This document shows, one piece after another, positions 1-64,000 of a stretch of 64,000 nt of DNA. Positions within the stretch are counted from its first letter, which is position 1. Each line of letters begins with the position of its first letter. Origin of the DNA: Pocillopora verrucosa (Eukaryota; Cnidaria; Anthozoa; Scleractinia; Pocilloporidae); the NCBI RefSeq assembly GCF_036669915.1, contig NC_089324.1, positions 1,290,844 through 1,354,843 on the forward strand. The letters run 5' to 3'. A program made the translations under genes and the position numbers. The notes beneath the pieces are model-generated. The model made no database searches. It had not been told where the DNA came from and saw nothing but the letters and a program-made list of their open reading frames with translations.

Positions 1-1388
<1,388 letters not shown>

Positions 1389-1985
1389 AACTGGAAAATT
1401 GAACAAAACTATTATAATTCATCCATCATGTTTCCAATCCATGTCTCAAATCATCCGCGTGGTGTTTTCTTGAGATAACGAGTAATGTTGCACCCAGATC
1501 TTGCCCACTTGAAAAGAACGGGCAAGGCTTGGGTACGATATTAGGAACGTGCGCTCGCCGTCTAAAATGAACTTTTTTCGCTTCGGTCTTCTTAGAAACG
1601 GATAGATTCGAGAATGTTCTGTATCACTCTCTGAACGCTCACGCTATAAACGATAATTCTTGTGTCACTCGATGCTTTTAAAACCCAGTAATTCAGACGA
1701 ATATTTAAAAAATTTAAGAAAGATTTGATATTTTTTTTTCTTCCCAAAAAAACTTTAGTTTAAAAGCGAGCTTGAGAAAATATATTTTCGGGGTATTCTT
1801 CCGAGAAGTATCCTTAAATGAAATTCATTTTAATAAAGGTTTTGACGCAACCAACGACGTACCAAAAACATTGTTGAAATTTGCGGTCTGATAGAGAGAA
1901 AGAAGGTTGTAATATTGTTAGACTATATGTGTAAAGATAAATTTGACAGTTTCAGATTATCATTAGTGCTGTGAAGATTGTAAAT

Positions 1986-1991
1986 AATAAA
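1986..1991 (+). terminator. Polyadenylation signal AATAAA, probably for UBE2E
   Basis: Canonical AATAAA 598 bp after the UBE2E stop codon, followed by a T/GT-rich stretch. It is the most plausible 3' end of the UBE2E transcript, giving a 3' UTR of about 0.6 kb. Confidence 0.5.
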
Positions 1992-3870
1992 GTTTATTAA
2001 TTTATCTGATGTTAAAGTGAGTTCTTATTTCTTTTACATTTGAATCTCTTTAATTAGACACGCATACCATCTGGAACATAATTATTTAATCACCTTGGAA
2101 AGTATGATAAACATTACCACAATGAGAGGGGTACTTAGTGGCTTTCATTTAAATTGCCACAGTTTTATCAATGTAATCAAACTTTAAGAAACACCTTGTG
2201 GACCATAGAGAAAAAAAACAGTACCACATGAAGATACTACTCGGTAGCTTCCCGCACGGGATTTCGCCCTCATTTAGAATTACTCTATACAGCATAATAA
2301 AACTACAGGGGTTACGGTTAAATATGCTTCAGGTCCAACTCTGAGTAATTCCAACTTAAACCGCTAAGCGAGGGTTAAAATGATCTCGAGGATAGCGTTA
2401 ATACCTATATTAATACCCAAGAATACGAACCGTATTAATATTATCTTCACTTTGAAGGGCATTGAGAATTTAAAACCGAGATAAATGACAATAAAACAGC
2501 CTGTACCATCACGCAAATACATTTAGCCCGCCAAAATCTCCATTTAAGCGCGTAAAATGCGTTACAATGCCCGACAGAGTGATAGAGATAAACTGTATCA
2601 ACCATGCAGTTACTACTGCTTAGCAGCTTTAGTTTAGTTGATTTTAAGACCAGAAAAAATCTTTAGAATGTTACAAGGTTTTCAACAAAGGTGATTCAGA
2701 TATCATCTCACGTGTAACGCCTAAGACGGTATGGTTAAATATTAACCTAATAACGTCATGCGGTAAAGACATGATAATTTTCTTCGTAATCTTGAGCTTT
2801 AATTTGATTCTGAAATTCTTCAAGTCTGAACAAAAAAACTGGTTCTCTTCACCCGCACAAAACTAAGTTGAAACATTCAGGTTAAAATTTCTGTGTTAAA
2901 AAAAAAACAGAGTTGAGTTTTTGCGCCATTAACCATAGCGATAATCATAAAACTAATCAAGAAGCAAAACCTAAAAGGAAAAAAAAAACCTAAAACAGAG
3001 TTTATCATTCTACAAATCGGATATTTACAAATCTTATCTCAAGTAGGATTCTAATGTGGTAAAGTCTCAGCTCTGAAAATAACCTCTGAGCCGTTATAAT
3101 GAGATTCTGAAAAGTACGGATTTAGGTTTGGCTTTAGTTTACCGATCAAATAGGAACACGAACACCCAGTTTAAGATTTGCGCTAAGAATTCTTGCGCGG
3201 TACTTTTTTGTGAAATTACTTAGATTAAAGCTTCTGTACTGAAATGTAGCACTTTTGAAATCAAAAACGGTAAGCTTGATTGTCAGAAATGGGGCTAAGA
3301 TTAAATATTAATAAGTATCGCCTTTCAATTACACGCTACCATAAAGCGAAATGGCTTATTTCAAGAGTAAACTGGCCTTTGTTTTCCTTATATGTGTTTT
3401 ACACTTGTCAGCCAGCCACAGCAGTTGGTCACAATTTAACTCAATATTAAACGGGCGGTTTATTTTACCTTCATTCGATCCATAATTAAAAGGGCACTTA
3501 TGAAGTAAAATCGATGTTTAAATCCAAGTTTCTTTTAAAATGACAATGAATATAACTAATTAAAATTATCAACGGAAGGCTGCATATTTTATTTTGTAGC
3601 ATCAACCCTCCCAAGGACATTAAAGTTTAATTATAGAGCGGCGCTTTTCTCGTGCCCCTAAAAACCAAAAAGAAAAAAACATCAATTAACGTAGGCGAAA
3701 TTCAATGGAAGTTACTAAAACAAACGGATATCCGCTCCATTTTCAAACGGATAAGTGGTTTGTATAGCAGAAGGAATCAGACGCTGAGGTGGCTAAGGCA
3801 AAAACTCTCAGTCTATGCCAAAACTGCACGCATATTCATTGACACTGAATTCAAACGCAACCAGATTTAA
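1992..3870. other. Intergenic region before the GPCR gene
   Basis: AT-rich sequence with many short poly-A/poly-T runs. No exon, RNA gene or recognisable transposon was seen. The last 219 bases (3652-3870) stay open in the GPCR frame but have no ATG and end in TAA immediately before the receptor's first ATG, so they are probably 5' UTR or intergenic sequence. Confidence 0.4.
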
Positions 3871-4911
3871 ATGATGAACGATTCGTGCTACGAAAATATG
3901 GCTGATTCTGTTCCGGCAATAAACACCACAGATTCAGAACGAATACCAGCTTTTCTTACACAAAGAATTGTTCAACAGATTTGTTATGGCATGATTTTCG
4001 TGCTTAGTATGGCGGGGAACGCAGCGATGCTAGCAGTCCTCCTCCACAGAGGAACTCGCCTCCTCTCGCGCAAAGACATTTTGCTGCTCAACATGATCGT
4101 GGCAGAGTCTGCTGTTGCAATCACCAGCATACCACTTGACTTTACCTTGTTATTTTTAAACGATGGTTGGTTATTCGGTCCTTTTATGTGCCACATTTTA
4201 TGGCCAATGCAGACAGCACCTTTTGGAGCGCTGGTGCTAACTCTCACCGCGATGAGTATACAACGTTACAAAGGAATCGTGCACCAAATGCGAAGCAGAA
4301 ATGCAGGAAGAAAGTCTTCGTTCGCCACAGTCATCTTCATTTGGTTATTCTCGTTAATAATCGTGGTGCCATACGGCGTTTTTTTGCGTCTCGAGGAAGG
4401 ACAGTGCAGCGAAACATGGGGAGAAATCGGATCACGAGTGTATACGCTTGGATTGTTCGCCTTCCATTATGTGATTCCGTTAACAATCATCACCTTCTGC
4501 TATGCACGCATCGCTATTCGCATCCGCCATGGTCAACGGGAAGGAGCGAGTATCATTTCAGGGACGCACAAGGCGCGTTTAAAACGCTCAAGGCGACACG
4601 TTCGCGCCATGCGTATGGTAATTCTCTTTGTTGTTGTGTTCGCGGTTTGCATGTTGCCGCATCAAGTGGTTTGGCTGTGGATAACGTTTGGAAAAGAGGT
4701 GAATTATTCGGACAACTTGTTAACCTTTGCTTACATGTTTACTTTCACAAGCAGTTTTGCCAATCCTCTTGTGTACTTCACGCAGAACCCCGCCTTAAAG
4801 GCGAAACTAAAAAGCCTCATCCAGTGTCGTTTGACGCCTGACAGTCGCCTTAGAACTGGTAACAGTTTCTTCACAACTAGCGACGACGCTTCTGCTGATT
4901 CAAGAGTTTGA
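3871..4911 (+). CDS. Class A (rhodopsin-like) G protein-coupled receptor, probably neuropeptide type, intronless
   Basis: A 346-residue plasma-membrane receptor with seven hydrophobic segments near residues 36-60, 68-92, 104-130, 150-172, 190-216, 247-271 and 283-305. Class A marks present: G49-N50 in TM1, Cys107 with Cys179 for the extracellular disulfide, a Pro in TM5 (P203), C260-x-x-P263 in TM6 and N298-P-x-x-Y302 in TM7. The start is fixed by an in-frame TAA directly upstream of the ATG pair. Asn18 (NTT) is a likely glycosylation site, and the tail is Ser/Thr-rich. Oddities: the TM2 sodium-site Asp is Glu79, the DRY motif reads Q131-R-Y, and the TM6 CWxP tryptophan is Met261. The TM6 region (MLPHQVVWLW) recalls galanin/allatostatin-A-like receptors, but the ligand cannot be assigned. 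The ORF is intact, without introns. Confidence 0.9.
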   Translation: MMNDSCYENMADSVPAINTTDSERIPAFLTQRIVQQICYGMIFVLSMAGNAAMLAVLLHRGTRLLSRKDILLLNMIVAESAVAITSIPLDFTLLFLNDGWLFGPFMCHILWPMQTAPFGALVLTLTAMSIQRYKGIVHQMRSRNAGRKSSFATVIFIWLFSLIIVVPYGVFLRLEEGQCSETWGEIGSRVYTLGLFAFHYVIPLTIITFCYARIAIRIRHGQREGASIISGTHKARLKRSRRHVRAMRMVILFVVVFAVCMLPHQVVWLWITFGKEVNYSDNLLTFAYMFTFTSSFANPLVYFTQNPALKAKLKSLIQCRLTPDSRLRTGNSFFTTSDDASADSRV

Positions 4912-6313
4912 GCGATATCAGCAGCGTGGTATATTAAACTACACCAAAAACCTTTGAGAACACAAAGTGTGTTTATAGCCTTAAGCTAAGTATATTTTTA
5001 GAAAGGCAAATTGCCATTAAATTGATAAAAATTTGAGTAAATCTCATTGCCTCAGGTAAAAATTGCTCAAAGTGCTATGATTTAAATAATTCTCAAATTT
5101 ATAGTCTGCTAAAACTTCACGCTATCAGTTTAATTTCTTAGGCAATTAGAGTTTCTAGGACATTCCTCAAACCGAGCAAAAAGAATACAGAATTGCCTGT
5201 AATATCAGCGCTATGGAGAGAGATCAGCGCCATACAGAGGAATCGGCACTGTAGAGAGCAATGTCTAATTTAGATGCTTTTCACGAAATGACCCTTTTTA
5301 GAAAAACTGATCTAACTCTGCAAGGAAAGTGTGAAAGTTTAATGAACTCATTAGGATTGACGATCTGATTTTTTTCCTAAATAAAACTTTCACACATTTC
5401 AATTCGGGCCCCGAATAATTAAGCAACATCGACTCGATATCATTTTCAGACTGTTTAATAGTTTTTTTTGGAGGAATTTTATGACCACCATCAGAAACCA
5501 GTTTGATGAAACCTAAAATTCCCTAAATTACAGTGCCAACAAACTTCCTCCTCAGCTTTTCAATTCGTAAATGTCGATGACTTCCTCAACCCTTTTTCAT
5601 TTCATTACTGCCTGCAATCAACACATCAATCTCAGTCCATTGTTAAAAGATTTCGCTTCAGAACAATTTAGGCTCAGCCTGATTAATTTTATTGCGCTAA
5701 AATCACTGAGAAACCTTCGTAACGCTTCGCATAAAACTTCACAAGCGCATTTTTTCAACGACGAAAGGTAAAAGTTCACAGATCGACACGAAATCTCCTT
5801 CTGCCGAGAACGCCTACCTCAGGCAGACAAAGCAACGTATAAAACAAGCTTAAAAACAGTCTCACTTGTCATGGTAACCACCCATAGTAAAAGAAAAAAA
5901 GAGAAAAAAATCCCCGACTTTTTTAGTAATTCACCGGAAAACAATTTTCAGGTCGTCAATATTTCTCAGTCGGTCAAGTTGTTTCCACGCGAAGTATAAG
6001 GAGAAATGAACAGTTTTCTTTCTGGGAGTTTTAAAGTTCAGGTTGCTGCTCTCTGAACTGCCTGAAATTTTGAAGTTGTCTGGAACAGTATAGATAAAGA
6101 TTTTAAATATCAGCTTAGGGCCATCATATCGTCTCCTGGACAAAAAAAGAGCAGCGTTCCAAAAACTTCGTTTAACCATGTACATAACATTTGCGTGTAA
6201 ACATGCTTACGTTTCCACACGCATATTTTGAGAACGCTGGGAAAAAGTTTACATATAACCACCGAAAACCCAGATAAACACTTCAAACATAAGGTATGGC
6301 ATTTTAAAATATG
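4912..6313. other. Intergenic region between convergent GPCR and CHMP2A genes
   Basis: AT-rich sequence holding the presumed 3' ends of two genes that face each other. An AATAAA at 5380-5385 could end the GPCR transcript and sits next to a 12-bp inverted repeat (5329-5340 with 5384-5395). No ORF here has recognisable protein character. Confidence 0.4.
5329..5395. repeat. Inverted repeat with nested inner arms beside an AATAAA
   Basis: GTGTGAAAGTTT (5329-5340) is repeated exactly as its reverse complement at 5384-5395. An inner TTAGG/CCTAA pair lies at 5351-5355 and 5376-5380. The AATAAA (5380-5385) overlaps the start of the right arm. It could be a 3'-end hairpin of the GPCR mRNA or the remnant of a small palindromic transposon. 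Confidence 0.45.
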
Positions 6314-6319
6314 TTTATT
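6314..6319 (-). terminator. Polyadenylation signal for CHMP2A (minus strand)
   Basis: TTTATT on the plus strand reads AATAAA on the minus strand, about 330 bp downstream of the CHMP2A stop codon. It is a plausible 3' end for that gene. Confidence 0.4.
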
Positions 6320-6647
6320 TGAAGAGAATTACGCGGTGGTATTTACAACACATCTGAAACCTTTCACATGTTAAATCCAAGTGGACGCTCCTGGTTTACA
6401 TAAAGCATTCAGACACAACAAGCTGAGAGGGACATTCCCTTCACCAGCTATTAAGACTTTATCATTAAACATTTCCTCGATAGTAATGTAAAAAAAACAA
6501 AACAAAACAAAACAATTAGATACCCTGATTAAAATACAGATGAGAAACTTGAGACCGTATTTTCAACATTAGAAGAACAAAATCTAACGTTCTTTAACAA
6601 AGTAAAAGTTGGTAAGTTTAATCCAACAAATTCGGCCTTTGTTGTTT

Positions 6648-9600
6648 TTATTCCCTTCGGAGATTTTCCAACCTAAAAGAGGGAACAGGTTAAAATTTAA
6701 ATAAGCTCATAGGAGAGAACCCTGCTAACTCACACGGCCGAGGAAAACGAACATCTGCTCAAGAGAAGGGCGTTCTAATGAGCTGATCGTAGGAGTAACA
6801 GACTTGAAATGTTTTTCGAAGTTAAGTTAAAGTTTGCTTCCGGAGAAAATTCAAGTTTGCGATGTTTCATTGAGTAAACTTGAGACTTCTAGTAGATCGC
6901 ATATACGCTTAATTCTCTGGGTCATTGTAGGAATATATGGTGCTTCAGATTTGTCCTCACTTTGGGGGTTCGAGCGAACCTCGAGTATTTCCCGCTTTTA
7001 AGTCATCGTCTTTTGGCGTTTAAAGCGCACAAAACTGGTTATTAGGTCTAGTGCACATCAGTTAGAAAGGAAATCAGACTGGCTTTTTGTGATATCATTA
7101 AAAGGATCACGGAGCATACAGCAGTTCGGAAAAAAAAAGATTAAAAAAACGTTTGCGGTTGAGGTCAGGATCGGTTTCCTTAGAGGGCTCAGTGTTTTCT
7201 CTTTGGTCCACAGGGGTGGGGAGGGACAGAAGTTGAGCTGAAGAAAATGTCCAACCCTCATGACCATGTCTGTGGGGCCAGTAACGTCGAAAGCGTCATG
7301 TGCAAGGACAGACGCGAACATAGGACAAAGAATACCAATCCCAGCCAGAAGAACTGAATTTCAGGGTCGTTTGCTCTCTCAACTAGGTTACTGAGAGCTC
7401 ATTGCTGGGCTAAGCCGTAGCTAGGTTCGTACAGTAACACTCGCGCGTGCCGCAGCATCACACGAGTGTGACACGCGTGCAATCCCACGCTCTGCAAGCT
7501 CGAAACACACACAATGTGCGTCACTACACGCATCTGCATGTAAAACACTGCTTATGTGTTATTTTTATAATGATGCGTGTACCTAGACGCTCTGGAAGCG
7601 CGCGTAATTCCCCCTAATTAGAGGCGCATGACGCGCGTGGGGTGCTGCAGTACACGTGAGTACTTCTGACGAGTGCCCTGGATACTTCTGGAACCAGCAG
7701 AGTTGAAAGCATCCAGAGTATATAAAACAAAACAAAAAGTATCTAACCGGGCCTGAAGGTCGGCGTCGGCGTCGGCGGTGGCTACGGCCTGTTTTGGAGC
7801 TTCTTTAGCAGCTATACCTCCCGAAGTGGTCGGCAGTCCCGTAAGCTGAAAAAAAGTATCAAATGTGATATACCTTAAGTTGATCTAACTCAGAAAAAGG
7901 ATACCAAAGTCCTTTGAGCTTCAAGCTTAAAAATTTTTAATACTCCCTTATTGTTTGCGATCACTTTTTCCAAAATTTCACATCCTTAAATGAAGAAAGA
8001 CGTTTCTTCATCTTATCATGAGTGTGGGCGTAGGACAGAAAAAAGTTTGAGTACTTGTGAGAAGTTAAACCCTGGAGGAATCAAACCTTCCCACAGAAAG
8101 CTTAGAGCTGTTTTCAATTGAGCGTCGAAAAAATAAAACTTGAGTATTCACAGAGACCAATCGGAACGAAGGTTTAAATTACCGCTTGCCAATGAGATCT
8201 CGAAGGGAAAACAAGCAAACTTCTTGAAGCGCGGGAAAACGCGAATGACTAAGACGCGGTTGTTGTAAGTTTGGCAACTCATTGGTTGAGAGGATGGCAC
8301 GGGTTTTCTGGGCCAATCACAGAGTTAAATTAAACCAAAGCAATTCCTGATAACATATAATGCTCCATAGAAAATTGCTCTATTGGTGCATCTACAGTTG
8401 TCATTGTGCTTGGGGACTGTTATGAGTGCCTAAAGGCTTGCCATTTTTGATAGTACTCACTTGCAGGAGGTTTGACTGTGGTAAAACTTACCTCATCATT
8501 CAGTGTCAGTCCTAGCTCGTCAAACACTTGTTGTACTATTTGCTCACTAAAGAGGAAAAAAAACCAACATTTGTGGAGTTCTTTCAGATCATTAGAAAGA
8601 GTTACAACTAAGCCATCCTTTACGTTTGTAGAGTATTGATTGATGAACTGGGCTTCTGATCAACAGGTCCATGGATCCACACCTGACTGGGTCTTTGTGG
8701 AGAACATCTACTAAACTTGGTGTAAATTAGCATGAAGCAACTAGTGGCTTCACTACCACCCCCTAGATAGGATGCCAGTCCATTGCAAGGTTACCTCCCA
8801 GGATTTAATCAAACCTTCCTGCTAATTTGCTGGAATCCATTTATACTCCTGGGCCCAGTTGTTTGAAAGCCAATTAGCACTAAGTGAGTGTTAAATTTTA
8901 ATCTCGGTTTCTCTGAACCTTTTTGTATAAACAATTTGCTGATAATTTTCTCTGTTCTTATAAGAGCATCCAATCACCAGATTGTAGAAAAGTGAAAATT
9001 GTACTGAATTTTCTTCTAAATCTTTCATATCTGAAATCCAATTTTACACCAACACTGGGTTGTCTCAACCCAGCTTTGAACAACCCTGTCCTGAGTGGAA
9101 AGAGGCACTGTGGGAATTAAGCGTTTTGTCCAACAACACAATACAATGATGTAGCCAGGTCTACACCCTGATTCTCTCAATCCTGTGTACCAGTGCACTG
9201 ACCATTAGCCCACATTGTCCCTTCAGTGCGTAGACCACTGGTCAAAAGATATTTCCATCTTCCTCCCAATAAAATTCCCCCCAAAAATTGTCAGCTTCCT
9301 CTGTTACCTCTCCTCATCATCCTCCTCATCTCCCATGACATCATCAATTGCATCATTCATCATCTCTTCTTTCATGTCCATAATTTCAGACTGAAAGTAA
9401 AAACCAGTCCTTTCATTCAAAATCCTCTTTAAAAAAATAATCACTAACACGAATCAATCTTGAAGGCCAGGGTGGTCATTAAAAAAATGTAATGATTGTA
9501 TGATCTTAACTGAGCATTGATTGAATTGAGTAATAGCACTATTAAGTTATACTTGGGTAGGAAGCCTAACATGTTGCAAGGTATACTCCCTTACAAACAT

Positions 9601-12600
9601 TTGAAACTCTCTCAGATGTGATTTCCAGCATTCTGGGAAAAATTTGTCTAATTAAGTTTTCTTGAACAGAAATTGATGTTAGAATCAGTTCAAAAATACT
9701 TGTTTTCTGTCTTTGTTCACAGTTTACAAAATAGCTGCCACAAAATTGTCTGACAGCCAACAGGGTTTCCGCCACTTATCAGCTTCTAAAGTCAACCCTG
9801 ACTGTCTAGATTTTCCATAATTTACAGTTCACCTGCTTTTCAAATTCCATCATGATCTTCTGAATCTGTGGCATTTTTAATTGTTTGTTCATGGTTGCCA
9901 TCGTCTGAACAGAAAAGAATGAAAACAAAAAACTATTAGCTATCTCAAAAAGTTGTTATGATGATTTCAAAGGGGCACTTAGAAAAAAAACCGTCAAGTA
10001 ATTTCTGGTAGTAAGACTCTTAGATTAAATTTCCCATCCACAATTTTTTGTATTCTCCTCTGAAACATAGAGATAAGTAGATGTTGTATCAAAACCTTCA
10101 TTCTGCCCACACCCTTTCTGTGCATAAGCAGTTACAAAAAGCCTCTTTCAGATTATAGGCCAAAAACTCCACCAAACAGTAATTTGGTCAATAACTTTAA
10201 AAATATGTGACCCTGACTACTAAAACACTGCAAAACCCACACCCAGTAGTCAAATGCATCATTTGCTCAAGAGTTTACATGTTTGAAAACATTTGAGCAG
10301 TCAAGATACCAGTTTCATCTTTTCCTTACTTAACAATTACCATTGTAGTCACGTCTTTTTGTTTAAACATCATACCTTTGCAACTCCCTTCATTGCTTGT
10401 GCCATGGCGTTATTTGATCTCAATGTCTGTAAAATAAACAAACCAATCACTCAAGCAAATGTTGAAAGTGAAGCCCTCTGTAAGATTGAATGGAATTTGG
10501 CTTATTGCTGAGATAGGAAAAGTGGAGAACTACAAGAGATACCTAAATGCAAACAAAACCAACATCACACTCAACCCACATGCAAAGCCAATCAGGGGAA
10601 CCAAACTCAGGAGCAACCTATACATTTGCCAAATGAAGTTTACAACCACAAGTACTTGTAATACATTATGTTGCACTTAGTTGGAAATTTGTAATAAAGA
10701 ATGATTTATAATGGCTGCAAATTTGAAGGCACTGACATGCAAAAAAATATTTTTATTGTGTGACACATATTTATCAATTATCTCTTCAAGTTGTCCAACA
10801 CTTCCTTGTAAACTACTTAAGGGAAATTGGTGTAATATCTTAATGACCAGCTGTAACTAATCACTCTCTCTTTTCCCATCACCTGTTTTCAAAGTATTCA
10901 AATTGCAAGAAGTTAAAAAAAGAGATTTTTTTCTAGGAATTACAGGTAAGACTTTTAAAACCAGTACAAGAGATAATAAATTGAGGTAAATTTTCCTTTT
11001 GATACTATCAGTCAGGGTCAAATTGCAAGAAATTTAGTCAAATCATTTAGGAATTAAAAATTAAAACCAGTATTAATAAGAGAAATTATAGAACAAAGGT
11101 AAATTTTACAGTTGATGTTATAAGATCCGAGTGACAGAAAGAAGTTATTAAAAACCTATTTCTTAGTACACTCTTCAGCCCAAAAATAAAACCAATTTTT
11201 TTTTCAATTAAAAGGCACTTTATCCACTTGACATTTCCTTAATTAATTTATCTTAATTGATAAAAATCTGCATTTCAAGTTATTGCTCATAATAGTGTCA
11301 AAATAAAATTTAAATCGAGAAACTCTCAATTGTGGGGCAATGGTTGCATAAACTACCTTATCCAATAGCTTCAGGTAACCAGAACACTTCTTTTAATACC
11401 AATTTCAAAATTCTATACAAATGATTGAATTGATGGGAGGAAAATTATATTGACTAATTCAAGATGCTAATACAATTTGTATTGTGTTACTCATAAACTG
11501 GCTGCATCTCTCACCCATAAAAATTTAAAAAGACCCAAAACATAATCTGGATAATGACAATTTCTAACAAACTTATAAAATAATGTAAAATAATTTTCCT
11601 TTAGGAAAAGAACAATAAAGGTAAGTTTGGAAATACTGACAGTTGCTATTTTTATCTTGTATATTTTTTAGTTTCAGGTAGATAATTAACAAGATTTCAA
11701 AGTTGTCTCAATAAAGAGAAAAAAATTGATTTGCCTGGGTACAAGATTATAGCACCTAAAATTATGATTTGAAAATTTGGGCAAGGAAAAATGTCAAAAA
11801 CTTTGAAAATCAAGGCCTTCCCTTTAAGGAAAGAAAGGAAAAAACACATTAATTTCAACGAAATATAAATCTTTTTGCATTCAATAGTCTTGAAAACAAC
11901 ATTGAGAAAGCATATGATGACAAGTTGTGGGGAGGCGCAGCTTGGTGATCAATTTCCATAATAAACAAGTGTTTAGTGACCCTTTCGCTCTAAAATCAGT
12001 ATGCATATACTCCATAATGTTCTCTATACATTTCCTGAGGTGCTGACAAGGAGAATTTGTTGAACAATCCAGAACTTCTTTAGTTGGTGATCATTGCCTT
12101 TATTCTCATGACCTTAATGTTTGATTCAGGGGATCTTCTCAGGAGAAATTACATGTTGGTCAGTGTAAGGGGTCAACAAGTTGACAGTTGTATTTAGCGA
12201 AGCATTAAAATATTAAAAAAAAAAATGAATTTTTTTTTTTCTGGCAAAATCGACTCCTTTCTTATATTTTATTTCCCTAGATTAAATTCATCCAAACAAT
12301 TAAACTGCGCCATCAATGATTCACACACCAATTATTTTTACGAGTCAACATACACAACTGTGGTACACTGTGGAAATTACTCTGTGCAATTTGCACAGTC
12401 ATATCAATTTCCTTACATGTATATATCATTTTGAGGGAATCTCCTTCAAGAGAAACTCAGAATTTTCGCAACAAATCTCTGACATCTTTCTTTCTTTTAA
12501 CCCTTTAAACCCTAAGAACGACTAGCACAGGGCTAAAAATTGGCAGTTGCACGGTTGCCAGTGGTGAGTTAAAACTGAACAGGGCCACCAAAAGTTAAGG

Positions 12601-15201
12601 TTTGAATGCCCGATGTGTAACTATGCTACAGAATTTCGAAAAGTTGCAATGTAAAATTATGGGAAGTACAAAGTAAAAAATAGAACTCAATATGTAATTT
12701 AATTGGACTACCTTTCTCTTTGTTTCTTTGTGTGGACTTAAGATCATCCATTTTAGTGAATTTTTAGTTCTGAAGTGGAAATTCCGAGCCGTTTTAACAG
12801 TGATTTCACAAGTGATCCACATTCACAACATATAGATGCCATTTTGATTTTGTGATTACCAAGTGACTCTGAACTTTGTGTTCTTTCCTTTTAATTAACG
12901 CTCTGTTAAAAGCCAAGGGGCATTTATTCAAGTTTTTCATTTTAAACTAGAGGAATCCAGGGCAACTTCATTTTGGGATGGGACACTAAGAATTCAAGGA
13001 AACTGGCCCAACTGGCCACCAAGCACTGGAGTTAATTTTTAGCCCTGTTAGCATCAAATTTCTCCCTACAATATCAGCCCTGAATCACATGTTAAGGTCA
13101 TGAGAATAAAGGAAATGATCACCAACAAAAGAAGCTTTCGATTGGTAAAAAAATTCTCCTTGTTTTCCTCCTTAGGAAATGTATAAAGAGCAGTATGGAG
13201 AATATGCATACTGATGTTAGGGTGTAACGGGTTAAGCATTCAAACTGATAGAGGCCCCCTTTAGCCAGTGCCTAACCTACCTGGATTTTGAGTGAAACTG
13301 CCTGGATATTTGCGCGCATTACTATAAATTTCTTGACATATCTTCTAGTTCTCACAAGATCTTTCGCCATTATCTTGACTGCATCCTGTAAAGTATACAT
13401 TATGTGTAGTTAACTCTTTAACTCTGGGAATTGATGAACATTTAACTTCTCCCTATAATATCCATACATTATCCAGCAAACAGGTAATGAGAATACGCAT
13501 TGATAAACTTATCAGATAGAAGTTGTTATGTCAATCTAATACCAAATTCTTGTAACTAATTACAAGGAAATCTGCAGCAGCTAAAGGGGAGGATGTACAA
13601 TCAGATCTTGGGAATTTAAGGGTTAACAGGAGGGAACTGCCTCCTACTTGAATAGAAAACTCATGCTGTGTAGTGGGGGGGGGGGAATAGACATAGGCAC
13701 CCCTGGAGAAAGGGCTGGAAGGGAATGGCATAGGAAGAAAGGGAGAGGAGAGGGGGTGGGGACACAAGCCACAACTTCAAGGGAGCCTGAGGGGGCTGGG
13801 AAGGAAAAACCAAACATAAAAGTTAAAATTTCTTAACAGCTGGTCTGCAATGCTTGGAAGCACAAGAATGAGATTCAAGGAGTACATGTGACTGAACATA
13901 CCAGGATATTGAAATATTAAGAATTGAAGATGAGAAAAATATCTGTTGGGGAGATGTACATGTACAGGGGATATATGCTGAATATAGACACAAATGAAGT
14001 CTATTTAGAGAGACACTGTGAGGCATGGGAAAAATTGTGGTAAGATACCATATAAATCAAAACTGGCAAACTGAGCTGGATTTTCAACTTTTCCACTGGT
14101 TTTCAGCTACAAGATATAATACCCAGAAGTCTGTCTAGGATGAGTGGTAAAAGTATATGTTTAACAGGTAATCAAACTTTGGAATTGAAATAAACGGGCA
14201 ACTACTGTGCTTACTCTCCTGGCAATCATAAAGAATTTTCAATGATACCAATTTAAACTGAAGATCTGAAACCCCACGAGGCATGAAACAGACTCATGTC
14301 TGGTAAAAGGTAAAACAGACACAGTCACATACTATAATATTGTAGCTATCAAGAGTTATATAATTATTTTTTTAATAAAATGGAATAGAATTTCACATCT
14401 TCCCACCAGAACATGACCTATATGCTGTATGTGGTCAGACAATATTTTGAGTGGAAGCTAAAACATCTTAAGGTTTAATAAATCTTAATAAATCTTTAAT
14501 TCTTACAGACATACCATCTGTCCAAGTTTTGCCATTTTCTTTATATCAGCTATGACTTTCTTTTCTTGTTGTTCCATTTTGGCTCGCTCTCTATCAAGAT
14601 CTCTGAAATATATGAATTCAAAATTCTTAAAAATGATAAGAGATGAAGAACTGGACTGAAACAACCTGAGTTGTACATGAAGGATAGCTGAGATACCAGA
14701 AGCCATGGCAAAATGTGAAATTTTTACCACTGAACGACCCAGGATGATAAATCAATTCAGATGCTTGCGATAACAGGATAATCGATTACTGTGTCGAACG
14801 AAATGCTCGAACAACTCGACGTACTTAGTAGCTAGAGCTACAGCACCATGTCAAGCATTCGTTCTTAAGTGAAATATAAATAATTTCCCTTGGAAACAAA
14901 TCTTACGCAGAAAGAGACAAATTCTACGAAAAAACTGTCTCTGTAAATGTGCACACTATACAAAAGCAAGCAGCATTTGCCTTTTAGAATCCAATATCAG
15001 CTAAAAGTTTACAAGACATTGGAAAACAGTACGTAAATTCTGAAAACTAAAATAACACGAACCTCATCGCTCTGTTTAAAGCTCTCTGATGTTGCTTAAG
15101 CATTTGCTCAGGAGTCTTTCTCTTGCCAAATAAAAATCCATGACCAAATCCTTTCACTACACTAGGTTTTGAAGAGTAAAATGTTTCTGAATCGAGGAAA
15201 G
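6648..15201 (-). CDS. CHMP2A: Charged multivesicular body protein 2a (ESCRT-III subunit), nine exons
   Basis: CHMP2A polymerises with other ESCRT-III subunits on endosomal and other membranes to drive scission, and recruits VPS4 through its C-terminal MIM helix. Exons on the minus strand, in coding order: 15201(approx.)-15063, 14602-14515, 13385-13281, 10426-10376, 9904-9833, 9390-9308, 8546-8492, 7845-7748, 6672-6648. All internal joins keep frame with GT-AG sites. Landmarks: FGKRKTPEQMLKQ in exon 1, DLDRERAKMEQQEKK in exon 2, the basic segment VRTRRYVKKF in exon 3, MPQIQKIMMEFEKQ in exon 5, the acidic DVMGDEEDDEE stretch in exon 6, DELGLTLNDE in exon 7, ADADADLQAR in exon 8, and a 25-nt last exon encoding LENLRRE then TAA. 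The last two form the VPS4-binding helix. The N-terminal Met is not visible: exon 1 runs back through GHGFLFGKRK to a stop with no ATG, so an upstream exon is required or the start differs. Confidence 0.9.
7430..7680. other. CG/TG-rich alternating purine-pyrimidine island in the last CHMP2A intron
   Basis: The stretch is dense in CGCG, ACGCGTG, CACACG and GTGTG motifs, unlike the AT-rich DNA around it. It includes CGCGCGTG, GACACGCGTGC, ACACACACA and GAAGCGCGCG. Such runs can adopt Z-DNA and keep unusually many CpGs for this neighbourhood. It contains no exon I can support. Confidence 0.4.
8690..9225 (-). mobile_element. Old tRNA-derived SINE, minus orientation, split by a MITE
   Basis: Read on the minus strand, 9225-9091 matches the head of the SINE at 62501 (GGCTAATGGTCAGTGC-like A-box region, then a segment like CATTGTATTGTGTTGTT), and 8847-8690 matches its tail (GCAATGGACTGGCATCC, then GCTTCATGCTAA). 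The two parts are separated by a 240-bp palindrome-ended insertion. It lies in a CHMP2A intron and has diverged much more than the 62501 copy. Confidence 0.7.
8848..9090. mobile_element. MITE family C (GGGCCCAGTTGTT ends) inserted in the SINE
   Basis: It is bounded by CTGGGCCCAGTTGTTTGAAAG on one side and CTTTGAACAACCCTGTCC on the other, which are near-inverted repeats. The interior (TTAAATTTTAATC, then ATCTGAAATCCAATTTTACAC) resembles the elements at about 20100, 31328 and 43531 in the cyclase introns. It has no coding capacity and sits between the head and tail halves of a SINE. Confidence 0.65.
11982..12182 (+). mobile_element. MITE family A copy in a CHMP2A intron
   Basis: Contains the family blocks ATCAGTATGCATATACTCC, GCTGACAAGGAGAATTTGTT, TTGGTGATCATTGCC and CATGACCTTAATGT in the same order as the 968 copy. 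About 200 bp, non-coding. Confidence 0.7.
12498..13238 (-). mobile_element. MITE family A copy, interrupted by a second transposon
   Basis: The end TAACCCTTTAAACCCTAAG (12498-12516) and the rest (13048-13238, ending CATACTGATGTTAGGGTG) together make one family A element in minus orientation, as in the uninterrupted copy at 61892. The 520 bp between belong to a TIR element at 12528-13047. The left edge of the duplicated cyclase units matches a point inside this MITE, near 13218. Confidence 0.7.
12528..13047. mobile_element. 520-bp non-autonomous DNA transposon with 14-bp perfect TIRs
   Basis: CAGGGCTAAAAATT at 12528-12541 is repeated as its exact reverse complement at 13034-13047. The flanks share TAGCA (12523-12527 and 13049-13053), consistent with a short target-site duplication. 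Inserted in a family A MITE inside CHMP2A intron 3. The CAGGG terminus recalls hAT-like or similar cut-and-paste elements, but no transposase is encoded, so the superfamily is open. Confidence 0.65.
13405..13628 (+). mobile_element. MITE family B copy in a CHMP2A intron
   Basis: Ends are GTTAACTCTTTAACTC and TTTAAGGGTTAAC. The inner blocks TTCTCCCTATAATATCCATAC and CTAATACCAAATTCTTG are shared with elements at 57358, 57663 and 58224. A truncated copy (27075-27225) travels with the orphan CHMP2A exon in cyclase unit 2 and breaks off after TAACTAATTA. Confidence 0.65.
13674..13805 (+). other. G-rich tract with a run of about 12 G
   Basis: A long G homopolymer is followed by many GGG/GGGG clusters, so the plus strand could form G-quadruplexes. 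It lies in CHMP2A intron 2, on the template strand of that gene. The reading frames across it are low-complexity and not credible proteins. Confidence 0.4.
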
Positions 15202-15239
15202 CTGGAACAATTTTGATCGATTACAAGCTTGCCTTACTA

Positions 15240-15440
15240 CTTAAATTTCCAAAATAGAAACTCGACGTCACTGTAGAATCGTGGGCTCAAATCGCGAATT
15301 TATACGTCATGTGACTCGATGGGGAAACTGACGTCATGGCGTTGACCCAAAGCTCGCCATAGCTGCTGCTGGGAGAAATAACCGGCTCCGTTTGTCGTTT
15401 GACTACATTGAAATTATTTTTTCTTAAACCAGTACTAAGT
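15240..15440 (-). promoter_or_regulatory. Probable CHMP2A promoter region with CRE and E-box-like sites
   Basis: Just upstream of the first visible CHMP2A exon are a perfect palindromic CRE, TGACGTCA (15329-15336), a second CGTCAC half-site near 15265, and GTCATGTGAC (15306-15315), one base from the GTCACGTGAC lysosomal CLEAR element. Local CpG density is raised. A first exon with the missing start codon may also lie here. Site calls are by eye. Confidence 0.4.
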
Positions 15441-15678
15441 GAAGTCCATATTAAGCGAACACCGACTTTACGGTGGATTTTGTTTTTGGATTTTAGCGGT
15501 GAATTTTATCTCCTCATATTTAGTACCCTTCTGTGCACTTTATTTATATAATTCTCTGATCAGTAAAGTTCAGCTTCACCTATTGATCTATGGTCATAAA
15601 ATGGATAGTTAATCAATTAGTTGTGGTTTCATACAAGCAAAAATATAAGTAAAAGGCAAGAAAACAAAAATAAAGTCA

Positions 15679-17943
15679 GCAACAACCGTGCGTAAAAAAA
15701 TATCAAAAGGTAACCGAGACAAATCAGGCAAAAACGATATCAAATTATGCATAAAATGATCAAAGCGCTTTTTAATTGATATGTTGTTAAGAGTTAAGAA
15801 TTGACTAGAATTTTGTCTTTCTTATCGTCTGGTGACCTTGACGAGATCAGAGATGACTTTATTACAAAAAGTCAAAGCCAAAATTTTCTCACCTTGATAG
15901 CTTAGTTGCAAAGGTAGTTTAACCGCTGATTTGGTCAAGTAGTAGAAACATATCTCTAGGACTTTGACGAGTCCTGTGAATCCTATTATTCAATACCAAT
16001 ATTCTTTGCTGAGATGAGAAGAACGAAAGGCAGGAATTAGAAGTGAAAGCCTCTTTTAGAGGCCTAATCTGTGGCAAATTTCCCCCCTGCCTGCCCCCCG
16101 CCTCGGGCGCCCCCACCTCCGCCCAGTCCCAAACCCTTCTACTCGGCTCAACCTTTCCTGCATCAAAAAGCTGCCTAACATCGAGCAATTCACAGGTTGT
16201 TAAACATTTCGATACTACTTTCAACATGAAACAGAGACAGGAATTAATACAATCCATCTCAAAGTAAGAAGCATTTTTCATTTTCCCGCTTCATCCTTTT
16301 CATTCGTGGTCGTCTCTTTTCAAAACTTTACTTCATGCAGTGCGCACACTTTGCACATACGTCATGAATGTCACGAATGTCGCGAATGTCACTACGTCAA
16401 AATGGCGAGAATACATCAGAGGTTCATTTGAACACACCAATCAGAATGGGTCATCTAATATACCGACCAATCAGATTTCGCTTTGTTGTTTCGCGGCGCC
16501 TTCAAATTTTTTGGCGTCAACGCCTCCTGGTTTGAAGTTTTGTTGTTTTTCCTGATTAGCTTCAAAGGGGTTCCGCACTTGGAAAAAGTTACGATTTGGC
16601 AGGACTGTAAAAAAGCTTTATCAGGAATATCACAACGTGAGTAACTCAAATTCATCGGGAAAAATTTGTTTGAGATTCAGATCAAATGGTGTAGTTGAAA
16701 GTTCATGTTATTGCTCCAAACCAGCTGAAATTTATGTCTAATGGTTAGATCATGGATGGGTTTTTAAATATAGTAAGGATAATTTTTTAAGTAGTCATTT
16801 GACAAATATTCTTTCCTGTTGTTACAGGCTAGCATTTCCGCAGTTCGGACAAAGTTCTGTAAAAATTTTAAGGGTCTTCAAGTTACTGCAAGGGAAGATC
16901 GCCTGAGGTAACCAACTAGATGAATAAGTATGAGGGGACATAACTCGTTCTTAACTTACTTGACCGTAATAAATGCAAACATTTGGAGAAACTATTGGAC
17001 CATAGACTTCCAATGCGCCTTAAAAATATTATATTGTTAACAGCGGCCACTTGGCGATTTCGCCATAGTGGCGTAGACCGAAAAAAGACCTTACAAGAAC
17101 ACTTTAGAGCAAGAATATTCGCCATTTTTTTGCTTTTTGCTTTGCATATATTCCTCTTAAAGTAAATATTGCTCCATTTGATAGAGTTTTCTCATTGTTT
17201 CCTACATTTGCCGGCGAAGTAAAAAGGCAAATGTACAGAAACTGAAATCGTTGCTTAGATTAAATTGAATTTCGACATCATCTTGACAAGGTGCTCTCTT
17301 TATTCAAAATGAACGACCTTCACTTTTTTTGTCACAAGACCAGCCCCTTTGCAAAAATGCCGAAAACTGATTCCATAAGGGGAAATTATCATCCTGAACG
17401 GCTAATAAACTGTGGAAAAAAAGTTCAACAACAGAAATCATCTGCGTGCGTGCCACATTTTCATTTCTCTGCCTAACTTGAAATATAAAAGCTGTTGATA
17501 TATCCTTTTTTAAATAATTACAGGTTATTCAACCTGTGCTAGCCATGTGCTTGATCTGTTGTTTTTGAAAAAGTGAGACAGCTTAAAAAAAAAACTGTCT
17601 GAAAACTAAGGAAAAATGATCATCAAGTGTTTTTAGGTCAGGTTTTGAAGAGCTGTTTGAGAAAAAATCTATAAATATGAACAAAAAATCAGAAACATAG
17701 CTGGGAAATGCACTTCTCCATTTAATGTACTCCTCCAGTTTAACCTATCAACGTGCTACAGTACAACAGAGATCAGTTTCTTATGAGACAATAATATGTT
17801 ACTTCAAGAAGTAAATCAGATCAGTCCTGGGTGATGCTAGGTTGTATAACATCCGTTGCAGTAATAATAAGCCAAAGAGAGTTCCCTATTTAATCATTAA
17901 TGTCTATCATTTTTTCAGAAACATATGATCAGAGGAAACAACA
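15679..17943 (+). promoter_or_regulatory. 5' flank of guanylyl cyclase copy 1: promoter and putative 5' UTR exons
   Basis: This flank has counterparts before copies 2 and 3, so it belongs to the duplicated unit. A C-rich CpG island-like block lies at 16081-16135, and two ACCAATCAGA CCAAT boxes lie near 16437 and 16466. A donor, CACAAC followed by GTGAGT (exon end 16636), is conserved in all three units. A possible 80-nt exon at 16828-16907 has flanking AG and GT. An acceptor at 17918 begins the exon carrying the start codon. I infer a noncoding first exon ending at 16636. ORFs in this region are shadows or repeat-derived. Confidence 0.4.
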
Positions 17944-20900
17944 ATGAATCCTCTTCTTGTGCTTGGATCTATCCTTTGTTTAGTTTCTCTTTCTTATGCA
18001 AGGGATATCAAAATGGGGGTCTTTCTTCCTTTCACTGGTGGTTGGCCTGGTGGTCCCAGGATGGCATCAGCAATTCTGATTGCTAGGGACAAAGTAAACA
18101 GTGACCCTTACTGGCTTCAAGGACATAACCTGACCTTTGTACTTAAAGACAGCAAATGTGAAGCAAGAGCATCTCTTGCAACATTGGTGGACTATTACAC
18201 AATAGAAAACCCCAAAGTGGATGTCTTCATTGGTCCTGGATGTTCAGTGGGATGTGTCCCTGGTGCCTACATAGCAGCTCACTGGAACATTCCCATGGTA
18301 TCTTGGGGATGCGCAGCGACAGTACTATCAGACAAAACACTCTATCCTTATTTTGTACGGACAACTGGTACATTTGCTGGTTTGGGAGGTCTCTTAAGGG
18401 CCATCTTAGCAAAATTCAAATGGGATCGCATGGCAATCATGTCTTCAACAGAAACAGCTTTCTCAGCGGCTGCTAATGATGCAAAGGTCACCATAGAGAA
18501 AGATGGCAAATATTCAGTACCCTTTTTTGGTAGCTTTTCCCCTGGAGCAACTGACCTCTTCAAACTTAAATCCATGGTCAGGTCAATGGCAACCAAGGCA
18601 CATGGTAAGTAACAAGAACAAACCTGACAGAGGACATGCATACAGACAATATTGGCTTATATTCATGAACCTTTGTGTTCTTTATTACAATTGCTAACTG
18701 CTGTAAGCTTAATAATTTATATTAAATAAAAGATCATGATAAAATAGAGTTGTAAATTGACCAACTTATCTTCACTTTACAGTTGTAATGGTACTTTGCT
18801 ATAATGATCTTATGAGAAGTCTAGTGCTTATCTTCAACGAGCTGGGCCTGTTGAATGGGGATTATGTGATAATTTCCTCTGAGACACTTTATGAGTCATG
18901 CCAAGCTGGTGATGAAAGAGATGATGAGGCTTGCAAAGCTTATGAAGGAATGATTGACATTAGTCAGTACGTTCCAGATTCACAGGACTATACAGACTTT
19001 ACTACTGATGTTTACAACAGGATGCCTGAACTGAACTACACAATGCGTGCACCTAATGAAGTAAGTACAACTCTTACACACCTGAAATGTATTTAAGCAA
19101 GACATTACCCCTAAAGCTGAAATCATCAACTGTGATTCATGAAATAAAATGAAACAAATTAAAGAGGACAAAACTCAACAATGCACCAAGTTATATCATG
19201 AATAAGTCTTCCCTAGACCCCTATCAATCCCAACACTTTATTATCAGCCTACTGATCATCAAATGACTTAATTATATTATTGCTTTTTTTCTGCTAGACT
19301 AGCATCTATGCTGCTTACCTTCATGATGCCATTCTTTTGTATGCATATGCCCTAAATGAATCTTTGACCCAGGGTGTGGCCATAACTGAAGGGGCAAATG
19401 TGTCTAAGTCAATGATAGGAAAGCAATTCATAGGTGAGCATGCTTTTAAGCAAAACTTTTGATAAGATGGATCCTTATTGATACACCCAGTTTCACCTAT
19501 TAATATATATTTAAAATGTCCCTTTCAAGCAATATTGTCATTTGCATTATTTTATTAAGTACAGATAAACCACCTTTGTGTCATTATTCTACATCACTAC
19601 TGACAATAACATTAATTTTCTAGCAAAACAGTGTCACTGAGCCCCAAAGAAAAAAAAGCTTGTGAATATTCATGTGTAAGAGCTGAAGAGAATTATTTTT
19701 TCTCCAATGCTAATAGGTGCATCAGGTCCTGTTGGTATTGATGAAAAGGGAGACAGAGTTGCCTCTTACAGGCTGCAATCATTTCTACCCGGCATGTCAC
19801 TTGTAAGAGTTGCAAATTATTTTGGCACAACTGGAGAACTTCAGCTTTTGAATCAACCAATCATGTGGCATGGTGGTACCACAAAGATTCCCCTTGGAAG
19901 ACCAGCATGTGGTTTTGACAATGAATTTTGCAAAGAGGCTGCAAAAGGTAAAGGAAAAATTTATAGAGTCTAGTTGAACAAGATATGAGTTCCCTGTACA
20001 CATTGGAAACAGTAAGCAAGAGAAAGTGTATGTTAATTCCAGCATGCAGATAACCAGGTCAAAAATATAGGTTGTCGGGCTAATGTACTGTCAAAAGACC
20101 AGGCCCAGGTTGTTCAAAACTGGATTAAGATAACACATGGTTAGTGTGAAATTTGATTTCAGGTCTGAAAGCTTTAAAAGAAAATTCAGTTCAAATCTTT
20201 TTGCTTGCAATTTGATCTTTAGATGTCCTAAAAAGAATAGAGAAAATTTTCCCTTAAAGGTTTTTTGAACAAAGAAATAAAGAAACCTGGATTAAAATTT
20301 AACCCTGGGTTAGAATTAATCAGCCTTTGAAAAAAACTGGGCCCAGAGGGTGATAATAACAGTGCACCTAAAAGTGAAGTTAACATCTCCAACATAATCA
20401 CGCTTTTAAGTTGGTCATTTATTTCAATTATAATGGTTACAACTTTTATTTTCTAGAGGAGGATCCTACTTGGCCATACATCTTAGCAGGATGTCTTACC
20501 TTTGTTTTAGTTGTTTCAATTTTAGTGGGGTTTTTATTGTGGCAGAGGTAAGCTTGTAAGTGTTTAGATAAAATTTGCCTTCTCATGAACTTTGATTACC
20601 TGGATGAGAAATGGTATAGAATAGGACTTAAACCTGCCAAAATATTAACAACAGTTAACAGTTTTGTTTTTCCGCCTTTGTTTTTGTTGGTGTTCAATAT
20701 AGGAAACAAGCTTTTGAAGCATCACTATTGGCTCAAACATGGAAAGTGAAATATGATGACATAACATGGCCAAAGTATAAAAGAAAGCTAGGGAGTAGAA
20801 AGAGTATGGTATGTCAGTGTCTATATGACTGATGCTCTATGTCAATTCCTATTTAAATTTGTATTATTTTCTAGTCATCTAAGACTACTTCTTTCAACTT

Positions 20901-23900
20901 TATTCTCCAACCATTCTTGTATAATTAAAACATCTTAATGAACAGAGAGAACATAGAAAACTTGGACCATGTTACAAAATTGTCTAAACATAGATCTAAG
21001 CATCAATACTTAATTTAAACTAATAAATTACTCTTCTTAACTCTTCCTGCAGCAAAGTATGGCAGGAAGTGAGCATGGCTCTGTTGAGGAGTTTCGGGGA
21101 CAAATATTCACTGTTCTTGGAATTTATGAGGTTCTCTTAAAATTTGTTTTTATTTCTTATCAGTGACAAAGACTAATTTGTTTGTTTACTCATCAAATTT
21201 CTCATCTTGGGATTGTTATTTCTAGCAAACAAGGAATCCATCTTTTGAGGCAATATTTAGTTATGAGAACTACATTGTTGTGTACTGTCCCTCCTGCTTC
21301 CTGTACTTTCATCTCTAGCTGTGTTGCTATGTTACGAATGACAGGCCAGCTCATTGCTAGGGGTTATGGGCATGTGTGTGAAATAACAGACCAGTAGAGT
21401 TTAATTGTTGTCTAGCAACGACATGTACTATAACAAAAATACTTTGTGTGATTAATATACCTTATGCTAATAACTCTCTTAGTGACATGCTGCAAACTTG
21501 GAACCAGCATAATTTTAAATTAAATAGTTTCACGAAGGCCTTTGGAGTTTATCAGTTAATGTACCTTCTTTATTCATTTTTGTATATCACTCTTGTACTT
21601 GTTGTATATTTAGGAATCAGTTTATTAAAACTTTAAGTCTTTCATGGTAAAACCTTGTCTTTACTTTACAATATACATAGTTAAACTTTTCCCATCAAAT
21701 GTTACCTTTGTCAATTATGGACTGTCTTACTCTTGACAGGGGAATTTAGTGGCAGTCAAAAGATTACAGAAGGCCAAAGTTGCTCTGGAACGTGAAGTGC
21801 TGTTGGAACTGAAAGAGGTGAAACAGCAAATTGAAGTCTTTACTTCCCTCATTTTAACACCTTTTCTAGCTTCTACATTATCATTATATTTTGAGAACAA
21901 AAAACCCCTTTTAAAACTCTCAGTCAGATGAATGTATCAGATGTATCTGAACAATAGAAGGCTGTCAAAGTGAGGTTAAAAATGTTTATTTCATAAATTC
22001 ACAATTGCTATAAGACTTCTGTTGAAAAGGTCTTTGTTTACTCAGATGAAGGATATCAACCATCAAAATGTCAACCTGTTCATTGGTGCCTGTATTGATC
22101 CTGAAAACATTTGTATCTTAACCCAGTACTGTAACAAAGGAAGTCTCCAGGTAAAATAAGAACTGATTTGAAATGACACATTATCAGCACATCTTGCACT
22201 TAACTGGGTCTTGAGGTCTTATTTTTTCAGACCAAAAAAAGTGCACTGTTTTCATAACTGAATTTTTCCTTAGGATGTGTTGCATAATGACACCTTTAAG
22301 TTGGATTGGATGTTTCAGATGTCAATTTCATCGGACATTGCAAAGGTGTGTACAGTTTTTGGTACTGCAGTCAGTTTGATGCTCTATTGACCTTACCATC
22401 TTCATATTCTTGCTAAACAATTTGAGATAAATTCCATGTGGTTTTTTACCAAAAGGTACACAATATTTCTAATGAGCACTTACTTTTGATGACTGCTTAA
22501 ACTAAGCAATTGAATACCCTTAGTTATGTTAGTTGAATAACAGTTAGTGGTGAAAAAAGTTTTATCCTGTGTAACTCAGTTGAGATTTGTCTGGTTGTCT
22601 AGGAAAATAAACATTTCCTGTCTCTCAAATAAGCTGCATTTTAATCAAATCCCATAGCATGAGCTGAATTCATAGTCTCATTCATCAAAAGATATTTTCC
22701 ATCAATTTATTGTTCAACAGGGCATGCACTTCCTGCAGAATAGTCCAGTTCAGTTACATGGCAACTTAAAGTCATCAAATGTGTTGATTGACAGCCACTG
22801 GACATGCAAACTAACTGACCATGGGTTGTTTCTCTTCAAAGAAGGACAGGAGATTGATGTGGAAGCTGGTGAAGATTCCAAGTATTATGGTAAATCAATT
22901 TTTGATAAGAAAAGTAGTTTGGTTTGGTCAAATAATTTTCTGATTCCTTTCTAATTAAAGACAATCTTTGGACAGCACCAGAACATATCCTCAATGACCA
23001 GTATCCTCATTCTCAACCTGGAGATGTGTACAGCTATGGAATCATCCTTTCTGAAATTGTAACTCGTGGTTTACCCTTCAGCATGTACGAGGACTTGTCA
23101 GCTCAGGGTATGTATTCTGTGCCAATTTATGAAAAATGAAAAGGAAACTTTTATGAAGGAATACATGACAAGAAGGAGAAGAAATATTGAGTTCAGAAAT
23201 AAGCAAAACATAGCTCTAAAAGCAAAAAGATTAGGAAATATTGAGAAAAAACAAGAGAATCTCAAAGGCAGGCATTCAACAAACAAAGAATCAAATTCTG
23301 ATCACATTAGAGAACTGATGCATAAGAGAAATAGTACTTAACAACCAACCAAAATGCTGGTTTAGCATTGCATAATTTGCTGCTAATCTGAAGCTTTCAC
23401 ATGCAGGAAGGACAATTTAGATAAGTGGGTGCACTTTGTGGTGGAACCTAAAAATTCCACCTATTTTATTGCTCATCTGCTCAATTTCACTGTTCCACCG
23501 CTCAAAGCGAACAATGGTGCATGAAAGTACCACTTACACAAGCATAGCTAAGGTCTACCTTCAAGTCAGATTGAAGTTTTGATTTTTGTGATTTAAAATT
23601 CCACTAATGTATAACTTTGATTTAACATTTCTTAAGCTGTTGTTGAGCGTGTTAAAAAAGGAGAGATCCCATCCTTCCGCCCACGTATCACCAAGGACAC
23701 TGTAGGACATACTCTCTATGTTGACATGATGAAAATGTGCTGGGATCAGGACCCACTAGCCAGGCCTAAGTTTTCAGACTGCATCAAATATCTTAAGCGG
23801 ATGAACAAAGGAAAGTAAGTGAACAGATGACCGAGTTTGGAAGGTTTCTGTTGTAATTAGAATTTCATTACACACGTTTGTTACATCTATCTCAAAACAC

Positions 23901-26688
23901 TAAGTCTCTGCTCTACACATTTTAAAGACAAAGAAGTGTAAGGTATTGTCAGTAATTTCAGAATTTGGGTTTGAGGCATTTATGATGATGGCCGGCTTAC
24001 GAGTGACACACTATTCGTAAATTTGTTGTAATTTCATGCTTGTTTTCTTCAGTGACTTCAACATTATGGATACTATGATCACCATGATGGAAAAGTACAC
24101 AGATCACTTGGAAGACATTGTCGCTGAGCGAACAGCTGAGCTTGCAGCTGAGAAAGCAAAGACTGACGAGCTTTTGTACAGGATGCTTCCAAAGTAAATT
24201 GCACTTAAAACTGCTTAGAATTAAATACTTTTTCAATGCAATTCATATAAGAATAAGGAATAAGCCTGCTGCCTTACCCTGCAACTGTTAACATTCACGG
24301 TACATTGATATAATTGGTGTCAGGTAAACGCATGGCGTGTGCAAATCCAGCTATGTTTTTCAAGAGGTGATGAGGGCTTTATTTGGTAGGATTTCAGGCT
24401 GTTCATAAATCTAACTTTTTATCTTTTCCATAATTTGATTGTTATATTCTTGACTTTCTCTGTGGAAAATGACAGCCACTTCCGAAGAGCACATTTCTTC
24501 AAATCCAAATACGCCGCCATTTTGTGTAATCCCTGACCCATTCTTATAACCCGTGCCCACGGTCGCTGATATTTGCGATATTTGATGGTATATGTACGAT
24601 GACATCTTTTGTATTCACTCTCATGCCATTTATCTGTCTGTTTGGTTTTGTCTGATTACAGGTCTGTGGCAGAGGAACTTAAGAGAGGGCACCCTGTTAC
24701 TGCCGAAACCTTTGAGTCCGCTACACTTTTTTTCAGTGATATCGTTGGTTTCACCAAGCTGGCATCTGAGAGCACACCCCTTCAGGTACATGTACTCCCG
24801 AATATACATGTCGTAAGTCGATCTCGTAATATCGATTTGTTAGAAAATACTTTCTTTTGTCTATCCGTTTATAGATTGTTGACTTGCTTAACGACCTGTA
24901 CACTTGCTTTGACGAAATCATTGACATGCATGATGTCTACAAGGTAAGACATGTTACATGACTGAACACTAAGATGTCGTCTCCAGCGTAAACAAGGTAA
25001 AACTCAGTGGTAGTTGAGTCACTTTAATAGAATGCCTTGACAGGAGAACACGTTTATACATCCATTGCTTATAATTCAGGTTGAGACCATTGGTGATGCC
25101 TACGTGGTCGCTTCCGGGCTACCAAACAGGAATGGAATCAGACATGCTGGCGAGATCAGTAACATGTCCTTAGATTTGCTGTCAGCAATGACTGCTTTTA
25201 AGATAAGGCATGTTCCAGGAAGGCAACTGCAACTCAGAATTGGGATTCATACAGGTTAGAAATATTTCTTAAGCTAACTTAGCTACATTCTAGGTCATGA
25301 GTTCATAAACTGACTTGCACAAGGGTTTAGCGGGATCTTCAGTTATGGGGATCAGTTCTATGCATATAATTAGCATCTTGCTGACATTAGGGGGCACGCC
25401 AAGTTGTAAAATAATTATCACCATAACAAGGGAGTTATCACCACTTCAGCGTCGCCCTTATAGAACCCTGGAAAAGTTAACAAAAGAAAAATGAAAGAGT
25501 CGGTATGGGAAAATTGTGTGTGTTTCTGACTTAAACAATGCCTCCTTTCAGGTCCCGTGGTTGCCGGGGTTGTTGGTCTCAAAATGCCGCGATATTGCCT
25601 GTTTGGTGACACGGTCAACTATGCGTCAAGAATGGAGTCTTCCGGTTTGGGTAAGGAAGAGCCTCTCAGCATGCCTTACACGTCAGGGAGAATTGTAGGA
25701 AATTCCGTTTTTCGCGCTGATTTCAATCTTAAATTGGCTTCAGTATTATTCCCTATAATGAAGAGGGTTCTATAAAGGGCCTAGGTTGTTTGGGTATGAA
25801 AGATCCCACTTGTCTAACTAAGAAGCGTTGAGCTAAGAAACATGATTCCTTGGAACCGAAGACATTTTTTATCATCAGAAATTGGAAAAAATAACAATAT
25901 ATCCTGAGACCTTGGAACACGCGGTGTTCCAGGGTCTCAAATACAAATCATCTTGGATGCCGATCTAACTCTTTCGTCGGTACTTACACTCCATGCTCCC
26001 TCCCTTTGTCACATAAAAAATTTAACTCAAATTTCATTTACATGTGGAGAAGCTTTCAACATTTCTGCATTTTGGTCCCCCCTTTCTCAAAAATTGTGGG
26101 CAATTCATTTTCAGTCCGCCTTTCCGGCTTTGACTCCCTCACTTACCAGAGCTCTACAATTTTTTCAGCTCTTCGAATTCACGTGAGTCCAGAATGCAAA
26201 GAAGTTCTTGATAGACTTGGCGGATACGTGCTGCAAGAAAGAGGTTTCGTTGAAATGAAGGTAAGCGAGCGTTTATCTATTTTACATGATCAAATCTTTT
26301 AGAGCAAGTGCTTTGTTACTGCGAGAGCTTATCAGAATATCCTTGGCATGAAGCAATTAGGATCGAATGCATATTGAAGTTTGTGTTCAAATGTTCGTAG
26401 AAACATCTGTAACTGCCTCAGACGACGACCTGCTATAAGTTAGCGAGTAGTCTTATTAGCACTCTGAAGCAGCAAATATAAGTTGTAAATTCGATGCTTA
26501 CGATATTCTAAAATCTCAACTCAACGTGCTTCGTCCAGAATGACGGTAAATTGTAATCAAGCTTTTCATTTAACTTTCAGGGCAAGGGGAGCATCCTTAC
26601 GTATTTCTTAAAAACAAGAGAAGGATTTTACAAACCTCTTCCGGATCTCTCCATGGCGGCTGGCATGGAAGAGCACTCTTTTAAGTAG
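17944..26688 (+). CDS. Receptor-type guanylyl cyclase copy 1 (natriuretic-peptide-receptor-like), 20 exons
   Basis: A single-pass receptor that makes cGMP from GTP on binding an extracellular ligand. Exons: 17944-18604, 18783-19060, 19298-19433, 19717-19947, 20457-20547, 20703-20808, 21053-21130, 21740-21817, 22046-22150, 22274-22345, 22721-22889, 22961-23107, 23637-23814, 24053-24193, 24662-24785, 24875-24943, 25080-25254, 25552-25650, 26169-26260, 26581-26688. All joins are GT-AG and in frame, giving 1045 aa, the usual family length. Signal peptide about 1-19; ANF-receptor ligand domain to about 435; transmembrane about 440-462; kinase-homology domain about 500-776 with VAVK Lys534 but HGN (625-627) in place of HRD and D-H-G at 645-647, so a pseudokinase; dimerisation coiled coil about 777-823; class III cyclase domain with Asp850 (FSDIVGF), Glu890 and Asp894 (VETIGDAY) and Cys962 (YCLFGDT), the metal and guanine determinants. 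Predicted active. Confidence 0.93.
20100..20347. mobile_element. MITE family C in guanylyl cyclase copy 1 intron 4
   Basis: It begins GGCCCAGGTTGTTCAAAAC and ends CCTTTGAAAAAAACTGGGCCC, which are inverted ends. It is present at the same place in copies 2 (about 31328-31566) and 3 (about 43531-43779), so it predates the triplication. One sequence switch in mosaic copy 2 falls inside it. Confidence 0.6.
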
Positions 26689-29174
26689 ATGCAAGCAATG
26701 AAACTCTTTTTCTTCCCTTACCTTCCGTAGAGTCATTTTATTGGCAATATGAACATTTGTTTGAAAGACTTGTTTTTTTAAAATCTTTTCAGGCTCGTCG
26801 CGGGCTCATCTGTCCATTCACTGTAATTTTATCTTGGTCTCAGTGTTTTCATTTAAAAGTGTTATACAAAATAAGAAGCATACTGATTTTAGAGTGTAAT
26901 GGGTTAAGCATTCAAACTGATAGAGGCCCCCTTTAACAGTGCTCAACCTACCTGGATTTTGAGTGAAACCGCCTGGACATTTGTACGCATCATCATAAAT
27001 TTCTCGACATATCTATTGGTTCTCAGAAGATCTTTAGCCATTATCTTGACTGCATTCTGTAAAGTATACATTATGTGTAGTTAACTCTTTAACTCCAGAA
27101 TTGATGAACATTTAACTTCTCCCTATAATATCCATACATTATCCAACAAACAGGTAATGAGAATACTCATTGACAAACTTATCAGATAGAAGTTGTTGTT
27201 GATCTAATACCAAATTCTTGTAACTAATTATACCTTGTTCGTGGAGAAGGTGCCTTACCCTGTCACCAATTTACTTTCCCGGAAAAACAAAACAAGACAG
27301 TTTTTGGCTTCATGTCACATCTATGCAGGAATCAGGAAATTGCAGACATAAATCCTTTTTCTTTTTTTTTAAAGGCAGGAATTAGAAGTGAAAGCCTCTT
27401 TTAGAGGCCTAATCTATGACAAATTTCTCCTCTGCCTGCCCCCCGCCCCGGGCGCCCCACCTCCGCACAGCTCCCAACCCTTCTACTCGGTTCAACATTT
27501 CCTGCATCAAAAAGCTGCCTAGCATCGTGCAATTCACCGAAGGTAGTTAAACATTTCGATACTGCTTTCAACATAAAACATAGACAGGAATTAATACAAT
27601 CCATCTCAAAGTAGGAAAAATTTTTAATTTTTCCGCTTTATCCTTTACATTCATCGTCCGCTCTTTTCAAAATTTTCCTTAATGCAGTGCGCACACTCTG
27701 CATGGTACGTCGTGACAAAATGGCGGGAATACATTAAAAGGCTCATTTGAACACACCAATCAGAATGCGTCATCTGATGTACCGACCAATCAGATTTCGC
27801 CTTGTGTTTCGCAGCGCCCTCACATTTTGGTGTCAACGCCTCCTGGGTTGAAAAATTATTCTCTACATTGAAAACCTTTGCGATTGTGCTATAATAATTT
27901 CGTTGTTTTTCGTGATTAGCTTAAAAGGGGTTTTACACTCGGAAAAAGTTACGATTTGACAGGACTGTGAAAAAAGTTTTACTAGGAATATCACAACGTG
28001 AGTAACTCGAATTCATAGAGAAAAATTTGAGTTTTAGATCAAATGGCATAGCTGAAAGTACATCGTACTATTGCTCCAAAACCAGCTGAAATTTATGTCT
28101 AATGGTTATATCATGAATGGGTTTTAAAGTATGGTAAGGATAATTTTTTAAGTAGGCAGTTGACAAATGTTCTTTCCTGTTGTGACAGGTTGGGATTTCA
28201 GGAGTTCGATCGAAGTTCTTTAAAAATTTAAGGGTCTTCTACAAGGCTTGTCTTACTTCAAGAAAAGGTGATCTGAGGTAACTAACGAGATGAATAAGTA
28301 TGAGGGGACATAACTCGTTAACTTACTTGATCGTAATAAATGCAAGCATTTGGAGAAAAAATTGGACCAAAGACTTCCAATACGCCCCCAAAATACTACA
28401 TCGTTAACAGCAGCCACATGGCGAATATGGACGGTAGTTTTCACCACAGTGGCAAAGTACGAAAAAAGACCTTGCGAAAACTCCTTAGAGCAAGAATATT
28501 CGCCATTTTTCTACCTAAGTCCTCTCCATAAATTCCTCTAAAATTAAATATTGCTCGATTTAATAGAGTTTTCTCATTGTTTCTTACATTTGCCGGTGAA
28601 GCAAAAAAACAAATGTACAGAAACTGAAGTCAATACTGAGATGAAATTGATATTCGACTTTATCTTAACAAGGTGCTCTTTTTATTCAAAATGAACGACC
28701 TTCTCATTTTTGTAGCAAGACAAGCCCCATTTGCAAAAATGCCAAAAACTGATTCCAACCAGTGAAAATTTTCATCCTAAACGGCTGATAAAATGTGAAA
28801 AAAGGTTCAATAACAGAAATCATCTGCGTGGGTGCTACATTTTTATTTGTCAGTCAAGCTTAAAATATAAAAGCTGTTGATATATCCTTTTTTAAAAAGT
28901 AACTATAGGTTATTCATCCTGTGCTAAATTAGGTCAGATAGCCATGTGTTTGATTTGCCGTGTTTGGAAAAGTAAGACAGCTTTAAAAAAAAAAACCTGT
29001 CTAAAAACAAAGAAAAATAAACATCAGTTGTTTTGAAGTCAGGTTTTGAAGAGCTCTTTGAGAAAAATCTAGGTGGTATAACGTCCTCTGCGTTAATAAT
29101 AAGCCAAAGGGAACTCCCTATTTATTCATGGATTTCTTTCATTTTTCAGAAACATATGATCAGAGGAAACAACA
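26689..29174. other. Junction of cyclase units 1 and 2 and 5' flank of copy 2
   Basis: 3' flank of copy 1 to about 26878. Then comes a CHMP2A-derived piece (to about 27230) containing a complete stray exon 3 and a truncated family B MITE. Then about 140 bp not found elsewhere except in unit 3, a C-rich block (27429-27470), and the copy 2 promoter flank with its conserved putative 5' UTR exon end (27997) and acceptor (29149). Compared with unit 3, about 300 bp before the C-rich block are missing. Confidence 0.55.
26952..27056 (-). pseudogene. Orphan duplicate of CHMP2A exon 3 with intact splice sites
   Basis: This 105-bp block matches CHMP2A exon 3 (13281-13385) on the same strand. It keeps the acceptor AG and the donor GTAGGT, and stays open for all 35 codons, starting NAVKIMAKDLLRTNRYVEKF. 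It differs at several residues from the parent (for example RRYVKKF to NRYVEKF, and IVMRAN to MMMRTN). No neighbouring CHMP2A exons are present, so it cannot make the protein alone. It marks the edge of the duplicated block. Confidence 0.8.
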
Positions 29175-32100
29175 ATGAATCCTCTTCTTGTGCTTGGATC
29201 TATTCTTTGTTTAGTTTCTCTTTCTTATGCAAGGGATATCAAAATGGGGATCTTTCTTCCTTTCACTGGTGGTTGGCCTGGTGGTCACAGGATGGCATCA
29301 GCAATTCTGATTGCTAGGGACAAAGTAAACAGTGACCCTTACTGGCTTCAAGGACATAACCTGACCTTTGTACTTAAAGACAGCAAATGTGAAGCAAGAG
29401 CATCTCTTGCAACATTGGTGGACTATTACACAATAGAAAACCCCAAAGTTGATGTCTACATTGGTCCTGGATGTTCAGTGGGATGTGTCCCTGGTGCCTA
29501 CATAGCAGCTCACTGGAACATTCCCATGGTATCTTGGGGATGCGCAGCGACAGTACTATCAGACAAAACACTCTATCCTTATTTTGTACGGACAACTGGT
29601 ACATTTGCTGGTTTGGGAGATCTCTTAAGGGCCATCTTAGCAAAATTCAAATGGGATCGCATAGCAATCATGTCTTCAACAGAAACAGCTTTCTCAGCGG
29701 CTGCTAATGATGCAAAGGTCACCATAGAGAAAGATGGCAAATATTCAGTACCCTTTTTTGGTAGCTTTTCCCCTGGAGCAACTGACCTCTTCAAACTTAA
29801 ATCCATGGTCAGGTCAATGGCAACCAAGGCACATGGTAAGTAACAAGAACAAACCTGACAGAGGACATGCATACAGACAATATTGGCTTATATTCATGAA
29901 CCTTTGTGTTCTTTATTACAATTGCTAACTGATGTAAGCTTAATAATTTATATTAAATAAAAGATCATGATAAAATAGAGTTGTAAATTGACCAATTTAT
30001 CTTCACCTTACAGTTGTAATGGTACTTTGCTATAATGATCTTATGAGAAGTCTAGTGCTTATCTTCAACGAGCTGGGCCTGTTGAATGGGGATTATGTGA
30101 TAATTTCCGCTGAGACAATTTATGAGTCATGCCAAGCTGGTGATGAAAGAGATGATGAGGCTTGCAAAGCTTATGAAGGAATGATTGACATTAGTCAGTA
30201 CATTCCAGATTCACAGGACTATACAGACTTTACTACTGATGTTTACAACAGGATGCCTGAACTGAACTACACAATGCGTGCACCTAATGAAGTAAGTACA
30301 ACTCTTACACACCTGAAATGTATTTAAGCAAGACATTACCCCTAAAGCTGAAATCATCAACTGTGATTCATGAAATAAAATGAAACAAATTAAAGAGGAC
30401 AAAACTCAACAATGCACCAAGTTATATCATGAATAAGTCTTCCCTAGACCCCTATCAATCCCAACACTTTATTATCAGCCTACTGATCATCAAATGACTT
30501 AATTATATTATTGCTTTTTTTCTGCTAGACTATCATCTATGCTGCTTACCTTCATGATGCCATTCTTTTGTATGCATATGCCCTAAATGAATCTTTGACC
30601 CAGGGTGTGGCCATAACTGAAGGGGCAAATGTGTCTAAGTCAATGATAGGAAAGCAATTCATAGGTGAGCATGCTTTTAAGCAAAACTTTTGATAAGATG
30701 GATCCTTATTGATACACCCAGTTTCACCTATTAATATATATTTAAAATGTCCCTTTCAAGCAATATTGTCATTTGCATTATTTTATTAAGTACAGATAAA
30801 CCACCTTTGTGTCATTATTCTACATTACTACTGACAATAACATTAATTTTCTAGCAAAACAGTGTCACTGAGCTCCAAAGAAAAAAAGCTTGTGAATATT
30901 CATGTGTAAGAGCTGAAGAGAATTATTTTTTCTCCAATGCTAATAGGTGCATCAGGTCCTGTTGGTATTGATGAAAAGGGAGACAGAGTTGCCTCTTACA
31001 GGCTGCAATCATTTCTACCCGGCATGTCACTTGCAAGAATTGCAAATTATTTTGGCACAACTGGAGAACTTCTTTTTTGAATCAATCAATCATGTGGCAT
31101 GGTGGTACCACAAAGATTCCCCTTGGAAGACCAGCATGTGGTTTTGACAATGAATTTTGCAAAGAGGCTGCAAAAGGTAAAGGAAAAATTTATAGAGTCT
31201 AGTTGAACAAGATATGAGTTCCCTGTACACATTGGAAACAGTAAGCAAGAGAAAGTGTATGTTAATTCCAGCATGCAGATAACCAGGTCAAAAATATAGG
31301 TTGTCGGGCTAATGTACTGTCAAAAGACCAGGCCCAGGTTGTTCAAAACTGGATTAAGATAACACAGTGTGAAATTTGATTTCAGGTCTGAAAGCTTGAA
31401 AAGAAAATTCAGTTCACATCTTTTTGCTTGTAATTTGATCATCGTATGTTCTTAAAAGAATTAGGAAAATTTTCCCTTAAAGGCTTTTGAACAAAGAAAT
31501 AAAGAAACCTGGATTAAAATTTAACCCTGGGTTAGCACTAATTGGCCTTTGAAAAAACTGAGTCCAGAGGGTTATAATAATAGTGCACCTAAAAGTGAAG
31601 TTAACATCTCCAACATAATCACGCCTTTAAGTTCATCATTGATTTCAATCGTAACTGTCATAACTTTTGTTTTCTAGAGGAGGATCCTACTTGGCCATAC
31701 ATCTTGGCAGGATGTCTTATCTTTGTTTTGATTGTTTCAATTCTGGTTGGGTTTTTATTGTGGCAGAGGTAAGCTTGTAAGTGTTTAGAAAATAATTAGT
31801 AATCTCTTGAACTTCAATGTCCTGGATGAGAAATGGTATAGAAAAAGACTTAAACCCACCAAAATATTAACTACAGTCTCTGAAATCTCTTTTGTTTTTT
31901 CACCCTCATCTTTGTTGGTGTTTAATAGGAAACAAGCTTTTGAAGCATCACTGTTGGCTCAAACATGGAAAGTGGAATATGATGACATACAATGGCCAAA
32001 GAATAAAGGAAAGCTAGGGAGTAGAAAGAGTGGGGTATGTCAGTGTTGATATGACTGATGCTCTGTGTCAATTCCATTTAAATTTGTATTATTTTCTAGT

Positions 32101-35100
32101 CATCTAAGACTAACTCTTTCAACTTTATTCTCCAACCATTCTTGTATAATGAAAACATCTTAATGAACAGAGAGAACATGGAAAACTTGGACTGTGTTAC
32201 AAAATTGCCCAATCATAGATCTAAGCATCAATACTTATTTTAGACTAATAAATTACTCTTCTTAACTCTTCTCTGCAGCAAAGTATGGCAGCAGCAAGTG
32301 AGCGTGGCTCTATAGAGGACCTTCGAGGACAAATATTCACTGTTCTTGGAATTTATGAGGTTCTCTTTAACTCTTTATTTCTCATCAGGGACAAATGCTA
32401 ATTTATTTGTTTACTCGTCAGATTTCTCATCTTAGGATTGTCATTTTAACAAACATGAAATTGATCTTTGAGGAAATATTTATTTATGTGAAATTCATGG
32501 TTGTATACTGTAACTAAAATACTTGGTGCAATTTAAATACCTTGTACAAAAAGCTCTCTTAGTGAAATGCTGCAAACTTGGAATCTGCATAATTTTAGAT
32601 TAAATAACTGATTTTGTGAAGGCCTTTGGGTTTATCAGTTAATGCAGTTTTTTTATTCATTTTTGTATATCACACTTGTACTTGTTGTATATTTAGGAAT
32701 CAAGGTATTAAAACTTAAAGTCTTTCATAGTAAAACCTTGTCTTTACTCTACAACATACATATGGCAGTAGAGCTATCTGTTAAGGACATTGGTTGCTGG
32801 ATGCTGTGCAACAAACTCAAGTTAAATCAGGATAAGACAGAACTTTTGGTTATTAGTTCTAATTATCATCCACGACCACCCCTCGACTATATGCAAAGAA
32901 GTAATCAAATCTAGTAAACAGGCCAGGAACTTAGGAGTTGGATTCGATCAATATTTAGATTTCAAAGAACCTGTGAAAGTAATATGCAAGAGTGCATTTT
33001 TCCACATTCACAGTATCACTAAAAATAGGTGATACCTATCCCAGAGTACTACTGTGGCTATTGTTCATGCTTACATAACATCACATTGGGACTATTGTAA
33101 TGCCCTACTGTATGGTCTCCCGAAGTATCTGATTAATAGACTTCAGCTTTTACAGAACTTGGCAGCTCACCTTGTTACCTTGACTAGAAGGCAGGAACAT
33201 ATCACACCAATACTAAGGAGCTTACATTGGCTGCCAGTTCATTATAGGATAGTTTTAAAAATAATGTTGCTGACTTACAAAGCTCTGAATGGACTGGCCC
33301 CAGATTACATTAAAGACCTATTGAAGTACAATGACCCTCATCGCACACTTAGATCTTCAAACAACAGGTTGCTTGATGAGCCTAGAGTGAATTTTAAAAC
33401 ATATGGTGAAAGGACTTTTTCCTTGGTGGCACCAAGGCTCTGGAATAAACTATCACTCCAGATCAGGCTTTCGTCATCAGAGGCAGCTTTTAAGGCTAAT
33501 TTTAAGACTTATCTTTTTAAGTGTGCATTTGATTTGTAGTTTTTACTTGTAGTTGTAGTGTATATAATTCTTAGGATTTTAATTTTTATGGTTTTTAGAG
33601 TATTATAAAGTACCATGGACAATTAATAGAAGATGGCGCTATATAAATGTATTCAATTAATTTAATTACTTATAATTGATTAATTAATTTAACTACATAG
33701 TTCAGCTTTTCCCAACAATTGTAACCCTTGTAAATTATGGACTCTGATTCTTGACAGGGGAATTTAGTGGCTGTCAAAAGATTACAGAAGGCCAAAGTTG
33801 CTCTGGAACGTGAAGTGCTGTTGGAACTGAAAGAGGTAAAACAGAAAATTGAAGTCTTAACTTCCCTCTTTTTGATAACTTTCCCCGCTTCTACATTATT
33901 ATAATATTTTTAGAACAAAAAAAGCTCCAAAAGTCTGAGTCAGATGAATGTATCAGATGTATCTGAACAGTAGAAAGCCATCAAAATGAGGTTAAAAATG
34001 TTTATTTATTTTGTAAATTTGCAATTGCTATAAGACTTCTATCGAAAAGGTCTTTGTTTACTCAGATGAAAGATATCAACCATCAAAATGTTAACACATT
34101 CATTGGTGCCTGTATTGATCCTGGAAACATCTGCATCTTAACCCAGTACTGCAACAAAGGAAGTCTCCAGGTAAAATAAGAACTGATTTGAAATGACAAA
34201 TTATCAGCATATCTCGCACTTAACTGGGTCTTGAGGTCTTATTTTTTCAGACCAAAAAAAGTGCACTCTTTTCATAACTGAAGTTTTTTCAGGATGTGTT
34301 GCATAATGACAGCTTGAAGTTGGATTGGATTTTTCAGATGTCCATTTCATCAGACATTGCAAAGGTGCGTACAGTTTTTGGTACTGCAGTCAGTTTGATG
34401 CTCTATCAACCTTACCATCTTCATATTCTAGCTACACAATTTGAAATAAATTCCTTGTGACTTCTTACCAAAAGGTACACAATATTTTTACTGAGCACTT
34501 TTGGTCACTTTCCTCCCTATTTAATAACTGCTTTAAAATGAACAATTCAACAATTCAATAATTAGTTAGTAGTGAAAATAATTTTTATCCAGTGTAACTT
34601 AGTTGAGATTTGTCCGGTTTTCTAGGAAAATAAACATTTCCTGTCTCTCAAATAAGCTGCATTTTAATCAAATCCCATAGCATGAGCTGAATTCATAGTC
34701 TCATTCATCAAAAGATATTTTCCATCAATTTATTGTTCAACAGGGCATGCACTTCCTGCAGAATAGTCCAGTTCAGATACATGGCAACTTAAAGTCATCA
34801 AATGTGTTGATTGACAGCCGCTGGACATGCAAACTAACCGACCATGGGTTGTTTCTCTTCAAAGAAGGACAGGAGATTGATGTGGAAGCTGGTGAAGATT
34901 CCAAGTATTATGGTAAATACATTTTTGATGGGAAAAGGAGTTTGGTTCAGTCCAATAATTTTCTGATTCCTTTCTAATTTAAGACAATCTTTGGAAAGCA
35001 CCAGAACACATCCTCAATGACCAGTATCCTCATTCTCAACCTGGAGATGTGTACAGCTATGGAATCATCCTTTCTGAAATTGTAACTCGTGGTTTACCCT

Positions 35101-38100
35101 TCAGCATGTATGAGGACTTGTCAGCTCAGGGTATGTATTCTGTGCCAATTTTTTAAAGGTAGCACTGAAACTACATTACATGAATGTAAGTTTAACTATT
35201 TTGATTTAGTTTCCCCAATAAAAACAGGGTCACAAACATTTTTTATCAGTTAGACCCAGAAAGATAAAAATTAATGATTGGAAGCACTTCTAGGAGGATT
35301 GAGTGTTGCTTCAATGACCTACAATTATCAGAAACGGAAACCTACCAGTTCTGCAATAATTGGGAATTTGTTTGATACCATTTGAAAAGAATCAAGTATT
35401 GACAGTACTGATTTGTAAGAGAATTAGTGCTTTAAAACAAACCAAAATGTTGGTTTAGCCTTGTATACTTTGCTGCTAATCTGAAGCTTTCACATGCAGG
35501 AAGGATATTAGATAAATGGGTACACTTTGCGGGGGAACCTAAAAATTCCACCTATTTTATTGCTCATCTGCTCATATTCACTCATCCACCACTAAAAGTG
35601 AACAATGCTACATAAAACTACCACTTACACAAGGATACCTTCAAGTAAGGTTGAAGTTTTTATTTTTATGATTTAAAATTCCACTTATGTATAACTTTGA
35701 TTTAACATTTCTTAAGCTGTTGTTGAGCGTGTTAAAAAAGGAGAGATCCCATCCTTCCGCCCACGTATCACCAAGGACACTGTAGGACATACTCTCTATG
35801 TTGACATGATGAAACTGTGCTGGGATCAGGACCCACTCGCTAGGCCTAAGTTTTCGGACTGCATCAAATATCTTAAGCAGATGAACAAAGGAAAGTAAGT
35901 GAACAGATGACCGAGTTTGGAAGGTTTCTGTTGTAATTAGAGTTTCATTACACACGTTTGTTACATCTATCTCAAAACACTAAGTCTCTGCTTTACACAT
36001 TTTAAAGACAAAGAAGTGTAAGGTATTGTCAGTAATTTCAGAATTTGGGTTTGAGGCATTTATGATGATGGCTTACGAGAGACACACTATTCGTAAATTT
36101 GTTGTAATTTCTGCTTGTTTTCTTCAGGGACTTCAACATTATGGATACTATGATCACCATGATGGAAAAGTACACAGATCACTTGGAAGACATTGTCGCT
36201 GAGCGAACAGCTGAGCTTGCAGCTGAGAAAGCAAAGACTGACGAGCTTTTGTACAGGATGCTTCCAAAGTAAATTGCACTTAAAACTGCCTAGAATTAAG
36301 TACCATGCAAACCTTTTTCAATACAATTCATATAAGAATAAGGAATAAGCCTGCTGCCTTACCCTGCAACAGTCAACATTCACGGTACCTTGATATACAT
36401 TTGGTGTCAGGTATACGCATGGCGTGTGCCAATCCAGCTATGGTTTCCAAGAGGTGATGAAGGCTTTGTTTGGTTGGATTTCAGGCTGTTCAGAAATCTT
36501 ACTTTTTATTCTTTCCATAATTTGACTTATATATTCTTGACTATCTCTGTGGAAAATTTCAACTACTTCCGAAGATCCAAATACGCCGCCATTTTGTGTA
36601 TTCCCTAACCCAGTCTTACAACCTGTGCTCACGGTCGCTGATATTTGATGGTATTTACGATGACATCTTTTGTATTCACTCTCATGCTACTTACTTCTTT
36701 GTTTGGTTTTGTCTGATTACAGGTCTGTGGCAGAGGAACTTAAGAGAGGGCAGCCTGTTACTGCCGAAACCTTTGAGTCCGCTACACTTTTTTTCAGTGA
36801 TATCGTTGGTTTCACCAAGCTGGCATCTGAGAGCACACCCCTTCAGGTACATGTACTCCCGAATTTACATGTCGTAAGTCGATCTCGTAATATCGATTTG
36901 TTAGAAAATACTTTCTTTTGTCTATCCGTTTATAGATTGTTGACTTGCTTAACGACCTGTACACTTGCTTTGACGAAATCATTGACATGCATGATGTCTA
37001 CAAGGTAAGACATGTTACATGACTGAACACTAAGATGTCTTCTCCAGCGTAAACAAGGTAAAACTCAGTGGCAGTTGAGTCACTTTAATAGAATGCCTTG
37101 ACAGGAGAACACGTTTATACATCCATTGCTTATAATTCAGGTTGAGACCATTGGTGATGCCTACGTGGTCGCTTCCGGGCTACCAAACAGGAATGGAATC
37201 AGACATGCTGGCGAGATCAGTAACATGTCCTTAGATTTGCTGTCAGCAATGACTACTTTTAAAATAAGGCATGTTCCAGGAAGGCAACTGCAACTCAGAA
37301 TTGGGATTCATACAGGTTAGAAACCTTTCTTAAGCTAACTTAGCTACATTCTAGGTCATGAGTTCATAAACTGACTTGCACAAGGGTTTAGCGGGATCTT
37401 CAGTTATGGGGATCAGTTCTATGCATATAATTAGCATCTTGCTGACATTAGGGGGCACGCCAAGTTGTAAAATAATTATCACCATAACAAGGGAGTTATC
37501 ACCACTTCAGTGTCGCCCTTATGGAACCCTGGAAAAGTTAACAAAAGAAAAATGAAAGAGTCGGTATGGGGAAATTATGTGTGTTTCTGACTTAAACAAT
37601 GCCTCCTTTCAGGTCCCGTGGTTGCCGGGGTTGTTGGTCTCAAAATGCCGCGATATTGCCTGTTTGGTGACACGGTCAACTATGCGTCAAGAATGGAGTC
37701 TTCCGGTTTGGGTAAGGAAGAGCCTCTCGGCATGCCTTACACGTCAGGGAGAATTGTAGGAAATTCCGTTTTTCGCGCTGATTTCAATCTTAAATTGGCT
37801 TCAGTGATATTCCCTATAATGAAGAGGGTTCTATAAAGGGCCTAGGTTGTTTGGGTATGAAAGATCCCACTTGTCTAACTAACAAGCGTTGAGCTAAGAA
37901 ACATGATTCTTTGGAACTGAAGACATTTTTTATCTTCAGAAATTGGAAAAAATAACAATATATCTTGAGACCTTGGAACACGCGGTGTTCCAGGGTCTCA
38001 AATACAAATCATCTTGGATGCCGATCTAACTCTTTCGTCGGTACTTACACTCCATGCTCCCTCCCTTTGTCACATAAAAAATTTAACTCAAATTTCATTT

Positions 38101-38749
38101 ACCTGTGGAGTAGCTTTCAACATTTCTGCATTTTGGTCCCCCCTTTCTCAAAAATTGTGGGCAATTCATTTTCAGTCCGCCTTTCCGGCTTTGACTCCCT
38201 CACTTACCAGAGCTCTACAATTTTTTCAGCTCTTCGAATTCACGTGAGTCCAGAATGCAAAGAAGTTCTTGATAGACTTGGCGGATACGTGCTGCAAGAA
38301 AGAGGTTTCGTTGAAATGAAGGTAAGCGAGCGTTTATCTATTTTACATGATCAAATCTTTTAGAGCAAGTGCTTTGTTACTGCGAGAGCTTATCAGAATA
38401 TCCTTGGCATGAAGCAATTAGGATCGAATGCATATTGAAGTTTGTGTTCAAATGTTCGTAGAAACATCTGTAACTGCCTCAGACGACGACCTGCTATAAG
38501 TTAGCGAGTAGTCTTATTAGCACTCTGAAGCAGCAAATATAAGTTGTAAATTCGATGCTTACGATATTCTAAAATCTCAACTCAACGTGCTTCGTCCAGA
38601 ATGACGGTAAATTGTAATCAAGCTTTTCATTTAACTTTCAGGGCAAGGGGAGCATCCTTACGTATTTCTTAAAAACAAGAGAAGGATTTTACAAACCTCT
38701 TCCGGATCTCTCCATGGCGGCTGGCATGGAAGAGCACTCTTTTAAGTAG
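29175..38749 (+). pseudogene. Receptor guanylyl cyclase copy 2, frameshifted in exon 4
   Basis: Same 20-exon structure as copy 1: 29175-29835, 30014-30291, 30529-30664, 30947-31176, 31678-31768, 31929-32034, 32279-32359, 33758-33835, 34066-34170, 34293-34364, 34744-34912, 34984-35130, 35717-35894, 36128-36268, 36723-36846, 36936-37004, 37141-37315, 37613-37711, 38230-38321, 38642-38749. Every splice site is kept and every exon except the fourth has the length of its counterpart in an intact copy. Exon 4 is 230 bp instead of 231: CTTCAGCTTTTG of copy 1 reads CTTCTTTTTTG, and a TGA follows at 31078-31080. The product would be 402 codons: signal peptide and most of the ligand-binding domain, no membrane anchor, kinase-homology or cyclase part. 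It could be a recent pseudogene, a secreted decoy, a transcript removed by decay, or a base error in a T run. Downstream exons keep the catalytic residues. Confidence 0.85.
32765..33693 (+). mobile_element. Non-LTR retrotransposon 3' fragment (CR1/L2/Jockey-like reverse transcriptase end) in copy 2 intron 7
   Basis: The fragment encodes the C-terminal part of a LINE reverse transcriptase, with [17 protein letters not shown] then, after a frame break, [26 protein letters not shown] and APRLWNKLS. These are common signatures of such elements in invertebrates. It is 5'-truncated, with broken frames and an AT-rich TTAATTTAATTA-type tail. Copy 1 has the empty site (about 21671-21680); the flanks share TACATA, a likely short target-site duplication. 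The insertion is also in copy 3, so these intron regions share a more recent ancestor. Confidence 0.8.
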
Positions 38750-41373
38750 ATGCAAGCAATGAAACTCTTTTTCTTCCCTTACCTTCCGTAGAGTCATTTT
38801 ATTGGCAATATGAACATTTGTTTGAAAGACTTGTTCTTTTAAAATCCTTTCAGGCTCGTCGCGGGGTCATCTGTCCATTCACTGTAATTTTATCTTGGTC
38901 TCGGTGTTTTCATTTAAAAGTGTTATACAAAATAAGAAGCATACTGATTTTAGAGTGTAATGGGTTAAGCATTCAAACTGATAGAGTTCCCTTTAGACAG
39001 TGCTCAACCTACCTGGATTTTGAGTGAAACCGCCTGGACATTTGCACGCATCACCATAAATTTCTCGACATATCTATTGGTTCTCAGAAGATCTTTAGCC
39101 ATTATCTTGACCTTGTTCTTGGAGAAGGTGCCTTACCCTGTCACCAATTTACTTTCCCGGAAAAACAAAACAAGACAGTTTTTGGCTTCATGTCACATCT
39201 ATGCAGGAATCAGGAAATTGCAGACACAAATACTTTTTCTTTTTTTTCTCAACAACAACCGTGCGTAAAAAAAAATATCAAAAGGTAGTCGAGACAAATC
39301 AGGCAAAAACGATATATTCAATTATGCGTAAAATGATCAAAGCGCCTTTTACTTGGTATGTTGTTAGGAGTCTAGAATTGACAAGAATTTTGTCTTTCTG
39401 ATCCTTTGGTGGCCTTGACGAGAGATGACTTTAATACGAAAAGTCAGTCAAAATTTCCTCACCATTAACCGCTGATTTGGCCAAGTAATAGAAACATCTC
39501 TAGGACTTTGACGAGTCCTGTGAATCCTATTAATCAATACCAATATTCTTTGTTGAGATGAGAAGAATGAAAGGCAGGAATTAGAAGTGAAAGCCTCTTT
39601 TAGAGGCCTAATCTGTGGCAAATTTCCCCTCTGCCTGCCCCCCGCCCCGGGCGCCCCACCTCCGCCCAGCTCCCAACCCTTCTACTCGGTTCAACCTTTC
39701 CTGCATCAAAAAGCTGCCTAGCATCGTGCAATTCACCGAAGGTAGTTAAACATTTCGATACTGCTTTCAACATAAAACAGAGACAGGAATTAATACAATC
39801 CATCTCAAAGTAGGAAACATTTTTAATTTTTCCGCTTTATCCTTTTCATTCATCGTCCGCTCTTTTCAAAATTTTACTTCATGCAGTGCGCACACTCTGC
39901 ATGGTACGTCATGACAAAATGGCGGGAATACATTAAAAGGCTCATTTGAACACACCAATCAGAATGCGTTATCTGATGTACCGACCAATCAGATTTCGCT
40001 TGGTGTTCCACAGCGCCCTCACATTTTGGTGTCAACGCCTCCTGGGTTGAAAAATTGTTTTCTTCATTGAAAACCTTTGCGATTGTGCTATAATAGTTTC
40101 GTTGTTTTTCGTGATTAGCTTAAAAGGGGTTTTACACTCGGAAAAAGTTACGATTTGACAGGACTGTAAAAAAAGTTTTACTAGGAACATCACAACGTGA
40201 GTAACTCAAATTCATAGAGAAAAATTTGAGTTTTTGATCAAATGGAATAGTTGAAAGTACATCGTACTATTGCTCCAAAACCAGCTGAAATTTATGTCTA
40301 ATGGTTATATCATGAATGGGTTTTAAGGTATGGTAAGGATATTTTTTTAAGTAGGCAGTTGACAAATATTCTTTTCTGTTGTGACAGGTTGGGATTTCAG
40401 GAGTTCGATCGAAGTTCTTTAAAAATTTAAGGGTCCTCTACAAGGCTTGTCTTACTTTAAGAAAAGGTGACCTGAGGTAACTAACGAGATGAATAAGTAT
40501 AAGGGGACATAACTCGTTAACTTACTTGATCGTAATAAATGCAAGCATTTGGAGAAAAAATTGGACCAAAGACTTCCAATGCGCCCCAAAAATATTACAT
40601 CGTTAACAGCAGCCACATGGCGAATATGGACGGCAGTTTTCACCACAGTGGCAAAGTACGAAAAAAGACCTTGCGAAAACTCCTTAGAGCAAGAATATTC
40701 GCCATTTTTCTGCCTAAGTCCTCTTCATAAATTCCTCTAAAATTAAATATTGCTCGATTTAACAGAGTTTTCTCATTGTTTCTTACATTTGCCGGTGAAG
40801 CAAAAATACAAATGTACAGAAACTGAAGTCAATGCTAAGATGAAATTGATATTCGACTTTATCTTAACAAGGTGCTCTTTTTATTCAAAATGAACGACCT
40901 TCACATTTTTGTTGCAGGACAAGCCCCATTTGCAAAAATGCCAAAAACTGATTCCAACCAGTGAAAATTTTCATCCTAAACGGCTGATAAAATGTGAGAA
41001 AAGGTTTAATAACAGAAATCATCTGCGTGGGTGCTACATTTTCATTTGTCTGTCAAGCTTAAAATATAAAAGCTGTTGATATATCCTTTTTTAAAAAGTA
41101 ATTATAGGTTATTCATCCTGTGCTAAATTAGGTCAGATAGCCATGTGTTTGATTTGCCATGTTTGGAAAAGTAAGACAGCTTTAAAAAAAAAAACCTGTC
41201 TAAAAACAAAGAAAAATAAACATCAGTTGTTTTGAAGTCAGGTTTTGAAGAGCTCTTTGAGAAAAATCTAGGTGGTATAACGTCCTCTGCATTAATAATA
41301 AGCCAAAGGGAGCTCCCTATTTATTCATGGATTTCTTTCATTTTTCAGAAACATATGATCAGAGGAAACAACA
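38750..41373. other. Junction of cyclase units 2 and 3 and 5' flank of copy 3
   Basis: 3' flank of copy 2 to 38938, then a CHMP2A exon 3 fragment cut off at 39111, then the same 140-bp segment of unknown origin as in unit 2, an approximately 300-bp block shared with unit 1 (39250-39570) but absent from unit 2, the C-rich block (39629-39668), and the copy 3 promoter flank. The conserved putative UTR exon ends at 40196 and the coding-exon acceptor is at 41348. Confidence 0.55.
39015..39111 (-). pseudogene. Truncated orphan duplicate of CHMP2A exon 3 in unit 3
   Basis: It is nearly identical to the orphan exon in unit 2 but breaks off at CCATTATCTTGAC, so the acceptor and first codons are gone and unrelated CTTGTTCTTGGAG follows. 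The donor side is retained. This shows a deletion after the units separated, or unequal exchange at this edge. Confidence 0.75.
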
Positions 41374-44300
41374 ATGAATCCTTTTCTTGTGCTTGGATCT
41401 ATTCTTTGTTTATTTTCTCTCTCTTATGCAAGGGATATCAAAATGGGGATCTTTCTTCCTTTCACTGGTAGTTGGCCTGGTGGTCCCAAGATGGCATCAG
41501 CAATTCTGATTGCTAGGGACAAAGTAAACAGTGACCCTTACTGGCTACAAGGACATAACCTGACCTTTGTACTTAAAGACAGCAAATGTGAAGCAAGCAC
41601 ATCTCTTGCAACACTGGTGGACTACTACACAATAGAAAACCCCAAAGTTGATGTCTACATTGGCCCTGGATGTTCAGTTGCATGTGTCCCTGGTGCCTAC
41701 ATAGCAGCTCACTGGAATATTCCCATGATATCTTGGGGATGCACAGCTTCAGTACTATCAGACAAAACACAGTATCCTTACTTTGTACGGACGGCTGGCA
41801 CATACACTGGTTTGGGAGATCTCTTAAGGGCCTTCTTAGAAAACTACAAATGGGATCGCATAGGCTTCATGTCTTCAACAGAAACAGTTTTTTCGGAGGC
41901 TGCTAATACAGCAAAGGTCACCCTTGAGAGAGATGGCAAATATTCAGTACCCTTTTTTGGTAGCTTTGCTCCTGGAGCAACTGACCTCTTCAAACTTAAA
42001 TCCATGGTCAGGTCAATGGCAACCAAGGCACATGGTAAGTAACAAGAACAAACTTGACAGAGAACATGCATACAGACAATATCGATGCAAAATAATCTTT
42101 TGTGTTCTTTATTACAATTGCTAACTGCTGTAAGCTTAATAATTAATATCAAATTAAAGATCATGATGAAATGAGTTGTATAGTGACCAACTTATCTTTA
42201 CTTTACAGTTTTCATGTTACTTTGCTATGGTAATGCTATGAGAAGTCTAATGCTTATCTTCAATGAGCTGGGCCTGTTGAATGGGAAATATGTGATAGTT
42301 GCCTTGGAGACACTTTATGATTCATGCCAAGCTGGTGATGCCAGAGATGATGAGGCTTGCAAAGCTTTCGAAGGAATCATTGATGTTAGTCAGTATATTC
42401 CAGATTCACAGGATTATACAGATTTTACAACAGCTGTTTACAACAGGATGCCTGAAATGAACTACTCAATGAATGCACCTAACGAAGTAAGAACACTTCT
42501 TACATGCCTGAAATGTATTAAGGCAAGGCACATTTACCCTTGAACCTGAAATCCTGTACTGTGATTCATGAAATGAAACAAATGAAAGAGGGCAAAACTC
42601 ATCAATGCACTAAGTGATATCATGAATAAGTCTTCCTTAGACCCCTATCAATCCCAACACTTCGTTATCAGCCTACTGATCATCAAATGACTTAATTGTA
42701 TTATTGATTTTTTCTGCTAGACTAACATCTATGCTGCATACCTTCATGATGCCATTCTTTTGTATGCATATGCCCTAAATGAATCTTTGACCCAAGGTGT
42801 GGCCATAACTGAAGGGGCAAATGTGTCAAAGTCAATGATAGGAAAGCAATTCCTAGGTAAGCATGCTTTTAAACAAAATTCTTGATAAGATGGATCCATT
42901 TGGATACACCAGCAGTTTCAGCTATTAACATGAATTAAAAATATCCCTCTCAAGCAATATTGTCATCTGCATTATTTTATTAAGTACACATAAACCTCCT
43001 TTGTGTCAGTATTCTACAACTACAACAACATTAATTTTCTAGCAAACTGTGTCACTGAGCCCCAAAGAAAGAAACAGCTATACAGCTCACAGTATGTGAA
43101 TACTCGTATGTAAGAGCTGAGGTGAATTCTTTATTCTCCAATGCTAATAGGCGTATCAGGTCCTGTTGGTATTGATGAAAAGGGAGACAGAGTTGCCTCT
43201 TATAGGCTGCAATCATTTCTACCTGGCATGTCAAGTGTAAGAGTTGCAAATTTCTTTGGCACAACTGGAGAACTTCAGCTTTTGAATCAAACTATCCTGT
43301 GGCCTGGTGGTGCCACAGAGATTCCTCTTGGAAGACCAGCATGTGGTTTTGACAATGAATTTTGCGAAGAGGCCACAAAAGGTAAAGAAGAAATTTATAG
43401 TGTCTAGTTGAACAAGGTTTGAGTTCCCTGTACAAATTGAAAACAGTAAACAAAAGAAAGTGTATGTTAATTCCAGCATGCAGATAACCAGGTCAAAAAT
43501 ATGGATTGTTGGGCAAGTATAATGTCAAAAGACTTGGCCCAAGTTGTTCAAAACTGGGTTAAGATAACCCAGAGTAAGTGCAAAATTTGATTTCAGGTCT
43601 GAAAGCTTGAAAAGAAAATTCAGTTCACATCTTTTTTCTTGTAATTTGATCATTGTATGTTCTTAAAAGAATTAGGAAAATTTTCCCTTAAAGGCTTTTG
43701 AACAAAGAAATAAAGAAACTTGGATTAAAATTTAACCCTGGGTTAGCACTAATCGGCCTTTGAAAAAACTGAGCCCAGAAGGTTATAATAATAGTGCACC
43801 TAAAAGTGAAGTTAACATCTCTAACATAATCACACCTTTAAGTTCATCATCGATTTTAATCGTAACTGTCGTAACTTTTGTTTTCTAGAGGAGGATCCTA
43901 CTTGGCCATACATCTTGGCAGGATGTCTTACCTTTGTTTTAGTTGTTTCAATTCTGGTTGGGTTTTTATTGTGGCAGAGGTAAGCTTGTAAGTGTTTAGA
44001 AAATAATTAGTAATCTCTTGAACTTCACTGTCCTGGATGAGAAATGGTATAGAAAAAGACTTAAACCCACCAAAATATTAACAACAGTCTCTGAAGTCTC
44101 TTTTGTTTTTTCACCTTCATCTTTGTTGGTGTTTAATAGGAAACAAGCTTTTGAAGCATCACTGTTGGCTCAAACATGGAAAGTGAAATATGATGACATA
44201 CAATGGCCAAAGAATAAAGGAAAGCTAGGGAGTAGAAAGAGTGGGGTATGTTAGTGTTGATATGACTGATGCTCTGTGTCACTTCCATTTAAATTTGTAT

Positions 44301-47300
44301 TATTTTCTAGTCATCTAAGACTAACTCTTTCAACTTTATTCTCCAACCATTCTTGTATAATGAAAACATCTTAATGAACAGAGAGAACATGGAAAACTTG
44401 GACTGTGTTACAAAATTGCCCAATCATAGATCTAAGCATCAATACTTATTTTAGACTAATAAATTACTCTTCTTAACTCTTCTCTGCAGCAAAGTATGGC
44501 AGCAGCAAGTGAGCGTGGCTCTATAGAGGACCTTCGAGGACAAATATTCACTGTTCTTGGAATTTATGAGGTTCTCTTTAACTCTATTTCTCATCAGGGA
44601 CAAATGCTAATTTATTTGTTTACTCGTCAGATTTCTCATCTTAGGATTGTCATTTTAACAAACATGAAATTGATCTTTGAGGAAATATTTATTTATGTGA
44701 AATTCATGGTTGTATACTGTAACTAAAATACTTGGTGCAATTTAAATACCTTGTACAAAAAGCTCTCTTAGTGAAATGCTGCAAACTTGGAATCTGCATA
44801 ATTTTAGATTAAATAACTGATTTTGTGAAGTTAATGCAGTTTTTTTATTCATTTTTGTATATCACTCTTGTACTTGTTGTATATTTAGGAATCAAGGTAT
44901 TAGAACTTAAAGTCTTTCATAGTAAAACCTTGTCTTTACTCTACAACATACATATGGCAGTAGAGCTATCTGTTAAGGACATTGGTGACTGGATGCTGGA
45001 TGTTGTGCAACAAACTCAAGTTAAATCAGGATAAGACGGAACTTTTGGTTATTATTTCTAATTATCATCCACGACCACCCCTCGACTATATGCAAAGAAG
45101 TAATCAAATCTAGTAAACAGGCCAGAAACTTAGGAGTTGGATTCGATCAATATTTAGATTTTGAAGAACCTGTGAAAGTAATATGCAAGAGTGCATTTTG
45201 CCACATTCACAGTATCGCTAAAATTAGGTGATACCTATCCCAGAGTACTACTGTGGCTATTGTTCATGCTTACATAACATCACATTGGGACTATTGTAAT
45301 GCCCTACTGTATGGTCTCCCGAAGTATCTGATTAATAGACTTCAGCTTTTACAGAACTTGGCAGCTCACCTTGTTACCTTGACTAGAAGGCAGGAACATA
45401 TCACACCAATACTAAGGAGCTTACATTGGCTGCCAGTTCATTATAGGATAGTTTTAAAAATAATGTTGCTGACTTACAAAGCTCTGAATGGACTGGCCCC
45501 AGATTACATTAAAGACCTATTGAAGTATAATGACTCTCATCGCACACTTAGATCTTCAAACAACAGGTTGCTTGATGAGCCTAGAGTGAATCTTAAAACA
45601 TATGGTGAAAGGGCTTTTTCCGTGGTGGCACCAAGGCTCTGGAATAAACTATCACTCCAGATCAGGCTTTCGTCATCAGAGGCAGCTTTTAAGGCTAATT
45701 TAAGACTTATCTTTTTAAGCTGAAGATGGCGTTATATAAATGTATTCAATTAATTTAATTACTTATAATTAATTAATTAATTTAATTACATAGTTCAGCT
45801 TTTCCCAACAATTGTAACCCTTGTCAATTATGGACTCTGATTCTTGACAGGGGAATTTAGTGGCTGTCAAAAGATTACAGAAGGCCAAAGTTGCTCTGGA
45901 ACGTGAAGTGCTGTTGGAACTGAAAGAGGTAAAACAGAAAATTGAAGTCTTTGCTTCCCTCTTTTTGATAACTTTCCCCGCTTCTACATTATTATAATAT
46001 TTTTAGAACAAAAAAAGCTCCAAAAGTCTGAGTCAGATGAATGTATCAGATGTATCTGAACAGTAGAAAGCCATCAAAATGAGGTTAAAAATGTTTATTT
46101 ATTTTGTAAATTTGCAATTGCTATAAGACTTCTATCGAAAAGGTCTTTGTTTACTCAGATGAAAGATATCAACCATCAAAATGTTAACACATTCATTGGT
46201 GCCTGTATTGATCCTGGAAACATCTGCATCTTAACCCAGTACTGCAACAAAGGAAGTCTCCAGGTAAAATAAGAACTGATTTGAAATGACAAATTATCAG
46301 CATATCTCGCACTTAACTGGGTCTTGAGGTCTTATTTTTTCAGACCAAAAAAAGTGCACTCTTTTCATAACTGAATTTTTTTTCAGGATGTGTTGCATAA
46401 TGACAGCTTGAAGTTGGATTGGATGTTTCAGATGTCCATTTCATCGGACATTGCAAAGGTGCGTACAGTTTTTGGTACTGCAGTCAGTTTGATGCTCTAT
46501 CAACCTTACCATCTTCATATTCTAGCTACACAATTTGAAATAAATTCCTTGTGACTTCTTACCAAAAGGCACACAATATTTTTACTGAGCACTTTTGGTC
46601 ACTTTCCTCCCTATTTAATAACTGCTTTAAAATGAACAATTCAACACCCTTAGTATGTTAGTTGAATAATTAGTTAGTAGTGAAAATAATTTTTATCCAG
46701 TGTAACTTAGTTGAGATTTGCCTGGTTTTCTAGGAAAATAAACATTTCCTGTCTCTCAAATAAGCTGCATTTAAATCAAATCCCATAGCATGAGCTGAAT
46801 TCATAGTCTCATTCATCAAAAGATATTTTCCATAAATTTATTGTTCAACAGGGCATGCACTTCCTGCAGAATAGTCCAGTTCAGATACATGGCAACTTAA
46901 AGTCATCAAATGTGTTGATTGACAGCCGCTGGACATGCAAACTAACCGACCATGGGTTGTTTTTCTTCAAAGAAGGACAGGAGATTGATGTGGAAGCTGG
47001 TGAAGATTCCAAGTATTATGGTAAATACATTTTTGATGGGAAAAGGAGTTTGGTTCAGTCCAATAATTTTCTGATTCCTTTCTAATTTAAGACAATCTTT
47101 GGAAAGCACCAGAACACATCCTCAATGACCAGTATCCTCATTCTCAACCTGGAGATGTGTACAGCTATGGAATCATCCTTTCTGAAATTGTAACTCGTGG
47201 TTTACCCTTCAGCATGTATGAGGACTTGTCAGCTCAGGGTATGTATTCTGTGCCAATTTTTTTAAGGTAGCTCTGAAACTACATTACATGAATGTAAGTC

Positions 47301-50300
47301 TAGCTATTTTGATTTAGTTTCCCCAATAAAAACAGGGTCACAAACATTTTTTATCAGTTAGACCCAGAAAGATAAAAATTAATGATTGGAAGCACTTCTA
47401 GGAGGATTGAGTGTTGCTTCAATGACCTACAATTATCAGAAACGGAAACCTACTAGTTCTGCAATAATTGGGAATTTGTTTGATACCATTTGAAAAGAAT
47501 CAAGTATTGACAGTACTGATTTGTAAGAGAATTAGTGCTTTAAAACTAACCAAAATGTTGGTTTAGCCTTGCATACTTTGCTGCTAATCTGAAGCTTTCA
47601 CATGCAGGAAGGATATTAGATAAATGGGTACACTTTGCGGGGGAACCTAAAAATTCCACTATTTTATTGCTCATCTGCTCATATTCACTCATCCACCACT
47701 CAAAGTGAACAATGGTACATAAAGCTACCACTTACACAAGCATAGCTAAGGATACCTTCAAGTAAAGTTGAAGTTTTTATTTTTATGATTTAAAATTCCA
47801 CTTATGTATAACTTTGATTTAACATTTCTTAAGCTGTTGTTGAGCGTGTTAAAAAAGGAGAGATCCCATCCTTCCGCCCACGTATCACCAAGGACACTGT
47901 AGGACATACTCTCTATGTTGACATGATGAAACTGTGCTGGGATCAGGACCCACTCGCTAGGCCTAAGTTTTCGGACTGCATCAAATATCTTAAGCAGATG
48001 AACAAAGGAAAGTAAGTGAACAGATGACCGAGTTTGGAAGGTTTCTGTTGTAATTAGAATTTCATTACACACGTTTGTTACATCTATCTCAAAACACTAA
48101 GTCTCTGCTCTACACATTTTAAAGACAAAGAAGTGTAAGGTATTGTCAGTAATTTCAGAATTTGGGTTTGAGGCATTTATGATGATGGCTTACGAGAGAC
48201 ACACTATTCGTAAATTTGATGTAATTTCTGCTTGTTTTCTTCAGGGACTTCAACATTATGGATACTATGATCACCATGATGGAAAAGTACACAGATCACT
48301 TGGAAGACATTGTCGCTGAGCGAACAGCTGAGCTTGCAGCTGAGAAAGCAAAGACTGACGAGCTTTTGTACAGGATGCTTCCAAAGTAAATTGCGCTTAA
48401 AACTGCCTAGAATTAAGTACCATGCAAACTTTTTCAATACAATTCATATAAGAATAAGGAATAAGCCTGCTGCCTTACCCTGCAACAGTCAACATTCACG
48501 GTACCTTGATATACATTTGGTGTCAGGTATACGCATGGCGTGTGCCAATCCAGCTATGGTTTCCAAGAGGTGATGAAGGCTTTGTTTGGTTGGATTTCAG
48601 GCTGTTCAGAAATCTTACTTTTTATTCTTTCCATAATTTGACTTATATATTCTTGACTATCTCTGTGGAAAATTTCAACTACTTCCGAAGATCCAAATAC
48701 GCCGCCATTTTGTGTATTCCCTAACCCAGTCTTACAACCTGTGCTCACGGTCGCTGATATTTGATGGTATTTACGATGACATCTTTTGTATTCACTCTCA
48801 TGCTACTTACTTCTTTGTTTGGTTTTGTTTGATGACAGGTCTGTGGCAGAGGAACTTAAGAGAGGGCAGCCTGTTACTGCCGAAACCTTTGATTCCGCTA
48901 CACTTTTTTTCAGTGATATCGTTGGTTTCACTAAGCTAGCATCTGAGAGCACGCCCTTACAGGTACATATGCTACCGAATATAAATGTTGTAAGTCGACC
49001 TCGTGATATCGATTTGTTAGAAAATACTTTTTTTTTGGTTTATGTGTTTGTAGATTGTTGACTTGCTTAACGACCTGTACACTTGCTTTGACGAAATCAT
49101 TGACATGCATGATGTCTACAAGGTAAGACATGTTACATGACTTAACACTAAGATGTCGTCTCCAGCGTAAACAAGGTAAAACTCAGTGGTAGTTGAGTCA
49201 CTTTAATAGAATGCCTTGACAGGAGAACACGTTTATACATCCATTGCTTATAACTCAGGTTGAGACCATTGGTGATGCCTACGTGGTCGCTTCCGGGCTG
49301 CCAAACAGGAATGGAATCAGACATGCTGGCGAGATCAGTAACATGTCCTTAGATTTGCTGTCAGCAATGACTACTTTTAAAATAAGGCATGTTCCAGGAA
49401 GGCAGCTACAGCTCAGAATTGGGATTCATACAGGTTAGAAACCTTCTAACTTAGCTTCATTCCAGGTCATGAGTTCATAAATTGACTTGCACAAGGGTTT
49501 AGTGGGATCTTCCAATGTGAGGATCAGTCCTATGTACATGATTCACACTTCACAGGTCTTCACACTTTCATTTTTATTTTCATACATATTTACAAGAGAT
49601 TTGTTTGACCCGCAGATAGCAAATGCTAATCGAGGCGAGACAATTTTTTTTCCTAACTAACTTAATTACACTGGAAATAAAACGGAAATGAAGAAATAAA
49701 ACATAAAAAGACGAAAGGATACACAAGAACAGAAAAAAAGGAAAATGACTGATGTTCAATTGTAAAGGAGAGAAAGTCCTAGAGTTTCTAAGTGTACGAA
49801 ACATATTGTAGAAATGGTTCAATTTGGTCCGGTTTTGCTTTGTTTGAATTTTAGCGTTATCTCATCAGGCTCCATGTAAGAATCTTCAGTTTCTAGGATA
49901 TTGAGATTAGCGTCTTGCTGACATTAAGGGGCACGCCAAGTTATAAAATAATTATCACCATAACATGGGAGTTATCACCACTTCAGCGTCGCCCTTATGG
50001 AACCCTGGAAAAGTTAACAAAAGAAAAATAAAATATTTGGTATGAGGAAATTATTTGTGTCTCTGACTTAAACAATGCCTCCTTTCAGGTCCCGTGGTTG
50101 CCGGGGTTGTTGGTCTCAAAATGCCGCGGTATTGCCTGTTTGGTGACACGGTCAACTATGCGTCAAGAATGGAGTCTTCCGGTTTGGGTAAGGAAGAGCT
50201 TCTCAGCATGCCTTACACTTACACGGGAGAATTCTAGGAAATTCCGTTTTTCGCGCTGATTTCAATCTTAAATTGGCTTCAGTGTTATTCCCTACAATGA

Positions 50301-51162
50301 AGAGGGTTCCATATAGGGCCTAGGTTGTTTGGGTAAGAAAGATTTTGCATGTATGATCTAACTAACAAGCGTTGAGCTGAGCAGTTGTACATGATTCTTT
50401 GGAACCAATGACATTTTTGATCTTCTTGTTCCCTTCCCAGACACTCTCGTTCTGTCAGTTTCCATTAATAAGCGTGTACCTTGGTCACATAAAAAATTTA
50501 ACTCAAATTTCATTTATCTATGGAGTAGCTTTCAACATTTCCGCAGTTTGGTTATCCCTTTCTCAAAATTATTGGCAATCCATTTTCAGTCCGCCTTTCC
50601 GGCTTTGACTCCCTCACTTACTATAGCCCTACGATTTTTCAGCTCTTCGAATTCACGTGAGTCCTGAATGCAAAGAAGTTCTTGATAAACTTGGTGGATA
50701 CGTGTTGCAAGAAAGAGGTTTCGTTGAAATGAAGGTAAGGGAGCCTTTATCTATTTTACATGATCAAATCTTTTAGAGCAAGTGCTTTGTTACTGCCAAA
50801 GCTTATCAGAATATCCTTGGCATGAAGCAATTAGGATCGAATGCATACTGAAGTTTGTGTTCAAATGTTCGTAGAAACATTTGTAACTGCCTCAAACGAC
50901 GACCTGCCATAAGTTAGCGAGTAGTCTTATCAGTACTCTCAAGCAGCAAATATAAGTTGTACATTCGATGCTTACGATAACCTAAAATCCCAACTCAACG
51001 TGCTTTGTCCAGAATGACGATACACTGTAATCACGCTTTTCATTTAACTTTCAGGGCAAGGGGAGTATCCTTACGTATTTCTTAAAAACAAGAGAAGGAT
51101 TTGACAAACCTCTTCCGGATCTCTCCATGGCGGCTGGCATGGAAGAGCACTCTTTTAAGTAG
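41374..51162 (+). CDS. Receptor-type guanylyl cyclase copy 3, 20 exons, diverged ectodomain
   Basis: Exons: 41374-42034, 42209-42486, 42721-42856, 43151-43381, 43889-43979, 44140-44245, 44490-44570, 45851-45928, 46159-46263, 46387-46458, 46852-47020, 47092-47238, 47834-48011, 48245-48385, 48839-48962, 49054-49122, 49259-49433, 50089-50187, 50643-50734, 51055-51162. All joins are GT-AG and in frame; 1046 aa, one residue longer than copy 1 because of exon 7. Same order of signal peptide, ANF-receptor domain, one transmembrane segment, pseudokinase (HGN in place of HRD), coiled coil and class III cyclase with [15 protein letters not shown] and YCLFGDT intact. Most differences from copies 1 and 2 lie in the ectodomain (for example [12 protein letters not shown] versus [12 protein letters not shown], and [12 protein letters not shown] versus [12 protein letters not shown]), while the cyclase exons are nearly unchanged. 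It probably has a changed ligand response with the same cGMP output. Confidence 0.93.
44955..45787 (+). mobile_element. Non-LTR retrotransposon 3' fragment in copy 3 intron 7 (shorter twin)
   Basis: Same insertion and position as in copy 2, with WMLDVVQQ- and [11 protein letters not shown]-type reverse transcriptase end sequences. It lacks about 110 bp near the 3' end (ACTTATCTTTTTAAG runs directly into CTGAAGATGGCG), which also shifts the end of the frame. It is non-functional. Confidence 0.8.
49544..49908. mobile_element. Insertion of about 365 bp found only in copy 3 (intron 17)
   Basis: Copies 1 and 2 read continuously from GATCAGTTCTATGCATATAATT into AGCATCTTGCTGACATTAG; copy 3 has about 365 extra bases at that point, flanked by GATT on both sides. 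No coding capacity or clear terminal repeats were seen, so the element type is unknown. Confidence 0.5.
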
Positions 51163-51345
51163 ATGCACGCCATGAAACTCTTTTTCTTCCTTTACCTCCC
51201 GTAGAGTCATTTTACTGGAAACACGAACATTTGTTTGATAGACTTGTTTTTTAAAAAACCTGCTAGGTTTGTTTCGAGCTTACGTGTCCATTCACTGTAG
51301 TTTTATCTTGGTCTCAGTGTCTTCATTTAAAACTGTTAGACAAAA

Positions 51346-52950
51346 TAAGAAGACTCTTAAACGTGCTTACTCGGTACAAAGCCTAAAGTTAAAACTCCGT
51401 CGTCATGAAATGTCATCGTTCTGAAAGATTAATTAGAGGGCATGCTTACGGGGTCTTACAAGGATATTTTGGATTATTAAAAATCTCATTCTTACTTCTC
51501 TATTTCTATTTCCTCCCATTTACCTGTTCCGTTTTTTTTTCCTGATATTTATTCCCAGTTTAAAAGAAAATTCTACCTTCTCTGGATCTTACCCCGCGGA
51601 AATCTTTCAATAAAGCAAACTATGATCGAATTAGGGCAAATCTAACCCATTTCTAAACCATTACTGTATATCTTTAAGTCTGCTATTCAGTTACGGTCGA
51701 AACTAATCTAGTAACGAATAAGTCACGTAAATGTGTCAAAGTGAAGTGATAGTCAAATGCTATCTTGATTTTTAATTCACCTGACGTACTATTTCAAAGC
51801 AGATCTCCTGGAACGAATTTCCCAGTCCTTGTCCAGTCGATAAGGCCGTTCGGTATTTTAGCTCCATCTGTGTGAAGGTCCAATAATGCTGTCCACTAAG
51901 AAAATCGCTATACAACGAATAACTAAACCATCCACCGCAGATACGCTGAAGTAACTGTACTGTCGAGCGATTCATTCAGTTGAAGACGTTCCCTATTTTA
52001 AGAAAAATCATGACCAACTTTACAAAATAGCTTTAATGATTAGCCATATGAGCTTTTCTTCTTTTTTGTTTATTCATTTGGGGGTTGTAAAATCAATATC
52101 TTCCTCGTTTTCTTCTCTTTTTCTCTTTGTCCTATTTTGTCATATGTTTGTTTTTAGTTTTGAGTCGTTTTTCTTCAGTTGTGTAAAATTTTCTCGGTGC
52201 TTAGCAAGCAGTCTGGGAATAGGCCGAACCGATCTATTCGAAAATTCCATTTTGAGCATTGAAACTGAAATTAAATCTACATCAGTCAAGGCCTACGTAA
52301 GGTTAATTTTGGAAATCCCCATTTCTTGTTTCTGAACCCTTATAACTTAACTTATAGTTAAATCGAAGTATTTTTAGGTGATTCATGCATTCATTCCCCT
52401 TGCATTTTGAGAATTTTTTCTTCATCAATGACGGTAGCACTTTCGTCAATTTGAGCTATTCAAAAGGTTAATATGAAGAATATAAAATGTTGTAAAGGTT
52501 AATAAACATTAGATTTTACAAGTATGTCATCCTTTCATGGTAGACAAATTTCGCTTGTTTTTTGTTTTGTTTTTTTTCTTTTCCCTTGCAAATACTAGGA
52601 AGGACTTTCCTTCCACCTTGCATCAGGTGACTGGCAGACACAAATCATTAGTCAAAACTGATAGGATTATTTTGCGATGCAAATGGTGGGGGAGATAAGA
52701 TTAGATTGCTTGGTTGATTTGTTTTTTATCCAGTAATTATTAGTATTGTTTGTGCTCAAGATGAGATTTCTATTCGATAGCGACCGTGGTCAACAATCTC
52801 GGTTATGTAATTGTGTTTTTTTCAAATTTATTTATCCTTTTATAATTTTTAAATTGTCACATTAATCTTAACTTAATCATGATGAGAAAGAGGCTATGGC
52901 GGGTAAAGTTGTTTCAACAACTTTGAGGACCTAAGAACTCACCTGTAAAA
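51346..52950. other. Intergenic region after the cyclase array
   Basis: Unique AT-rich sequence. One stretch (51772-51975, minus strand) is open for 67 codons, with balanced, protein-like composition and higher GC than its surroundings, and ends with CAG followed by GTGAAT, a possible donor. I recognise no domain in it. The ORF at 52036-52335 is low-complexity Phe/Ser/Leu and not credible. Nothing else is seen. Confidence 0.35.
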
Positions 52951-52959
52951 CCGCAGGCG

Positions 52960-52995
52960 TATAAATGGCTGATGCACGTCGCTGCACTCTTCAGT
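52960..52995 (+). promoter_or_regulatory. TATA box plus initiator, probable core promoter of the CTD phosphatase gene
   Basis: TATAAAT at 52960-52966 is followed by TCAGT at 52991-52995. The initiator A lies about 33 bp after the first base of the TATA box, the usual spacing. It sits 500 bp before the phosphatase start codon, leaving a 5' UTR of about 0.5 kb if unspliced. The call rests on motif and spacing only. Confidence 0.4.
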
Positions 52996-53494
52996 GTGTG
53001 GAACTCGTGTGCAGAACGTTTTCATGGGTTTTGGAGTTATATTGGACGCTACCTTGACAGCTTGAATTATTCATTTGAAATCCAAGGTACCCATTGAATA
53101 TTGTTTAAAAAAAAATTTCTTGTTAAAGTCGTTAAATACAACGTATTTCGCGTGAATTTTACTTTCCGCGGTATCAGTCCTGTTATGTCAACAACCATTT
53201 TGATTTTGCTTGTTATTTTACTTTGTTTGGTTAAAGGAGTTCTTGCCAGCTGGTTTTAAATTTCAAAGTGATCAATTGAGCAAGAGTTCAAATTATGCTA
53301 AATATCAGGATAGGCGGTCCAATCACAAGTATGCATTGTGCATTCTATGTCAATCAAAGCCTCCTCGGTATATGACAGCCCATAATTTTCTAACTGTTCA
53401 ACAGAAGGCAAATAGAAGATTTGGATGAAAACAAATGAGCAGTCATTGTGTTTTACAGAAGGAAAGTTTGGGCTCTGTTTAAAAAGCGTTGTCG

Positions 53495-56400
53495 ATGGAC
53501 AGCACGTCCATTATAACGCAAGTTAACAAGGACGATGAGTCGGCAGAAGTGAGCCCCTACACACAAAACAAACGTGAGTACGCTTTTACGACTTCCATAT
53601 TGCTCACTTTGCTTCGATACAAGTACGCAGTTACCGGCGCGAATTTTGCATCACAAGGTTTTGTTAGCGTGGTAAGCTTAATTTCACCTATAGAGAATAG
53701 TCCGAAACTATCTCTTTTCGAGCTCTTTTACTTCAAGTTGCGACAAAAGTCTCTCTTTGTGGTCAATCAAGTCAGTGAAAATCGTTACTCTAGCTTTTGA
53801 TTTTATCAATTGAGTTAGTTGTTGGCTTGCAAATGACGTTTAGCATTTTGTCAACCTCGATTTCACCATCTGAGCATGATTGTTCACTCTGCTCAACTTT
53901 GTATTTCTCTTCTTCTGCAGTACCTTCTTCAGTCACCAAAAAGCCAAGGAATCGGAACATTTTTTCCTCATTTTTTTGCTGTTTTGGCGCCCAGTCTGCT
54001 GCTGCTGCCGGAGGTCCATACAGAACTGCTGTCACCCACACGAATCACAACCACAATCACAATGAAAACTCGCTTAGTATCTCCACTGAAGAAAAAGAGC
54101 CAAAGGTTAGCATTTCTAAATAGAGATCGATACTCTTGTTTTACACATCTATCGTGCAGGTGTTCGCTTCAAGTTATCCACGCAACGTTTAATTTGAAAG
54201 CGATCTCCGATCCCATTTCCGTAGGTGCTTGTGCATACTAGCAAATGTCGTTCTTCGAGCAATTCAAGGGTATAAATTCGTATCTTCGGATCATTGCGTA
54301 ACAGCAACCCCTTTTTCCTTCTTTTATTCCGTCACTTGCGAGACTTCGCTTTGCAATAGAGCTGTTTGGTAGGTGTACTTTTTGCCATTTTGGTGTGAAT
54401 TTAATATCCGAATTAATAAGATTCTCAAGGGCTCCGTCATGTTGACATTCCAACTTGTCTGTTTCGTTGAAGGAACGTGCGTTTTGAAATTCAAAAGGCT
54501 TCTCTGTGCATTCTTTTCTACCGCGCGCTTGCTTTCTTTTAATCTTCTCCTCTAAAGGTATTTAAACGTTGCTAAATACTAGAATTAGGCGAAAGGAGAC
54601 AGAAAATGTCGGGTTTACTCTTGAAGTACTCTCAATATAATAGCACGATCATGGCCGTTGTCTTTCGGTATACTTATTTGTGTTTGACGTAAACTCTTAG
54701 AATTAATTTCTTCTCCAGTATAGCACCTATTTCGACCTAACTGCGGAATCGGTTTCGTAGGGGAAATAGTGCTTGATAAATCTTACAATGGATACGACGT
54801 GCTCCTTTTTTTGTGGCCACGAACAAGGAACATTCCGTACTTTTACTGTTTGCATGAATTCCGAAAAATAGAAGATGTGCGTGCACGGAAAACGAACTCG
54901 ATTGACGCAAATTTCCAAAAGATAACAAATTAAAGATTTTAAGTGCCCTCCTTTGCTTTACTAAACACAGAAGTCTTCCTTTAACTCCAGATCGGATGGG
55001 ATAAGTTAGTATAAGAACTTGAAACTATTTCCTGTAAAAAGAAATAGTTGAGCTTTTTACCAAAAAGAAGGAAGACCTGTGTAAATTCAGTGCTAAATTA
55101 ACGAGTCTTTTATGAAGCAAAGAAACATCAATATTTGATGAGAATTCATAGCAGATAGACAGTCGTTAATTGTATTGTATAATTTTCAGTGTTGATTTAA
55201 TTTGCGCTTTGGAAAATGTGTACAGATCCAGCTATTAATTTTTAACTTTTAGAAGGGCCGTTTTTGCATAGGAAAGGTATATTCATGACACTGTTTATGC
55301 CTCATTTAGGAGAATAAATTTGTAGTCAGGGTTAAGTTGTAAAAAGCTGCACTGTATTTGTCTTTGTTGTTTTGGCACAGGGACTTGTATGAAATATTGT
55401 TATTGTAACCCTACCATTTTTGCAAGAATTTTGCTTTCCATTCTGCCCTTGATTTTTAGATGGAGACTTAAAATATTTCATGTTTGGTTTCTTTGACAAC
55501 CTTTCAAGATTCCCAAGATTTCAATAAACCCTGAGGGAGTCATTTAAAATTGCCCAATTACATGTATGAGTGAGATTTTTGGACTTTGAACCACCAGTAT
55601 TTCTTACCAAAACTGCCTTTGTCTATATTTCATGATGTGATTGATGGTCATACTCATAAATAAGTTATTTTAAAGTTAAGTTTTTGTCATGTTCGAGTAC
55701 ATGTTTGTCTTATGAAGGTATGTTTAGATATTGACTCACGTAAATGAATTTCTAATTCCTTGTCGCTTATTTGAATTGAAAATGGTACCATTTGTCAATT
55801 AGGACAAACTCGAGATACTTATGATATAGATCCGGTTTTATATTTACATGGAGGTTTCAACGAAAAGTCCTCAAAGCTTTATGTGATTTTAATAAAAATT
55901 GTGTATTCTTTTTCTGTTATTTCCTTCTTCAGCCCTGTAAATATCTACTTCCTGCTGTCAGACATCAGGATATGCACAAAAAATGTATTGTAATAGACTT
56001 GGATGAAACACTGGTTCACAGTTCATTTAAGGTAAATATTTACTAAATTTATCAGGCTGTTCAGGGTCATCAACAACAAATGAAAAGAGAGGAGAAAAAT
56101 TAAAAGCAAGAAGGGAATATTATAGATGTATTGCCAAGAAATAGCTTTTGAATTTAGGTGTACAATTCTGCTTAGTGGCTAGACAATTCTCCCTTTTCTG
56201 ATGCGTACTAAACACCCTGGAAATTGAAGATTTATGATTTTTTTTAAAAAATATCTTTATTATTACAGGGTTTTTTTTTTAATTAAGGAGATTAATGCTA
56301 AATTGACAGGTTGGAAATATAAGTTATTGATGGGCAAATCTGTTGGTAATAAATATTAGCCTTTAATCAAAGGTGTCTTAGAGAGTATAATGCCAAAATC

Positions 56401-59400
56401 ATGTTTAATTTGTTTTTATATATAAGTTGTTATTGGGTACCATATATGAAGTTATATAAACTTTTAGCTAGCAGTTTGGAGAAAGTTCACCCTCAAATGA
56501 AAGAAACACATTTGCAAACATACTCCAATTTCGGTAAAAGCAAAATTTGGAATATTACATCATTTCACATTAACTTATAGCCTGTATAGAAGTGGGAATA
56601 GAGCATTTATTTCCTCATAGTTTACAAACAGGGACAACGTAAAATTTTTCTATAAAGTTTATACTTAAAAAAAATTTGCAGTATTTAAATCTCTAATTCT
56701 TTTTTTTTTTTTATTGTTCATATAAGCCTGTCCATAATGCAGATTTCATTGTTCCTGTGGAGATTGATGGCACAATTCATCAGGTTTGTCAAATCCTTGT
56801 TTTTCTTTTACAATTTTTTCAAAGTTGTGTTAAAGCATAGAAGCCCATCCCAAGGATATTTGTTGCCTAAAAGAACTTTTTTGAACTAAGTTTTTTAACT
56901 AGTGTAAATTTGTAATGTGTTCACAGGTCTATGTGTTAAAGAGGCCTCATGTTGACGAGTTTCTTCGCAGAGTTGGGGAGTTGTTTGAATGTGTTCTTTT
57001 TACCGCTAGCTTAGCAAAGGTGAGACAAAAGAATATGTATCATTGAATTTTTACACCATCCATTTTACATCTGAGATCTTTAAATCGATTCTCACTGTCT
57101 ACACATACCAGGGCCTAAAATTAAAAATTCCTTTGTCCCCTTTGGTACCAAAGTGACAGAAAATTGGTCGCTAGCAGTAAATTTTTTGTGGCTAATTTAA
57201 AAGCTGCATCTGTATAAACCTGTAGGGACAACTGATGGGATTCTACAAAAATGTGTAAAAAATGCAGTAACTTTTTGTAATGAGCTGGTACTAAAAAGAA
57301 CAAACTGCAATCATGAAGGCAGAATGTGTGTCAAGAGATGGAGATGTTTGATGTCAACTTAACCCTTCAACTCCCATGAGTGACCAAGACAGAATTTCTC
57401 CTTACAACATCAATACAAAATCAAGAAGACAAGAGATGAGAACCAAGAAAAGTATCAATAAGGGAGTTATTAGTTGATCCAATACCAAATTCTCAGAAGT
57501 CACATCAGAAGACTTGTATAGCAGACAGTCGGGAGACGTACTAATGACATCTTGGGAGTTAAAGGGTTAAACCAAGTTTTGTATTTTTTTTTTTTTTTTG
57601 TCAAAACAGAAGTAAAACTAGACGATATGAGGTGCTTTTGAACTTGGCTCATCTCATTTTTGGTTTAACCCTTTAACTCTCATGAGTGACCAAGGCAGAA
57701 TTTCTCCTTACAATATTAACACAGAATCAAGTAGACAAGTAAGAAGAATGAAGAAAAAATACTCAATTAGGGAACTACAAGTTGATCCAATACCAAATTC
57801 TCCAAATTGAAATAAATTATTTTATGCCAGATAGTAGGGAGAATTACCAATGAGATCTTGAGAGTCAAAGGGTGAAAACACACAAAAATATAGTCCTTGA
57901 GGTGATGACTAGACCAGACTTTTCACTTGCCTGCAAGAAAATGTTACTCGCATTGATGTCTGTATAGGTTGCCATCTTACACCCTACATATCCTATTATT
58001 TGAGCATGAAGAATTTGGTGTTAAATCAAGCAACATCTCCTTTTTTCATCTGTTTCTTTCTTCTCATCCTGTTAATGCTTGTTGTTAAGATAAACTCCAT
58101 TTTGGTCACTCTTTGGAGTGAAAGGGTGAATGTCAAAGTTGTTGTGTGACGACTTAAAGTTGTGAGATTGTTCCTTAAAGTAAAATATTAATTGTAAGGG
58201 TTGATCACCTATGTATAACGGTTTGTTTGCCCTTTCACTGTTAAGATATCAACAAAGATTCTCCTCAACATTCTGCCATACATTTCTTATTTCTTGTCCT
58301 GAGAATTTGGTGTTTCATCAAGTGGTATCTCCAAGAAGACATTTGTGTCTATGTTCTTCACCTGCCTGCGTGGGACTTATATCGTAAGGGGAAATTACAC
58401 TCTCTTTGCTCCTGGATGTTCAAGGGTTAACACGTTGTGTGCTTTTGTAGTATGCTGATCCAGTCGCCGACTTGCTGGACAAGTATGGATCATTTCGAGC
58501 CAGGCTCTTTAGAGAGTCTTGTGTGTTTCATAGAGGAAATTATGTGAAGGTAGGCCTTCTAGAAATTCCACTTTCACGTTGTTCTCCTTATTTTAATGTC
58601 CTTACCCAACACAAAATATTGATAAAGGGAATAAGTATCGCAAGAAATGCCAGTGCTGCATAGGTGAAGGATATAACAAGATAATTTGGTTTTAATAATT
58701 TGGCCACTGTAAAGAGATTCTAAAGCTGACATTTTATGTGAATAAAGGGCTAATGCTCAAAACGTAAGCTTTATTTCAGTGTTTAAAATAAATCAACCCC
58801 CTCTTTTTCATGACTAATTTTTTGTGGATTTGTTGTTTACACAGGATCTTAGTAAACTAGGAAGGGATTTAAAAAAGGTCCTAATTGTGGATAATTCACC
58901 AGCATCATACAGTTTTCATCCTGAAAATGCAGTAAGTGTTGATGTTTTTGGCAATTCATAACTTGTCTCAATGCTGTGACATCAGTATGCATATTCTCCA
59001 CTGTTCTCCATGAATTTCTGCTGGAGCTGAGGAGGAGAATTTGTTTAATAATCAAGAGCCTCTTTAGTCTGTGATCATTTCTGTTATTCTTATGACCGTC
59101 AAGTGTGATTCAGGGGTGATATTGTAAGGAGAAGTAAGATGTTAGTCATTCTCAGGAGTGGAAGGGTGAAAACAAATCATCTGTTGCCCTGTTATGTATT
59201 TTCTAACCAAGCAACTTACTAAAGAAAGGTGTTTGATCACTTTTTACAAGATATTCATAAAAACATTGTGTAGTTTTGTGAAAGAATAATTACTTTTAAT
59301 AAATGTTCAACTGTTTAAACTGATTGTCTTATTGCTATTCCCAGATTCCAGTTGCGTCTTGGTTTGACGACTTTTCAGACATGGAGCTTTTGGAATTAAT

Positions 59401-59515
59401 TCCCTTCCTTGAATCAATAAATGAAGCTGACGATGTCTGTGCATATTTGAGAAATGCGAACATGAACACCCTAAAAGGGAGATGTAATTCCTTGGAACTT
59501 AACACCACTAGCTGA
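53495..59515 (+). CDS. CTDSPL: Small C-terminal domain phosphatase (CTDSP1/2/L family), eight exons
   Basis: A HAD-superfamily phosphatase that removes phosphate from serine 5 of the RNA polymerase II CTD repeat and acts in silencing neuronal genes and on SMADs in animals. Exons: 53495-53573, 53921-54105, 55933-56031, 56727-56783, 56927-57019, 58451-58549, 58845-58931, 59345-59515; all GT-AG, in frame, 289 aa (human CTDSPL is about 276 from memory). N-terminus [10 protein letters not shown] matches the conserved family start; FSSFFCCF follows, a Cys pair that is palmitoylated in relatives. A His/Asn run ([11 protein letters not shown]) lies in the variable linker. Catalytic DLDET has Asp110 and Asp112; then [52 protein letters not shown] and [16 protein letters not shown]. 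The orthologue cannot be tied to one of the three vertebrate paralogues; the symbol marks the family. Introns 5 and 7 hold MITEs. Confidence 0.93.
57358..57572 (+). mobile_element. MITE family B copy in CTD phosphatase intron 5
   Basis: Terminal inverted TTAACCCTTCAACTCCCATG and CTTGGGAGTTAAAGGGTTAA enclose the blocks ACAGAATTTCTCCTTACAAC and GTTGATCCAATACCAAATTC. Non-coding, about 210 bp. Confidence 0.75.
57663..57878 (+). mobile_element. Second MITE family B copy in intron 5
   Basis: It starts TTAACCCTTTAACTCTCATG and ends CTTGAGAGTCAAAGGGTG, with the same inner blocks as the element 300 bp upstream and in the same orientation. About 215 bp, non-coding. Confidence 0.75.
57955..58432 (-). 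mobile_element. Two degenerate MITE family B copies, reverse orientation
   Basis: Two blocks (about 57955-58132 and 58224-58432) carry diverged reversed versions of the family, including GAATTTGGTGTTTCATCAAG and CCTGAGAATTTGGTG next to AAGGGTGAATG or CAAGGGTTAAC ends. With the two forward copies upstream, this intron holds four copies in about 1.1 kb. Confidence 0.5.
58970..59171 (+). mobile_element. MITE family A copy in CTD phosphatase intron 7
   Basis: Blocks ACATCAGTATGCATATTCTCC, GAGGAGAATTTGTTTAATAA and GGGTGATATTGTAAGGAGAA appear in family order. About 200 bp, non-coding. Confidence 0.7.
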
Positions 59516-61891
59516 ATTTAAAGTACTCCTCAGATTTTTAATTAAAGAATTTAACATTTCTTTTTTGTTTTAATGCCACTACATATGAAAAAGTTCTGAA
59601 ATTTCTTATTGTGTCAAATAATTTAGTTACACAGATTTATGTCATTCTCCCAACTTCCTCTGATTTGGGCGGAAGGTATTGAGTTCATCTTGTTTCCAAA
59701 GCTTCAGTTACATATGTTTGGTGAAACAGATGCCAAAAAGACTTCAACAAACAACATCTTAGGTTCAGTACAATCTTAGGAAGGTGATGTTGACCAAAGC
59801 ACTGAGATCTGTGTTGCTTACCTGAAGTATTACTGCTTTGATGACAAGATTGACAAAAAAGAAGTTTTTAACCCCTAAAGATTTCTCAGGTTTTATTTCT
59901 TGTTTTGTAGAAATTGTTGTTTTATAAAAATTTGGATTATTTTTATCATTACATTTGTAAGGGTATTTGGTCTTTCAAAACTTATCAGTCGAAAACTTAA
60001 GTAAATTTTAATGACAAACATTTCAAGAGTAAGAATTGTGTGACTTTGAAGACGTACTGGAACGATTGTGAATGACTTTTAAATGCCCTTGAAAATTTCC
60101 TCTTCAGTCATTAATTTGTGGTAACAAGAAGATGCAGTGAAGAGCCATTCACTGTATTGGTTTTTGCAACATATTATTGAAATGCTAAACTATGCCATCT
60201 TACATTTTATACGTAGATCACAATACTCTAAGAACCTAGGAAACATTTTTGTTTGAATGCAGGTGTTATTAATTTTTTTTAATCAATTTTGAACCAAGAC
60301 ATTGATTTTGTTTGTTACTTGGAATGAAGTGTATATAGAGGCTACAGTTTCTTCAATTTAAAAAAATTGAGCAGATTGAAATTCAAATCTTCAAACACAT
60401 TCTAAACACTATATTTTTGCTTGTCTGATAATTTGAGCTTACTGATGATAATGGTTGAGTGCTAGTTTTCAAAGGTAGGGGTTATAATCTATTCTATACA
60501 TAGAAAGTGTTTATCTTTGCACATGAAGACATAATGTATTATATGATTGCTAGTTTGATGTGAAACAAGTTTGTATGTCTACTAATTTTTAAATGTAGGT
60601 TTATATACTTTTACATCTAATTTTGTACCTATTGAAGTTCATGCTAATGATGGTATTTTTGTTACAGTATAACATTCTCAAGGATCATTAGTATGCAAAG
60701 CATTTTTAGTTTAAAGAAAATCTCAAAGGGAATTTCTCTAGTGTGATATTTTGTATTGTAGATTAAAATTTAAGTGCAGAAATCTTTATATATATATATA
60801 TATTCTTCAGTTTTGCTACCCGATTTTTCCTGTTTTTCTAGTCAAGATAAAGTAGAGGTTAAATAGAAACCTTTAACTTCTTAATATTAGGTTTATGTTA
60901 AGTGAAGAACCATAGTGGAGGCTCTGAAGTGTTACCTGGGAACCAGAGAATTGTAATAGATATGGTTGTTCATTTTGGAAAGATAAACAAATGATGATTC
61001 ATTTGTCTCAAAATTCAGTCACCATCAAGAGTAGATGGTGATCTTATGATGCTATGTTACAAGTCTCCTTCAGGCAGAAGGGCCTAATGAAGACTAGCTA
61101 CATAGCAGTTGGAGTGTCGCAATCTTCAGGATTTCATTGATATGTCATGGTTTTTGCTTTAACATGCCTAATTGCTTTCTCTTGTGCTAGACGTATGAGG
61201 AAGGCTCTTGGGCTGTTATGTCATGTCAAACATAACACTGTGAGTAAAGCAATTTTTGCTTAGGTTTTGCATTGAAACCAATTTTGACAACACAGGATGC
61301 TATAATTATGTAATTAGGTGATAATTAGCAACATTATTTTCTTAGTTGTTTGCCAGTGTCTTTTTGTAAGCTTTCTGTATTTCAAAGTTTGTTGGTCATT
61401 CTAACCAATCAATGTAATGTTAGATATGTATGCAAGTGGTTAGGCTTGAAGGCCCTTGTTTATGTCTTGGCAAAAAAGCTTTTGCGATGCAGTGCTTCCA
61501 ACACGTGTAACTGTATAGATGCCAAAGTGAAACCAGTTTGTATTCGCATTTTGTGGGCGCAAAATGTCAGGGAACTTAAGCACAGACATTTTTGAGATGC
61601 AGATGGCAAGTGGAAGGATGATGTGACTACTGTTACTTTTGGTGCAAAGCCCTTGTTTTCATGGTTTTTCTTTAAGAATTGTCATATGCTTAAGGGAAAA
61701 GAACTTTCATCCACCATCAGTCCTCTACATCTCAGAAATGGCTATACCTCAAGCTCTGTTCATATCATAACAACAGCAATGACAAATTTTCTTGAAAATT
61801 TCCACGTGTTTGTTCAGGTCATTGTACAAGATTGCGGCTCACTTCACTGCAATTTCCTCTTTCCTCAATACAACTTGTAAAGAATGACATT

Positions 61892-62101
61892 AACCCTTTA
61901 AACCCTAAGAGTGACTAGTATCTAATTTCTCCCCACAAAATCACCCCTGGGTCATCCATTAAGGTCATGAGAATATAGGAAATGATCACCAACAAAAGAA
62001 GTCTATGATTGGTAAACAAATTCTCCTTGTCAGCACCTTAGGAAATGTACAAAGGACAGTATGGAGAATATGCATACTGATGTTTGGGTGTAAGGGGTTA
62101 A
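61892..62101 (-). mobile_element. MITE family A copy, reverse orientation, in the phosphatase 3' region
   Basis: Ends TTAACCCTTTAAACCCTAAG and GTTTGGGTGTAAGGGGTTAA form terminal inverted repeats. The inner blocks (GGTCATGAGAATATAGGAAA, GGAGAATATGCATACTGATG) are the reverse complement of the family consensus seen elsewhere here. This is the most complete copy. Confidence 0.75.
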
Positions 62102-62313
62102 TGACAGCTTAAAAAGAGTTTTCAAGGTTTTCACTTTTCCCTGCAAGCAGGGCGAGTTTGGGTCAAATTTATGATACAAATCAATTAAGAATGATGTTTG
62201 TCTGTGTACTGTATATTTTTATACTACTCAAAACTACAGAATATTATTTTTGAAAAGCTGTAGTACAATTAGAAAATAAAAGGGAGTGATCTTTGTAATG
62301 TACTGATAGCCAC

Positions 62314-62319
62314 AATAAA
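62314..62319 (+). terminator. Polyadenylation signal AATAAA
   Basis: AATAAA in the context CCACAATAAAAGTG, with a second at 62275-62280. These are the best candidates for the distal 3' end of the CTD phosphatase transcript. Confidence 0.4.
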
Positions 62320-62500
62320 AGTGTAATTCAAGCTTCTTGTCATGGTTTAATTTATGCACAATCACCAAAGGGGTTCAAGGTAGAGGAGGGGGGGGAAACA
62401 GAGGAAGATAAAAGTGATATAGGGAGTGGTCAGGTGAGTCCTGTGTGGTACTGTGTCTTTGAAGGTCACAACAAAGAGCCTTTGCCTATCAGTGATGGAT

Positions 62501-62797
62501 GTGGAGGCACAGTGGCCTCATGGTTAGTGTGCTCAACTCTGGATCGGGTGGTCTGGGTTTGAGCCCCGGCTGCGGTCATTGTGTTGTGTTCTTAGGCAAG
62601 ACACTTTACTCTCAAAGTGCTTCTCTTCACCCAGGTGTACAAATGGGTACCAGCAAATGTGCTAGGGGTAACCCTGCGATGGACTGGCATCCCATCCAGG
62701 GGGGAGTAGCAGCACTCCTAGCTGCTTCATGCTAAGAAAACCAGAGTTAAGCACCGGCCCCATGGGCCACTTTGGCCCATATAAAGGCTTTACTTTT
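62501..62797 (+). mobile_element. tRNA-derived SINE with a perfect 14-bp target-site duplication
   Basis: It has a pol III A-box-like TGGTTAGTGTG (62521-62531) and a B-box-like GGTTTGAGCCC (62556-62566) at tRNA-like spacing, followed by a non-tRNA body (GATGGACTGGCATCC, then GCTTCATGCTAAG). The element is flanked by TATCAGTGATGGAT at 62487-62500 and again at 62798-62811, an exact duplication, so the insertion is recent. It ends in a short T-rich tail. Transposition would depend on a partner LINE. Confidence 0.85.
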
Positions 62798-62874
62798 TAT
62801 CAGTGATGGATAGGATATTTTGATCTCTCAAAGCTTCTTCCACTAAATGGTAACAGCATGTGTATGTATGCCCT

Positions 62875-62960
62875 CTTTCAAACCCATTAGGGAAGGAGGC
62901 CCCTTGATGGGCTGGCATCCTGTTCCAATGGTAGTACTTGGCCCCTAGCCTGTGTACAAC
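62875..62960 (+). mobile_element. SINE body fragment
   Basis: A short piece resembling the SINE body, with CCCATTAGGGAAGGAGGCCCC and TGATGGGCTGGCATCCTGTT, close to the GATGGACTGGCATCCCATCC block of the full element just upstream. It is degenerate. Confidence 0.35.
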
Positions 62961-63125
62961 CAACCCCCGATACTTTGAGAACAGTTTGTGTTTGCTTCAT
63001 ATGACACAAAGACGAAAAAAAAACCAGTAAAGGGACTTTTTTGGAGTGAAATATCTGTTAATAGACCTAACAAAGATGACGGTCCACCACACAGTAGTTC
63101 TCTTCAGCAAGAAAAAAAAGGTAAT

Positions 63126-63131
63126 TTTATT
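63126..63131 (-). terminator. Polyadenylation signal for the right-edge minus-strand gene
   Basis: TTTATT on the plus strand reads AATAAA on the minus strand, about 190 bp beyond the stop codon at 63321-63323. This supports a transcript ending here. Confidence 0.4.
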
Positions 63132-63320
63132 CAACACTTGTTCTCTAAGTGTAGACATTCAATATGCAACTTGACAGACTCTTGGACCAGAATAACATTT
63201 TCTGCACTTTAGAAACACTTCCACTTGACTTAGAGGAACATGTCCAGCAATGCAACATGGCTGAAAACCAGACAGGAAAAGTTTACATAACAGGGTACAT
63301 GTACAACAAACAGTCACTAT

Positions 63321-63579
63321 TTAGTCACCAGCATCTCCACCATTCTTTGTTTCCGCTACCACTGCATCGGATGCCTTAGTGGAAGCCTGCACAAAGAATA
63401 GACAAAAAAGCCAATCTGTGATTAAGCATAAAAAAACTAATGAAATGTGATGAACACAGAGCTGTCAAGGGAAATTTCAGTACATAATGTCATCATGCAA
63501 AAGAGCTATAAAAGTGTTTACTTGCCTTCTTTTTTTTCTTCTTTTGAGTTTTCCTGCTTGCTGATGTTGCAAGTATGTC
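63321..63579 (-). CDS. Unidentified gene, last two exons (rest off window), Lys-rich C-terminus
   Basis: On the minus strand, exon 63579-63526 encodes DILATSASRKTQ followed by six lysines, and exon 63386-63321 encodes ASTKASDAVVAETKNGGDAG, then Asp and a TAA stop. The exons join in phase 0 using a GC donor (GAAG followed by GCAAGT) and a TGCAG acceptor. Using the nearby GT three bases in would instead give a stop after three more residues. The tail is a basic run followed by a small acidic end, as in many nuclear or ribosome-associated proteins, but I do not recognise the family. Upstream exons lie beyond the right edge. Confidence 0.5.
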
Positions 63580-63652
63580 CTGGGAAGTAAAAAAAAAAAA
63601 AGAAAGAATTTATGACAAAACAATTGAATACATCATGTTCTTTTTTCTCTCT

Positions 63653-63865
63653 TAACCCTTTACACTCTAACATCAGTATGCATATTCTCCACACTGCTCT
63701 TTATACATTTCCTAAGGTGCTGACAGGGAGAATTTTTTTGCCAATCAAAAGGTTCCTTCCCAGGTGAATGTTTCCTTATTTTCTCATGACCTTAGTTTGT
63801 GATTCAGGGGTGATATTGTTGGGAGAATTTAGATGCTTGTCACTCTTAGGGTTTAAAGAGCTAAA
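63653..63865 (+). mobile_element. MITE family A copy near the right edge
   Basis: It starts TTAACCCTTTACACTCTAAC and ends ACTCTTAGGGTTTAAAGAGC, with the family's ATCAGTATGCATATTCTCC and GATTCAGGGGTGATATTG blocks. It would lie in an intron of the right-edge minus-strand gene. Confidence 0.75.
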
Positions 63866-64000
63866 CATTCATGAAATTCAAACCAGACAAACTTCAAAAA
63901 TACAAAATGAATCATTCATAATATAGAGGACTCTCTCATTGAAAAACCATATCTCAAATGCAATTCTCCCTACTGCACACCCTGCAATTCTCATGATAAT

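Follow-up and report, generated by a model that had tools for sequence, protein, structure and literature searches.

We find that the window, a 64,000-nucleotide stretch of the coral Pocillopora verrucosa contig NC_089324.1, holds three tandem units, each with a predicted 20-exon receptor guanylyl cyclase gene, as judged by self-comparison, alignment and exon models (Table 1). The start of the copy 2 unit falls exactly where an earlier note on this DNA, made by eye, had put it, and the end, given there as 38938, is computed here as 38939. Pfam places ANF_receptor (PF01094) in exon 1 of copies 1, 2 and 3 (E = 2.2e-28, 1.3e-28 and 9.6e-32, respectively) and again in exon 2 of copy 3 (E = 1.5e-6), and finds no family in exon 4 of copy 3. 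Kinase families exceed the curated cut-off in two of the three kinase-region exons tested in copy 3 (46852-47019 and 47094-47237), with 47836-48009 under that cut-off; PF00211 exceeds its cut-off in three of four cyclase exons tested in this copy, and exon 19, in the cyclase region, matches no Pfam family. These domain matches give the order expected of a receptor guanylyl cyclase: an extracellular ANF_receptor region and a kinase-homology region, then a guanylate cyclase domain. Rfam returns no match at the gathering score within the window. A literature search found no paper joining receptor guanylate cyclase, coral and gene family expansion, and none on guanylate cyclase tandem duplication in the coral Pocillopora.

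Copy 2 lacks the intact reading frame of such a receptor. In its exon 4 (30947-31176, + strand), a net one-base loss within a small cluster of changes shifts the frame, and an early stop lies at 31078-31080, where copies 1 and 3 are open; as assembled, copy 2 is thus probably a pseudogene from which no full receptor would be made, judging by its sequence.

Table 1. Units, predicted genes, blocks and other features of the array, in window coordinates
Feature	Position	Strand	Remarks
Copy 1 (A-type) unit, receptor guanylyl cyclase gene	13206-26878	+	Self-comparison, alignment, exon model
Copy 1 predicted coding sequence	17944-26688	+	20 exons, 3138 nt, open
Copy 2 (mosaic) unit	26879-38939	+	Self-comparison, alignment
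Copy 2 predicted gene	29175-38749	+	Exon model
Copy 3 (B-type) unit	38940-51352	+	Self-comparison, alignment
Copy 3 predicted coding sequence	41374-51162	+	20 exons, 3141 nt, open
Junction of copies 1 and 2	26700-27700		96.9-97.8% identical to junction of copies 2 and 3 (38760-39899), one deletion each apart
Block 1, copy-3-like, 5' flank	27371-29150	+	Copies 2 and 3 differ at 50/1669 non-coding sites (3.0%, counted to 29138)
Switch 1, copy-3-like to copy-1-like	29138-29207		HMM interval; predicted start codon at 29175
Block 2, copy-1-like, exons 1-4, ligand-binding region	29151-31390	+	Copies 1 and 2 differ at 4/875 non-coding sites (0.46%, counted 29184-31371)
Switch 2, copy-1-like to copy-3-like	31372-31428		HMM interval; in predicted intron 4 (31177-31677)
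Block 3, copy-3-like, exons 5-14 (transmembrane, kinase-homology, linker), with shared insertion	31391-36705	+	Non-coding counts in text
Insertion common to copies 2 and 3, same site	32763-33693 (copy 2), 44955-45786 (copy 3)	+	Absent from copy 1
Patch, intron 13 and exon 14	35892-36285	+	Nearly identical in all three copies, 1.02% for each pair
Switch 3, copy-3-like to copy-1-like	36699-36718		HMM interval; end of predicted intron 14, before exon 15 at 36723
Block 4, copy-1-like, exons 15-20, cyclase domain and 3' flank	36706-38939	+	Copies 1 and 2 differ at 22/1468 non-coding sites (1.5%, from 36777)

Copy 2 is a four-block mosaic of copies 1 and 3

Alignment of the three units confirms that copy 2 is a mosaic of copy-1-like and copy-3-like sequence, as the earlier note had proposed, with the same four blocks whether substitutions or indels are considered. 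At non-coding sites, copies 1 and 3 are 11-14% apart (215/1669, 98/875, 68/499, 330/2561 and 166/1468 in five successive stretches, block 3 being counted as two), and copy 2 lies within 0.5-3.4% of one or the other in each block. In block 3, copies 2 and 3 differ at 17/499 non-coding sites (3.4%) at 31398-32100 and at 25/2561 (1.0%) from there to 36699. Informative sites at which copy 2 agrees with copy 1 or with copy 3 stand at 16:194 for 27371-29140 (16:194 at non-coding sites alone), 200:7 for 29141-31384 (98:0), 25:416 for 31385-36705 (24:373) and 173:15 for 36706-38939 (156:12). These ratios bear out the earlier reading of copy-3-like sequence in the 5' flank to about 29150 and again at about 31380-36710, and of copy-1-like sequence from about 36780 to the unit end; the near-exact match to copy 1 claimed from 29175 to about 31365 holds, with differences at 0.46% of non-coding sites. 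Indels of any length divide 0:24, 9:1, 5:38 and 10:0 between copy 1 and copy 3 over the four blocks in order, with 0, 3, 7 and 0 private to copy 2.

A uniform identity profile, which the earlier note named as grounds for rejecting the mosaic, is not what alignment, permutation and HMM reveal along the units. The 1046 informative sites fall into 114 runs, compared to a mean of 501 and a minimum of 446 in 20,000 shuffles; the longest runs shared with copy 1 and with copy 3 span 47 and 97 sites, against maxima of 15 and 26 in 10,000 permutations. These counts omit 89 of 1135 informative sites, those before 27371 (19 copy-1-like, 70 copy-3-like), because each junction has its own deletion there; gapped columns, and hence the insertion absent from copy 1, are likewise left out of the site counts. 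A two-state HMM has a log-likelihood of -4114 versus -4575 for one state, and adding a third state to separate out the more diverged copy-3-like stretches raises it by a further ~16 log units. The HMM gives three main partner switches, in line with the minimum of three inferred by eye, and the coordinates first proposed for them lie within about 75 bases of those computed; by raw sites, switch 3 falls at 36699-36777. The two-state HMM also calls copy-1-like sequence at 34627-34815, 34854-34858 and 35892-36284. We do not count these short partner changes at 34.6-36.3 kb as switches: the middle one is just 5 bp long, and in the other two the divergence between any two copies is no more than 0.5-1.6%. 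The three copies are also close to equal from exon 13 through intron 13 to exon 14.

The insertion common to copies 2 and 3 is flanked by two matches to copy 1 that overlap by 6 bp at its edges. That copies 2 and 3 share it and copy 1 lacks it stands as first reported; the label LINE is that of the earlier note, and Pfam assigns no family to the open reading frame at 33033-33536. Self-comparison also reveals about 0.36 kb of copy 3 (49544-49905) that is missing from copies 1 and 2. The join is the same at the two inter-unit junctions, whose high identity (Table 1) holds in three matched pieces.

A probable unequal crossover overlaid by gene conversion

The observed blocks, switch points, similar junctions and unequal block divergences are, we think, reasonably likely to reflect a single unequal crossover near 36.7 kb that turned an A-B pair into A-(B/A)-B, then conversion from copy 1 over exons 1-4, plus further homogenisation or haplotype differences. 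An ancestral receptor guanylyl cyclase gene would have been duplicated in tandem to give A (copy 1) and B (copy 3), which would then have diverged to their present non-coding distance. B on one chromatid would have mispaired with A on the other, and the crossover would have left an anti-Lepore arrangement with a middle copy that is B-like 5' and A-like 3'. Later gene conversion by copy 1 may have replaced ~2.2 kb of copy 2 (about 29.15-31.38 kb), and divergence over 32.1-36.7 kb and the 3' part may have been cut by more homogenisation between adjacent copies, or by haplotypes that differed when the crossover took place. We infer the order and direction of these events, the direction from the block divergences alone, because no outgroup was found among 18 other cyclase loci, which were compared by protein and match the copy 3 protein in pieces with 27-94% amino acid identity, a range whose upper values are confined to short catalytic stretches.

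The earlier note had named gene conversion or unequal crossing-over; both fit the outer pattern plus the inner island, and both probably took part. A single unequal crossover, with A and B misaligned, would account for the outer pattern, in which the 5' end is copy-3-like and the 3' end copy-1-like; two similar junctions are expected if a single A-B junction was the ancestor of both. The island at 29141-31384, a bounded block nearer to copy 1 than its flanks are, looks like a conversion tract: it is the least diverged block, and the sides, at 3.0% and 3.4%, are alike, so that it appears overlaid on a continuous copy-3-like block. Its left edge is patchy, with copy-1-like to copy-3-like sites at 31:6 for 29184-29663 versus 169:1 for 29665-31371 (Fisher p = 1.4e-4). 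The duplicated segments do not share a common age (3.0-3.4% versus 1.0-1.5%), and divergence from copy 3 differs between 27371-29138 and 32101-36699 (3.0% versus 1.0%; Fisher p = 2e-6). A single crossover predicts one age for the unconverted blocks, and hence at least one additional event is called for, unless the parental haplotypes differed. Placing the crossover at 29.15 kb instead, and letting copy 3 convert 5.3 kb, is disfavoured because 31398-32100 (3.4%) would be converted yet no younger than the crossover. Elsewhere on this contig, cyclase exons have been duplicated locally; in the one pair compared there, over its 3' part, all 30 windows of 250 sites differ by 3.2-15.2%, and none contains a near-identical block. 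Private changes at 29665-31371 number 10 in copy 2 and 1 in copy 1, an imbalance outside the prediction of the crossover-plus-conversion model.

Alternative histories

Tandem arrays often undergo gene conversion with no crossover, and there is a minor chance that copy 2 is an ordinary duplicate of copy 3 (or copy 1) made mosaic by two or three conversion tracts, without any A/B crossover. Repeated conversion is suggested by the unequal block divergences, the patches in which all copies are alike and the patchy left edge of the island. However, the copy-1-like 3' block reaches the unit end and the junctions are alike, both of which one crossover yields at once, whereas conversion requires a tract that happened to stop near the junction.

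An assembly artefact, in which two haplotypes of an A-B pair were placed one after the other or reads from the three copies became mixed, has only a slim chance of explaining the array. The 0.5-3.4% differences of the near-identical blocks do overlap the heterozygosity given for two corals (1.14% and 2.3%) in PMC10236652, and exon 1 has at least three matches in the assembly, all three of those listed lying within the array, with no separate allele for comparison. Misassembly, including the haplotype joins at the switch points that the earlier note named as its other ground for rejection, is unlikely, given a window free of N and no exact repeat longer than 724 bp found in the array; the contig spans 17.7 Mb, and an end-to-end join would need to fall between non-allelic A and B and by itself would leave the inner island unexplained. 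We regard as a comparable long shot the idea that recombination in the array shuffles receptor modules as cassettes, so that new ligand-binding and signalling pairings would arise repeatedly in the population, copy 2 being a broken example and intact chimeras lying on other haplotypes.

A single tree without recombination, in which substitution rates or selective constraint would vary strongly from one part of the unit to another, is practically untenable: the likeness around intron 13 does suggest that constraint or old homogenisation varies, but in introns and flanks it takes only tens of bases for the partner of copy 2 to flip, by substitutions as well as by indels, while copies 1 and 3 stay 11-14% apart in all five non-coding stretches, and rate changes cannot swap the closest relative.

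Known systems and implications

The proposed mechanism, crossover with conversion, is ordinary and already well known. Anti-Lepore-type hybrid globin arrays have the order delta - beta/delta - beta, likewise a three-gene array in which the middle gene joins the 5' part of the downstream gene to the 3' part of the upstream gene; the hybrid here differs in its extra inner island from the upstream gene and its frameshift. Glycophorin GYP(B-A-B) hybrids, known from many human alleles, likewise hold an inner segment of one tandem paralogue within another, whereas here we have one assembly, with an island of ~2.2 kb in another gene family; such glycophorin hybrids appear in PMC12199742. Coral gene arrays made by tandem duplication, with diverging introns, are described in PMC10236652, where gene conversion is stated to be very rare in corals; the present array shares the tandem duplication and diverging introns and differs in its clear conversion tract. 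In this coral, the locus is a concrete counter-example to that published statement. Since adjacent receptor guanylyl cyclase genes of this animal have exchanged sequence, whole-gene trees and ages from such arrays can mislead. A three-way partner scan of this type could measure how rare gene conversion is in coral tandem arrays.

Predicted intron 4 of copy 2 (31177-31677) separates the ligand-binding from the transmembrane exons. We noticed post hoc that the switches appear to sit at domain boundaries: close to the start codon, within the intron that precedes the transmembrane exon, and immediately ahead of the cyclase exons.

An array of three receptor guanylyl cyclase genes

Self-comparison of the window, which contains zero N and lies inside the 17.7-Mb contig C13 of a 353-Mb, 52-contig assembly, reveals three direct tandem units, each with one receptor guanylyl cyclase gene, all on the plus strand. 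The gene content marks the DNA as animal, and it may come from a coral. A 20-exon model, predicted by combining the three-way alignment with open frames and splice-like sites, has a weak GT at exon 7; ANF_receptor, kinase-like and guanylate cyclase segments are recognised by Pfam in most tested exons, and the predicted coding sequence is uninterrupted from start to stop in copy 1 (3138 nt) and copy 3 (3141 nt). Between these two copies the ligand-binding exons are the quickest-evolving part of the gene, with dN/dS falling from 0.49 in exons 1-4 to 0.27 in exons 5-14 and 0.12 in the cyclase. We also find 2.1 kb of copy 1 5′ flank (13563-15675) without counterpart in copies 2 and 3, about 0.36 kb of copy 3 (49544-49905) that is missing from copies 1 and 2, and, elsewhere in the window, a single-exon rhodopsin-type GPCR frame (3871-4911) whose nearest solved structures are the galanin, prolactin-releasing peptide and neuropeptide FF receptors.

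Tandem units, predicted gene parts and copy 2 switch points
Feature	Position	Strand	Basis
Copy 1 unit	13206-26878	+	self-comparison, alignment
Copy 2 unit	26879-38939	+	self-comparison, alignment
Copy 3 unit	38940-51352	+	self-comparison, alignment
Ligand-binding region	exons 1-4		predicted model
Transmembrane segment	exon 5		by eye, hydrophobic sequence
Juxtamembrane and kinase-homology part	exons 6-13		predicted model
Linker	exon 14		predicted model
Cyclase	exons 15-20		predicted model
Switch 1	29138-29207		two-state HMM
Switch 2	31372-31428		two-state HMM
Switch 3	36699-36718		two-state HMM

Copy 2 is a mosaic

Sites at which copies 1 and 3 (c1, c3) differ in the three-way alignment were classed by which of them copy 2 (c2) matches; 89 of 1135 such informative sites, all before 27371, were excluded (19 c1-like, 70 c3-like). 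The remaining 1046 form 114 runs, compared with a mean of 501 and a minimum of 446 in 20,000 shuffles, and a two-state HMM gains ≈461 log units over one state. Through blocks 1-4 the c2=c1 : c2=c3 counts are 16:194, 200:7, 25:416 and 173:15 for all informative sites, 16:194, 98:0, 24:373 and 156:12 for non-coding sites, and 0:24, 9:1, 5:38 and 10:0 for indels, with 0, 3, 7 and 0 indels private to copy 2. Site counts, indels, shuffles and HMM establish that the mosaic of c1-like and c3-like sequence described by the earlier note is real.

The HMM also gives the c1-like state to three short stretches at 34.6-36.3 kb, which we reject as partner switches: the third is 5 bp, and the two longer ones show no partner change because every pair of copies differs there by only 0.5-1.6%. 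Intron 13 is near-identical in all copies (35895-36127 in copy 2, ~23815-24052 in copy 1, 48012-48244 in copy 3), and the intron 13 plus exon 14 stretch differs by ~1% in each pair, whereas in other places copies 1 and 3 are 11-14% apart. This likeness may stem from constraint or from an earlier conversion involving all three copies.

Given the predicted copy 2 start codon (29175), intron 4 (31177-31677) and exon 15 (from 36723), the c1-like island comprises exons 1-4, the c3-like sequence exons 5-14 and the final c1-like block exons 15-20, a correspondence of switches and gene parts that is a post hoc observation. Exon 4 of copy 2 (30947-31176) has lost a net one base inside a small cluster of changes, producing a premature stop at 31078-31080, while every exon past it lies within an open frame; because of this frameshift, copy 2 as assembled is probably a chimeric pseudogene.

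Origin of the blocks

Hybrid genes generated by unequal crossover (anti-Lepore arrays) are classical, as are inner tracts in hybrid genes such as the glycophorin hybrids; the outer pattern of copy 2 is anti-Lepore-like, and its island resembles such an inner tract. Copies 1 and 3 differ by 11-14% in five non-coding stretches (215/1669, 98/875, 68/499, 330/2561 and 166/1468). Copy 2 differs from copy 3 at 50/1669 non-coding sites (3.0%) in 27371-29138, 17/499 (3.4%) in 31398-32100 and 25/2561 (1.0%) in 32101-36699, and from copy 1 at 4/875 (0.46%) in 29184-31371 and 22/1468 (1.5%) in 36777-38939. The island is thus the least diverged block, with both flanking stretches at a common higher level, a profile as would be expected for a tract overlaid on a continuous c3-like stretch. 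Private changes at 29665-31371 in the island number 10 in copy 2 and only 1 in copy 1; the donor was perhaps another copy 1 allele.

If a pair of c1-type (A) and c3-type (B) units misaligned, one B x A crossover would give copy 2 its c3-like 5′ end and c1-like 3′ end, and both unit junctions would derive from one. The junctions have a common join, with 96.9-97.8% identity in three matched pieces, and each carries its own deletion, ~180 bp long at one junction and ~320 bp at its counterpart. Counter to a single event, however, the 3.0% level is significantly different from the 1.0% level (Fisher p 2e-6), and giving the more diverged c3-like stretches a third HMM state improves the fit by ≈16 log units. 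This points to either later homogenisation or parental haplotypes that differed unevenly. Gene conversion or unequal crossing-over, the interpretation offered with the mosaic, holds.

With regard to an assembly artefact, the longest exact repeat found among the units is 724 bp, in a search that compared every word with its first occurrence only, a length that ordinary long reads exceed by far. The small block divergences of copy 2 do, on the other side, overlap the allelic divergence given for two coral species, 1.14% and 2.3%, in PMC10236652, so that a haplotype artefact keeps some small probability.

The array adds a new, well-resolved case of an already known process, and none of the papers listed in literature searches describes it. 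If the animal is a coral, the locus is a clear exception to the statement in PMC10236652 that gene conversion is very rare in corals; the conversion criterion of that paper would probably miss a partial tract like the island.

Other cyclase loci

Another local duplication ~2 Mb off on the same contig (C13:3312000-3341999, loci L014-L016) includes receptor guanylyl cyclase exons and is ~88-90% identical over its longest pieces. The L015/L016 control is a single pair, compared over the final cyclase exons and what follows them; all 30 of its 250-site windows differ by 3.2-15.2% and none by <3%. This compared part holds no near-identical blocks, and the loci of the second copy gave no ligand-binding match. 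Copy 2 exon 1 has at least three matches in the assembly, all within the array. PF00211 has 73 genome matches counted by exon, 6 of them in the array, and more cyclase match groups lie on C8, C5, C10 and C14. Eighteen loci outside the array, 10 of them represented by short stretches of sequence, were compared with the copy 3 protein; all 18 match it piecewise, at 27-94% amino acid identity with the upper values confined to short catalytic stretches; on this protein comparison they were judged too distant to serve as a DNA outgroup.
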